Shown here: positions 1 to 45,382 of the stretch, in pieces
Numbering within the stretch: position 1 is the stretch's first letter
How the letters are laid out: each line of letters opens with the position of its first letter
Source: an uncultured Opitutaceae bacterium
Lineage (GTDB): Bacteria; Verrucomicrobiota; Verrucomicrobiia; Opitutales; Opitutaceae
Assembly: GCA_903862935.1 (NCBI GenBank)
Contig: CAIOZY010000035.1
Location: 1-45,382 of the forward strand
Length of the DNA: 45,382 bases
Direction of reading: 5' to 3'
Program-made: the position numbers and the translations under genes
Notes under the pieces: model-generated
Databases searched by the model: none
Seen by the model: only the letters and a program-made list of their open reading frames with translations
What the model was told of the DNA's origin: nothing

Positions 1-2
1 AA

Positions 3-77
3 CGCCTCGACATGAACCCGCATCAAAGAGTTGCTCTCCCACCGGAGGATGCGGTATCCGGGAAGAGTCAGGTGTAA
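3..77 (+). CDS. C-terminal end of a protein cut by the window edge
   Basis: An open frame enters from the left edge and ends at a TAA at 75-77. It reads as a plausible hydrophilic protein tail containing RLDMNPHQRVALPPEDAV. It is followed by a 10-bp-stem hairpin and then a strong intrinsic terminator, which fits the end of a transcription unit. The fragment is too short to identify, and the reading frame is inferred mainly from this position. Confidence 0.35.
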   Translation, partial: RLDMNPHQRVALPPEDAVSGKSQV

Positions 78-84
78 GTGCATA

Positions 85-120
85 GGGGACATGGTGGCGC
101 TTCCAACGCCCCATGTCCCC
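85..120 (+). other. Strong hairpin ahead of the terminator
   Basis: GGGGACATGG (85-94) pairs perfectly with CCATGTCCCC (111-120). An inner GGCG/CGCC stem (96-99 with 107-110) closes a 7-base loop, leaving one bulged T. It has no U-tract of its own and lies just before the terminator at 150-180. It may be a 3' UTR stabilising structure or part of a small RNA. Confidence 0.5.
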
Positions 121-149
121 AATCTTTGATCAAGAGCCGCCACTTTAAG

Positions 150-180
150 ATCCCGCAACCTAACCGGTTGCGGGATTTTT
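150..180 (+). terminator. Rho-independent terminator
   Basis: ATCCCGCAACC (150-160) pairs over 11 bp with GGTTGCGGGAT (166-176) around a TAACC loop, and the stem runs straight into a T-tract. This is a textbook intrinsic terminator for the plus-strand unit entering from the left. It is the clearest one in the window. Confidence 0.9.
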
Positions 181-696
181 TATGGGTGGAACCCGAGGCC
201 AGGTTCCCAGGAACCGATCTAGGGCGGGCAAGTCCTGCGGGCTTCTCGCTTTCGCTGCTCACAGAGGCTGGCTCAGATTGACCGCCCGGGCTGAGTTGTG
301 TCCGTCAAGTTCAGCAAGCGGCTTTGGCGAGTGGGACCAACGGTCTGCCTGATACCCTTCGCTTGGCTGGCCGGTTCGGCGGGCGCCCGGCAGTCATTCC
401 AAAGGATCCCGGGGCCGATAGACGGTTCCTGTCTTGACGCGAAAAGACATCATTTTTCACGTCAGAAACACCATGTCGATTAAACCATAATCCATTGAAT
501 CGCATGTCCGTTGAAGAATATACGGCCACGGGAGGGGTTGGGTCTTCACCCGAAGGAATTTTCAAGACATCGGCAGCACCGCTGCTATTGAATCCGCCCT
601 GCGACGGCTCTGGCAAGAAGGGGTCATCCGCCATCTCGCCCAGGGCTCTACGGCTACCGGATGCAGCATGGGGTTTTAGCCGCGCACCAGCCACTC
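181..696. other. Intergenic stretch with one imperfect inverted repeat
   Basis: I see no supported gene here. The only structure noted is an imperfect inverted repeat, TGACGCGAAAA (435-445) against TTTTCACGTCA (454-464), with one mismatch and an 8-base spacer. It could be a regulator site or a weak hairpin downstream of the minus-strand operon that ends at 697. Confidence 0.4.
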
Positions 697-1440
697 CTAC
701 GTTGACGCCAGCGCGCGGGGCAAACGTTTTTCGAGGAACGATTTCACCTTCGGAGAACCGTCCGCCACGAGGCTGGAGAACAGGGTCATCGGGTCGATTT
801 TCAGTTCGCTCCATGCCTTGCGGCCGGTTGCCGAAACCACCACCGAAAGAAGCTGTTCAAGAAAATCGATGAACTTGCGCTCGGTCATCCGCCCTGCACG
901 GGCCGAGCTCTGCAGGTCTCCGAGATACGCGGGCAGGATCCGGGCGAGGATGAGGACGTGACGGCCGTCTTGGCGACCGGTCTGATTGATGGCCGCAAAG
1001 TTTGCGACCTTTGCCCGAAGAAGGGCGATGGGTCCGGGCGCCCGCACGCGGGCTCCGTCTTCCCCAAGGCCGAACAGATACGCTGGCGCATGCAGTTCCT
1101 CATTGCTTGCGCCTTTCACATAGCGCAGCACCTCGACCAGCAAGGGAGCGCCGGCGCCGTCTTTGGCGATGACAACGCCTATCTCGTTGCTCGGCGGCTT
1201 GAGCGGGAAGAATTGCGGTCTCACGCCGGCCAGCTTGCCGAGCGCTTCCAGCGTTTCGCGGTCGCCGAGGACGTCGGCGTCGCGGGAGACAAACGGAGCC
1301 AGATCGCGAGTCCGGTCCCCGTAATAAAGCGCCCACAGGTTGACCGCTTGACCGCCGACCAGGAGCAGGGGCTCGGCCGTGGCGAGGGCGCTGGCGAAGT
1401 CTCCGGGCGGCCGAGGCGCGGCGTCAGACGGATGAGGCAT
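697..1440 (-). CDS. AbiEii-like nucleotidyltransferase, putative toxin
   Basis: A 247-residue protein resembling the nucleotidyltransferase fold of AbiEii-type toxins. Near the N-terminus it has a GGQAVNLWA segment, followed by SRDADVLGD. These match the GG(x)n...DxD pattern of minimal nucleotidyltransferases, with the two Asp of DAD as likely metal ligands. No signal peptide or membrane segment is seen. Its start overlaps the end of the preceding minus-strand gene by 17 bases, the usual antitoxin-then-toxin arrangement with translational coupling. Family members transfer nucleotides to tRNA or other targets, but the target here is unknown. The fold assignment is fairly firm. The toxin role is inferred from the partner gene and its operator. 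Confidence 0.7.
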   Translation of the reverse strand: MPHPSDAAPRPPGDFASALATAEPLLLVGGQAVNLWALYYGDRTRDLAPFVSRDADVLGDRETLEALGKLAGVRPQFFPLKPPSNEIGVVIAKDGAGAPLLVEVLRYVKGASNEELHAPAYLFGLGEDGARVRAPGPIALLRAKVANFAAINQTGRQDGRHVLILARILPAYLGDLQSSARAGRMTERKFIDFLEQLLSVVVSATGRKAWSELKIDPMTLFSSLVADGSPKVKSFLEKRLPRALAST

Positions 1441-1822
1441 GGGCTTGATCGAAGTTGATCAGTCGGACCCGCTGATGCGCGGGCACGACCGAATTGCGAG
1501 CCTGCACCTCTTGCGGAGTGGCGAGCGCGAGGTCGAGAACCACCTGGTCAAAGTCCCGCTGGGAGCGTTTGAACCGCGCCAGTTGTGAGGCCGTCTTGAA
1601 TCGAGGCGGCATCCGAGGCGCCAACGGCGCGATCACGGCGCGCAGCTCGGCTGCGTTCGCCAGCTGGGCGACCCGCTTTCGCACGGCGTCGCGAGCGGCT
1701 TCGCGCAACAGAGCCATGACCGTCGTGCGCTCCCGGCGGGCGATGGCAGAAAGCGCCGCCAACACCACGGCATGCTCCGCCAGGCTCGTTCGGCGTTTTG
1801 ACTGGGCGAGCTGATTTGGCAT
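1424..1822 (-). CDS. Ribbon-helix-helix type antitoxin
   Basis: A 132-residue protein whose N-terminal 45 residues look like a ribbon-helix-helix DNA-binding domain: a basic RRTSL strand, then helices containing AALSAIARRERTTVMALLRE. The remainder, rich in Arg and Ala, probably contacts the partner protein. I place the start at the ATG (1822-1820). The upstream in-frame TTG at 1837 lies inside a palindrome that is better read as the operator. It overlaps the AbiEii-like gene downstream by 17 bases, so the pair is likely co-translated. Classical AbiE systems use a winged-helix AbiEi antitoxin. This one does not, so the pairing is a variant. Confidence 0.6.
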   Translation of the reverse strand: MPNQLAQSKRRTSLAEHAVVLAALSAIARRERTTVMALLREAARDAVRKRVAQLANAAELRAVIAPLAPRMPPRFKTASQLARFKRSQRDFDQVVLDLALATPQEVQARNSVVPAHQRVRLINFDQAHASSV

Positions 1823-1823
1823 A

Positions 1824-1842
1824 AAAGGTTGAATCAACCTTT
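1824..1842 (-). promoter_or_regulatory. Palindromic operator of the antitoxin-toxin pair
   Basis: AAAGGTTGA and TCAACCTTT form perfect 9-bp arms around one base, ending 2 bases upstream of the antitoxin ATG. Ribbon-helix-helix antitoxins commonly repress their own operon from such sites. The position also argues against the TTG start at 1837. Confidence 0.6.
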
Positions 1843-2761
1843 ATTCCTGCCGCAGGCAAACTCAAGTCCGATCTCTCCATTCTGCCCCCCCATCTCCTGC
1901 GCCCCGCCTCCCGGACGAAAACGATGGGCGTAAGCCGACCGCCTTCGTCTAGGGCTTCTGCGCGGCATCATTGAGTGATAATAGCGGCACAATCACCCGC
2001 TTACCCGGTCGCGGTCCTTGATGCAGAGGTCGGCCTGTCGGGGCCCAAAGGAGCGGAGCTTACCCCACCCATGGGTGACTGCGCAGGAACAAAGGCCTGA
2101 GGTTTGCCGTGCCTGGAGTCGGGCCTTCTCAGAGGAGACTGCACGGGGACACACGCCCCCCCTGTTGGACTACACGCCCTCCGACCCGCCTCGTGCGGAA
2201 CCCGGCGATTCGACTTTTTCAGGGTCTTTCGCCACCGCTCGGGGGCCTGAACGGCCTGGTGTTGCCTCTGGGGAGGATAACCCAGTCCAGGCCGCTCTCG
2301 TTTGGAGATCGCACTTGACCGGCACCCAGAAAACGGCCTCGGAGAGTGCTCATGATGAGAGGCGCTGCAACTCCAAGGGATCCGTCTCCAAGAGTCGCGA
2401 CCCCAACGCAGCTGGTGCCCGAGCCTGAGATCTTGGCATCTGGCGGGCAATTTGATCTCAGGCTGTCGAGGGGCGCATGTGCATTCTCGGGGTTGGGGAC
2501 CTGGGGCCTGCCTCAGCAGTCGAGATGAGTAGCCCGGGACACATTTTCTCATCGAGGTTCGGGGGGCCCGGGCGGGGCATGCCCCCCATCCTGCGGATGC
2601 CGGGATCCTCCTCCCCTCCGAGGACCTGGGCGGCGGGCGAACCGATCTCGGAGCTGTCCGTGGGGCCTGTCGGAGCAATGCCCCAAAGCCGGTCGAGACT
2701 CGGCGGCAGGCCGCGAGACGCTCTGTGCGCCCGCGGTCATCGGCCGACAAGCCCGGGGGCG
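1843..2761. other. Long intergenic region before the sensor kinase
   Basis: No gene here can be supported. Open frames exist on both strands, but their compositions look like translated noise. A 9-bp inverted repeat, CCTGAGATC (2424-2432) and GATCTCAGG (2454-2462), and a 12-bp palindrome, CACCCATGGGTG (2066-2077), are the only structures noted. The kinase frame stays open upstream to 2477, but that extension precedes an evident signal peptide and is probably not translated. Confidence 0.4.
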
Positions 2762-5692
2762 ATGCCTGGGCTATTCCGCGCCGGGATTGTCCTGTTGGCG
2801 CTTTTCGGAGGTCTGCGGCCCTGCGCTTCGGCCCAGCCCGACGCAGCGCGATGGGAGGAACTGAACCCCGGCTACCTCATCGACCGGTTCACGGTGGCCG
2901 ACGGTCTGCCGAGCAACGTCATCCATACCCTCATCCCCGCTCCAGACGGGTCGCTCTGGCTCTGCACCGAGCGCGGCTTGGGCCGGATCGCCGGCGACTC
3001 CATAAGCCCGCGGGCCCTGGATCCCAATGGGCCCGGTCGCGTGCATCAGGTCGTCTTCGACGGGCGGGGAACCCCCTGGCTCTCCCACCAGGGTGGGGTC
3101 GACCCACCCCGGGGCGGGGGCCTCTCCACCCCGCGCATCCCCAAGGAGGACGTGCTTGGGCTCTGCGGCACGGAGAATTCCGAGGTGTGGCTCTTCCGCA
3201 GGCAGGGTCTGGCGCGACTCGATGGGGAGGCGCCCAGGCTGATCGCCTACCCCGCGGAGGATGGGGGGCCCGCCCACAGAGCCTCGCTATGCGCGGGGAG
3301 CGATGGCGTCCTAGTCTGGGCCGACGGCACTCAGCGGCTTTGGCGCTTCGATGGCTCGGGCATCGATCTGCTCACACGATTTCCCAACCCCTCGATGGGC
3401 CTGGCTTCCTGTCTTGCATTCGACGGGTTAGGCAATCTCTGGACCGCATGCACTGACGGGAACCTCTACTGTTGGAGTCCGCAGGGCGGCTGGAGCAGCC
3501 TGGGCCGGCTGGATGTGGGCTGCCTTCGTCCGGTCCCGGGAGGACCCCTTCTGGCTGGCACCAGCCATGGGAAGGTCCTTGAAATCCGCCCCGGCGGAGG
3601 TCCGCGCGAGCTCCTGTCCCTGGAGGGGTGGGACATCAAGGACCTCTGGAAGGACCGGGCTGGCCGACTGTGGATCTCCATAGCCGGCGGGGGCCTGCTG
3701 CGGGCCGTCGATCGGTGCGGTCGCAGCCTGGAAAGTCCGCTGGCGGTGCGCTCGGTTGCAAAAGGAGCCCACGGTTCGATCCTTGTCGGGACCAAAGGCT
3801 CGGGAGTCCTCGAGGAGAGCGGCGGGCACCTGGGGCCCGTCGCGAGCTTGCAGGGTGAGGCCAGGCAGATCGCCCAGGAGAGGTATGCCGGCCAGGTTTT
3901 CGATCGGGAGGGTGTCCTGTGGGTGGGAGGGGAGGACGGTTTGTCCCGCCTGGCCGGTGCCCGCCCGGTCAAGGCCTGGAAACCGGATGTCGGTGATGCC
4001 GTGTCGCAGGTGACTTCGAGTTCGGGGGGGGGCGTATGGATGGGCTCTAACCTGCGCTTCCTTGCCGAGTTCGGCCCCGAGGGGCGCCTGCGGGGCAAGC
4101 TCCATCGCTCCCCGGCCATCCTCAACCAGCTCCTGGAGCAAAAGAACATCCTGTGGATTGCGACCGAACACGGGCTTTACTTCCTGCAGGACGGCGAGAT
4201 CCGACCCTCCCCCCAGGACATCGCCCTGGATTGTCCGGTCCGCTCCCTCGCCACGGACCGCCGCGGCCGGCTCTGGGCGGCCTTGAGCGGCAAGGGGCTT
4301 CTCGTTCATGGCCCGGCCGACCCACCCCCGCTGCTCCCGGCCATCGGGGGAGCCGACGTGACCCAGGCATCAGCGCTGCTGGTGGACTCGGAGGGGGACC
4401 TGTGGATCGGGACGCCCAAGGGCCTCCTGAGGGTCCGTGGAGACGCCCTGGACTCCGCAGTCGCGGGCGGAGCGGAGGAGTGCAGGATCGAGGTGTTCGA
4501 TCGGATGCGCGGCCTGCCGCTGCCCCGGCGAGCCGTGTATTCGGCAGCCCGGCAGCTCGATGCCTTCACCCTGGCCTTCGGCCACCAATCGGGGCTTCTT
4601 GTGTTCGATCGGAGGATCGCCCCCCATCCTTCGGATCGCCCGCAGGGCAGGATCTACTGGGTGGACCACTCCCGGGAGAACCGGCCCTTATTGGTCGCGC
4701 GGGGAACCTCGGGACTCGGCTCGATGGCGGTGTCCCTGCCTCCGCTAACCCGATCGGTTGAACTCGAGTTCGAATGCACCTCGGTGGAGCAGGCCCAGAA
4801 CATGGCGCTCCGCTACCGCATTTCCTCTATGGGCCCGGGCTGGCTCTACGGCGCGACCGCACTGGTCACGGGCCTGAGGCCCGGTGCTCATCGGATCGAC
4901 CTCGAGGTCCGCGACTCGAGCAGCGCCTGGTGGCCCGCCGACCAGATGATCCTCAATATCCCGGCGGTCTGGTGGCAGACGACCGCCTTCCGCGTGGCGC
5001 TCGTTCTGGCGGGTGTCGGGATGGTGGTGCTCGCTCTCTATTTCCAGGCCCGCATACGTCTGCGGATCTTGCAGGCCGTGATGCGGGAGCGCGAACGGGT
5101 GGCGCGCGACGTCCACGACGACCTGGGAAACCGCCTGAGCGAGATCCAGCTGCTGATGCACCGCGCCGCCGCGGGCCCGGCGCCGGATCCGGGCGGTCAG
5201 GCGCGCCGGGTCAGCGACCTGGTGGCCTCCGCCGTGGAGTCGCTGAACCGACTGATCTGGATGCTGGAAACGAGCAGCCAGACCTGGCGGAAGCTGCTCA
5301 AGGAGCTCCGCTCGGGATCGCAGCGGTACCTGGACACGGCCCACGTGAGGTTCGAGTTTAAGGCGGAGCTCGATGCCGAGACCCTGGAGGAAGGCGTCGC
5401 GCCCTCGATCTCCAACGGGGTCCTTCTGGTCGCCCGAGAGCTGCTGCACAACGCCGTGCGCCACGCGAGACCGACCACGGTGTCGATGGCGCTGGCGCGC
5501 ACTGGGGGGTTCGTGCGGCTCACCGTCGCCAGCGACGGCGAGAAGCTCCACGCGGAGCAGGCCCTGCACAAGGGGCGGGGGCTCTACCGAATGCAGAAGC
5601 GCGCCCGCTCCCTGGGAGGGGACCTGTACCTGGGGGCCCGGCCCCAGGGGGGCGAGGCGGCGGTCACCTTTCCCATCCGCAGGAAAGCCTGA
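2762..5692 (+). CDS. Beta-propeller two-component sensor histidine kinase
   Basis: A 976-residue sensor kinase. I start it at ATG 2762 because this gives a clean signal peptide (MPGLFRAGIVLLALFGG...ASAQ). The frame is open further upstream, but that extension lacks such a signal. The large N-terminal half has repeated two-component-propeller blades (for example GSLWLCTERGLGRI, GRLWISIAGGGLL, GDLWIGTPKGLLRV), followed by a Y_Y_Y-like domain around residues 660-735. A single membrane segment lies at about 740-763. The HisKA_3 dimerisation helix has RDVHDDLG with phospho-acceptor His785, followed by a HATPase domain with ELLHNAVRHA and a GRGLYRMQKRA G-box. The propeller would sense ligand in the periplasm and the kinase act in the cytoplasm. 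The response regulator begins 16 bases downstream and is the obvious partner. Such pairs often control glycan use in Opitutaceae, but no target is evident here. Confidence 0.9.
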   Translation: MPGLFRAGIVLLALFGGLRPCASAQPDAARWEELNPGYLIDRFTVADGLPSNVIHTLIPAPDGSLWLCTERGLGRIAGDSISPRALDPNGPGRVHQVVFDGRGTPWLSHQGGVDPPRGGGLSTPRIPKEDVLGLCGTENSEVWLFRRQGLARLDGEAPRLIAYPAEDGGPAHRASLCAGSDGVLVWADGTQRLWRFDGSGIDLLTRFPNPSMGLASCLAFDGLGNLWTACTDGNLYCWSPQGGWSSLGRLDVGCLRPVPGGPLLAGTSHGKVLEIRPGGGPRELLSLEGWDIKDLWKDRAGRLWISIAGGGLLRAVDRCGRSLESPLAVRSVAKGAHGSILVGTKGSGVLEESGGHLGPVASLQGEARQIAQERYAGQVFDREGVLWVGGEDGLSRLAGARPVKAWKPDVGDAVSQVTSSSGGGVWMGSNLRFLAEFGPEGRLRGKLHRSPAILNQLLEQKNILWIATEHGLYFLQDGEIRPSPQDIALDCPVRSLATDRRGRLWAALSGKGLLVHGPADPPPLLPAIGGADVTQASALLVDSEGDLWIGTPKGLLRVRGDALDSAVAGGAEECRIEVFDRMRGLPLPRRAVYSAARQLDAFTLAFGHQSGLLVFDRRIAPHPSDRPQGRIYWVDHSRENRPLLVARGTSGLGSMAVSLPPLTRSVELEFECTSVEQAQNMALRYRISSMGPGWLYGATALVTGLRPGAHRIDLEVRDSSSAWWPADQMILNIPAVWWQTTAFRVALVLAGVGMVVLALYFQARIRLRILQAVMRERERVARDVHDDLGNRLSEIQLLMHRAAAGPAPDPGGQARRVSDLVASAVESLNRLIWMLETSSQTWRKLLKELRSGSQRYLDTAHVRFEFKAELDAETLEEGVAPSISNGVLLVARELLHNAVRHARPTTVSMALARTGGFVRLTVASDGEKLHAEQALHKGRGLYRMQKRARSLGGDLYLGARPQGGEAAVTFPIRRKA

Positions 5693-5708
5693 ACACCCGG
5701 CTGCGACT

Positions 5709-6371
5709 ATGAATCCGTCCCCAAACGCTGCCCCCGCTCCCATCCGGCTGGCGCTAATCGAAGACTCTGTGGCCTACGCCGCCGAGCTCACCACCTTTCT
5801 CAACCAACTGCCCGACATGGGGGTTCTCGGCGCCTACACCGAGGCCAAAGCGGCCCTTGCGGGGCTCGCCAAGCTCACCGTTGATGTGGTGATCTCCGAC
5901 ATCGGCCTGCCCGATTGCAGCGGCATCGAGCTCATTCCCAAGATCCGCGCCTTGCAGCCCCAGGCGGAGGTGATGATGCTGACCGTCTTCGAGAACGACG
6001 AGGTTATCAACCAGGCCCTGGAGATGGGAGCCTCCGGTTTCCTGCTCAAACGCAGCAGCCCCGAGGAAATCGCAGCCTCCCTCAGGCGCGTCCACCAGGG
6101 CGGGGTCGCCTTCTCCGACACGATCGCCCAGCGCATCCTGACCTTTTTCCGCGAGAGGGGGGAGCGCAGGCCCTATCTACCGGCCCTTACGCCTCAGGAA
6201 AACCGGCTGCTCGGGGCCCTGAGCGATGGCGTGTCCCTAAAGGTCGCCGCAGGCCAGATTGGGGTCACCTACGAGTCGGCACGGACCTACACGCGCTCCA
6301 TCTACCGGAAGATGGCGGTCAACAGCATGGTTCAGGCCGTCCGTCTCTACCTGCAGCACCGCCCCGACTGA
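5709..6371 (+). CDS. NarL/LuxR-type response regulator
   Basis: A 220-residue cytoplasmic regulator. The receiver domain (about 13-130) has the acidic pocket IEDS, phospho-acceptor Asp64 in VISDIGLP, the conserved Thr in MLTVF, and Lys114 in LLKRSS. The C-terminal LuxR helix-turn-helix (about 155-215) begins LTPQENRLLGALSDG and includes the recognition region YESARTYTRSIYRKM. It follows the propeller kinase by 16 bases, in the same operon, and should be its phosphorylation target. The start is the ATG at 5709, just after the kinase stop, which suggests coupled translation. Confidence 0.92.
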   Translation: MNPSPNAAPAPIRLALIEDSVAYAAELTTFLNQLPDMGVLGAYTEAKAALAGLAKLTVDVVISDIGLPDCSGIELIPKIRALQPQAEVMMLTVFENDEVINQALEMGASGFLLKRSSPEEIAASLRRVHQGGVAFSDTIAQRILTFFRERGERRPYLPALTPQENRLLGALSDGVSLKVAAGQIGVTYESARTYTRSIYRKMAVNSMVQAVRLYLQHRPD

Positions 6372-6397
6372 GGCTGCGCTGTGCTGCGAGACGGCAG

Positions 6398-6496
6398 GTG
6401 CGGCTGGGAGTGCAGCCCGAGGAAGGGCTCAAGAGGGGCGGCCGGGTCACTCGGCTTGCTGTCGCGGGCGTAGGCCAAATCGCCGCGGCCTCCTGA
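6398..6496 (+). pseudogene. Decayed copy of a small membrane protein gene
   Basis: This is the upstream member of a tandem duplication. Its frame reads QPEEGLKRGG then VAGVGQIAAAS, which lines up with QPKERLKAGD and VGLGLIAAS in the intact small gene at 6782-6907. The hydrophobic run is broken by Arg and Gln, the ATG is replaced by a possible GTG, and the end is shortened, so I call it decayed. The flanking hairpin is also conserved. It lies just after the response-regulator gene. Confidence 0.55.
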
Positions 6497-6508
6497 GTTT
6501 CCGACTGG

Positions 6509-6528
6509 GGGCATGAAGCCGAATGCCC
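6509..6528 (+). repeat. Hairpin repeat, copy 1
   Basis: GGGCAT and ATGCCC pair around the loop GAAGCCGA. The same 20 bases recur at 6908-6927, a 399-base shift. In both places the hairpin follows a copy of the small membrane-protein gene. Confidence 0.7.
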
Positions 6529-6724
6529 GCGGGCAGCACCCCGTTGCGCGGCCTCACGATCTGGACCCGCCCGGCGTGCCGCCTCCTCCGTCGGAGCGCG
6601 CCAGGCGCGGATCGCGACGGTCGCTGGGCTTATGGGGGGGATGGGGGCAAGTCAGCGAGCCCCTACAGGTCCTCGAAGGGGAGGATCTCCGGCGTCCTGA
6701 CGCCCGGAAACCGCCTCAGGGACG

Positions 6725-6750
6725 GTCCCCATTTGTGGAGATGGGCAGCG
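6725..6750 (+). repeat. Conserved 5' element, copy 1
   Basis: This 26-base element with core CCCCATTYGTGGAGATGGG ends 31 bases before the ATG of the small membrane-protein gene. Another copy, differing at two positions, ends 34 bases before the STAS-like gene at 8333. The ends pair (CCCAT with ATGGG) to form a hairpin. Its equal distance from two unrelated start codons suggests a leader or regulatory element. Confidence 0.55.
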
Positions 6751-6781
6751 GATCGGTTCTCTGGCATTCTAGTCGGCCACG

Positions 6782-6907
6782 ATGCACGACGACAACAGAA
6801 TGCAGGGAGCGCAACCCAAGGAAAGACTTAAGGCGGGTGATCTGGTCACTCTCCTTGTTATCGTGGGCCTAGGCCTGATCGCCGCGAGCCTGCTGTTCAC
6901 CGACTGA
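6782..6907 (+). CDS. Small single-pass membrane protein of 41 residues
   Basis: This short frame starts at ATG 6782 and ends at TGA 6905-6907. The first 20 residues are polar (MHDDNRMQGAQPKERLKAGD). They are followed by one hydrophobic helix (VTLLVIVGLGLIAASLLF) and end TD. The layout is typical of small inner-membrane proteins with the charged end in the cytoplasm. A diverged relative lies about 400 bases upstream, and the protein-level similarity of the two copies supports coding. The 5' element at 6725-6750 and the hairpin at 6908-6927 frame it. I recognise no family. It may accompany the two-component pair upstream. Confidence 0.6.
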   Translation: MHDDNRMQGAQPKERLKAGDLVTLLVIVGLGLIAASLLFTD

Positions 6908-6927
6908 GGGCATGAAGCCGAATGCCC
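6908..6927 (+). repeat. Hairpin repeat, copy 2
   Basis: This is identical to the element at 6509-6528 and begins at the base after the stop codon of the small membrane-protein gene. It has no T-tract, so it would act as an RNA stabiliser or processing site rather than an intrinsic terminator. Confidence 0.65.
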
Positions 6928-8312
6928 GCAGCCCGTCCTTCGTTGTCTGCTCCCACGACCTGGAGCCGCCCCCGACCCGGCACCGGCCTAATTCGCCCTT
7001 TGAGGGGCTCCGAGATGCCGAGGCGCCGATAAAATTTCTCCGAATCTGCTGCGCCCTGCTGCTCGGGCTTGCCCTGCCCCTGTTCTGCGCGGCGACGACC
7101 TACACCTGGAACCCCACCTCGGGCACCACGGACAACTGGAGCGCCAACGCCAGCTGGTCGGGCGGCGCGGCGCCCGCGACGGGCAGCGGCTCAAACACGT
7201 TCATCTTTGGCACGGGCTCCTACGGCTCGACCGCCAATATGGACAAAGGCTATACGCTCGGACAGCTCACGTTCTCCGGGGGGACCATGGGCTATTCCAT
7301 AACCGGGACCAACGTCCTGACCCTCAACTCCGGCATCACCCAGTCCTCGGCCTATGACGACTCGATAGCCACCCCCATCACGCTCGGGGGAAACAACACC
7401 TGGCAAACGACGAGCGGCACGCTGACCCTGACCGGGGCGACGAACTTAAACAACAAGACCCTCACGATCAGCAACGGCCTGGTGACCACCGGGGCGTTCT
7501 CGGGGCCGGGGACGATGAACATCAGCAGCGGGGCATCCGTCAGCTGGGGCACATCCTTCAGTGACAACAAACTGACTCTAGCCCTGAACGGCGGCTCGCT
7601 CCTGCTCAATAACACCTCCTACACAATCGGAAACCTCAACGTCACCTCAAACAGCGTGATCGATTTTGGATCCGGGGGTTCCACGCTGAACGTCGCCATC
7701 CTGACGATCAGCGCTGGGGTGACCCTGACGATCAACAACTACGTGTCAGGCAGCGACTCATGGAATGCCACCACCTTCACCGGGTCCACCAAAGGCACAA
7801 CCGGGACAGGGACGGAAACGCAGATTGCCTGGGCCCAGTGGTCCTCGGGGACCACGGAGTGGGACTCTTCCGGCAATATTTACCCGGTGCCGGAGGTCCC
7901 CGGATATGGGTTCATCTTTTCGGCGCTTTCGCTCGTCTTCTGCGGATTCCGGTATCCCGGGGCGCGCCGCCTCGTCCGGGACTCCTGGCGTCGCGCCGTG
8001 CGGGCCATCACCGGTTCCGCCGGCGCAAGGCCGGAGGGGCGGGCTCTCCGCTCCGCAGGGACAAGCGGCCCCGTTCGCCGCGAGGCGGGGTTAAGGGGGA
8101 TCCTGCGGGGCGCGTCCGCGCTGAACGGGATCGCCACACGGGGCCGGGTTCCGCTGCGGCGCACCCCTCCCGGGTCCTTCAAAGGCGCCGCGATCAGGCG
8201 CGCCGGCACAGCCGAGTCCGGCTCGCGATCGGAGGCCCAGCGGCCCCGCCGCCCCCAAGCCGCCCGGGGGTGGTCCCCATTCGTGGAGATGGGGAGCAGG
8301 CCGGTTTGCTGA
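6912..8312 (+). CDS. PEP-CTERM-like exported beta-strand protein, apparently decaying
   Basis: The body, from about residue 60, is a Thr/Ser/Gly/Asn-rich repetitive beta-strand protein like autotransporter-associated strand proteins of Verrucomicrobia (TYTWNPTSGTTDNWS, then a ladder of LTL/TIS strands). It ends in VPEVPGYGFIFSALSLVFCGF followed by Arg residues, a divergent PEP-CTERM sorting signal: motif, membrane helix, basic tail. Two things are odd. The signal peptide begins IKFLRICCALLLGLALPLF, encoded from an ATA codon where ATG would be expected, so the nearest standard start is 6912, about 40 residues too early and inside a repeat. The frame also runs about 120 Arg-rich residues past the sorting signal. 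It may be a pseudogene, or it may start at ATA. Export and cell-surface anchoring are inferred from the sorting signal. Confidence 0.6.
   Translation: MKPNARSPSFVVCSHDLEPPPTRHRPNSPFEGLRDAEAPIKFLRICCALLLGLALPLFCAATTYTWNPTSGTTDNWSANASWSGGAAPATGSGSNTFIFGTGSYGSTANMDKGYTLGQLTFSGGTMGYSITGTNVLTLNSGITQSSAYDDSIATPITLGGNNTWQTTSGTLTLTGATNLNNKTLTISNGLVTTGAFSGPGTMNISSGASVSWGTSFSDNKLTLALNGGSLLLNNTSYTIGNLNVTSNSVIDFGSGGSTLNVAILTISAGVTLTINNYVSGSDSWNATTFTGSTKGTTGTGTETQIAWAQWSSGTTEWDSSGNIYPVPEVPGYGFIFSALSLVFCGFRYPGARRLVRDSWRRAVRAITGSAGARPEGRALRSAGTSGPVRREAGLRGILRGASALNGIATRGRVPLRRTPPGSFKGAAIRRAGTAESGSRSEAQRPRRPQAARGWSPFVEMGSRPVC
8273..8298 (+). repeat. Conserved 5' element, copy 2
   Basis: This second copy of the CCCCATTYGTGGAGATGGG element forms a perfect TCCCCAT/ATGGGGA stem (8274-8280 with 8289-8295) around 8 bases. 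It ends 34 bases before the STAS-like gene. It overlaps the Arg-rich tail of the preceding frame, which argues that this tail is not natural coding sequence. Confidence 0.55.
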
Positions 8313-8332
8313 CAGCCTGCGGGCGGCCTGCA

Positions 8333-8716
8333 ATGCTGGAACCCTTCACCTACCTCAGGCCCTCCGACACGCTGGTGCTCACCTTCCCGGGCGCCCTGCA
8401 CAAAAGGCACCTCACCCGGGCAGGCCTGGCGCTCAAGGTCGTGTCGGCAGCCTGCCCGAAAGCCCGCATCCTCCACGACTACTCCCACATTCAGGGAAGG
8501 AGGATTGGGCGCGAGGACCTGTATCTGGAGATCGAGCGCCACGTTGAGTCCGCCCCGAAGGGGCGGCAGGCGTTCGTCGTTTCGTGGCCGACCCTGGAGG
8601 GGTTGATCCTCTTTCTGCTTACCCGGAATCGACGCCACCTCAGGATCTTCACGGAGAGGTCGGCGGCGCTGGCCTGGTTGAATGAAGGCGTCGCCCCCGG
8701 GAAGCGGATCCGCTGA
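8333..8716 (+). CDS. SpoIIAA/STAS-like protein
   Basis: A 127-residue cytoplasmic protein. Its layout resembles SpoIIAA-like STAS domains: an early strand LVLTFPG, a central ARILHDYSHIQG strand and helix, then DLYLEIERHVES, and a closing HLRIFTERSAALAWLNEG that matches the usual final helix. It lacks an obvious phosphorylatable Ser/Thr after the central strand. The start at ATG 8333 follows the conserved 5' element. The receiver-only protein begins 37 bases after its stop, so both may belong to one signalling unit. The family assignment comes from pattern only and is moderate. Confidence 0.5.
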   Translation: MLEPFTYLRPSDTLVLTFPGALHKRHLTRAGLALKVVSAACPKARILHDYSHIQGRRIGREDLYLEIERHVESAPKGRQAFVVSWPTLEGLILFLLTRNRRHLRIFTERSAALAWLNEGVAPGKRIR

Positions 8717-8753
8717 CCGGCGCCTTCCCCTCCGCGCCAGACCCGAGCCCGAC

Positions 8754-9164
8754 GTGAAATCCCCAGACGGGCCCCGCCGCATCCTCGTACTTGAGCACGA
8801 CCCGAGGAGGCTCGGCTTTGTCACCGAGTGGCTGGATCGGGCGGGCTATGTCACGGCAACGGGCCTTGAGGGACTGGAAGGTTCCGACGGGCCTGCTCGG
8901 GCCCGGCCGGAACTGATCATCATGGACTTCGCTATGCCCCACGGCGAGAGCCTTGAGATGATCGAATTGCTCCGGGATGACGGCCGCTTTCGTGAGGCGC
9001 CGATCATCGTTCTTTCCTACTTCGACGACCCCAGTCACCGGGAGCGCGGGAAGACGCTGGGCGTGGCTGCATGCCTGAGGAAGCCGTGCAGCTTCCGGGA
9101 AATCCGGGATGCGATAAGCAGGCTTCAGTCGGGGCCCCCTCACGAGGTGACCAGCTGCACCTGA
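8754..9164 (+). CDS. Receiver-only response regulator
   Basis: A stand-alone receiver domain of 136 residues from a GTG start at 8754. The in-frame ATG at 8682 would overlap the preceding gene. The acidic pocket is represented by LEHD, phospho-acceptor Asp58 lies in LIIMDFAMP, the conserved Ser is in IVLSYFDD, and Lys110 is in CLRKPC. No output domain follows, so it would act through protein contacts, like CheY- or Spo0F-type proteins. No kinase lies next to it. The STAS-like protein upstream is a possible functional neighbour. Confidence 0.8.
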   Translation: MKSPDGPRRILVLEHDPRRLGFVTEWLDRAGYVTATGLEGLEGSDGPARARPELIIMDFAMPHGESLEMIELLRDDGRFREAPIIVLSYFDDPSHRERGKTLGVAACLRKPCSFREIRDAISRLQSGPPHEVTSCT

Positions 9165-9178
9165 GGGGCCCCTCAGGG
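9161..9178 (+). terminator. Palindrome at the end of the receiver gene
   Basis: CTGAGGGG and CCCCTCAG form a perfect 16-bp palindrome overlapping the receiver stop codon. There is no T-tract, so it may be a weak terminator or an RNA 3' end. Confidence 0.35.
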
Positions 9179-9229
9179 TTAACAGGTAATGCGGTTGGTC
9201 AGAGGCATGAGCCGCTGATAGGATCGAGG

Positions 9230-9560
9230 TTATGCTACACCGGTATCGCTCTGCATAGCAGATACTCCGTGGCGTGCACGAGGGACGCCTCTGGCGGAAT
9301 CGTTAAGGAAGTCCGCATCGACAGCGCTCCCGAAGCTTATCCGGGGTACTTTGGAGCGCTTTCCGAAACGAGCCGGGGGGGTATGGAAGGGCCCTGGGGC
9401 TGGCTCCTCGATGTGCCCCAGGAGCTCGAGCGATTGGGCGAGGTCGTCTTGACCGGCCCCGGCAGGACCCGCATCAGTGCCGACCCTCAGATCTCGACCG
9501 ACAAGCTCGATCGCGGTGCTCGCTGCCGCGCGGGCAGCTTGTCGCACGAGACAGCGCACT
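9230..9560 (+). pseudogene. IS110-family transposase remnant
   Basis: The frame matches the N-terminal DEDD part of IS110-type transposases. The run YTGIALHSRYSVACTRD corresponds to the usual YVGIDVHK region but has Ala in place of the first catalytic Asp. Further matches are GGIVKEVRID, MEGPWGWLLDV, EVVLTGPGRTRISAD and STDKLDR. There is no start codon, and homology fades after about 9560, where the frame may shift. The C-terminal domain with its catalytic Ser is not recognisable. IS110 elements lack typical terminal inverted repeats, so I cannot set the element's ends. Confidence 0.65.
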
Positions 9561-9699
9561 CAGCGACAACCAAGCCGTACCGACACTCGGGCAAGCCGGG
9601 TGGTTCTGATAACGTCGGCCCCGAGTTCAATCGGTGCAAAGCCATCAGCGCGGCGACCGCGGCACTCCGCGGCGCCGTCCTTCTGGGACACAGGAGTGG

Positions 9700-10107
9700 A
9701 GGGCGAACTCCGGTTCATATCTCCATTACCGTAATTAATGAGATGTATAAATACTTATATCTGAGAATAAGTACTTATAAAGGCTCATTCGCAAGAGAAC
9801 GACCCATAGCGACAACTACCTAATTCTTGCGAAAAACAGTCACCCGAAGGCCTTGCGCATTGCTACGCCACGCAGGACATACCTGCAGCGTTCCAAACAT
9901 CGAATTCGCATGAATCCCATCGCCTCCAGTCCAGGCACCTGCACCGGCCCTTTCCAGGCGCCCGTGGCTTTGCAGCGCGGTACCGCGGGGTCCCCCGCTG
10001 CCTGCGCCGACCATCTGCATCCCCAATGCTGTGAGGACAGCTTGCCGGGTGGACGCTCGAAAGGAGGCGTCCTGCTGAGCCATGCGTGTCGCAGCCGCTC
10101 TATCCCC
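9700..10107 (+). promoter_or_regulatory. AT-rich control region and leader of the giant protein
   Basis: This abrupt AT-rich island sits in G+C-rich DNA. It contains a 12-bp palindrome, ATAAGTACTTAT (9767-9778), a repeated TACTTATA, and a 9-bp inverted repeat, TTCGCAAGA (9788-9796) with TCTTGCGAA (9825-9833). It probably holds the promoter and structured leader of the gene starting at 10108. The frame is open upstream to 9853, but that stretch lacks protein-like composition. Confidence 0.45.
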
Positions 10108-13100
10108 ATGACGCCCCTAATCCGGAGATTCTTCGCAGGGTTCGCCGCGTGCAGTCTCCTTGCAACAGCGCTGCTCGGGCAGTCGATCGCGCTGTCGGGG
10201 GGCGGCCTTTCGTCAATAACCGCCGGAGCCTCGGCCACGGTCGTTGACTCGCAACTTACCGTGAACTCGTCGAGCACGATCCCGGGCGCCACGGTCAACA
10301 TCGCCTCGGGATTCAACTCCGGCGATGTGCTGGCCGTGAACGTGGGCAGCTCGTCGATGACAGCCAGCTATGACTCGACCAAAGGGACCCTGACGCTGAC
10401 GGGTTCGGTGACCAGTGCCGTACTCCAGACGGTGCTTCGCACCGTGACGTTCAAGCCGTCCGCCGCCACGGGAATCCGGACTATCACCTTCGCGCTGGGA
10501 TCGGCCGTCGCCTATGCCGGCACGGGGCACTTTTATCAGTACATAAGTTATTCGGGCACGTGGGACCAGGCGAAGGCCGATGCGGCCTCGCGATCCTACC
10601 TGGGCGTGCAGGGCTATCTTGCGACCATAACATCGAAGGCGGAGAACGACTTTATCACGGCCAAGCTCTCAGGGGACGGCTGGATCGGCTGCCGGGCCAA
10701 CACCGTCACCGACTGGAGCACCCGGTATTGGTACTGGGACACGGGCCCCGAGGCGGGCACCAAATTCTGCACCAACACCGCAGCCGCATATACCGTCCCA
10801 GTCAACGGTGGGTACACCAATTGGGCCTCCGGGGAGCCGAACGACTACAACAACACCGAGTATCTCGGGGAGATCTATTTCGCCGACGGCGGCACCTGGA
10901 ACGACCTGCCCAACACCAGGAGCCTGAGCGGCTATGTCATCGAATACGGCGGGATGAGTTCCAACGACACCGCGGCCCTGAGCTCGAGCCAGAGCGTGAC
11001 GGTCGGAGTGAACCTGCCCGTCATCACCTCCCCGAGCGCGACCAACCTCGCCAGCACCTCAGCGACCCTGGGCGGCACCATCACCTCGGATGGCGGATAC
11101 TCGATCACAGGCAGGGGGGTTGTCTATGCCCTCTCGACGGTCAATGCGAACCCGCAGATCGGGGGCGCCGGAGTCACCCAGAAGGCGGACGCTTCGGCCT
11201 CGGCGGGGGTCTTCAACGAGTCGGTGACGGGGCTGACCCCGGGCGCAACCTACTCCTTTGCCGCCTACGCGACGAACGCCGGAGGGACGGTCTACACGGG
11301 CAGCTCCATGTTCACGTGCCCCACGGCGCCGACCGTGACGACGCCGACAAACTCGGGCGTGTCCTCCACCAGCGCCACTCTGGGCGGCACGGTGACGAGC
11401 GACGGGGGCGCGGCCGTGACGGCGCGGGGCGTGGTCTATGCGCCGACGGCAACCAACACTAACCCGAAGGTCGGCGGCACGGGCGTGACCGCGGTCACCG
11501 GCACGGGCACGACGGGTGTCTTCACGGTGAGCGCGAGCGGGCTGGCCGCCGGCACGTCCTACACCTATGCAGCCTACGCGACGAACAGCGTCGGCACCGC
11601 CTACTCGGCTACCGGCACTTTTACGACGACGAACCCTCCGGTGGTGAGTTCGGTGGGCGTGCCGTCGGGCGCCACCTATATCGCGGGCCAGACCCTCGAC
11701 TTTACCGTCACCTGGAGTAAGAGCGTCACTGTCACGGGTTCCCCGCAGCTGGCGCTGACGGTCGGGGCGGCTACGGTGTACGCCACCTACCTGTCCGGAA
11801 GCGGCACCACCTCCCTGGTGTTCCGCTACACTGTTCAGGCGGGCGATGCCGACGCGGACGGGATCGCGGTCGGCGCCCTCAGTCTGAACGGAGGAACCGT
11901 GAACGATGGGTCGGGCAACGCCGCGACCCTCACCCTCAACAGCGTCGGGTCAACGGCGGGAGTCCTCGTCGATGCGGTCGCGCCGACCGTGGCCTCGGTG
12001 GGGGTCCCGTCCAGCGGGACCTATATCGCCGGCCAGAATCTGGACTTCACGGTCAACTGGAGCAAGGGCGTCACTGTGACCGGCGCACCGCAGCTGGCGC
12101 TGACGATCGGCAGTGCGACAGTTTACGCCGCCTATGTGTCCGGCAGCGGGACGACCGCCCTGGTGTTCCGCTACACCGTGGCCCCGGGCGATCGCGACGC
12201 TGACGGGATCGCCGTCGGCTCCCTCGGCCTGAACGGCGGAACGATCAAGGACAGTCCCGGCAACGCCGCGACCCTCACCCTCAACAGCGTCGGGTCAACG
12301 ACGGGAGTCCTCGTCGATGCGGTCGTGCCGACCGTGACCTCGGTGGGTGTGCCCACCAACGGCACCTATATCGCCGCCCAGAACCTCGACTTCACGCTCG
12401 CCTGGAGCAAGGCGGTCGTCGTGACCGGGTCGCCCCGGGTGGCGCTGACGGTCGGGGCGGCGACCGTGTACGCCACCTACCGGTCCGGAAGCGGCACCAC
12501 TTCCCTGGTGTTCCGCTACACCGTGGCGGCGGGCGATGCCGATGCGGACGGGATCGCGGTCGGCGCCCTCGGGCTGAACGGCGGCTCAATCAAGGACAAC
12601 CCCGGCAACGCCGCGACCCTCACCCTTAACAGCGTCGGGTCAACGGCCGGAGTCCTCGTCGATGCGGTCGCGCCGACCGTGGCCTCGGTGGGCGTGCCGG
12701 CCGGGGGCAGCTACACCGCGGGCCAGGCTCTGGACTTCACCGTCCACTGGACGAAGAATGTGACCGTCACCGGAACGCCGCAGCTGGCGCTGACGGTCGG
12801 GGCGGCGACGGTGTACGCCACCTACCTGTCGGGCAGCGGCACCACTTCCCTGGTGTTCCGCTACACCGTGGCGGCCGGCGACACGGCGGCGAGCGGCATC
12901 ACCGTGGCCTCGCCCCTCGATCTGAACGGCGGCACGATCGCCGATGGGGCGACCAATGCCGCGGCGCTCACGTTCACCCCGCCCTCGGCCTCGGGCGTCC
13001 AGGTCGACACGACCGCCCCGGCCGTCTCCTCGATATCCCGGCAGAACCCGGTCGAGGCGGCAACGGGCGCCTTCTCGGTCACCTACCGGGTGACCTTCAG

Positions 13101-16100
13101 CGAGGCGGTCGCCGGCGTCTCCTCGGGGGCCTTTTCCACACGGATCGCCCTCGGCGCGGCTCCTGTCAGTGCGGTGAGCGCCGTCTCCTCTTCGGTCTAC
13201 GATGTGACCGTCGACACACGGAATGCCTCCGGCACCCTGCGGCTCGACCTCAAGGGCAGCGGAACCGGCATCACGGACCTGGCGGGCAATGCGGTCGCCG
13301 GCGGCTACACGGGCGGCGACGCCTACACGATCAACACGGCCTTCTCCTACACGCAGAACTTCGACGGGAAGAGCACCGCCGACCTTGTGGCTGACAGTTG
13401 GCTCATAGCGGGTAACGCCACCGTCACCAGCGACCATCTCCGGCTCACGACCGCCACGAACGCGCAGATGGGGTCGGCCATCTACAACCTCGCGTTTCGG
13501 GCCGCCTTCGGGGTGAACGTCCAGTTCGACTACTACATGGGCGGCGGCACCGGGGCCGACGGGCTGAGCTTCTTCCTGCTCGACGGCGCGCAGGCCTCGC
13601 CCACGGCCGGGGCGCCTGGCGGTGCGCTCGGCTACGCCTACACCGGCTCCGGCACCCCCGGCGCCTCCCAGGCCTACCTCGGGATCGGCTTCGACCGCTT
13701 TGGCAACTTCACCAGCACCTGGGGCGGATCGAGCGGCGGGCTGTTCAATGGCGCAACCCCCAACACAATCGCCGTCCGCGGCCCGGCCACGGCGGTTGGC
13801 AGCATCCAGACCAACGCCGAGTACAAGTTCGTGACCGGCAGCAACGTCTCCTATGCGGTGAGCGGCAACCGGAAGGTGAACCTGACGATCATGCCCGACG
13901 GCAAGCTCACCCTGCGCATCAGCGCCGACGGGGGGGCGACCTGGCGCACGGTCTACAGCGCCTTCGACCTCGCGGCCTCGGGGGCCTTCTCCGGCTACAC
14001 GCAGCCGGCGCTCTTCAAGCTCGGCTTCGCCGCCTCGACCGGGGGTTCGAACAACGAGCACGACATCGACAACCTGGCGATCCGGCAGCCCATAGACCTG
14101 GGCATCGCCTTCACCACCGTCCCCTCCGGCACCCAGAAAGTCGGTGACCCGGTGACCTACGGGCTCACCGTCACCAACTCCGGTCCCAACCTGGACCCGG
14201 CGGCTGCGGTCTCCTACGCGGTCCCCCCGCAGATCACGGGGGTCACCTGGACGGCCTCGGTCGGGGACACCCCGGTCGCCTCCGGCTCGGGAAACACCGT
14301 GAACCCGACCCTCAACCTGGCGAGCGGCGCGACGGCGACGATCACGGTCTCGGGCACCGTCGGCCCCTCTTCAGCCGGCCTCACGCTCGCCCACACGGCC
14401 ACCGTCACGCCGAGCGCGACCTTTGGCGACACGAACCCGGCCGACAACACCGGCACGGCCTCAACCCCGGTCTACGACAAGCCCGCGGTCACGAGCGCCC
14501 TGACCGCCGGGGGCGCCTACGGGAGCGCGTTTTCCTACACGGTCACGGCGAGCAACCTGCCGACGGGTTTCGGCGCCTCGGGGCTGCCCTCGGGGCTCTC
14601 GCTCGACCCCGCAACCGGCGTCATCAGCGGCAGGCCCGCCCAGAGCGGCACGTTCAACGTGGCCCTGACCGGTGCGAACAGCGCCGGCACCGGGGCCGCC
14701 TCCACCCTGGTCCTCACCGTCGCCCCGGTGGCCCTGACGGTCGCCGCCGACCCCCGGACCAAGGTGTACGGCACGGCCGACCCGGCCCTCACCTACAGCG
14801 TGACCTCCGGCAGCCTGGTCGCCGGCGACAGCTTCTCGGGCGGGCTGGACCGCGCCGCAGGGGAGACTGTCGGCACCTATGCAATCACCCGGGGCAGCCT
14901 GAGCGCCGGGGCGAACTACGCCCTAACCTTCACCGGGGCGAACCTGGCGATCACCCCGGCCACGCCGACCATCCTCACCGCGCCGAGCGCGAGCGCGATC
15001 ACGTACCTGCAGACCCTCGGCTCCTCGGCCCTCACCGGCGGGGTCGCGAGTGTCCCGGGCTCGTTCGCCTTCACGACGCCCGCCGCGATGCCCGTCGCTG
15101 GGACCGCCTCGCACGGGGTGATCTTCACCCCGGCGGACACGACCGACTACACGACGGCAACGACCGCAGTGAGCGTGACCGTCGTCAAGGTGATCCCCAC
15201 GATCAGCGTCGCGCCCAGTGCGAGCGCGATCACCTATCTGCAGACGCTCGCCTCGTCGAAGCTTACGGGAGGCACGGCGAACGTCCCCGGCACCTTCGCC
15301 TTCACGAGCCCGGCGACGGCGCCCGGCGCCGGAACGGCCTCCCAGGGGGTGACCTTCACCCCGACGGACCTGGCCGACTGCACCCCTGCGACGACGACCG
15401 TCCCGGTAACGGTCAACAAGGCGACGCCGACCGTCAGCGCGGCGCCGAGCGCAAGCGCGATCACCTTCGGGCAGACCCTCGCCTCCTCGGCCTTGAGCGG
15501 GGGGGCGGCCAGCACGGCGGGAACGTTCGCCTTCACGGCGCCCGCGACGGCGCCGTCTGCGGGAACGGCCTCCCAGGGGGTCACCTTCACCCCGGACGAC
15601 GGGACCGACTACACCACCGCAGCCGCCACGACCCCTGTCACGGTCAACAAGGCGACGCCGACCGTCAGTGTCCCGCCGAGCGCGAGCGCGATCACCTACG
15701 GACAGACGCTAGCCGCCTCGACTTTAAGCGGGGGATCGGCCAGCACGGCGGGAACGTTCGCTTTCACGGCGCCTGCGACGGCGCCGGTTGCGGGGACCGC
15801 CTCCCAGGCGGTGACCTTCACGCCGGCCGACGGGGCCGATTTTAACCCCGCGGCCACGACCGCGGTGGTAAAAGTCAACCGGGCGACCCCGGCGATCATC
15901 TGGGCCGCCCCCGCGGCGATAACCTATGGCACGGCCCTCTCGGCCGCGCAGTTGAAGGCGGCCTCGACTGTCGCCGGGACCTTCACCTACGCCCCCGCAG
16001 GCGGGACGATCCTGGACGCGGGGGCGCAGACTCTGGAGGTGAATTTTACCCCCTCGGACCCGGCCAACTACACGACGGCAAGCGCCTCGGTTTCCCTGGA

Positions 16101-18318
16101 GGTTGCGAAGGCCGCGGCGACCCTGACTTTTGGGGGGCTCACGCAGACCTACGATGGCGCGGCCAAGGCCGTGTCGGTCGGGACGACCCCCGCGGGGCTG
16201 AGCGTGAACGTGATCTATGTCGGGGTTTCGGGGGCGCCGGTCAAACCGGGCCAGTACACGGTCAGGGCGAGTGTCCAGGATTCAAACTACTGGGGGGCGG
16301 CAACGGCGACGATGACCATCACTGCGGCCGGCCAGTCGATCTCGTTCCCCGCGGTGGGGGCGCTCATCGGGGTTCCGGTGGGCCTGGTGGCTACGGCCAC
16401 CTCCGGGCTTCCGGTGAGCTTCACCCTGGTGAGCGGCAACGCGGCGCTGTCGGGGGCCACACTGACGATCAAAGACGGCAATCCTGTGGTCGTCCGGGCA
16501 GACCAGCCGGGAGACGCGGAGGTCAGCGCTGCGGCGAGCGTGGCGCAGACAATCACGGCCTTCCCAAGCAAGCAGTCCCAGGCGATCACGTTCACGCCCC
16601 CCGCGGACCATAAGGCCGACTCCCCGCCCTTCGGGCTTCTGGCGAGCGCAAGCTCCGGGCTTCCGGTCTCCTTCACAATCCTGGGCGGGCCGGCGATGCT
16701 CGCCGGATCGACCGTGACTCTGACCGGGGCTGCGGGGACCGTGACCGTCAAGGCAAGCCAGGCGGGCAACGCCGCCTACCAGGCCGCGCCCGATGTGACG
16801 GTGAATTTCAAGGTCGCGGCGGCCGGGCCGAGGGCGTTTTTTGGAACGGTGGGAACGGGCGCGAGCGGGGCCTCAGCCGCGGACACCCTGCGGGCCGAGG
16901 CGACGGCGAGCGGGACGAACCTCGCGGCGTACGTGGCCGCCGACAATAGCGGCGGCACGATCATCGGCTACCTTCCCGCGCAGGCGGAGGGCTTTGTCGT
17001 GAGCTTCACAACGGACGCCTCCGGCGCCTTCACGGCCGCGACGACGGCGCTTCTGGGCACGGGGGCTGCCGGGCCGGCGCTGACCTTCACCGGACGCTCC
17101 TCGGGGAACAGGATCAGCGGGACGATCCTCGAACTGGGGCAGCCTTTCTCGGCGACCCTGGATCCCCCGGACGGCCCGACGGCGGCCATTGCCGGATTCT
17201 ACCAGGGGACCTCGCTCAACTCCTCGACCGGGAGCACCTACTCGGTTGTCGGCTCGCAGGGCGAGGTTTACGTCCTGGCGGTCGCGCCGACCGTGGTCAC
17301 CGCGGGCAGCGGGGCGGTCGATCCCTACAATTGCTTCTCAATCAGCGCGTCCCAGTCGGCGACCGTGACGGGGGCCATCGATCCGGTCTCGACGACGGTG
17401 ACGGGATCGATCACGACAGGCGCGGGCGCAACGACGAGCTACAGCGGGCTTGCCGCGACGACGACCCGGACCGACCGGCTGATCAACCTGTCCTCCCGGG
17501 GCTTTGTCGGCACGGGGGGGAACATCTTGGTCGCCGGGTTCGTGATCGGCGGGACGAACCCGAAGCCGGTGCTCTTGCGGGCGGCGGGGCCGTCCCTGGC
17601 CTCGTTCGGGATCCAAGGGGTCCTGGCGAAGCCGGTCCTGACCGTATATGACAGCGCCGGAAATCCGGTTCTGGTTAACCAGGGGTGGGCCGGCAACGCG
17701 GCGGTCGGAACGGCGATGAGCCGGGTGGGGGCCTTTGCATACGCGGCAAACAGCGCGGACTCGGCGGCCCTGGCGACCCTGCCTCCGGGGTCCTACACGA
17801 TGCAGGTGAGCGGCGCCTCGGGCACCTCGGGGATCGCGCTCGCGGAGGTGTACGACGCGAGCGCGAACCCGCAGTCGGAGTACCAGAGGCTGATCAACAT
17901 CTCCTCCCGGGGGCTCGCGGGGCCGGGAGCGGGTTCCCTGGTCGACGGGTTTGTGGTCACGGGCAACTCGCCGAAGAAGATCTTGATCCGCGCGGTGGGT
18001 CCGGAGCTGCAGAGCCGGTTCGGCCTGTCCGGAACGCTCGACGACCCGCAGATCGACCTCTACGACTCGGGTGGGCGGCTGATCGCCCACAACGACAACT
18101 GGGGGACCCCGGTGACGGTGCTGCCCGCCCAGGTGGCGGCGAGCGCCTCTGATATCGCCGCGGCGGCTAGGGCGGTCTGGGCCTTCCCTTTGTCGGGCGG
18201 CAGCAGGGACGCGAGCGTGATCGTGACCCTGGCCCCGGGCTCCTACACCGCGCAGGCCTCGAGCGCCAGCGGCTCGCAGGGGATCACCCTGGTCGAAGTC
18301 TACGAGATCGCGCAGTAG
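10108..18318 (+). CDS. Giant multidomain exported adhesin-like protein
   Basis: A 2736-residue exported protein. The ATG at 10108 gives a clear signal peptide (MTPLIRRFFAGFAACSLLA...LLGQ). Approximate domains in order: C-type lectin-like (138-282, with WDQAKADAAS and NWASGEPND); two fibronectin-like modules (305-509); four 115-residue repeats (511-970); an Ig-like segment; an L-type-lectin-like domain (1080-1330, with ADGLSFFLLDG); a DUF11-like domain with VTNSGP (1331-1456); a putative-Ig domain with SGLPSGLSLDPATGVISG; an MBG-like domain; four 77-residue repeats (1618-1926); further MBG/Ig-like modules; and two C-terminal modules (from about 2455) beginning LINLSSRG and LINISSRG. Two lectin-like domains suggest glycan or surface binding. 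There is no catalytic motif and no obvious anchor. The two near-identical repeat arrays at DNA level could drive length variation. Confidence 0.85.
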   Translation: MTPLIRRFFAGFAACSLLATALLGQSIALSGGGLSSITAGASATVVDSQLTVNSSSTIPGATVNIASGFNSGDVLAVNVGSSSMTASYDSTKGTLTLTGSVTSAVLQTVLRTVTFKPSAATGIRTITFALGSAVAYAGTGHFYQYISYSGTWDQAKADAASRSYLGVQGYLATITSKAENDFITAKLSGDGWIGCRANTVTDWSTRYWYWDTGPEAGTKFCTNTAAAYTVPVNGGYTNWASGEPNDYNNTEYLGEIYFADGGTWNDLPNTRSLSGYVIEYGGMSSNDTAALSSSQSVTVGVNLPVITSPSATNLASTSATLGGTITSDGGYSITGRGVVYALSTVNANPQIGGAGVTQKADASASAGVFNESVTGLTPGATYSFAAYATNAGGTVYTGSSMFTCPTAPTVTTPTNSGVSSTSATLGGTVTSDGGAAVTARGVVYAPTATNTNPKVGGTGVTAVTGTGTTGVFTVSASGLAAGTSYTYAAYATNSVGTAYSATGTFTTTNPPVVSSVGVPSGATYIAGQTLDFTVTWSKSVTVTGSPQLALTVGAATVYATYLSGSGTTSLVFRYTVQAGDADADGIAVGALSLNGGTVNDGSGNAATLTLNSVGSTAGVLVDAVAPTVASVGVPSSGTYIAGQNLDFTVNWSKGVTVTGAPQLALTIGSATVYAAYVSGSGTTALVFRYTVAPGDRDADGIAVGSLGLNGGTIKDSPGNAATLTLNSVGSTTGVLVDAVVPTVTSVGVPTNGTYIAAQNLDFTLAWSKAVVVTGSPRVALTVGAATVYATYRSGSGTTSLVFRYTVAAGDADADGIAVGALGLNGGSIKDNPGNAATLTLNSVGSTAGVLVDAVAPTVASVGVPAGGSYTAGQALDFTVHWTKNVTVTGTPQLALTVGAATVYATYLSGSGTTSLVFRYTVAAGDTAASGITVASPLDLNGGTIADGATNAAALTFTPPSASGVQVDTTAPAVSSISRQNPVEAATGAFSVTYRVTFSEAVAGVSSGAFSTRIALGAAPVSAVSAVSSSVYDVTVDTRNASGTLRLDLKGSGTGITDLAGNAVAGGYTGGDAYTINTAFSYTQNFDGKSTADLVADSWLIAGNATVTSDHLRLTTATNAQMGSAIYNLAFRAAFGVNVQFDYYMGGGTGADGLSFFLLDGAQASPTAGAPGGALGYAYTGSGTPGASQAYLGIGFDRFGNFTSTWGGSSGGLFNGATPNTIAVRGPATAVGSIQTNAEYKFVTGSNVSYAVSGNRKVNLTIMPDGKLTLRISADGGATWRTVYSAFDLAASGAFSGYTQPALFKLGFAASTGGSNNEHDIDNLAIRQPIDLGIAFTTVPSGTQKVGDPVTYGLTVTNSGPNLDPAAAVSYAVPPQITGVTWTASVGDTPVASGSGNTVNPTLNLASGATATITVSGTVGPSSAGLTLAHTATVTPSATFGDTNPADNTGTASTPVYDKPAVTSALTAGGAYGSAFSYTVTASNLPTGFGASGLPSGLSLDPATGVISGRPAQSGTFNVALTGANSAGTGAASTLVLTVAPVALTVAADPRTKVYGTADPALTYSVTSGSLVAGDSFSGGLDRAAGETVGTYAITRGSLSAGANYALTFTGANLAITPATPTILTAPSASAITYLQTLGSSALTGGVASVPGSFAFTTPAAMPVAGTASHGVIFTPADTTDYTTATTAVSVTVVKVIPTISVAPSASAITYLQTLASSKLTGGTANVPGTFAFTSPATAPGAGTASQGVTFTPTDLADCTPATTTVPVTVNKATPTVSAAPSASAITFGQTLASSALSGGAASTAGTFAFTAPATAPSAGTASQGVTFTPDDGTDYTTAAATTPVTVNKATPTVSVPPSASAITYGQTLAASTLSGGSASTAGTFAFTAPATAPVAGTASQAVTFTPADGADFNPAATTAVVKVNRATPAIIWAAPAAITYGTALSAAQLKAASTVAGTFTYAPAGGTILDAGAQTLEVNFTPSDPANYTTASASVSLEVAKAAATLTFGGLTQTYDGAAKAVSVGTTPAGLSVNVIYVGVSGAPVKPGQYTVRASVQDSNYWGAATATMTITAAGQSISFPAVGALIGVPVGLVATATSGLPVSFTLVSGNAALSGATLTIKDGNPVVVRADQPGDAEVSAAASVAQTITAFPSKQSQAITFTPPADHKADSPPFGLLASASSGLPVSFTILGGPAMLAGSTVTLTGAAGTVTVKASQAGNAAYQAAPDVTVNFKVAAAGPRAFFGTVGTGASGASAADTLRAEATASGTNLAAYVAADNSGGTIIGYLPAQAEGFVVSFTTDASGAFTAATTALLGTGAAGPALTFTGRSSGNRISGTILELGQPFSATLDPPDGPTAAIAGFYQGTSLNSSTGSTYSVVGSQGEVYVLAVAPTVVTAGSGAVDPYNCFSISASQSATVTGAIDPVSTTVTGSITTGAGATTSYSGLAATTTRTDRLINLSSRGFVGTGGNILVAGFVIGGTNPKPVLLRAAGPSLASFGIQGVLAKPVLTVYDSAGNPVLVNQGWAGNAAVGTAMSRVGAFAYAANSADSAALATLPPGSYTMQVSGASGTSGIALAEVYDASANPQSEYQRLINISSRGLAGPGAGSLVDGFVVTGNSPKKILIRAVGPELQSRFGLSGTLDDPQIDLYDSGGRLIAHNDNWGTPVTVLPAQVAASASDIAAAARAVWAFPLSGGSRDASVIVTLAPGSYTAQASSASGSQGITLVEVYEIAQ
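11638..13015 (+). repeat. Four tandem repeats of 345 bp inside the giant gene
   Basis: The landmark CGGTGGG/CGGTGGGG starts at 11651, 11996, 12341 and 12686, exactly 345 bases (115 codons) apart. Units share long identical runs, for example around ACCCTCAACAGCGTCGGGTC. The period is an exact number of codons, so gain or loss of a unit keeps frame. Confidence 0.9.
14961..15885 (+). repeat. Four tandem repeats of 231 bp inside the giant gene
   Basis: The landmark GCGATC, in the codons for SASAIT, ends at 15000, 15231, 15462 and 15693, exactly 231 bases (77 codons) apart. Each unit encodes a beta-rich module with FAFT, GTASQGVTFTP and a closing NK linker. Units three and four are the most alike. 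Confidence 0.9.
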
Positions 18319-18320
18319 GC

Positions 18321-18401
18321 CTCCGGGGAACCCCGGAGACCTCGGTCCCGCCTGCGCCCCGGGGCGCAGGCGGCGGGGCCGGGGAGCCTCCCCCATGGGG
18401 G
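18321..18401 (+). terminator. Cluster of three hairpins after the giant gene
   Basis: CTCCGGGG/CCCCGGAG (18321-18338) is followed by a perfect 26-bp palindrome (18348-18373, arms starting CCGCCTGCGCC) and then CCCCC-AT-GGGGG (18390-18401). There is no T-tract, but three consecutive stems 3-83 bases after the stop make this the likely transcript end. Confidence 0.6.
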
Positions 18402-18658
18402 ACTCTAGCCCTGTGGTTTGCAGCAACCGGATAACTGTGTATGGGTACTTCCAGGAGTTCCCAGGCGTCTCTCCTTGTGCCGCCCGGTTCCCTGAAAATA
18501 AGCCCCGAATCGTTCGCCAGGCTCGCAACTTGGGCTGCCCGGCTGGCGCAAAGTCAAACCCGATCCATGCGCGCCCTGCGACCCGTCGATCCCGTCGGCC
18601 GGGGCCGCGCACCCCGGAAGCCTCGGGTCTGCGCAGGCCGGGCCGGGAGGGGAGCCCG
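18402..18658. other. Intergenic gap before the truncated sensor gene
   Basis: I see no supported gene. A G-rich GGGAGGGGAG, acting as the ribosome binding site of the next gene, lies just before 18659. Together with the hairpins, the gap after the giant gene is about 340 bases. Confidence 0.5.
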
Positions 18659-19345
18659 ATGAGCGTATTGGGAAAGCTGTCGGTTCAGGCGAAGATGAGC
18701 CTCGTTTTGGGGGTTGTGGTGGGGGCCTTGGTCGCCCTGGTCGTGACGGCGTACCTGGGGCTTGCGTCCGTCGCGGACTCCGAGCGGATCCTGTTGCGGG
18801 AGAATTTCGGAAACGCGCACGATCTGGCGAGCTTCCGCTCCCACCAAAACGGCGAGAGAATGGATGAATTCGTCCTGGTGGAGACCCCGTCGGGCGAATG
18901 GGGGCCCTGGACAAAGGACATTGGGGAGAGAGAACGGGAGGTCCGAACGATCCTCAACCGGCTGGAGCGCAGGACTACTCACAATCCCCTGGAATTGGCG
19001 AAACTCCGCGAACTGGAGGGGCTCCGGGATGAGTTCCTGAAGACCCGCCAGTCCGAGATCCTGCCGCGGCTGCGCGCCGGAAAGCTCGACGAGGCCAGGC
19101 AGCTGATCCTGGGCATCCAGATGAGCCAGCACCTGCGGATCCGGGCCCTTGCCCGCGAACTTGAGGCGAGCGAGGCCCAGGAAGCGAAGGACCGGGTGGC
19201 CGCAGCCCACACGACGGTCGTCGCGCTCATGGTCGTTTTCTCGGTTGTTGGAGGGGGAGCGATTGTCGGCGCGGGCCTGCTCGAGATCTACCTGTACCGG
19301 GCGGTGCGGACGCTGCCGCGATTCTCGAGGCCCGCTCTTCCGTGA
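18659..19345 (+). pseudogene. Truncated four-helix-bundle sensor, 5' part of a collapsed hybrid kinase
   Basis: 228 residues from ATG 18659, behind a strong GGGAGGGGAG ribosome binding site. A first membrane segment (VVVGALVALVVTAYLGLAS) precedes a long helical region (MSHQ-rich helices, NRLERRTTHNPLELAKLREL) like the 4HB_MCP ligand-binding bundle. A second membrane segment (VVALMVVFSVVGGGAIVGAG) then leads to IYLYRAVRTL, where a HAMP domain should begin. It stops there, with no HAMP, kinase or methyl-accepting domain. The adjoining frame continues as the tail of a receiver domain, so I infer an internal deletion joined near 19290-19300. It may still make a membrane protein without output. 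Confidence 0.6.
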
Positions 19346-19587
19346 TAGCGCTCGTGATCGCCGACCTTGAGATGCCGGTCTTGGACGGAGCCCAGCTCAC
19401 CCGCCAGATCCGCTCCCTTTACCGCGGGGTCAGGGTCCTGCAGGTTAGCGGCACCGCCGGACTGGGTCCGGGAGGGGGCCGGGATCCCGACGAGCAGCGG
19501 GAGGGGTTTCTCTCAAAACCGTTCACGGCGGAGGCGCTGCTCGCCGCGGTCGACCGGATCCTGAGAAAGTCGGCCGGCCCGGCCTAA
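19300..19587 (+). pseudogene. Receiver-domain fragment, 3' part of the collapsed hybrid kinase
   Basis: This frame reads GGADAAAILEARSSVIALVIADLEMPVLDG across 19300-19400. That is the second half of a receiver helix plus the phospho-acceptor strand (VIADLEMP). It ends FLSKPFTAEALLAAVDRIL, with the conserved Lys. The first 35-40 residues, including the acidic pair, are missing. A GTG at 19342 overlaps the end of the preceding fragment but would start inside the domain. The simplest reading is the C-terminal receiver of a hybrid kinase whose HAMP, HisKA and ATPase parts were lost. Confidence 0.6.
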
Positions 19588-19931
19588 GGCGCCCCCGCCT
19601 CGAGGGAACGTGCCCGCCGGGCCAGGGACGGTGCGAGGAGGCCCTGGGCTCATCCTCGGATTCTCCTGGCGGGGCGGGCGGACGGCCCCGATCTTCAAGA
19701 CCGCCTCAGCGGCGTCCGCTTACAGGCCACGACGTAATTTCTCAAAAGGGGTATGTACTTGACGTAAGCTGAGGGGTGGAAGTCAGAGCCTACCATAGAA
19801 ATCTCCGGGCTGTTGCCATAATGCCATGGGGTGATTTTGATAGCTAAAGACAGATTCTCAGCAATTATGCATCATTAAATACTAATTCTCAGCGATTTCT
19901 TGGACTTTGCCCTCTTTAGACTCACATTTTC
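19588..19931. other. Intergenic region before the Fic gene with direct repeats
   Basis: The base composition turns AT-rich at about 19740. A G+C hairpin (CGAGGA 19634-19639 with TCCTCG 19653-19658) may end the preceding unit. ATTCTCAGCRATT occurs twice (19854-19866 and 19885-19897), 31 bases apart and close to the Fic start, which makes it a candidate autoregulatory site. AATTTCTCAAA at 19736-19746 recurs at 21466-21476 on the other side of the Fic gene. Confidence 0.45.
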
Positions 19932-21389
19932 ATGGCACTCCACTTTACATCTCCCGACCCCGCAAAGTCGGTTGCCCTAGCCGGGATGATCCGGAAAAAG
20001 GCCGTCCGCAAGCTCGCTTCCCGCATCTACACCACTGACTTCGAGGGTTCGCCGGAGGATATAATCCGCGGGGATCTGCTGGCCGTCATCCGCCACTTCT
20101 ACCCTGGTGCTGTCATCGGTTACCGGACGGCTATCGAGGCAAAGGTTTCGCCGGCCGGCCTCTACCATATCACGTCCGGCCGTCGGGCGCACATCCATGA
20201 GCTTCCGGGCGTCACCCTGCGCGTCTGGCCAGGCCCACCGGCGCAAGAAGGCGACACCCAATTGGGCGCCGACCTCTCCATGGCGTCGCGTCCGCGGGCG
20301 TTGCTGGAGAATCTCACGGACAGCCGATCGCGCAAGGCGCCCGAACGCAAGACCTTGGATCGTGAAGCCATCGAGGCATGGCTGGATCGGCTGTGCCGGA
20401 TACACGGACCCGATGAGTTGCGCCGTCTGCAGGCGTCGGCCGAGGGACTGGCCCCGCAGCTTTCTCTGGAAGTGGAGGCAACCCGCGCACGCCGACTTAT
20501 CAATGCGATCCTGGATGGCGACCTGTCTGAACTGGTGTCGCCGCTGGCCCGTGCCCGTGCCCTCCGCGAGCCTTACGACCCGGATCGCCTGGCCGTTTTC
20601 ACCCGCCTGGCCACAGTCCTAGCCACCGAGACCTTTCCATCGCTGTCGGAGCGGCCGCCGGACGAACGCCGGTTGCATGCCTTCTGGGAATCCTACTTCT
20701 CCAATTACATTGAGGGGACCGTGTTCACGGTCCAGGAGGCCCGGGAAATCGTGTTCGATCACAAGCTGCCGCCCGCCCGCCCGAAAGATGCCCACGACAT
20801 TCTCTCGACCTTTCACCTTTCAACCGACGGGCACAACCGGCGGGAGGCGCCCAAGGATGCGGCTGATTTCCTGCGACTGCTAGAGGTGCGACACGCTCGT
20901 CTGATGCACGACCGCCTTGATGTTGAACCGGGCCGCTTCAAGGAGACCGCCAATCGGGTCGGCACGCGGGAATTTGTCAGTCCGGAATTGGTGCGAGGCA
21001 CCCTGCGTCAGGCATTTGCCATCGGCCAGCACCTCGCCCATCCAGTCGCACGCGGCGCGTTTTTCATGTTCGTGGTGGCGGAAGTTCACCCTTTCCTCGA
21101 CGGCAACGGTCGGCTGGCCCGGCTTTTCCTCAACGCGGAAATGACGGCGGCCGGCATGGGCCGGCTGATCGTGCCCACGTCCCTGCGGACCGACTATCTC
21201 ACCTGTCTCGAAGCGCTGACGACGGGCGGAAACCCCGAGCCCTACACGAAACTGCTGCTGCGGCTGATTCAATTCTCGGCCGCGCTGCCGTGTGATTCAT
21301 GGGAGAGCAGCGCTTCCGCACTGGAGAAATCCGGGGCGCTCAGGGATGCGCCGGGGCTATCGTTTGGCCTCGCGAGCGCCATGCTCTGA
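19932..21389 (+). CDS. Fic-domain protein with AbiEi-like N-terminus
   Basis: A 485-residue cytoplasmic protein. The Fic core has the full catalytic motif HPFLDGNGRLAR (386-397), with His386 as the base, which predicts AMP transfer to a target protein's hydroxyl. An inhibitory helix motif S/TxxxEG is present as SNYIEG (257-262), on the N-terminal side as in class II Fic proteins, so it is probably auto-inhibited. The first 100 residues (DLLAVIRHFYPGAVIGYRTAIE, then LYHITSG) resemble the winged-helix and following domain of AbiEi-type antitoxins, suggesting DNA binding and autoregulation. It stands alone, AT-rich DNA surrounds it, and the next operon is HipBA, all of which suggests an acquired module. 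The target is unknown. Confidence 0.85.
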   Translation: MALHFTSPDPAKSVALAGMIRKKAVRKLASRIYTTDFEGSPEDIIRGDLLAVIRHFYPGAVIGYRTAIEAKVSPAGLYHITSGRRAHIHELPGVTLRVWPGPPAQEGDTQLGADLSMASRPRALLENLTDSRSRKAPERKTLDREAIEAWLDRLCRIHGPDELRRLQASAEGLAPQLSLEVEATRARRLINAILDGDLSELVSPLARARALREPYDPDRLAVFTRLATVLATETFPSLSERPPDERRLHAFWESYFSNYIEGTVFTVQEAREIVFDHKLPPARPKDAHDILSTFHLSTDGHNRREAPKDAADFLRLLEVRHARLMHDRLDVEPGRFKETANRVGTREFVSPELVRGTLRQAFAIGQHLAHPVARGAFFMFVVAEVHPFLDGNGRLARLFLNAEMTAAGMGRLIVPTSLRTDYLTCLEALTTGGNPEPYTKLLLRLIQFSAALPCDSWESSASALEKSGALRDAPGLSFGLASAML

Positions 21390-21583
21390 GAGGTGCCTTT
21401 CTGCCTTCGCCGCCATTCAGGTTGGCGAAGCGGCGGGATGCCCGCCTACGTGAGGTGCATACCCCAATTTCTCAAACTTGGGGAAGCTATTGAGGAGGGC
21501 AGCATTTCAAAGACTGCGTCCGGATCATATCCATCAGCATCGTGTTAAGGTCCTGCTGAGAGCTTGAATCCCTTCAAGTCGCG

Positions 21584-21700
21584 ATGGTGCGGGTTGCTGT
21601 GGCCTGGGCGCTCACTCTTGAGGCAGGTAGCGGGGTGGGGGGCGTCTTGACTCTGGATCCGGGCTCCTACACAGCGCGGCCTCCAGCGAGAAACTGGGTC
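21584..21700 (+). pseudogene. Remnant of a C-terminal module like that of the giant protein
   Basis: The translation VAWALTLEAGSGVGGVLTLD followed by PGSYTA lines up with VWAFPLSGGSRDASVIVTLA followed by PGSYTA near the end of the giant protein (about 18175-18255). Similarity stops shortly after, and no upstream part is present. It is a stray fragment of this module family, not a working gene. Confidence 0.5.
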
Positions 21701-21750
21701 TATTTGAAAGTCGTCACGGATGGCGAAATAAATGGAAAATTAATAATTAA

Positions 21751-21832
21751 TCGTCTGAAAAGACGAGTAATAATTTAATCGCCATTAAAGACGAATAATA
21801 TTGAATTAAATGTTTAATTCGCCATAAATGGC
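21751..21832 (+). promoter_or_regulatory. HipB operator region with four inverted repeats
   Basis: Four inverted repeats are stacked before the hipB start at 21838: TCGTCT-GAAA-AGACGA (21751-21766), TTTAAT-CGCC-ATTAAA (21774-21789), GAATTAAA-TG-TTTAATTC (21803-21820) and GCCAT-AA-ATGGC (21821-21832). The second and third share TTTAAT(T)CGCCAT as a direct repeat 39 bases apart. HipB proteins repress their own operon by binding several such sites, so this assignment is likely. Confidence 0.65.
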
Positions 21833-21837
21833 CTATT

Positions 21838-22194
21838 ATGAAGATAGAATCTCAGCTCACCGACGACAGCATCCTCAAAGAGCTGGGTGCACGTCTTACC
21901 GGTGCCAGGTTGGGGTGCAACCTGACCCAGGCGGCTCTGGCCGAGCAAGCCGGCGTCTCGAAGCGAACGGTGGAGCGGCTGGAGTCGGGCGAAGTGGCGA
22001 CGCACCTCTCGGGCTTTCTGAGGGTGTGTCGGGTCTTGGGCCTGTTGGAGGGCCTCGAGGCGCTCGTGCCGGTTCCGACCGCGAGCCCGATGGAGCAACT
22101 GAAGCTCCACGGCCGCAAACGCCAGCGGGCCTCGGGCCGCAGAAGCGCGGCGGGCGGGGAGCCGGAGAAATGGACCTGGGGTGACCGGGTATGA
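21838..22194 (+). CDS. hipB: HipB-like antitoxin
   Basis: A 118-residue Xre-family DNA-binding protein. The helix-turn-helix (about 14-70) contains LTQAALAEQAGVSKRTVERLESGE, the typical HipB/Cro pattern. The tail is basic (KRQRASGRRS) and ends near Trp residues, which in HipB proteins helps contact HipA. Its stop overlaps the hipA start as ATGA (22191-22194), so the two are translationally coupled. It should bind the four inverted repeats upstream and neutralise HipA. Confidence 0.88.
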   Translation: MKIESQLTDDSILKELGARLTGARLGCNLTQAALAEQAGVSKRTVERLESGEVATHLSGFLRVCRVLGLLEGLEALVPVPTASPMEQLKLHGRKRQRASGRRSAAGGEPEKWTWGDRV

Positions 22195-23495
22195 TCGCCC
22201 GGGTGCAGCTTTGGGGCCGGACGATCGGCGCCGTGTCGCTCGAGGAAGGGCGCGACGGGGCGGCGTTTCAATACGATGCCGAGTTTGCGCGCAGCGGGAT
22301 CGAGCTGTCTCCGCTGGTGATGCCGTTGAGCGGGCGGGTGTATGAATTCCCCGCGCTGCCGCGTGACACGTTCCACGGGTTGCCGGGGCTGTTGGCCGAC
22401 TCCCTGCCGGACAAGTTCGGGAACGCGCTGATCAACGCCTGGCTGGCGACCCAGGGGCGCACCCCGGAGAGTTTTAGCGCCGTGGAGCGCCTGTGCTACA
22501 CGGGGACGCGCGGCATGGGCGCGCTGGAGTTCGCGCCGGTGATGGGGCCGAGACCCCACGCGGCCAGGAAGATCGAGATCGATGCCCTGGTGCGGCTGGC
22601 GGGCGAGGTGCTCACCCATCGCGGCGATGTGCAGGGGCATTTTCACGAGTTCGGGAAGGAGCGGGCTCTGCGCGATATCCTCCGCGTGGGCACGTCGGCC
22701 GGCGGCGCGCGGGCGAAGGCCGTGATCGCGTGGAATCGCGCGACGAACGAGGTGCGCTCCGGCCAGATCGTGGCGGGCGAGGGGTTCGAGTACTGGCTGC
22801 TGAAATTTGACGGCGTGGCGGGCAACAAGGACAGGGAGCTGGAGGACCCGAAGGGCTACGGAGCGATCGAATACGCCTATCACCTGATGGCGAAGGAGGC
22901 GGGCATCACGATGAGCGAGTGCCGCCTGCTGGAGGAAAACGGGCGGCGGCATTTCATGACGCGGCGCTTTGACCGCCTGGAGGGTGGCGCGAAGCTGCAC
23001 ATGCAGTCGCTGGGCGCGCTGGCGCACTTCGACTTCAACCAGGCCGGCGCCTACGCCTACGAGCAGGCGCTGCTGACGATCCGCCAGCTCAAGCTGCCGA
23101 TGGCGGCCGTGGAGGAGCAATTCAGGCGGATGGTATTCAATATCGTCGCGAGGAACCAGGACGACCATGTGAAGAACATCGCCTTCCTGATGAACCGGCA
23201 GGGCGAGTGGTCGCTTGCGCCGGCTTTTGACGTGATCTACAGCTACAATCCGTCCGGTTCCTGGACTGCCACGCACCAGATGACGCTGAACGGGAGACGG
23301 GATGGCTTCACCCTTGAGGATTTCGAGGCGTGCGCGAAGTCGGCCCTGATGAAGCGGGGGCGGGCCGCGGCGATCATCGGGGAAGTGCAGGCGGCAGTGC
23401 GGCGCTGGTCGGAGTTTGCCGCCGAGGCGAGGCTCTCAGAAGAATGGCGCGACCAAATCCAGGGGGCCCACCGCCTGTCGTTCCCGGAAAAATGA
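22191..23495 (+). CDS. hipA: HipA-like serine/threonine kinase toxin
   Basis: A 434-residue HipA-family kinase of normal length. The N-terminal domain has the conserved FHGLPGLLADSLPDKFG (61-77). The regulatory Gly/Ser loop is GTSAGGARAK (167-176). The catalytic motif is NQDDHVKN (322-329), with Asp as the base and Asn/Asp for metal. APAFDV (343-348) is the DFG-like motif. Known HipA proteins phosphorylate aminoacyl-tRNA synthetases or related targets and cause dormancy. The target here cannot be read from sequence. All core motifs are intact, so it is probably active. It is coupled to hipB by a 4-base overlap. Confidence 0.92.
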   Translation: MIARVQLWGRTIGAVSLEEGRDGAAFQYDAEFARSGIELSPLVMPLSGRVYEFPALPRDTFHGLPGLLADSLPDKFGNALINAWLATQGRTPESFSAVERLCYTGTRGMGALEFAPVMGPRPHAARKIEIDALVRLAGEVLTHRGDVQGHFHEFGKERALRDILRVGTSAGGARAKAVIAWNRATNEVRSGQIVAGEGFEYWLLKFDGVAGNKDRELEDPKGYGAIEYAYHLMAKEAGITMSECRLLEENGRRHFMTRRFDRLEGGAKLHMQSLGALAHFDFNQAGAYAYEQALLTIRQLKLPMAAVEEQFRRMVFNIVARNQDDHVKNIAFLMNRQGEWSLAPAFDVIYSYNPSGSWTATHQMTLNGRRDGFTLEDFEACAKSALMKRGRAAAIIGEVQAAVRRWSEFAAEARLSEEWRDQIQGAHRLSFPEK

Positions 23496-23554
23496 GCCCC
23501 AGCCGTCCACGGCAGGACCGGAGGCGGTGCGCGCACTCCGTCAAAGGCTGCGGT

Positions 23555-24595
23555 TCAGGACTTGCCAGGAGAGGCTTTCTTGAGCGACTTCCCCTCGATC
23601 CAGCGGCCTTCGATCATCTCAATTCGGGGGCTTGAGGAGATCCCGAAGTCCCGGTTGGCGATTCGGGCCACCAACAGTTCCACGGCGCGCCTCCCCATCG
23701 TCAGCTGGTCTTCCTGCATCCCGGAGAAGCCGCTACCCTCGATCACGGGGCAGATGAGCCCGACCCCGAGATCATCGGGCACCCGATGGCCGATGCCGCG
23801 GACCGCCTCGCTGATTTCCTCCAGGGCTGAGGAGACATGAACCACGAGGATGGCGTCGGGACGCTGCCGCTTGTACCACTTAACAAAAAGCTCGGGCTCG
23901 ACCTCGTTCATCCGGAGGATCGGCAGATCGTGGCCGCGCCCCAGGATTCGCTCGCACCAGCCGAGATACGCCGCGGAGTGAGCGTGCGCGCTGCGCAGAT
24001 CCTCGTACCAGCCGAGGACCAAGCCGGGACGCCGGTAGCCGCGCTGATGCAGATTGACGAGGGCCTCGACCGTGTCGTGGTAGGCGTGATTGATGATCCG
24101 GTGCAGGGGGGTGCGAATGCTCAGGCCCTGCGTGACAATGGCGAATTTGTCGAGTTCGGCGGGGAATTCCTGGCTCAGTTCGGGGCTGCCGAAGCAGAGG
24201 ACTCCGTCGATGCCACGGGCATCGAGGACGTTCCGGAATCGCTTCAGAGTCATTCCCGGTTCCTTCAGCCACAGAGGCTCGAGGCGATAGCCCAGTTCGG
24301 AGGCCCGATGGACCATGCCGTCGTAGAGGCGCGACAGGTGAAGCGATTTCTCCCAGGGGCGAAGCGAGTCGTAGAAGGATATCACCCCGAAGCAGGCCGA
24401 CTGGCGCAACTCGTGGGGTTTGCGCAGGTGCCTCATCAGGGCGACAACGCGGGCGTCGGCACGGTAGCCCAGGCGCCGGGCCAGGCGGCGGACGCGCAGC
24501 TTCGTGGCGCGGGAGACCTTGGGGCTGTCGTTGAGGGCCAGCGACACGGCAGCGGTCGAGAGATTGGCCTTCCGGGCGACCTCGCGGAGGTTCAT
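23555..24595 (-). CDS. LacI-family transcriptional regulator of the glycan locus
   Basis: A 346-residue regulator. I take the ATG at 24595 because it gives the canonical LacI opening, MNLREVARKANLSTAAVSLA, with helix-turn-helix and the hinge region (VRRLARRLGYRADARVVALM). The upstream extension would run through the operators. The sugar-binding part follows (GVISFYDSLRPWE, DGVLCFGSPEL, RPGLVLGWYED, DAILVVHVSSALEEISEAVRG), as in periplasmic-binding-protein folds. It is divergent from the ceramidase-fold gene. Two 13-bp GTYAAC-N-GTTRAC-type sites lie in the shared control region, and two more lie at the transporter and receptor promoters, so it likely represses the whole locus and itself until a sugar ligand binds. 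Confidence 0.9.
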   Translation of the reverse strand: MNLREVARKANLSTAAVSLALNDSPKVSRATKLRVRRLARRLGYRADARVVALMRHLRKPHELRQSACFGVISFYDSLRPWEKSLHLSRLYDGMVHRASELGYRLEPLWLKEPGMTLKRFRNVLDARGIDGVLCFGSPELSQEFPAELDKFAIVTQGLSIRTPLHRIINHAYHDTVEALVNLHQRGYRRPGLVLGWYEDLRSAHAHSAAYLGWCERILGRGHDLPILRMNEVEPELFVKWYKRQRPDAILVVHVSSALEEISEAVRGIGHRVPDDLGVGLICPVIEGSGFSGMQEDQLTMGRRAVELLVARIANRDFGISSSPRIEMIEGRWIEGKSLKKASPGKS

Positions 24596-24598
24596 GTG

Positions 24599-24611
24599 GT
24601 CAACGGTTAAT
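24599..24611 (+). promoter_or_regulatory. LacI-type operator, site A
   Basis: GTCAAC-G-GTTAAT matches GTYAAC-N-GTTRAC at all but the last base. It lies 3 bases upstream of the regulator's start codon, which suggests autoregulation. Confidence 0.65.
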
Positions 24612-24658
24612 TGATCCGGGGGTGGCAGCAAGGGGAAAGCCGGGGAATCCCGATAAAG

Positions 24659-24671
24659 GTTAACGGTTAAC
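24659..24671 (+). promoter_or_regulatory. LacI-type operator, site B
   Basis: GTTAAC-G-GTTAAC fits the consensus fully. It lies 23 bases before ATG 24695 and 60 bases from site A, in the divergent region between the regulator and the ceramidase-fold gene. The short distance to the start favours repression. Confidence 0.75.
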
Positions 24672-24694
24672 AGCCAGGACCCATTGACAGGAGA

Positions 24695-26107
24695 ATGCAG
24701 GCGGGGAAACGTGCTACCATGTGCTCCAAACCCCATCTGGCATATGCGTCCCGTACTTTTCGATCGGCGATTCTCGCGGTCTCCCTCCTCGCCGGCCTGG
24801 CCGTCCGTCCCGCAGTCGCCGGCAACCTTGTCGCCGGAGTAGGGCGGGAAGAAATCACCCCGCCGATGGGACTGCCCGACTGGGCGATCAAAGGCTCAAC
24901 CTTCAGGGAGGTGTTAAGCCCCCTGTACACCCGGGTACTGGTTTTAGGCGACGGATCCAGGAAGGTCGCGATCGTGCAGTGGGACCTGGCCAATACGAGG
25001 GAGGAAACGGTGGCCAAGGTGCGGGGCCTGGTGTCGGAGGCTACCGGGATTCCCTTTGGCGATATCCTCGTGCACGCGGCCCACACCCATTCCGCCCCCC
25101 TGTCACCCTGGGTGGACGCAAGCAGGATTCCCATGGATGAGGACCACGCGGTGCTGGCCAATCCGCCGGAGCCGTACCGGCTGTGGACGGAGAAACTCTA
25201 CGCGGCGAGCGTCGCGGCGGCGAAGGCGGCGAACGCTTCGCTCAAGCCCTCGAGCCTCGAGATTGGGCGGGCGCTCGTTCCGGAGTGGCAGTACAACAGG
25301 AGGACTAGGAAGCCGGACGGGAAAGTTGAGACCCTATTTGTCCCCATTGATCCCTACACGATGCCGAATGGAAACCGGTTTGGGCCGATGGACCCGACCC
25401 TGACCGTGCTGGTGTTGAAGCAGGGGGGGCAGCCGGCAATCACGCTGTTTAATTACCCCTGTCATGCGGTGTCCGTGTACCCCAACCCGGACCCGGGCTC
25501 GGCAAAGTATGAGTCGAGCAAGGCGATTTCCGCGGACTGGCCGGGCTATGCCGCAGGGCAGATCGAGGCCAGAATGGGCGGAAGGGCAATCTTCCTGCAG
25601 GGCTGTGCGGGGGACCAGGTGCCGGCGAGACGGGGAGTGGATGCGGCGAAGGAGATGGGAACCCTGATCGCAGCCCGGGCGACGGCCGCGGCAGCCCGGG
25701 GCCTGAAGGTCGACGTGGACCGGATCGAGACCAATTCCGGCCGGGTCGGACTGCCCTTGAGCCTCGCTCAGCGGGCGGAGAAGGGGACCGACCTGGTGAT
25801 GGCCGAGGTGCAGACGTTTGTCCTCGGTCCCGTGGCGATCGTCGCGCTGCCGGGAGAGCCGATGATCGAGCTGGCGATGGCGATCCAGAAGGCCTCCCCC
25901 TATCCCCACACGATTGTCATGGGCTACTCGAACGGCGGCGGGGTCATGTATGTGGGCATGCCCGGAGAACTGGCGATGGGCGGATATGGGGCCGACAGCG
26001 TCGCTCATGGCACAGACGAGTGCGGTGTCTTTTTGGTGAACACGGCGGTCCGGTTGCTTCGGGAAGTTGCGGCGCGGCCGGCTGAACACCTGAAGCCGAA
26101 GTCCTGA
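24695..26107 (+). CDS. Secreted protein of the neutral ceramidase fold
   Basis: 470 residues from ATG 24695. ATG 24719, eight codons later, is an equally good start and has better ribosome-binding-site spacing. The signal peptide (FRSAILAVSLLAGLAV...AVAG) predicts export. The domain resembles the alkaline/neutral ceramidase N-terminal fold: AGVGREEITPPMG at the start, the metal-binding AAHTHSAP (His130, His132), and NYPCHAVSVY with a further His. Where ceramidases have GDVSPN with the catalytic Ser, this protein has GCAGDQVPA without Ser, so I doubt ceramidase activity. An esterase, amidase or N-deacetylase acting on glycan would suit the locus but is inference. It is the first gene of the operon and is followed by the B-A pair. 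Confidence 0.7.
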   Translation: MQAGKRATMCSKPHLAYASRTFRSAILAVSLLAGLAVRPAVAGNLVAGVGREEITPPMGLPDWAIKGSTFREVLSPLYTRVLVLGDGSRKVAIVQWDLANTREETVAKVRGLVSEATGIPFGDILVHAAHTHSAPLSPWVDASRIPMDEDHAVLANPPEPYRLWTEKLYAASVAAAKAANASLKPSSLEIGRALVPEWQYNRRTRKPDGKVETLFVPIDPYTMPNGNRFGPMDPTLTVLVLKQGGQPAITLFNYPCHAVSVYPNPDPGSAKYESSKAISADWPGYAAGQIEARMGGRAIFLQGCAGDQVPARRGVDAAKEMGTLIAARATAAAARGLKVDVDRIETNSGRVGLPLSLAQRAEKGTDLVMAEVQTFVLGPVAIVALPGEPMIELAMAIQKASPYPHTIVMGYSNGGGVMYVGMPGELAMGGYGADSVAHGTDECGVFLVNTAVRLLREVAARPAEHLKPKS

Positions 26108-26132
26108 GTTTAGAAACCCAACCTGTTAAACC

Positions 26133-27527
26133 ATGAAGACCTACGTCATTCTCCTATTGGCTGCGACGACGGCGATGGCCGATGGGGGCGGCCTCAACGA
26201 AAAATACACGGCCTGGAAATATGCGATCGAAGTCCAGGCGAAGAATGGCGAGACCTTCGCCAGGCCTGGGGAGATCGTGGATGTGGGGCTGGCGATCCCC
26301 ACCGACCGGGCGGCCAACCTCAAGGGCGACCTCCGAGTCGTGCAGAAGCGGGGGTTCGACCTGCTCTTACGGGAGATTCCCGCGCAGATCTACGGGTTAA
26401 AGACGTCGGGAGACCGGACGGAGTTCAGGGTCATATTCAAAGCCGACTTCCAGCCGTCCTCCACGGAGAGGTTCGCTGTCTTCTACGACAACCCGAAGGC
26501 TCTTCCCGACGAGGGGCAGCCCGGGATTGGGATCCAGCAGGCGCCTCAGGCGCTGTCCCTGGAAACCCCGTTCTATTCGGTGAAGATTGACCCGGCCACG
26601 GGGCAGTGCATGGCCCTTGAAAGCCGGATCCCGGGAAACCAACCCATCTACCGCGGCGGAGGATTCTTCCCGCTGCCGGTGGTCACGGTTCCCTCGGGCA
26701 GCGGGGACATGGCCCAGCCGACTGGTCTCGAGGCAGCACGCGCTCCAGGCCACCCCGATCAAGTGATCGTGGGGCCTGTCTTTTCAGAGATCAAGGGGAG
26801 CCGGGAGCTTGTTGCGGCACATGGAGACGCAGTGGCGAGGGTCAAGTTCGTCTACCTCTTCCTGAAGGATGAGCGGTATTTCGTGGTGAAAAGCTCGCTT
26901 CACTTCCTCAAGGATACACCGGTCTACGCGGTCGAATTGAACCGGTTTGCGGCAGATCAGGCAGAGCTGACCCACTACTTCTTCCGGCCCTACACGCCCA
27001 GCTTCCGTCCCACGGAGATCGAGGAGGTCGGGAGCATTATGGTCGACGCCGGGACGCGAAAGGGACTGCCGAATGCCGACCTGCTCGCGGGGATGCTGCC
27101 GGTGGACCTTGCCTGGCATGCGGTGGGCAACATCGACAAGGGCTTCTCAGTGACGGCCTTCAACCTGTCCTCGCATAGCAGCGGCACGAACAGCCCGGTT
27201 CCGAACTACCGGCCGGCCACGAGGGCCCGGGTCCGGTCTGGCCTTGTGGAGCTATCCAATGCGCCCATCTGCGTGGGAACCCAGAAGGGGGCGCTCAACA
27301 CGGTCTCCGTGCCGAAGGGCACGGTTTTCGAGGAGGCCCAGGCCATCTCCTTCTCGGACTGGAACAACGGGGGCTGGAGATCGGTCACCGACCAATTGGG
27401 GCGCCAGCTGAACACGGCGCTGGAGATCACGGTCTATCCCCAGACCTATCGGACGGTTGGGCAACTTCCTGTCCTACCTCATCATGGCGAGAGGGGCGGG
27501 GCTTATGAAAGGAGCGGAATCCGATGA
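26133..27527 (+). CDS. Secreted protein of unknown family B, copy 1
   Basis: A 464-residue protein with signal peptide MKTYVILLLAATTAMA. I recognise no catalytic family. The N-terminal domain (20-120) has NLKGDLRVVQKRGFD and ends RFAVFYDNP. This resembles beta-sandwich domains at the front of some glycan-active enzymes and is like the N-domain of family A. Features shared with copy 2 (37601): TPFYSVKIDPATGQC; LTHYFFRPYTPSF and TEIEEVGS; DLLAGMLPVDLAW; an NYR...TRAR segment; and LNTALEITVYP near the end. His281 and His329 lie in or near these blocks. It overlaps the following family A gene by ATGA, so the two are translationally coupled. A lyase, hydrolase or carbohydrate-binding role is open. 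Confidence 0.8.
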   Translation: MKTYVILLLAATTAMADGGGLNEKYTAWKYAIEVQAKNGETFARPGEIVDVGLAIPTDRAANLKGDLRVVQKRGFDLLLREIPAQIYGLKTSGDRTEFRVIFKADFQPSSTERFAVFYDNPKALPDEGQPGIGIQQAPQALSLETPFYSVKIDPATGQCMALESRIPGNQPIYRGGGFFPLPVVTVPSGSGDMAQPTGLEAARAPGHPDQVIVGPVFSEIKGSRELVAAHGDAVARVKFVYLFLKDERYFVVKSSLHFLKDTPVYAVELNRFAADQAELTHYFFRPYTPSFRPTEIEEVGSIMVDAGTRKGLPNADLLAGMLPVDLAWHAVGNIDKGFSVTAFNLSSHSSGTNSPVPNYRPATRARVRSGLVELSNAPICVGTQKGALNTVSVPKGTVFEEAQAISFSDWNNGGWRSVTDQLGRQLNTALEITVYPQTYRTVGQLPVLPHHGERGGAYERSGIR

Positions 27528-28972
27528 ATATACGCACAAGTCTAATCCTGATGCTGGCTGTGGCCGGCCCGGTCGCGGCGCAGTCATTCGACGCGTCGGC
27601 ATGGAAGGGCTACAAGTCATTCTCGGTCTCCGAAACGGCGGGCATTGCCCGGAAGCAGGAGCCGGTTGATGTGAAGTTCTCTCTGCCGGCAACCGGAGAA
27701 ACCCCGGCGGCTGGGCTCCGGGTCGCCGAAGAGGTCAATGGGCGTTGGACCGAGATCCCGGCGCAGTTCTATGACGTGCGAGCGGACAAGGAGGCGGTGC
27801 TCTCAGGAAGGGTGGCCTTCTATTGCAGCCTTCCCGCTGGCGGGGTCAGGGCCTACAGGATCTACTATGGAGGCCCGGCGGACACCCAAAGTCACAGTAC
27901 AAAGCTTGTAGTCCAGGGGGTGGGCCAGGGAGACCCCAAGGAGACCCGGCACTGGATGATCGAGAACGCGTTCTACCGCATGGAAACCTATCCCAGCAGT
28001 GGCCAGATCTGGCACATCTGGGACAAGCAGGGTTCTAACCAGATGTGGTGGTTTAAGGAATGGAACGGGAAGGAAAAGGGAGGAGATCCTGTCCATTGGT
28101 CCCCCAACGTCTGGGTGGCCTATCCCGACCGGGCCAGGGCCGAGGCGGGGAGCTCCGAGACGAAGGTCCTGGCGCAGCCGTTCGAGTGGAACTACGTCGT
28201 CGGATGGAAGACCCCCAAAACGGAGGTCGTGAGCGGCCCGATCTTCTTCGAGGTAAGGCGAACAGGCCCGGTGCCGCGGTGGCCTGAGCACTCGGACCCC
28301 GCCTACCCGGATCAGCCCAAGGATATCGTCTGGGGCGAGGTGACCTATCGGTTCTACTCGGAATTGCCGTGGATTTTCCAGGCATCCACCTATGTGACCT
28401 TGCAGGACATGGACGTCTATTTTATCCGGAATAACCAGACGGCGTTTGACCACGAGTTGTTCACCCACGCGGCGATCAGGCCGGAGACCTCCGGGTTGCT
28501 CGCAGGGGATAGCGACGAGACATGTGCGTTCCCGCTGATGTCCTACTTCCACCGCATGCCCTTCGACGCGTCCAAACCCTACGACGCCTTCTCCAACAGC
28601 CAGCACAGCCTCAGTAACGTGCTCCCGAGCAAGCTGGCCTTCTTCACCCTGTTCAACATGGGCAACGGAGACGCCTACGCCAACTTTGCCCTGGTCGAGG
28701 ACAATTCCACGACGGACGGCCATGCCCCCACCATGAGGAACCACCACATGATTCTCTCGGAGGAGAGCGGAAGCGACTCGTTCTCGCGGACCTTCGACTA
28801 CACGAACCTCCGGTTCAACCCGGAGAACGTGACCTTCCTGCCGAAGGGCCAGAAGTTCCACGAGGAGAATGTCCACCTGATCTACCGCTACGAGGGCCCG
28901 GACAGCCTGGGCATGCTCGAGCGACTGCATCAGACCTTCCAGCATCCGCTGCTGGTGGACTGGTATCCGTAA
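27524..28972 (+). CDS. Secreted protein of unknown family A, copy 1
   Basis: A 482-residue protein with signal peptide MNIRTSLILMLAVAGPVAAQ. The N-terminal beta domain (21-118) contains ETAGIAR and ends YRIYYG. The core is very rich in conserved aromatics and His: FYRMETYP (150-157), GQIWHIWDKQG (160-170), WWFKEWNG (175-182), HWSPNVW (191-197), EHSDP (255-259), EVTYRFY, MDVYFIRNNQ, HSLSNVLPS (361-369), NHHM (406-409), FDYTNLRF and a closing HLIYRYEG. The same blocks occur in the copies at 36111 and 39007. Such conservation suggests an active site or glycan-binding cleft, but I cannot name the enzyme class. It starts inside the stop of family B copy 1 (ATGA) and ends the operon. Confidence 0.8.
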   Translation: MNIRTSLILMLAVAGPVAAQSFDASAWKGYKSFSVSETAGIARKQEPVDVKFSLPATGETPAAGLRVAEEVNGRWTEIPAQFYDVRADKEAVLSGRVAFYCSLPAGGVRAYRIYYGGPADTQSHSTKLVVQGVGQGDPKETRHWMIENAFYRMETYPSSGQIWHIWDKQGSNQMWWFKEWNGKEKGGDPVHWSPNVWVAYPDRARAEAGSSETKVLAQPFEWNYVVGWKTPKTEVVSGPIFFEVRRTGPVPRWPEHSDPAYPDQPKDIVWGEVTYRFYSELPWIFQASTYVTLQDMDVYFIRNNQTAFDHELFTHAAIRPETSGLLAGDSDETCAFPLMSYFHRMPFDASKPYDAFSNSQHSLSNVLPSKLAFFTLFNMGNGDAYANFALVEDNSTTDGHAPTMRNHHMILSEESGSDSFSRTFDYTNLRFNPENVTFLPKGQKFHEENVHLIYRYEGPDSLGMLERLHQTFQHPLLVDWYP

Positions 28973-29010
28973 AGGGGGGGGGATCCACTCGCGGCGCCGC
29001 CCGCCGCTCC

Positions 29011-29055
29011 CGCACCCGGCTGTCAACGGACCTATTGTCCGGGCAGGCGGGTGCG
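29011..29055. terminator. Bidirectional hairpin between convergent operons
   Basis: CGCACCCG (29011-29018) pairs with CGGGTGCG (29048-29055), and an inner CGGAC/GTCCG stem (29027-29031 with 29037-29041) is closed by CTATT. It sits between the convergent ends of the family A gene (28972) and the epimerase gene (29066) and could stop transcription both ways. There is no T-tract. Confidence 0.5.
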
Positions 29056-29065
29056 CCTAGGTGAG

Positions 29066-30307
29066 TCAGCTGAACCGGGGATCGCCGCTCGACCGGAGGC
29101 GGTCGATCGACTCAATTCCCATGAGAAGCCCGCGGGGCAGGTGGAACGGGTCTTTTACGGGAAGGACGAGGAACGGATCGTACGGCCGGCCCTCGCGATC
29201 GAGGCGCTGGCGCCACTCGCCGTGCTCGGCGACCGGATAGCGGGGAAGGGCCCAGTCCATGATCCGCCGGTGCCAGATGAGCCACTTTTCCGACCGATCC
29301 ACCTCGTAGGCCATCAAGGTGGCCGCCAGGGCCTCGGTTACCGGCCACCAGAGCTTGAACATGCCGTGCTTCCAGTAGACGGGCAGGTTGCCGAGGATGT
29401 CGATTCCCAGGAGGATCCCGCCGAATTCCGGGTCCCAGCCGCGCTCCAGGCAGCATTCGAGGGTCTTGAGGATGGTCGGGATGTCGTCCTTGCGGCCCGA
29501 TCGCCGGGCAATGTCCAGGAGGAACCACATCGACTCTATCCCGTGTCCGGGGACCATCGCGCGCCCCGGGGGGGTGTCGGAGAAGCTCCCGTCCCGGTTG
29601 ACGTATTCGACGAGGCCGTTGCGCTCGGGCTTGATGAACTCGTGAATGATCTGGTCGCAGAAGTACCGCGCGGCATCCAGGGTCCCGGCATCCCCGAGAA
29701 ACTCACCCAACTCGTAAAAGGCGAGAGCGCTCATCATCGCGGTCCCGTGAGCCTTCATCCCTGGGGGGAGGGCGTAGGGCGCCTTGTCGAACGGCTGGCC
29801 GCTGCGGATCAGGGAGTAGGTGCGGGAGAAGGTGCGGCGGGCCAGATCGAGCGGCTCCTCGGTTCCGGCCGCCAGCGCATATTCGATCAAGCCCATGATC
29901 GCGAAGTGATTGGTGGCCAGGCTGAGGGGTCCGTCGAGGGGCTGACCCTCGCGGGAGACGCGAAAGCGCCATCGGCAATCGTCGTCGGGGCCGTACCGGC
30001 GGCAGAAGTCGTACTGGCTGCGGGCCATCTCCAGCCACTGTGGGTTGCGGTCAAACCGGCGGTAGATGGCGCTGAAGGTCCAAAGCGCCCGGGTCTGGGA
30101 CCACAGGTACTTGTCGGAGGTGATCAGCTTCCCCGCGTCGTCGATGCAGTTGAGGAGGCCCCCATGCTCCTTGTCGATCGCGTGGCGGGGCCAGAAGGGC
30201 ATGACGAATTCCTGGAGGTGGCGCCGGTAGGCCGGCCCCCAATCGGCTGTCCTGTCCGGTAGGCGGCTTAGGGCCCCGGGGTGTGGGAGGCTTTTTTCGA
30301 GGTTCAT
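29066..30307 (-). CDS. N-acylglucosamine 2-epimerase family protein
   Basis: A 413-residue cytoplasmic protein of normal length for the AGE/renin-binding-protein family, which interconverts N-acetylglucosamine and N-acetylmannosamine. The (alpha/alpha)6-barrel signature segments are present: GGLLNCIDD, KYLWSQTRALWTFS, GPLSLATNHFAIMG, PGHGIESMWFLL with a catalytic-type His, and KLWWPVTEAL. The start at 30307 overlaps the nagA stop (ATGA), so it is translationally coupled as the last gene of the nagB-nagA-epimerase operon. This context supports an amino-sugar substrate. Some family members act on plain sugars or cellobiose instead, so the exact substrate is not certain. Confidence 0.88.
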   Translation of the reverse strand: MNLEKSLPHPGALSRLPDRTADWGPAYRRHLQEFVMPFWPRHAIDKEHGGLLNCIDDAGKLITSDKYLWSQTRALWTFSAIYRRFDRNPQWLEMARSQYDFCRRYGPDDDCRWRFRVSREGQPLDGPLSLATNHFAIMGLIEYALAAGTEEPLDLARRTFSRTYSLIRSGQPFDKAPYALPPGMKAHGTAMMSALAFYELGEFLGDAGTLDAARYFCDQIIHEFIKPERNGLVEYVNRDGSFSDTPPGRAMVPGHGIESMWFLLDIARRSGRKDDIPTILKTLECCLERGWDPEFGGILLGIDILGNLPVYWKHGMFKLWWPVTEALAATLMAYEVDRSEKWLIWHRRIMDWALPRYPVAEHGEWRQRLDREGRPYDPFLVLPVKDPFHLPRGLLMGIESIDRLRSSGDPRFS

Positions 30308-31284
30308 GGCAGGAGCGCGGTCACGGGAACTTTGATTTTGGGGAGGGTTATGCCGAAGATTCTGGCGGGCCTGCGGGACGCCAGGTCCCACGCCGTGTCA
30401 TAGGAAAGCCCGATCCAACGGTGAAGGTTCGCTACCCCCCGGTCCAGGGTGAGGGAGGAGCCGCAGAGGTAGCCGGAGCGGCCGCGGAAGGCGATGACGC
30501 CGTCTCGGCCGCAGGTGAACCGGGCCATCCGGGCACCGCGCCGCATGTAGAAGGGCCCCGGGCTGGCGGCGGCTGCGGCGACGGCGTCCGTTGTGACGAC
30601 GACCTTCCCGGCGGGCTTGGCCCGCAGGAAGTTCTTCAGGACGAACGGGGCGATGTGAATTCCATCGGGGATGAAGCTTGCCACCAGATCATCCCGGGCG
30701 AGCAGGCGCTGAATGATGTTGTCATGGCGGGCAACGAGCATCCGGCAGCCATTGCCGAGGTGCGTGCACATCGTGGCCCCTGCGCGCACCGCCTTGTCTA
30801 TCTGCCCATTGTCGGCGTTGGTGTGGCCGAGGGAGACGACGACCCCGTCAGAAACGACGGCGGCGATAAACGCGGCGCTTCCGGGCCATTCCGGGGCGAT
30901 CGTGAGCAGGCGGATATTCCCGTTCGCGGCCTTCTGCATCTGCCTGAACTCCCGGAGCTCGGGACCCTTCATGTAGGAAGCAAGGTGCGCGCCTCGGTAC
31001 CCTTCCTCGGGGCTTAGGTAGGGGCCCTCCAGGTGGTATCCGGCGATCGTCTCCGCCACCAACGGATCCTCCGCGCGCATGGCCTCGATCCGCCTGAACT
31101 TCGCCTCGAGGGACCCGATCGAGTCGGTGATCAGGGTGAGAAGGATCCGGTGGGTGTGGCAGCGGCGCAACGCGATGCAGCTGCGGCGCAGGTCGGAGGC
31201 CTTGAGCCGGGGGTCCTGGAAGTCGACTCCGGCGAAGCCGTTAACCTGGATGTCAAAGAGACTCGGGCGTAGGTTGAATTTCAC
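30304..31284 (-). CDS. nagA: N-acetylglucosamine-6-phosphate deacetylase, compact form
   Basis: 326 residues from a GTG at 31284 that overlaps the nagB stop (GTGA). It removes the acetyl group from GlcNAc-6-phosphate. Metal and catalytic residues are present: Glu86 in HLEGP, His154 in SLGHTNAD, His175 in CTHLGNGC and Asp233 in TTDAV. The first-strand motif FDIQVNG matches the VQLNG type of E. coli NagA rather than HxH. It is shorter than the usual roughly 380 residues: the N-terminal small beta-domain strands are missing, and the C-terminus ends soon after RPARIFGIT. Compact NagA-like proteins may accept other N-acetyl sugars. The neighbours, deaminase upstream and epimerase downstream, fit the standard pathway. 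Confidence 0.87.
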   Translation of the reverse strand: MKFNLRPSLFDIQVNGFAGVDFQDPRLKASDLRRSCIALRRCHTHRILLTLITDSIGSLEAKFRRIEAMRAEDPLVAETIAGYHLEGPYLSPEEGYRGAHLASYMKGPELREFRQMQKAANGNIRLLTIAPEWPGSAAFIAAVVSDGVVVSLGHTNADNGQIDKAVRAGATMCTHLGNGCRMLVARHDNIIQRLLARDDLVASFIPDGIHIAPFVLKNFLRAKPAGKVVVTTDAVAAAAASPGPFYMRRGARMARFTCGRDGVIAFRGRSGYLCGSSLTLDRGVANLHRWIGLSYDTAWDLASRRPARIFGITLPKIKVPVTALLP

Positions 31285-32057
31285 TGCGGGGGGAGTAGGG
31301 AGGCGGAACCTCTGTCGAGGAAGATCGCCGCGTTGTGGTGCTTTCGGAGCATGCTTGCCGGACAGGCAGGGCCTATGGGCCCAAACAGCGCCTGGCGGAC
31401 GGCCTCGGCCTTGCGAACGCCCGGGACCGTGCAGCACAGCCGGGCCGCCCGGGCGAAGACAGGCACCGTGATCGTGATCGCCTGGCGGGGAACGTCCGCC
31501 AGGGCAGGGAAGCAGCCGTCATTGACCTGCTGCCGCCGGCAGGCCGTGTCGAGATCAACCACCTTCGCCAGCAGCGGGTCCGAGAAATTCGCAACCGGGG
31601 GATCGTTGAAGGCGACATGGCCGTTCTCGCCGATTCCCATGGCGATCACGTCGATCGGCCCCTCCGCGAGGAACGCGGCATAGCGGGCTGCGGCGGCCTG
31701 CGCCGGCATGGTCTCGGCAGGGATGGGATAAAACTGGGCGACCTCCACCTGGTCGAGGAAGTGACGCCTGAGGTACGAGCGGAAGCTCCGGGGATCGGCA
31801 TCCTGGATTCCCACGTACTCGTCCATGTGGAAGACCTCGACCCGGCGCCAGAGGGCCGGGTTCACCCCGGCGCGGGCGACCAGGGAGCGGAAAAAGTCAT
31901 CCTGCGAGGGGGCGCACCCCATCACCACTCGGCATCGGTCCTTTGACCTCAGGGCCTCGATGACCCAACTCTCAAAGCGGCTGGCGGAGGCAGCTCCCAT
32001 CGCTTCGCGGGTGTCGTGGACGGTTATTACAGGGTTGCGGGCAGGGACGGATTTCAT
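31281..32057 (-). CDS. nagB: Glucosamine-6-phosphate deaminase
   Basis: A 258-residue enzyme converting glucosamine-6-phosphate to fructose-6-phosphate and ammonia. Conserved features are the catalytic FHMDEYVG (76-83, Asp79) and GIGENGHVAFNDP (141-153) with catalytic His147. The closing segment, TVPGVRKAEAVRQALFG, matches the family. I take ATG 32057 because it gives the normal length. The frame is open upstream to 32177, but that would cover the operator. It is the first gene of the three-gene minus-strand operon, with operator site C 53 bases upstream. Confidence 0.93.
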   Translation of the reverse strand: MKSVPARNPVITVHDTREAMGAASASRFESWVIEALRSKDRCRVVMGCAPSQDDFFRSLVARAGVNPALWRRVEVFHMDEYVGIQDADPRSFRSYLRRHFLDQVEVAQFYPIPAETMPAQAAAARYAAFLAEGPIDVIAMGIGENGHVAFNDPPVANFSDPLLAKVVDLDTACRRQQVNDGCFPALADVPRQAITITVPVFARAARLCCTVPGVRKAEAVRQALFGPIGPACPASMLRKHHNAAIFLDRGSASLLPPQ

Positions 32058-32109
32058 CGTCGGCACCGCACGCTGGGACGGGCGGTAACGAGATGCGACC
32101 TCGATCCCG

Positions 32110-32122
32110 GTTAACTGTTGAC
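32110..32122 (+). promoter_or_regulatory. LacI-type operator, site C
   Basis: GTTAAC-T-GTTGAC fits GTYAAC-N-GTTRAC fully. It lies between the divergent nagB and MFS genes, 53 and 70 bases from their starts, so one site could control both units. Confidence 0.75.
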
Positions 32123-32191
32123 CCAATCCGATCTTGAAGAAACCCGGCGCCCGTCTTGGATTCGCCGGTGCATTCACCCCAAGGCACCGTT

Positions 32192-33448
32192 GTGAGAACC
32201 ATCAAAGGGCTGCGCTGGTACATCGCGGGACTGTTGTGCCTGTCCACAGCGCTCAACTACCTGGACCGCCAGACCTTGGCGCTCCTTGCCTCGACCCTCG
32301 AGAAGGAGGTGGGGATCACGACAAACCAGTACGCCTACGTCGTGACGGCGTTCCTGGTGAGTTACACGATCATGTACGCGGTGTCCGGCCGGGTGATTGA
32401 CTGGCTCGGAACGCGCAAGGGTTTCGGGATCTTCGTCGGGGCCTGGTCCGTCATCGACCTGCTCCACGCGTTCGCCCGCAACGTCCTCCAGTTCTCCTTC
32501 TGCCGTTTCCTGCTGGGCGCGGCGGAGCCGGCGAACTTCCCGGCCGGGGCCAAGGCCGTGAGCGAGTGGTTCCCCATGCGGGAGCGGGCGCTTGCCGTGG
32601 GTGTCTTCAACTCCGGGACCGCAATTGGGGCGTGTCTTGCCGCGCCGATCGTCGCCTGGGTGACCATCCACTGGGGCTGGCGCTACACGTTTGTCGTCGG
32701 TGCGGTGCTGAGCGCGGCCTGGGCCATCGCCTGGATGCTCGTCTACCGCGTGCCGCGGGAGCACCGCAGGCTCGGGGCCGACGAGTTGAAGCTGATTGAG
32801 GACGGGGCTGCGCCCGCGGTGAAGCGGACATCCGTGTCCCTGCGGCGGCTCCTGAGGGTCCGCGAGGTCTGGGGGTGCATCCTGGTGAGGGTGCTGATGG
32901 ATCCGATCTCGTATTTTTGCATCTTCTGGATGCCGCGGTTTCTGCAGCAGGAGCGCGGGTTCGACTTGGGGATGCTCGGACGCTACTACTGGATACCCTG
33001 GGTCGCCGGGGCCTTGGGTAACCTGACCGGTGGCGCGGTGCCCCGGTACCTCACTCGGCGGGGCTGGGCGCTCGGCCGGGCCCGAAAGACCATGATGTTC
33101 GTGGCCTCAGCCGTGCTGCTCCTCTGCTTCGTGGCCGTGCCCCGGGTTCCCAGTCCGGGCCTGTCCATCGCGCTGATCAGCCTGGCTTTGTTCTGCACCC
33201 AGAATTTCTGTTTTATGGCGCTTCCCGCGGAGACCCTGCCGGAGGAGGTCGTAGGTTCCGTGACCGGCTTTGGGGGGGCGATGGGTTCCCTCGTCGGAGC
33301 CCTGACGATGATCATCATCGGCCGGGTCACCAAGGTGTGGTCCTTCTCGCCGATCTTTGTAGTGTACTCTGTATTCCCCATGGCGGCGTTTTTTGTTGTC
33401 TGTACGCTGCTCCGCAACCTCGGCAAGGCGCGCGAGATTCCGGCCTGA
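32192..33448 (+). CDS. MFS sugar transporter, ExuT-like
   Basis: A 418-residue inner-membrane transporter with about 12 hydrophobic segments. It has the anion:cation symporter signature seen in hexuronate transporters: LNYLDRQTLALLA in the first helix, GRVIDWLGTRKGF between helices 2 and 3, and FCRFLLGAAEPANFPAGAKAVSEWF. I choose the GTG at 32192, which places RTIKGLRWYIAG just before helix 1. An upstream in-frame TTG at 32156 is possible. ExuT relatives carry uronic acids or acidic sugars, so the substrate may be an acidic or amino sugar. It follows operator site C and leads toward the receptor gene. Confidence 0.85.
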   Translation: MRTIKGLRWYIAGLLCLSTALNYLDRQTLALLASTLEKEVGITTNQYAYVVTAFLVSYTIMYAVSGRVIDWLGTRKGFGIFVGAWSVIDLLHAFARNVLQFSFCRFLLGAAEPANFPAGAKAVSEWFPMRERALAVGVFNSGTAIGACLAAPIVAWVTIHWGWRYTFVVGAVLSAAWAIAWMLVYRVPREHRRLGADELKLIEDGAAPAVKRTSVSLRRLLRVREVWGCILVRVLMDPISYFCIFWMPRFLQQERGFDLGMLGRYYWIPWVAGALGNLTGGAVPRYLTRRGWALGRARKTMMFVASAVLLLCFVAVPRVPSPGLSIALISLALFCTQNFCFMALPAETLPEEVVGSVTGFGGAMGSLVGALTMIIIGRVTKVWSFSPIFVVYSVFPMAAFFVVCTLLRNLGKAREIPA

Positions 33449-33705
33449 ATAGAGAATATTATTTGAGGGGTCCGGACCTCACCGGGCTATAAGGTCAACA
33501 GTTGACTTAAATAGTTGTCGCGAAAATGGGCCGCACGAATTGCGATCACGCCGCTGACAACAGACGCCCGGTGGGCACCCCCACGATATATTACACCGCG
33601 CTGAGCTTCACCACACCTCCCCATAACCCCGCTAGCCTTCTTGCTAGATAGACTGTCTCGTCCTGCATCAGGTATGAGCCAGTTTTCGAACCCAACCTAA
33701 CGACA
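33449..33705 (+). promoter_or_regulatory. Control region and leader of the TonB receptor
   Basis: A 257-base gap after the MFS gene. It holds operator site D at 33494-33506 and then about 200 bases of leader up to the receptor ATG. An AT-rich stretch (TTAAATAG) follows the operator and may be part of a promoter. Confidence 0.45.
33494..33506 (+). promoter_or_regulatory. LacI-type operator, site D
   Basis: GTCAAC-A-GTTGAC has perfect 6-bp arms around one base and is the most symmetrical of the four sites. It lies 199 bases upstream of the receptor gene, so transcription of the receptor and the genes behind it is likely under the same regulator. Confidence 0.75.
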
Positions 33706-36051
33706 ATGAGACACCATCAAAACGTACTGAGTATCGTGGCCGCAGCTGCCATGGCAGTGGCCACTGTCGCGTCCTTCGGCCAGACGGCCGCGACCCCCGC
33801 ACCCAAAACCGACCAAGCCGCTCCCGGATCGGGAGAAATTGTTACCTTGCCGGCGTTCGGTGTGAACGCATCTGCTGCGAACCAGTACCAGGCCGACGAG
33901 GAAATGTCGGCCTCGCGAACGGCCGGGAAGATCTTGGACACCTCGATGACGGTCAACGTCATCACCCCGGCGTTCATGCAGGACATCGGCCCGGCGACCA
34001 TCTACGACGTGACGAAGTACTTTGCCGGTGTGAGCCCGGGCCGTGGCTCGGGTTCCTCGGGCATCAACGACCGCATGGTGTTCCGGGGGTTCGAGAGCTT
34101 CACCAAGACGCTCGATAATTTCTCGGGGTTTCTCTTTCCCTCCTCCGCTGCGGACGGCGGCAACATCGATCCGGTGTTCGTGGAGCACGCGGAACTGCTG
34201 ATGGGCCCGGACTCGATCCTGGCGCCGACCGGCACTCCGGGTGGATCGGTGAACCTGGTTACAAAATCGCCGCAGTTTAACCGCAGCACGGACATCTCCG
34301 CTATGCTGGGCAAATATGACGCCGGCAAGTTCACGGTCGACACGACCGGTCCGCTGGGCGACGGCAAGCACATGGCCTACCGCCTTATCGCGATGTACCA
34401 GGATTCGGACACCTTCCCGCAGGGTGGGAACCTGATCTATGCGGGCAGCGCGATGCTGACCTACAAGTTCTCCGACAAGGCCCAGCTGACCTTCAAGTAT
34501 ATCGGCCAACAGGAGACCTACAAGGGCACGGCTACCCTGTGCAACCTCGACGGCGAGCAGGTCTACACGGCGGACACGGTCCGGGGGATGACGCTCTCGG
34601 CGACGCCCCAGCCGGGATTCACCTACGACGGATGGAACGGCGATGCGCCCTGGAGCTATCGCACCATGCGCGACAACTACTTCCAGGCCGAGTTGACCTC
34701 GGCGCTCACTGATCGAATCAACGTCCGCCTGGGTGCCCAGCTCTATTACAACTCGACGACCAACTGGATGGCGTATCCGACCGGCGGCGAGGCCAACTCA
34801 TGGGATCCGGTGACCGGCGTGGAAATCGGGGTCACCCCCATCAATCCTGCCGCCCTCAACGAGGTCGGGACCTGGGAGGCCTCTGTAAATCGGCAGATCC
34901 AGCTCCAAAACGACTACGCCGGAAACTTCGAATTCAATGGGATGACCGTCCAGCCCGTGATCGGATGGTCCTACCAGCAGGGCGCCTTCTTCACAAACCT
35001 CTACCTGCAGGACAAGAGCATGCCGACGGCCAACCTGGCGGCGGGGGTCTACAACCCGCCACAGCCGTCGATGTCGCAGATGACCGCCCTCACGGGCGAC
35101 ACGCCCTCGAACGGATGGATGTACCAGGCGTACGCCTTCACGCGCCTTGGCCTGTTCAAGGACCGGATGTTCGTGACGGCCGGGGTGGAGCGCACCTGGA
35201 CGAACGTGAATATCTACAACGTGCACGCCTACAACCTGCCGGGCTACGGCCCAATCGGAACGGGCGCGCCCACCGGGCACGTCACCCAGGCTGCCACGGG
35301 CAATTTGCTCCAGCCCTCGGTCAAGCCGAGCCACGACGCCTATATGGCCGGGCTTCTGTACAAGATCACCCCCGAGGTGTCCGGATACGTCTCGTTTACC
35401 ACGAACGCGCAGGTCGCCTACAGCGTCCCGCTGTGGGAGGCCGGAAAGCAGTACGAGTTCGGCCTGAAGTCCTCCCTGTTCAACAACAGGCTCTCCGTCA
35501 GCGTGGACCACTTCCAGATCTCGGAGAGTAACGTCCAGTCGGGAAACCCGCTCTACAACACGGGCCAATCCCTCATTCCCTACCTGTACGCCGACCTGAC
35601 CAACAAGGGCTACGAGGCGAGCATTACCGGAGGGATCACCGACAACCTCTCGGCCGTGATCAGCGGAACGACGATGCACCTGCGCGACTTCGCGGGACGC
35701 AGGCAGCGCAACATTCCCGACAACATGGCGACCTTCCTTCTCAACTACCGGTTCACGGACAAGCTGCTGAAGGGAGCGAACGTCTTCGCCGCCTACATCC
35801 ACCAAGGGTCTGTGGCCGGGGAGACGGTCACGGGATTCACCTCCCTGGGGGTTGCGGAGCTGCCGGGATTCTACGTGGCGGCCTACAACATCATCAACGC
35901 CGGCGCCGGCTACAAGATCGACCGGTACCAGTTCAACCTGAACGTGGACAACGTCGCGAACACCAAGGCCTGGTGGCAGGCCTCGAGCCGCACGTCCCTG
36001 TTCCCCTATCCGCCCATCACGTTTAGGTTCACCATGACGGTGCATCTCTGA
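33706..36051 (+). CDS. TonB-dependent outer-membrane receptor
   Basis: A 781-residue protein. The signal peptide (VLSIVAAAAMAVATVASFGQ) is followed by a Pro/Ala linker, then VTLPAFGVNASAANQY, an N-terminal style typical of Opitutaceae receptors and probably the TonB-contact region. The plug domain spans about 65-190 (SMTVNVITPAFMQDIG, MVFRGFESF, PDSILAPTGTPGGSVNLVTK). The 22-strand barrel follows and ends in the aromatic-rich FRFTMTVHL. It would take up glycan fragments made by the secreted A and B proteins, although siderophore-like uptake cannot be excluded from sequence alone. Operator D and the locus context favour a glycan. The start is ATG 33706. Confidence 0.92.
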   Translation: MRHHQNVLSIVAAAAMAVATVASFGQTAATPAPKTDQAAPGSGEIVTLPAFGVNASAANQYQADEEMSASRTAGKILDTSMTVNVITPAFMQDIGPATIYDVTKYFAGVSPGRGSGSSGINDRMVFRGFESFTKTLDNFSGFLFPSSAADGGNIDPVFVEHAELLMGPDSILAPTGTPGGSVNLVTKSPQFNRSTDISAMLGKYDAGKFTVDTTGPLGDGKHMAYRLIAMYQDSDTFPQGGNLIYAGSAMLTYKFSDKAQLTFKYIGQQETYKGTATLCNLDGEQVYTADTVRGMTLSATPQPGFTYDGWNGDAPWSYRTMRDNYFQAELTSALTDRINVRLGAQLYYNSTTNWMAYPTGGEANSWDPVTGVEIGVTPINPAALNEVGTWEASVNRQIQLQNDYAGNFEFNGMTVQPVIGWSYQQGAFFTNLYLQDKSMPTANLAAGVYNPPQPSMSQMTALTGDTPSNGWMYQAYAFTRLGLFKDRMFVTAGVERTWTNVNIYNVHAYNLPGYGPIGTGAPTGHVTQAATGNLLQPSVKPSHDAYMAGLLYKITPEVSGYVSFTTNAQVAYSVPLWEAGKQYEFGLKSSLFNNRLSVSVDHFQISESNVQSGNPLYNTGQSLIPYLYADLTNKGYEASITGGITDNLSAVISGTTMHLRDFAGRRQRNIPDNMATFLLNYRFTDKLLKGANVFAAYIHQGSVAGETVTGFTSLGVAELPGFYVAAYNIINAGAGYKIDRYQFNLNVDNVANTKAWWQASSRTSLFPYPPITFRFTMTVHL

Positions 36052-36059
36052 TTCTGAAA

Positions 36060-36089
36060 GGGGGAAGCTCCGGGAAAGGCGCTTCCCCC
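36060..36089 (+). terminator. Hairpin after the receptor gene
   Basis: GGGGGAAGC (36060-36068) and GCTTCCCCC (36081-36089) form a 9-bp stem with a 12-base loop, 9 bases after the receptor stop and 21 before the next start. Without a T-tract it is more likely a processing or attenuation point inside the operon that favours receptor mRNA. Confidence 0.5.
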
Positions 36090-36110
36090 CGCAACCTTCC
36101 GGGAAGATCG

Positions 36111-37568
36111 ATGCTCCGTATTTGTATAGCGTTTTTCCTGACGATCTTCCCGGCCTTCGCGGAGCCCGGAACTTTTGATGTTGGAGGTTGGCAGGGCTAC
36201 AAGCCCTTGACGGTCACGGAGACTGCCGGGATAGCCCGGAGCGGGGATCCCGTTGACGTGGCGTTCTCCTTGCTTGGGGTAGTTACGGTGTCGGCGGCCC
36301 TTCGGGTAATTACGGTAACACCCGAAGGGCCGACCGAACTTCCGGCCCAGTTCTACGATATAAAGCCCGCCCCAGGCGGGGGGATCGAGGGCAGGGTGGC
36401 GTTCCTCTGCGCCATTCCGGCGGGCGGGCGCAGGACGTTCCGCCTCTACTATGGCAAGAGCGGGGCGGGACCGGGCCGCTACCCGGAGGCCATCTCGATG
36501 AAACCGGCCCCGGGCGGACCCATTGGCGGTCCCATGCATTGGATGATCGAGAACCCCTTTTACCGCATTGAGACCTACCCGAAGAACGGCCAGATCTGGC
36601 ATATCTGGGACAAGCAGGGGGCGAACCGGATCTGGTGGTTCAAGGAGTGGAACGGCCTGGAAAAGGGCGGGGATCCGGTCGACTGGTCGCCCAACGTCTG
36701 GGTCGCCTATCCCGACCGGGTGAACGTCGATCCGTGGAACCTCAAGCAGAAGGGCAAGACCTTCGCGCAGCCCTTTGACTGGCATTATGTGGTCGGCTGG
36801 GTCGAGCCGGCGACCTTAGTGATCCAGGGGCCCGTCTTTGTGGAGATCCGGCGCCAGGGCCCGGTGCTTGCGCATCCCGAGCACTCGGACCCGGCCTGTG
36901 ACAGGCCGTCAGCGCCCATCGTCCGGGCCGAGGTGACCTACCGGTTTTACGCGGGTCTGCCGTGGTACTTCCAGTCCTCAGTCCTGACGACCCTCGCGGA
37001 GATGGACGCCTACTTCATCCGGAACAGCCAGATGGTCTTCAGAGACGACATCTTCTCGCATCTGGCCGTGCATCCGCGGACACCCGGCCTCGCGGCCGGA
37101 GACCGCGACGAAACATGCATCGTGCCGCTGATGGGGCACTTCGACAGGATGCCCTTCGCTCATCCGGCGGACGGCACGGTGGTGGCCCAGGGGCATAGCC
37201 TGAGTAACGTCCTGCCGAGCCGTTTTGGCTACTACAGTCTCTTTAACCCCCAGACAGGCGACGGCTACGCCAATTTCCCGCTGACCGAACGCAATTCGAC
37301 TGAGTCGGGAGGAGTTCCCGTGATGCGAAACCACCACATGAGCCTCTCCGAAGGCCATGACTGGACGGTCTACTTCGCCAGGACCTTTGCGTACACGAAC
37401 CAGCGCTTCAATCCCGAGAACGCGACCCCCCTGGAGCGGGGGCTGCGGTTCGAGGAGGAGAATATCCACCTGATCTACCGCTACGAGGGTCTGCAGAGCC
37501 TCGGCGCTCTCGAGCGGCTCCACCAGGCCCTTGACCACCCCCTGGTGGCCGAGTGGACCGCGCCTTGA
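36111..37568 (+). CDS. Secreted protein of unknown family A, copy 2
   Basis: A 485-residue protein with signal peptide MLRICIAFFLTIFPAFA. All family A blocks are present: ETAGIAR, FYRIETYP, QIWHIWDKQG, WWFKEWNG, DWSPNVW (Asp where copies 1 and 3 have His), EHSDP, EVTYRFY, HSLSNVLPS, NHHM, and a C-terminal IYRYEG. It is not preceded by a B gene, but a B-A pair follows. A perfect 13-bp inverted repeat (36295-36307 with 36320-36332) lies within its N-terminal coding region, where copies 1 and 3 have unrelated sequence. Export is expected. The function is unknown. Confidence 0.8.
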   Translation: MLRICIAFFLTIFPAFAEPGTFDVGGWQGYKPLTVTETAGIARSGDPVDVAFSLLGVVTVSAALRVITVTPEGPTELPAQFYDIKPAPGGGIEGRVAFLCAIPAGGRRTFRLYYGKSGAGPGRYPEAISMKPAPGGPIGGPMHWMIENPFYRIETYPKNGQIWHIWDKQGANRIWWFKEWNGLEKGGDPVDWSPNVWVAYPDRVNVDPWNLKQKGKTFAQPFDWHYVVGWVEPATLVIQGPVFVEIRRQGPVLAHPEHSDPACDRPSAPIVRAEVTYRFYAGLPWYFQSSVLTTLAEMDAYFIRNSQMVFRDDIFSHLAVHPRTPGLAAGDRDETCIVPLMGHFDRMPFAHPADGTVVAQGHSLSNVLPSRFGYYSLFNPQTGDGYANFPLTERNSTESGGVPVMRNHHMSLSEGHDWTVYFARTFAYTNQRFNPENATPLERGLRFEEENIHLIYRYEGLQSLGALERLHQALDHPLVAEWTAP

Positions 37569-37600
37569 GTGGCGGCCAATTTCCTACATCCCATCGTGCT

Positions 37601-39010
37601 ATGAGAATTTTCATCCTGTTGTTGGTCGCCTGCGGCCTTGCGCGCGCCGACACCGCCTCGCTGCCCGAGCGCTACGTCGCCTGGAAATATGCGGCGGAGG
37701 TTCAGGTCAGAAACACCGGCCCGCGCGAGCGGCTCCGGGAGGTCATCGACGTGGGGCTCAGGCTGCCGGCCAGCCGGGCAGGCAACCTCAAGGGCGATGC
37801 CCGTGTCGTCCTCAAGCGCGGGTACGACGAACTGGTTCGGGAGGTTCCCTTCCAAATCTACGACATCGCGACAAGCGGCGGGTACACGACCTGCCGGGTG
37901 GCCTTCTGCGCGGACCTGCCCGCCAACTCTTCCCAGAGGTTTGCGGTATTTTATGACAACCCCGCGGCCAGGGCGCCTGTCTTCGAGCCCATGGTCAGGC
38001 TGGTTCGGTCTGCGGGGAGCCTCGCGGTCCGGACACCGTTCTACGCGGCGGAGTTCGACGAGGAAACGGGGCAGTGCGTCGGGCTGAAGAGCCTGGTCGC
38101 CCCGGGAGGAACCCTCTATGCGGAACCGGCCGATCATCGGGGCGGGAGCCCGTGGCCGCTTCCTTCTGTCTCGGTGCCGGCCCTGGAGACCGAGGAGAAC
38201 AGGCCCGAGGCCCTGAGGCTTGCAAAGGCATCCGGGGACGGGGAGGAAATCCTTGAGGGGCCCGTTTTCGCCGCGGTCCGCGGCCGGCGGCATTTCCTGG
38301 GCAAGGCGGGGGAGGCGCCGGCTGCGCTGGATTTTGCCTATGTCTTTTACGCCGAGGCCCCGCATTTTGTGGTCGGCACCGCAGTGTCCTTCCTTCGCGA
38401 CACGAACGTCTATTCCCTGGAAACGAACGCCCTGGGGGCGGACCAGGCGCTTCTGACCCACTACCTGTTTCGGCCGGTGACCCCGACCTTCCCCTTAACG
38501 GAGATCGAGGAGGTCGGAAGCGTCATGGTGGACACGGCCACGCGGAAAGGCTACCCGGACGGGGACCTGCTGGCCGGAATGCTCCCGGCCGACCTGGCGT
38601 GGAACGCCGTGTCAAATATTGACAGCGGGCTGACCGCGACGGGGTTCAACCTGCTGCGGAAGGACTCCGCGCCCAACAGGCACGCGGCGAACTACCGGGC
38701 CTCAACCCGGGCGCGCCTGAGGGAGGGCTGGGTGGAGTGGTCCAACGCGCCGGTCTACGTCACGGCCCGGGAGCGGCTCTCCGACGCAATCCTTGTCTCC
38801 CAAGGCACGGTTTTCCGGAGTGCGCAGGCGGTGGCCCTGTCGAACTTCAAGGACGGGGACTGGAGGGCGAAGACCGACGATTACGGACGCCGGCTCAACA
38901 CCCCGATGGAGATCAATATCTATCCGCGTGGGACCGGAGTTGCCGACGACGAGAAGGCGCTTCCGCACTACGGGGTTCGGGTGGACGCCTACCTGCGGGG
39001 AATCCGATGA
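37601..39010 (+). CDS. Secreted protein of unknown family B, copy 2
   Basis: 469 residues from ATG 37601, with signal peptide MRIFILLLVACGLARA. It matches family B copy 1 along its length: AWKYAAEVQ, NLKGDARVVLKRGYDE, RFAVFYDNP, TPFYAAEFDEETGQC, LTHYLFRPVTPTF, EIEEVGSVMVDTATRKG, DLLAGMLPADLAW, SNAPVYV and LNTPMEINIYP. The last residues (LPHYG...RGIR) match LPHHG...SGIR of copy 1. It overlaps family A copy 3 by ATGA, the same junction as in the first B-A pair, with the shared preceding bases GGAATCCG. The pair therefore arose by duplication as a unit. I cannot name the function. Confidence 0.8.
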   Translation: MRIFILLLVACGLARADTASLPERYVAWKYAAEVQVRNTGPRERLREVIDVGLRLPASRAGNLKGDARVVLKRGYDELVREVPFQIYDIATSGGYTTCRVAFCADLPANSSQRFAVFYDNPAARAPVFEPMVRLVRSAGSLAVRTPFYAAEFDEETGQCVGLKSLVAPGGTLYAEPADHRGGSPWPLPSVSVPALETEENRPEALRLAKASGDGEEILEGPVFAAVRGRRHFLGKAGEAPAALDFAYVFYAEAPHFVVGTAVSFLRDTNVYSLETNALGADQALLTHYLFRPVTPTFPLTEIEEVGSVMVDTATRKGYPDGDLLAGMLPADLAWNAVSNIDSGLTATGFNLLRKDSAPNRHAANYRASTRARLREGWVEWSNAPVYVTARERLSDAILVSQGTVFRSAQAVALSNFKDGDWRAKTDDYGRRLNTPMEINIYPRGTGVADDEKALPHYGVRVDAYLRGIR

Positions 39011-41082
39011 GATCGGCAAGGCTTGCGCTTCTGGCGCCCGTTCTTGCGTGCGCAGCCTACGGCAGTCCGTTCAACCCGGCGGGCTGGTCGGGCTACCGGA
39101 CCCTGGTCGTCAGCGAGACTGCGGGGATCGCGCGGGACAAAGACCCTGTGGACGTGTCCTTTTCCGTCCCTTTGGCCGCGCCTGCGGCCGGGGCCTCCCT
39201 GCGGATCGCGGCCGAGGCCGAGGGGGGGCTAATCGAGGTGCCGGCCCAGTTTTACACGATGGGTTCCGGCAACGGAGGGAACCTCTCCGGGAAGGTGGTT
39301 TTTCTGTGCGCGATCCCGGCGGGCGGCCAGAAGGCGTTCCGGCTGTACTATGGCAATCCGGGAGCCGGGATGGGCAGCCCTGAGGGCGGAATCTTCGTCC
39401 GCCCGGCGCCCAAGGGGCCGATTGAGGGCTCCATGCACTGGATCATAGAAAACGCCTTCTACCGGATAGAGACCTACCCCAAGAACGGGCAAATCTGGCA
39501 CATCTGGGACAAGAAGGGCACCAACACGATGTGGTGGTACAAGGAGTGGAACGGCCCGGAAAAGGGGGGGGATCCGATCCACTGGTCGCCGAATATCTGG
39601 ATAGCCTATCCCGACCGCGCGGGGCCCGCCCCCGGGGTCCGCAATGTCGGCAGTCCCGGGGGCGACAAGCTCCTGGCCGAGCCCGAGCACAAGGTCTTCG
39701 CACAGCCCTGGGACTGGCACTATGTGATGGGCTGGGAGAACCCCAAAACTGAGATTATCCAGGGCCCCCTCTTCTGGCAGATCAGGCGGTGGGGCCCGGT
39801 CTCGCCCCATCCGGAGCATTCGGATCCCACCTATGAGCGACCCGCAAAGGATCTGGTCTGGGCCGAGGTGACGTACCGGTTCTACCGGGATCTACCGTGG
39901 TTTTTTCAGTCGTCGACCCTCACGACGTTGGCGGACATGGATGTCTATTTCGTGCGCAATAACCAGATGGTGTTCCGGGACACGATCTTCTCGCATCTGG
40001 CGATCCAGCCGGAGACCGCCGGACTCATGCCTGGGGACCGGGACGAGACGTGCATCCTGCCCCTGAAGGCGTATTTCGACCGGGCGCCGTTCCCGCGGGA
40101 GTGGCACAGCCTGAGTAACGCGCTTCCGAGCACCTTCGGCTACTACACCCTGTTCAACGCAACCAATGGCGATGGCTACGCCAATTTCCCGCTTTCAGAG
40201 CGCAATTCGACGATCACGGGCGCGCCGCCGACCCTGATGAACCACCACATGAGCCTTAACGAGGGCCACGACTGGTCGGTCTATCTCGCCCGGACCTTCG
40301 ACTACACGAACCACCGGTTCGACCCGGAAAACGCCACATTTCTTCCGGCCGGACAGAGGTTTATGGAGGAGAATGCCCACATGGTGTACCGTTACGACGG
40401 GCTGAAGAGTCTAGCGGAATTGGACCACTGGAATGCGGTCCTCAGGCATCCCTTGGCCGCACACTGGAGCCCCGCCCCGGAGGACGGCAGCGTGGTGTGG
40501 AGCTTGGAGGACCCCCATTCGGTGGGAGGCCGCCAGGCGGTTGTGATCGGGTCCCCGAAGGTGATTCGCGAGGCCGGCGGAGCCGCGGTCCGGTTTGACG
40601 GCGAGGCCGACGGATGGATCGTGGAGACTAACCCCCTGGCGGGACTAAGCAGCTTCACGGTGGAGGTGCTTCTGCGGCCGGCCGTGGACGGCGGCTCGGA
40701 GCAGCGATTCATCCACCTCGAGGACAATGCGGGCCGCCGGATGATGCTGGAGACGCGCCTGACCGCGGAGCGCACCTGGGCGCTGGACTCTTTCCTCACC
40801 GATGGCGTCAACTCGGGGATGCTCCTCGACCGCAAACTCCAGCACACCGCCGGGCAGTGGCACTGGGCGGCGCTTGTCTACGACCAAGGGCAGATGACGA
40901 ACTACGTCGATGGGCGCCAGCAGCTCACGATCCGGGTCGCCTTGAGCCCCATGATCGAGGGCAAGGTGGGGATCGGATTCCGGATGAACCGGGTCTTCTG
41001 GTATCATGGCGACATCCGCGAGATTCGCTTCCATCCGAAGGCCTTGCCCGCGGACCAACTCGCGCACAATCTGCCGCGCTGA
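39007..41082 (+). CDS. Secreted family A protein, copy 3, with LamG-like domain
   Basis: A 691-residue protein with signal peptide MRSARLALLAPVLACAAYG. Residues up to about 485 carry the full set of family A blocks (ETAGIAR, FYRIETYP, QIWHIWDKKG, WWYKEWNG, HWSPNIW, EHSDP, HSLSNALPS, NHHM, MVYRYDG). From about 489 a concanavalin-like LamG domain is added: AAVRFDGEADGWI, SSFTVEVLLRPA, WHWAALVYDQGQMTNYVDGRQ and VGIGFRMNR, ending with a HGDIREIRFHPKAL strand. Such domains usually bind sugars or form jelly-roll folds, so this copy may anchor to the substrate. It is coupled to family B copy 2 by ATGA. The enzyme activity is unknown. Confidence 0.82.
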   Translation: MRSARLALLAPVLACAAYGSPFNPAGWSGYRTLVVSETAGIARDKDPVDVSFSVPLAAPAAGASLRIAAEAEGGLIEVPAQFYTMGSGNGGNLSGKVVFLCAIPAGGQKAFRLYYGNPGAGMGSPEGGIFVRPAPKGPIEGSMHWIIENAFYRIETYPKNGQIWHIWDKKGTNTMWWYKEWNGPEKGGDPIHWSPNIWIAYPDRAGPAPGVRNVGSPGGDKLLAEPEHKVFAQPWDWHYVMGWENPKTEIIQGPLFWQIRRWGPVSPHPEHSDPTYERPAKDLVWAEVTYRFYRDLPWFFQSSTLTTLADMDVYFVRNNQMVFRDTIFSHLAIQPETAGLMPGDRDETCILPLKAYFDRAPFPREWHSLSNALPSTFGYYTLFNATNGDGYANFPLSERNSTITGAPPTLMNHHMSLNEGHDWSVYLARTFDYTNHRFDPENATFLPAGQRFMEENAHMVYRYDGLKSLAELDHWNAVLRHPLAAHWSPAPEDGSVVWSLEDPHSVGGRQAVVIGSPKVIREAGGAAVRFDGEADGWIVETNPLAGLSSFTVEVLLRPAVDGGSEQRFIHLEDNAGRRMMLETRLTAERTWALDSFLTDGVNSGMLLDRKLQHTAGQWHWAALVYDQGQMTNYVDGRQQLTIRVALSPMIEGKVGIGFRMNRVFWYHGDIREIRFHPKALPADQLAHNLPR

Positions 41083-41112
41083 AAAAGTCCGCGTGCTGAA
41101 CCAATCCATTTA

Positions 41113-42375
41113 ATGAAAAAGCCCCTCGAAGTCACCATCATCGGCGGCGGGATGATCACCCAGGATCTGCTGCTTCCCACGATCTACCACCTCCAAAGGA
41201 CGGGGTTTTTGGGCAAGATATCGATCTGCGCCCTGAACAGCGCGCCGTTGCGGATCCTGCGAGAGTCCGAGACCTTCCTGCAGGCCTTTCCCGGCCAGGA
41301 GTTCAAGGCCTACCCCGCAACGTCCGAGGATCCGGCGAAGTCGTTCCCGAACCTGTACAAGGAGGTTCTGGCCGCCATGCCGCCCCGCCAGGTGGTCGTG
41401 GTCGCGATGCCCGACCACCTCCATTACAGCGTGGTCATGGAGGCCTTGGCGTGCGGCCAGCACGTCCTCTGCGTGAAGCCGCTCGTCCTCAACTACGCCC
41501 AGGCCGTGGAGATCGAGAAGGCAGCCTATGCCAAGGGGCTTTTCGTCGGGATCGAGTACCACAAGCGGTTCGACCGTAGGGCGCTGATTGCGCGGCGGGA
41601 CTATGAGCTGGGGAACTTCGGGGAGTTCAAGATGGGGGAAGCCAAGATGATCGAACCCTATCTGTACCGGTTCTCGAACTTCCAGAACTGGTTCACCTGC
41701 GACAAGACCGATCCGTTTGTGTACGTCGGCTGCCATTATGTGGACCTGGTGCAATTCATCACCCAGCTGCGACCGGTGGAGGTGTCCGTGACAGGGATCA
41801 AGGGGAATTTCCCCAACGGGAACGAAGGCTATCTGTGGGCAAACGGACGGGTGCGCTACGAGAACGGCGCACTCCTTTCGGTGACGAACGGGCTGGGTTA
41901 CCCCGACGAGGCGGCCGGGAGTAACGAGCAGTGCCTGATGATGTTCTGCGAGGGAAAGGGAAAGTCCGGGATGATTGCTCACGACGACCAGTTCCGCGGG
42001 GTCGAGCACAGCTATTTGAGCGGGCTCGGCTGCGGGGGCAGTGTCTTTAACTACGTCAATCCCGACTTTTTCCGGCTGGTTCCCTGGGAGGGCGCCGGCT
42101 ACCAGCCGGTCGGCTACGGGGTGGATTCGGTCACGGCGATCCTCAACGCAATCCGGAAGCTCGAGGTTGAAACGGCGGGGATGGAAGTGGGGGCGGCGCT
42201 CGCCAAGCGGCGGGAGCTAATCCTCGAGGTGGACCGCAAGGGGATCATCGCTACCCCGGCAAACAGCAGCTCAAACGAGCTGGTTGTGGAGGCTGCCCGG
42301 CTGTCGATCCTCAACAACGGACAGAGGGCCGCAATCACCTACGGGGACAGGCCCCGCGCCGAACTGCTGGGCTGA
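41113..42375 (+). CDS. Gfo/Idh/MocA-family oxidoreductase
   Basis: A 420-residue cytoplasmic NAD(P)-dependent sugar oxidoreductase. The Rossmann glycine motif is IIGGGMIT (9-16). The family's EKP motif appears as CVKPL with Lys122. YHKRFD (149-154) and GCHYVDLVQF carry the usual catalytic-type His. It lies 30 bases after family A copy 3 and 21 before the aminotransferase, so it belongs to the operon. With an aminotransferase next to it, it may oxidise a sugar hydroxyl to a keto group or work in the reverse direction on an amino-sugar-derived ketone. The exact substrate cannot be read. Confidence 0.85.
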   Translation: MKKPLEVTIIGGGMITQDLLLPTIYHLQRTGFLGKISICALNSAPLRILRESETFLQAFPGQEFKAYPATSEDPAKSFPNLYKEVLAAMPPRQVVVVAMPDHLHYSVVMEALACGQHVLCVKPLVLNYAQAVEIEKAAYAKGLFVGIEYHKRFDRRALIARRDYELGNFGEFKMGEAKMIEPYLYRFSNFQNWFTCDKTDPFVYVGCHYVDLVQFITQLRPVEVSVTGIKGNFPNGNEGYLWANGRVRYENGALLSVTNGLGYPDEAAGSNEQCLMMFCEGKGKSGMIAHDDQFRGVEHSYLSGLGCGGSVFNYVNPDFFRLVPWEGAGYQPVGYGVDSVTAILNAIRKLEVETAGMEVGAALAKRRELILEVDRKGIIATPANSSSNELVVEAARLSILNNGQRAAITYGDRPRAELLG

Positions 42376-42396
42376 CACTTTTTAGGAGTAACCTTT

Positions 42397-43767
42397 ATGG
42401 CCAACTATGACATCACCCCGGTCGCCGTGCCGCATGTGCGCACGAAATACCGGACCATTAAAACGAAGATGCCCGTGCCGGAATCCCTGCCGATCCTTCG
42501 TTCGCTGAGAAAATCCGAGCCTCGCTCGATGGCGGGCCAGCCCCCGGTCATCTGGCACCGGGCGGATGGCTTCACGGTGGGGGACCGGTGGGGTAACCGG
42601 TGGATCGACTGGTCCTCGGGCGTGGTGATGACCAATGCCGGGCACGGGGTCAGGGAGGTGAGGGAGGCGCTCCTCAAGAAGATCGACCAGGGGCTCCTTG
42701 CGAGCTACGTCTTCGTTCATGAGGACCGGGCGGCCCTCACCAGGCAGCTGCAGCGGCTCTCGCCGGACCCGGACAACTACGAGGTCTTCCTTTTGAGCAC
42801 GGGAAGCGAGGCGACGGAGAACTGCATCAAGCTATCGAAGACGTACGCGATTGAGAAGTACGGCCCGAAGAAGAGGTACTTTGTCTCCTTCATTAACGCC
42901 TTCCATGGGCGCACCATGGGCTCTCAGCTCGCCGGCGGAATGCAACGCCAGAAGAAATGGATGGGGACGACCGCCGACTCGTCCTTTGTGCAGGTGCCGT
43001 TTCCGGACGGGTTCAAGAACGAGGACCAAAGTTTCGAGCTCTTCCTGCGAAGCCTCAAGAAGCTGGGGGTCGCCCCCAAGGACATCGCCGGAATCATGAC
43101 CGAGAGCTTTCAGGGGGTCGGTCCGGACTTCATGCCCGTGGGCTACGCCCGGAAGCTGGAGGCATTCTGCCGCAAGCACGACATCGTCCTGACGATGGAC
43201 GAGGTGCAGGCCGGCTTCGGAAGGACGGGGCGGATGTTCACCTTCGAGCATTACGGGATTAAGCCCGACTTGATCGCCTGCGGGAAGGGGATCTCCTCGT
43301 CCCTGCCGCTTTCAGCGGTGATTGGGCGGCGCGACATCCTCGACCTATATCCCCCGGGATCAATGACATCCACGCACTCGGGCTCGCCCCTTTGCGTGGC
43401 GGCCGCCCTCGCCAGCGTTCGGACGATTGCGAAGGGGCCACTCATTCGAAATGCGGCAAAGCTGGGGAAGATCCTCCTGCCCGAATTGCAGCGGATCCGG
43501 GCAAAGCACCCGCTTGCCCTGGGATGGGCCTCGGGTCTGGGCCTGGTGGGGGGCATACAAGTGGTCAAACCGGGCACGAAGCAGCCGGACCCCGAGACCG
43601 CCACGGCGATCAATGTGAAGTGCTACCAGCGGGGGCTCCTTATGTTTGCCCCCGTCGGGATCGGCGGCGAATGCCTCAAGATTGCGCCTCCTTTGTGCAT
43701 CACAGAGGCAGCCCTGCGCGAGGGCCTCGCGGTCCTGGAGAAGGCCTGCGACGAGGTGCTCAGCTGA
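42397..43767 (+). CDS. Class III PLP-dependent aminotransferase
   Basis: A 456-residue enzyme of the GabT/ornithine-aminotransferase class. STGSEATENCIKLSK is the cofactor phosphate loop. FHGRTMGSQ follows. Asp268 in MDEVQAGFGRTG binds the pyridine nitrogen, and Lys297 in CGKGISSSLP is the Schiff-base lysine. A strong AGGAGTAACC ribosome binding site precedes ATG 42397. In this operon it could remove or add an amino group on a keto-sugar made by the oxidoreductase upstream, or on a small amino compound freed from the glycan. The substrate is open. Confidence 0.92.
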   Translation: MANYDITPVAVPHVRTKYRTIKTKMPVPESLPILRSLRKSEPRSMAGQPPVIWHRADGFTVGDRWGNRWIDWSSGVVMTNAGHGVREVREALLKKIDQGLLASYVFVHEDRAALTRQLQRLSPDPDNYEVFLLSTGSEATENCIKLSKTYAIEKYGPKKRYFVSFINAFHGRTMGSQLAGGMQRQKKWMGTTADSSFVQVPFPDGFKNEDQSFELFLRSLKKLGVAPKDIAGIMTESFQGVGPDFMPVGYARKLEAFCRKHDIVLTMDEVQAGFGRTGRMFTFEHYGIKPDLIACGKGISSSLPLSAVIGRRDILDLYPPGSMTSTHSGSPLCVAAALASVRTIAKGPLIRNAAKLGKILLPELQRIRAKHPLALGWASGLGLVGGIQVVKPGTKQPDPETATAINVKCYQRGLLMFAPVGIGGECLKIAPPLCITEAALREGLAVLEKACDEVLS

Positions 43768-43790
43768 AAAGTCGGCAAACGGCCGGGGAC

Positions 43791-44900
43791 ATGGGCTCCA
43801 AGGAGCGATTTGAGCGGGCGCTGCGCCGGCAAGTCCCCGACCGGCTGCCGATGGACCTCCTTTGGCCGCGGGCCGAGACGATCGCGGCCTTGAAGGCGCA
43901 TTTTGGGACGGACAGCGCCGAAGAGGTGAGGCGCCGGCTTGGGATCGACTTCCGGTGGCTCGGCGTCCCGACCCGCTATCCGGAGTTCGAGCGCAGGGTC
44001 AACGGCCGGCTCGAGGGGGAGGCCCCGGGGGCCGGACTGGACTACGTGTTCAGGGACAAGCGCACCTTCGAGGACGCCTGGGGGATCGTCCGCCGGGTGG
44101 GGGAGGATGGGAAGTACGTGGAATGGTGCGGGGGGCCGCTTGTCGGGGTGGAGGACTTGACCGGTTGGGCGCCTCCAAAAGCAGTCTATCCGTCGGCCCC
44201 CGAGCTGGCCGGGCACATCGCCCCGTTCGGGGAGTTCGTCACCGTGATCGAGATCGAGTTTCCGTTCAAGGTGGCCTGGCACCTGTGCGGCATGGAGGAG
44301 TTCCTCATGCTGATGCTGACCAATCCTCCATTCGTGCATGAGCTCTACGACCGCCTGTACGCCTTTCAGGAGGAGAAGGCCCGGCTAGCCGTCCGGGCGG
44401 GCTTCGATGTCATTGCGGTCGTGGGGGACATTGCGGGGCAGCTGGGGATGATGTTTTCCCCGGAATTATTCCGGCAGTTCGACCTTCCCCGGTTCAAGGC
44501 AATGGTCTCGCGGCTGAAGGCCGAGAACCCGCGGGTTAAGGTCCTCTACCACAGCGACGGGAATGTGGAGGCGGCAATCCCGCTGCTGATCGAGTGCGGG
44601 ATCGACATCCTCAACCCGGTACAGTCCGCCTGCATGGATCCGGCGAAGATCAAGCGGTGCTACGGTGACCGGCTGACGTTCCACGGCACGATCTCCGTGC
44701 AGGACACGATCCCCAGCGGCTCAGTCAAGGACGTGTACAACGAGGTCTTTACGCGGATCAGGACCGTGGGCTACGATGGGGGGTTGGTCGTGAGCCCTGA
44801 GAACTCGATTCCCTTTGATGCCCCGCTCGAGAACGTGCTCGCGGTCTACGATGCCGTGCGGAGTTTCGACTACGCATCGCTCCGCGTGACGGGCGGTTAG
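43791..44900 (+). CDS. UroD-family protein, probably not in haem synthesis
   Basis: 369 residues from ATG 43791, 23 bases after the aminotransferase stop. It has the uroporphyrinogen-decarboxylase fold of the methyltransferase-like (MtaA/CmuA-type) branch: KERFERALRRQVPDRLPMD at the start, ILNPVQSACMDPAKIK in the middle, TFHGTISVQDTIP, and GGLVVSPENSIPFDAPLENV at the end. Branch members usually have His-x-Cys for zinc. Here the place reads YHSDGNVE (His254, then Ser-Asp), so metal binding may differ. UroD-like proteins of this type often occur in sugar-catabolic clusters of Verrucomicrobia and Planctomycetes with unknown roles. It is the last gene of the operon. I infer a role in the same pathway. 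Confidence 0.82.
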   Translation: MGSKERFERALRRQVPDRLPMDLLWPRAETIAALKAHFGTDSAEEVRRRLGIDFRWLGVPTRYPEFERRVNGRLEGEAPGAGLDYVFRDKRTFEDAWGIVRRVGEDGKYVEWCGGPLVGVEDLTGWAPPKAVYPSAPELAGHIAPFGEFVTVIEIEFPFKVAWHLCGMEEFLMLMLTNPPFVHELYDRLYAFQEEKARLAVRAGFDVIAVVGDIAGQLGMMFSPELFRQFDLPRFKAMVSRLKAENPRVKVLYHSDGNVEAAIPLLIECGIDILNPVQSACMDPAKIKRCYGDRLTFHGTISVQDTIPSGSVKDVYNEVFTRIRTVGYDGGLVVSPENSIPFDAPLENVLAVYDAVRSFDYASLRVTGG

Positions 44901-45310
44901 GCCCCCCGGCGGCGGCCCAAGACCCTGAGGCGCGATGCGCCGTTGAGGGCGAGCAGATCGTCGAACTCCTGATGGGGCTTGCGCCCCAAGGAGGCCCTTG
45001 CGGACTGGGCGTTCCATCAGCCCCGGGCACCACGGCATGGCCCACAAAGACGATGGCCTGGGGTTGCGACAGCCGGGCAACGGTGCGCGGCGGTTCCATC
45101 GGGCCGAGGGTCACACCTTCCGGAAATTTCAACCCCGGGCCAACTTCACTAGGCGTTTTAACCGGCGGAACAGGGGCGGTATCCTGTTTTGTGTATTGAT
45201 TATCAGAACAACGGTTTACATGTAAATCGCCTCCTTAAACACAATACTGTTCACTTAGTTGATTGGGTGATTAGTGGCCGGAACACTTGGTGCCCGGCGG
45301 GATCGCCAGT
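44901..45310. other. Intergenic region at the right end
   Basis: No gene is supported. The minus-strand frames here have no recognisable domains. From about 45170 the DNA turns AT-rich and holds a 12-bp palindrome, TTTACATGTAAA (45215-45226), listed separately, which suggests a promoter for a gene past the window. Confidence 0.45.
45215..45226 (+). promoter_or_regulatory. Perfect palindrome in an AT-rich control region
   Basis: TTTACATGTAAA is a perfect 12-bp palindrome in an abrupt AT-rich stretch after the catabolic operon. It differs from the GTYAAC-N-GTTRAC sites, so another regulator would use it. Confidence 0.35.
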
Positions 45311-45382
45311 ATGCCGCAAGGGATAGCCGGACATTTTGCGTTTGAGACCGCGCGGGATCTGGCGTCCCCGACTGCTGGCGCA
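45311..45382 (+). CDS. Possible start of a gene cut by the window edge
   Basis: A frame opens at ATG 45311 and stays open for 24 codons to the edge (starting MPQGIAGHFAFETARD). It follows the AT-rich region with a palindrome, where a promoter is plausible. It is too short for recognition, and the ribosome binding site is weak. Confidence 0.2.
   Translation, partial: MPQGIAGHFAFETARDLASPTAGA

Follow-up and report, generated by a model that had tools for sequence, protein, structure and literature searches.

Five diverged copies of a secreted protein, encoded in one locus of an uncultured Opitutaceae bacterium, look from their predicted structures to be built for gripping or cutting sugar polymers. 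The copies are of two kinds, here called A and B, which are paralogues within one undescribed family, and this family identity is firm. Relatives are located in gene clusters for glycan use in several groups of bacteria. Considered together, the residues and the models indicate that A is probably a glycan-active protein of diverged type, either an enzyme or a binder, and that B is probably a non-catalytic partner.

Within the window (the whole stretch of 45,382 nucleotides that was analysed), open reading frames on the plus strand agree with a preliminary description that placed A three times and B twice. The first pair consists of B1 (464 aa; 26133..27527), from which the canonical site residues are gone, and A1 (482 aa; 27524..28972), whose predicted model has an N-terminal barrel (approximately residues 20–120) and a supersandwich (approximately 125–482). 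Further along are A2 (485 aa; 36111..37568), which has no B gene before it and in which His191 is replaced by Asp, and B2 (469 aa counted from an ATG; 37601..39010), for which the listed reading frame begins further upstream at a GTG. The last copy, A3 (691 aa; 39007..41082), has an A core followed by a C-terminal lectin-like domain. This domain had been overlooked previously and is a Laminin_G_3 (concanavalin A-like) match at residues 533–685 (40603..41061, plus strand; Pfam E 2.1e-11). By inspection, all five proteins have hydrophobic N-termini of signal-peptide type, as had been claimed. A2 and A3 are each 55% identical to A1, and B1 and B2 are 48% identical. Codon position 3 was the least conserved in four of four comparisons (three A pairs and one B pair), which is the pattern of real, constrained genes.

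The two B-A junctions have the same ATGA overlap and the same preceding bases, as originally noticed. The sequence GGAATCCGATGA is found at the B1-A1 junction (27516..27527, plus strand), where the B1 stop overlaps the A1 start, and at the B2-A3 junction (38999..39010, plus strand); these are its only two occurrences on the plus strand of the window, and there are none on the minus strand. It codes for the last B residues, Gly-Ile-Arg, plus the stop, and the overlap requires that Arg be encoded by CGA, a codon seldom used here (17 of the 274 Arg codons counted across nine genes). The common bases are thus the conserved end of B, and there is no sign of a separate signal within them.

Initially, A and B were taken to be two families. 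Their relationship is evident from BLASTP (E 8e-13, 22% identity across most of their length) and from hhalign (98.3% over 435 columns). Furthermore, a profile of the wider family built without rows from the window matched A (hhalign 100%, E 1.7e-44) and B (99.5%, E 1.8e-22), with nine neighbour-protein controls reaching at most 10.2% in the same comparison. In a midpoint-rooted tree, A and B were grouped with support of 99/90, though this grouping brings long branches together, and A2 was grouped with A3 (100/97). The view that A and B are unrelated families, adjacent by chance, can appeal to an identity of just 22%, but it is refuted by the pairwise and profile matches between them, by the outside family that both match and by their similar folds, and we give it next to no credence.

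Comparisons with databases agree with the earlier statement that A and B cannot be placed in a known family. A match to a characterised enzyme or binding-protein family was looked for by sequence and not found. The cut-offs of Pfam and NCBIfam were reached by no tested member, except for the lectin-like tail of A3. Searches of the PDB gave two chance-level matches with A3 (E 0.064 and 1), one chance match with a Bacteroidota member (E 1.4), none with a DUF4861 protein, and, for a 48-row profile of the family, not one chain within an E limit of 10, a result still compatible with a distant relation to GH174. By profile, the nearest Pfam family is DUF4861 (PF16153), over approximately 225 columns; hhalign gave 67% for the wider family and 92% once A and B were added, with 35% for A alone and 7% for B alone. 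Weak hmmscan hints of it were seen in two of eight relatives (E 0.11 and 0.2; 11 and 11.9 bits, against a Pfam cut-off of 22.3 bits). No tested member was above this cut-off, neither A nor B matched DUF4861 at E up to 1, and there were no matches to it in the bacterium's own genome. The HWNP and W-H-SDW motifs of the family are without alignment to DUF4861. Literature searches found no paper on the names DUF4861 or PcRGLX and none on a PL26 structure, and nothing useful on PL26 or exo-rhamnogalacturonan lyases among the matches listed.

Structure prediction followed by Foldseek, as the preliminary description had proposed, gave a fold of the carbohydrate-active-enzyme type for both A (pLDDT 82.5, pTM 0.87) and B (pLDDT 80.3, pTM 0.84). 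Each model has two beta domains and few helices, with a small N-terminal barrel and a galactose-mutarotase-like supersandwich, and the modelled folds are closest to those of the GH174 fucanase, GH38 and the first two domains of PL26 lyases. The highest Z for A was with GH174 (8jd7_A; Z 19.4, 5.0 Å, 283 residues); A also superposed on PL26 (5xq3_B; Z 18.1, 4.4 Å, 356 residues), and B gave Z 18.3 with GH174 and Z 18.0 with PL26 (5xqo_B; 4.2 Å, 350 residues). The VIA-align lists re-examine matches already found by Foldseek, and families absent from them are not thereby excluded. This fold does not prove catalysis, since supersandwiches are found in accessory domains too (in GH38 and LacZ), and the scores of many such chains are nearly as high. 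The C-terminal region of GH38 alpha-mannosidases has a barrel-like linker and supersandwich similar to those of A and B, and there are weak profile matches to GH38-type proteins (for example, at locus L165). Catalysis in GH38 sits in an N-terminal domain, which is absent from A and B. The GH174 endo-1,3-fucanase is likewise a supersandwich enzyme, with no sequence match found to the A or B family. For the GH174 enzyme Fun174A, a review table lists D119, E120 and E218 (PMC11943901), whereas A has substituted the D227 and E305 of its family.

PL26 enzymes (PcRGLX_1st, _2nd and _3rd) have the same N-terminal RIFT barrel and central beta sandwich, and 350–363 residues superpose. The identity in these superpositions is 8–12%, the invariant motifs of the family are its own, and the C-terminal alpha/alpha toroid of PL26 is missing in the A and B models, the extra domain of A3 being Laminin_G_3. 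The 48-row profile matched the PcRGLX_1st/_2nd region of proteins at two loci, L051 and L161 (per-genome E 1.3e-8 and 3.4e-7), matches that would tie the family distantly to PL26-type domains. As close kin, such relatives were rejected, since eleven of them, compared by hhalign with the family, A or B, gave 0.3–2.5%. It is very improbable that A and B genuinely belong to the PL26 exo-rhamnogalacturonan lyases, a proposal that was already weak: although PL26 is the best Foldseek match of B (E 3.3e-11) and the third-ranked chain for A, and 356 residues of A superpose on it, no PcRGLX model matches any of the five proteins at E up to 1, PcRGLX_1st has no match in the bacterium's own genome, the toroid and any close profile match are lacking, and the genes close by are for amino sugars. 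Only slightly less improbable is a role on free sugars, either as mutarotases or as epimerase-like proteins. Galactose mutarotases do superpose on the second domain (4bze_B with A; Z 15.9, 5.3 Å, 258 residues), but the signal-type N-terminus and additional barrel, the better scores and longer superpositions with PL26, GH174 and GH38, and the polymer-type context of the relatives argue against it.

The wider family was found at 42 loci outside this genome, drawn from 106 pattern matches and containing 43 full or near-full members. By record title, 31 of the 42 loci are Bacteroidota, and the loci span six groups, or five if Lentisphaeria is joined to Verrucomicrobiota. Neighbouring genes include those of DUF4838, CBM9-like, sulfatase, SusD-type and GH20-type proteins. 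Bacteroidota members have a strongly linked partner gene; B was rejected as a relative of that partner protein (c1; hhalign 0.3%). The list of reading frames gives a 4-base overlap at locus L060, which was not counted as coupling because it rests on the longest possible start, and a more credible 13-base overlap at L057. None of the other genomes searched showed an orthologue of A or B, and the copies are so far known here only. In genome contigs, the A profile gave no relatives (40 pattern matches, in a scan based on two short peptides). Viral contigs yielded none with A1 as a lone query (three pattern matches), with the A profile (56 pattern matches) or with queries A8 and A7, and plasmids none with A1 and L035.

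Within the wider family, H191, W222, H224, W228, R302, Y419 and R422 (A1 numbering) are fixed in 43 of 43 rows, and D227 and E305 are present in 42, although this invariance is weaker than the number of rows implies because approximately 30 are close Bacteroidota relatives. These near-invariant residues form a candidate site that looks enzyme-like, and the charged residues that hardly vary are H191, H224, D227, R302, E305 and R422. Three of these six positions are changed in every A copy (Y224, G227 and Q305). H191 is retained in two of the three, and A2, with Asp, thereby loses a fourth. W192, W222, W228, R302 and R422 are retained in all three. In B there are E302, N422 and a gap across 222–224; D227 is present in one of the two copies, adjoining the gap, and the other five charged residues are in neither. 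Across all near-invariant positions, A keeps 20 of 33 charged cells and 42 of 63 others, with no clear depletion of charge. The charged-residue losses mark A and B as members that are divergent by descent, not canonical, and A, with three to four charged residues gone, could be non-catalytic. The Trp/His blocks emphasized in the preliminary description are present, with GQIWHIWDK, EHSDP and NHHM in all three A proteins and HWSPN in A1 and A3 (A2 has DWSPN); their proposed identity as an active site is weakened by the three changes in A.

The surrounding genes are of glycan type, with amino-sugar genes among them. Upstream of B1 are a LacI-type regulator identified by Pfam (23555..24736, minus strand) and a neutral-ceramidase-like protein under the Pfam cut-off (24695..26107, plus). 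Between A1 and A2 are an N-acylglucosamine 2-epimerase (29066..30391, minus), a NagA-type N-acetylglucosamine-6-phosphate deacetylase (30304..31338, minus), a NagB-type glucosamine-6-phosphate deaminase (31281..32177, minus), an MFS transporter (32156..33448, plus) and, immediately upstream of A2, a TonB-dependent receptor (33706..36051, plus). A Gfo/Idh/MocA oxidoreductase (41113..42375, plus) and a class-III aminotransferase (42397..43767, plus) follow A3. No glycan-cleaving enzyme was found among the 14 other reading frames of the window given to Pfam, in line with the earlier account. On another contig of this genome there is a partial GH20-type match (E 2.3e-5, over the cut-off).

A scheme can be proposed from these observations. 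The locus may have arisen by duplication of a B-A unit, plus one extra A, and the family core would correspond to the PL26 lyase core of barrel and beta-supersandwich minus the helical toroid. A would act extracytoplasmically on a polymer that contains amino sugars and is probably acidic. Its two retained arginines and three retained tryptophans would form a binding floor, and Tyr224, which stands where the family has His224, is an acid/base candidate, features that would make A lyase-like and not a two-carboxylate hydrolase. B would be a paralogue coupled to A in translation, its site lost and its role that of a partner for binding or stabilization. Uptake of the products would be through the TonB receptor and the MFS transporter, and the 2-epimerase, NagA and NagB may complete their processing. 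For the whole scheme, of five diverged two-domain copies with an extracytoplasmic, glycan-active A and a coupled, site-less B, we judge the balance to be slightly favourable. The broader idea is held more tentatively and is on balance doubtful: that members of the wider family form a new carbohydrate-active enzyme class, cutting their polymer with a His/His/Arg/Glu site on a supersandwich that has neither toroid nor TIM barrel, and that the window records its evolution into a coupled pair, in which A has a site rebuilt with Tyr for His and B is a dead paralogue turned partner. It is similarly unlikely that both A and B lack catalysis and are glycan-binding proteins of the surface or periplasm that capture polymer for uptake, with enzymes encoded elsewhere in the genome doing the cutting. 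The loss from both of charged residues kept by the wider family, the lectin-like domain on A3 and the GH20-type match elsewhere in the genome would fit such a role, but the two invariant arginines and three tryptophans of A suggest a working ligand site, and the seven candidate site residues fixed in every row make the wider family look enzyme-like.

Glycan-use clusters of little-studied bacteria contain many nameless secreted proteins, and here is a family with a near-invariant candidate site for which no Pfam, NCBIfam or PDB relative was found by sequence. The window offers a natural experiment, in which one scaffold has its candidate site partly rebuilt in A and lost in B. If the family is enzymatic, it would represent a new, testable activity in glycan breakdown, with defined residues to mutate.

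The preliminary description had proposed three A genes and two B genes in this locus, and all five were found on the forward strand: A1 (27524-28972), A2 (36111-37568), A3 (39007-41082), B1 (26133-27527), and B2 (37601-39010). A2 and A3 are each 55% identical to A1, and B1 and B2 share 48% identity. Conservation between copies is lowest at codon position 3 (0.70, 0.78, and 0.51 at positions 1, 2, and 3 for A2 and A3, for example), as expected for constrained proteins. A and B had been described as two separate families; instead, they are homologous, as demonstrated by BLASTP (22% identity, E 8e-13), by hhalign (98.3%), and by a common family of relatives outside the genome. The bases reported to be shared at the B-A overlap, GGAATCCGATGA, do occur twice on the forward strand, each time at the end of B and the start of A. 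They are the coding end of B (Gly-Ile-Arg-stop), and the overlap requires Arg to be encoded by CGA, a rare choice (17 of 274 Arg codons in nine genes); on these grounds, the overlap is kept. No extra signal was seen at the junctions beyond the coding end of B. The gene before A2 is a TonB receptor, not B.

The first relative, in genome G124, was a weak match (E 2e-4 with A1 as query, 3.4e-6 with a five-row profile), and the next were in G351 (E 3.1e-15) and G400 (E 9.3e-5). With G351 and G124 in the profile, G569 was found at E 2.9e-41 and G400 was raised to 9.5e-26. A pattern query, the alignment of the G124, G569, and G351 proteins, gave 106 pattern matches in the genome contig collection and 42 confirmed loci, three of which (L057, L059, and L096) are the places of the query proteins themselves. 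By record title, 31 loci are from Bacteroidota, 5 from Planctomycetota, 2 from Aminicenantes, and 1 each from Lentisphaeria, Opitutaceae, Actinomycetota, and another bacterium. Within them, 43 proteins matched a nine-row profile. When a profile was built from the outside rows only (43), its match to A of the window was 100% (E 1.7e-44), and its match to B was 99.5% (E 1.8e-22); nine control alignments of neighbour proteins reached at most 10.2% against the wider family (one control, c1) and at most 2.5% against A or B. The family identity and fold of A and B are assigned with high confidence. In an Aminicenantes MAG, two members lie in tandem (L068:7066-10478), apparently an independent duplication.

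The description of A and B as unassigned was borne out by sequence, as the five window proteins gave no NCBIfam match and nothing over the Pfam cut-off except Laminin_G_3 on A3. Eight relatives gave no Pfam match over cut-off, and of seven searched against NCBIfam none matched at E up to 1. DUF4861 was below the Pfam cut-off in two of the eight (E 0.11 and 0.2); profile comparison supports a distant tie to it, at 67% with the outside rows and 92% with all 48 (outside rows plus window proteins), but only 35% with A by itself and 7% with B by itself. Neither DUF4861 nor PcRGLX_1st was found in the organism's own genome.

AlphaFold2 models built from the 48-row alignments had a pLDDT of 82.5 and pTM of 0.87 for A, and 80.3 and 0.84 for B. 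Foldseek ranked a PL26 lyase (exo-rhamnogalacturonan lyase) first for B (E 3.3e-11) and third for A, after two GH38 chains. With VIA-align, where rows less than 1 apart count as ties, the A model matched GH174 fucanase (Z 19.4, 5.0 Å, 283 residues) and PL26 (Z 18.1, 4.4 Å, 356 residues, chain 23-508), and the B model matched Ams1 of GH38 (Z 19.0, 4.4 Å, 285 residues), GH174 (Z 18.3, 3.9 Å, 262 residues), and PL26 5xqo_B (Z 18.0, 4.2 Å, 350 residues, chain 23-665). Among the rows listed, PL26 and small GH38 enzymes had the most residues aligned (324-363). Many other supersandwich proteins, including LacZ and mutarotases, score close behind, and so the predicted fold says ‘sugar type’ and not ‘enzyme’. 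The C-terminal alpha/alpha toroid of PL26 is absent from both models. The 48-row profile also gives a weak sequence tie to PL26 domains: among ORFs searched together, it matches L051 at E 1.7e-10 and L161 at E 1.3e-9 (1.3e-8 and 3.4e-7 per genome), in a region that is PcRGLX_1st and _2nd by Pfam. Because the profile also matches GH38-type proteins (such as that of L165) and others with no Pfam match, the tie is to a barrel-sandwich core that PL26 shares with other proteins and is not specific to PL26.

Seven residues (A1 numbering) are invariant in the 43 outside rows, which are not independent since 30 belong to one Bacteroidota clade: H191, W222, H224, W228, R302, Y419, and R422; D227 and E305 have one variant row each. 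All three A copies keep W192, W222, W228, R302, N303, and R422, two keep Y419, and two keep H191 (Asp in A2); in all three, H224 is Tyr, D227 is Gly, and E305 is Gln. In B, H191 is Phe or Trp, 222-224 is a gap, R302 is Glu, and R422 is Asn. Counted in cells, A retains 20 of 33 and B 5 of 22 at the 11 near-invariant positions that are charged, His, or amide, against 42 of 63 and 18 of 42 at the 21 other near-invariant positions. A therefore shows no clear depletion of the charged class, only loss at a few specific positions, and loss in B is broad.

In a tree of 49 rows, A and B group together (99/90) apart from all other rows; A (100/99) and B (100/100) each form a clade, and A2 is sister to A3 (100/97). 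These placements are tentative, because the tree is midpoint-rooted and drew a long-branch warning from the program; duplication of a B-A unit, then one extra A, would fit the tree. Some match to the 48-row profile (E up to 0.001) was found in 15 of 387 genomes of the phylum and 15 of 252 of the family. Besides the own genome, near-full-length matches were limited to G124 and G569 (phylum set) and G351 and G400 (family set), with one copy found in each and no B-A pair; these copy numbers are lower bounds since four or six candidates were scored per genome, and the phylum search missed B1. All but G400 were already in the profile by construction. In the phylum, full-length members are rare; in the genus (13 genomes, counting the own one), B was found in the own genome only.

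Flanks of the relatives extend up to 8 kb and some loci are cut by contig ends, making the counts that follow lower bounds. A protein of ∼890 aa lies upstream of the family member in at least 25 of 42 loci, adjacent except in L091 (an intervening fragment). These proteins (L064-L098) are secreted, with no clear Pfam family for the one scanned (L078) and a C-terminal part that is supersandwich-like by eye. A CBM9-like protein is downstream in at least 11 loci (Pfam on one, just under cut-off), DUF4838 proteins occur in at least nine (five identified with Pfam and four through BLAST matches to those five), and sulfatases and SusD-type proteins are each found in at least four (Pfam on one of each, others by BLAST cluster). 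The G569 locus has a GH20-type protein upstream. Propeller-like proteins (by eye) adjoin the family gene upstream in three non-Bacteroidota loci (L060:6481-7833, L096:5791-7224, and L057:6910-8013), with weak Pfam matches for the L057 one only. A DUF4838-FG-GAP/ASPIC fusion (L094:1137-4844) is upstream of the L094 member, and an FG-GAP/ASPIC protein (L096:8966-10840) follows the Opitutaceae member.

Eleven window neighbours were compared with these flanks by BLAST, and only three types recur: ceramidase-like (one locus; L060:14900-16348, planctomycete, 26% identity, E 7e-12), GlcNAc 2-epimerase (L092 and L095), and URO-D-type (two loci, L068 and L070). In the window, the ceramidase-like protein (24695-26107) precedes B1, and a URO-D-domain ORF (43392-44900) follows the aminotransferase. 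Upstream of the locus (21838-23495) lie a HipA-type gene (Pfam) and, before it, a small ORF that looks helix-turn-helix-like by eye. The window is the whole contig, ending at 45382, so the locus may extend past the 3' end.

Between the two B-A units, at 29066-32177 on the reverse strand, opposite to A and B, are genes for a NagA-type deacetylase, a NagB-type deaminase, and an N-acylglucosamine 2-epimerase. The deacetylase matches solved NagA (E 1.3e-33) and TIGR00221 (E 3.3e-52, below its cut-off) and has no Pfam match; the deaminase matches PF01182 over cut-off and NCBIfam nagB below its cut-off. Other neighbours are a LacI regulator, an MFS transporter, the TonB receptor, a Gfo/Idh/MocA protein, and a class-III aminotransferase. 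The neighbours would point to an amino sugar, although the three amino-sugar genes lie on the strand opposite to A and B. The amino-sugar gene set between the units may reveal the glycan.

The most likely reading is that A is a secreted supersandwich-type protein, glycan-active or glycan-binding, and B a coupled, site-less paralogue. It is probable that the two proteins handle a glycan. For A, a putative catalytic role stands at about even chances, and the case for B as a putative non-catalytic partner is equally balanced. A putative lyase-like preference of A is suggested by its retained Arg residues, by Tyr at position 224, and by the absence of both acidic residues.
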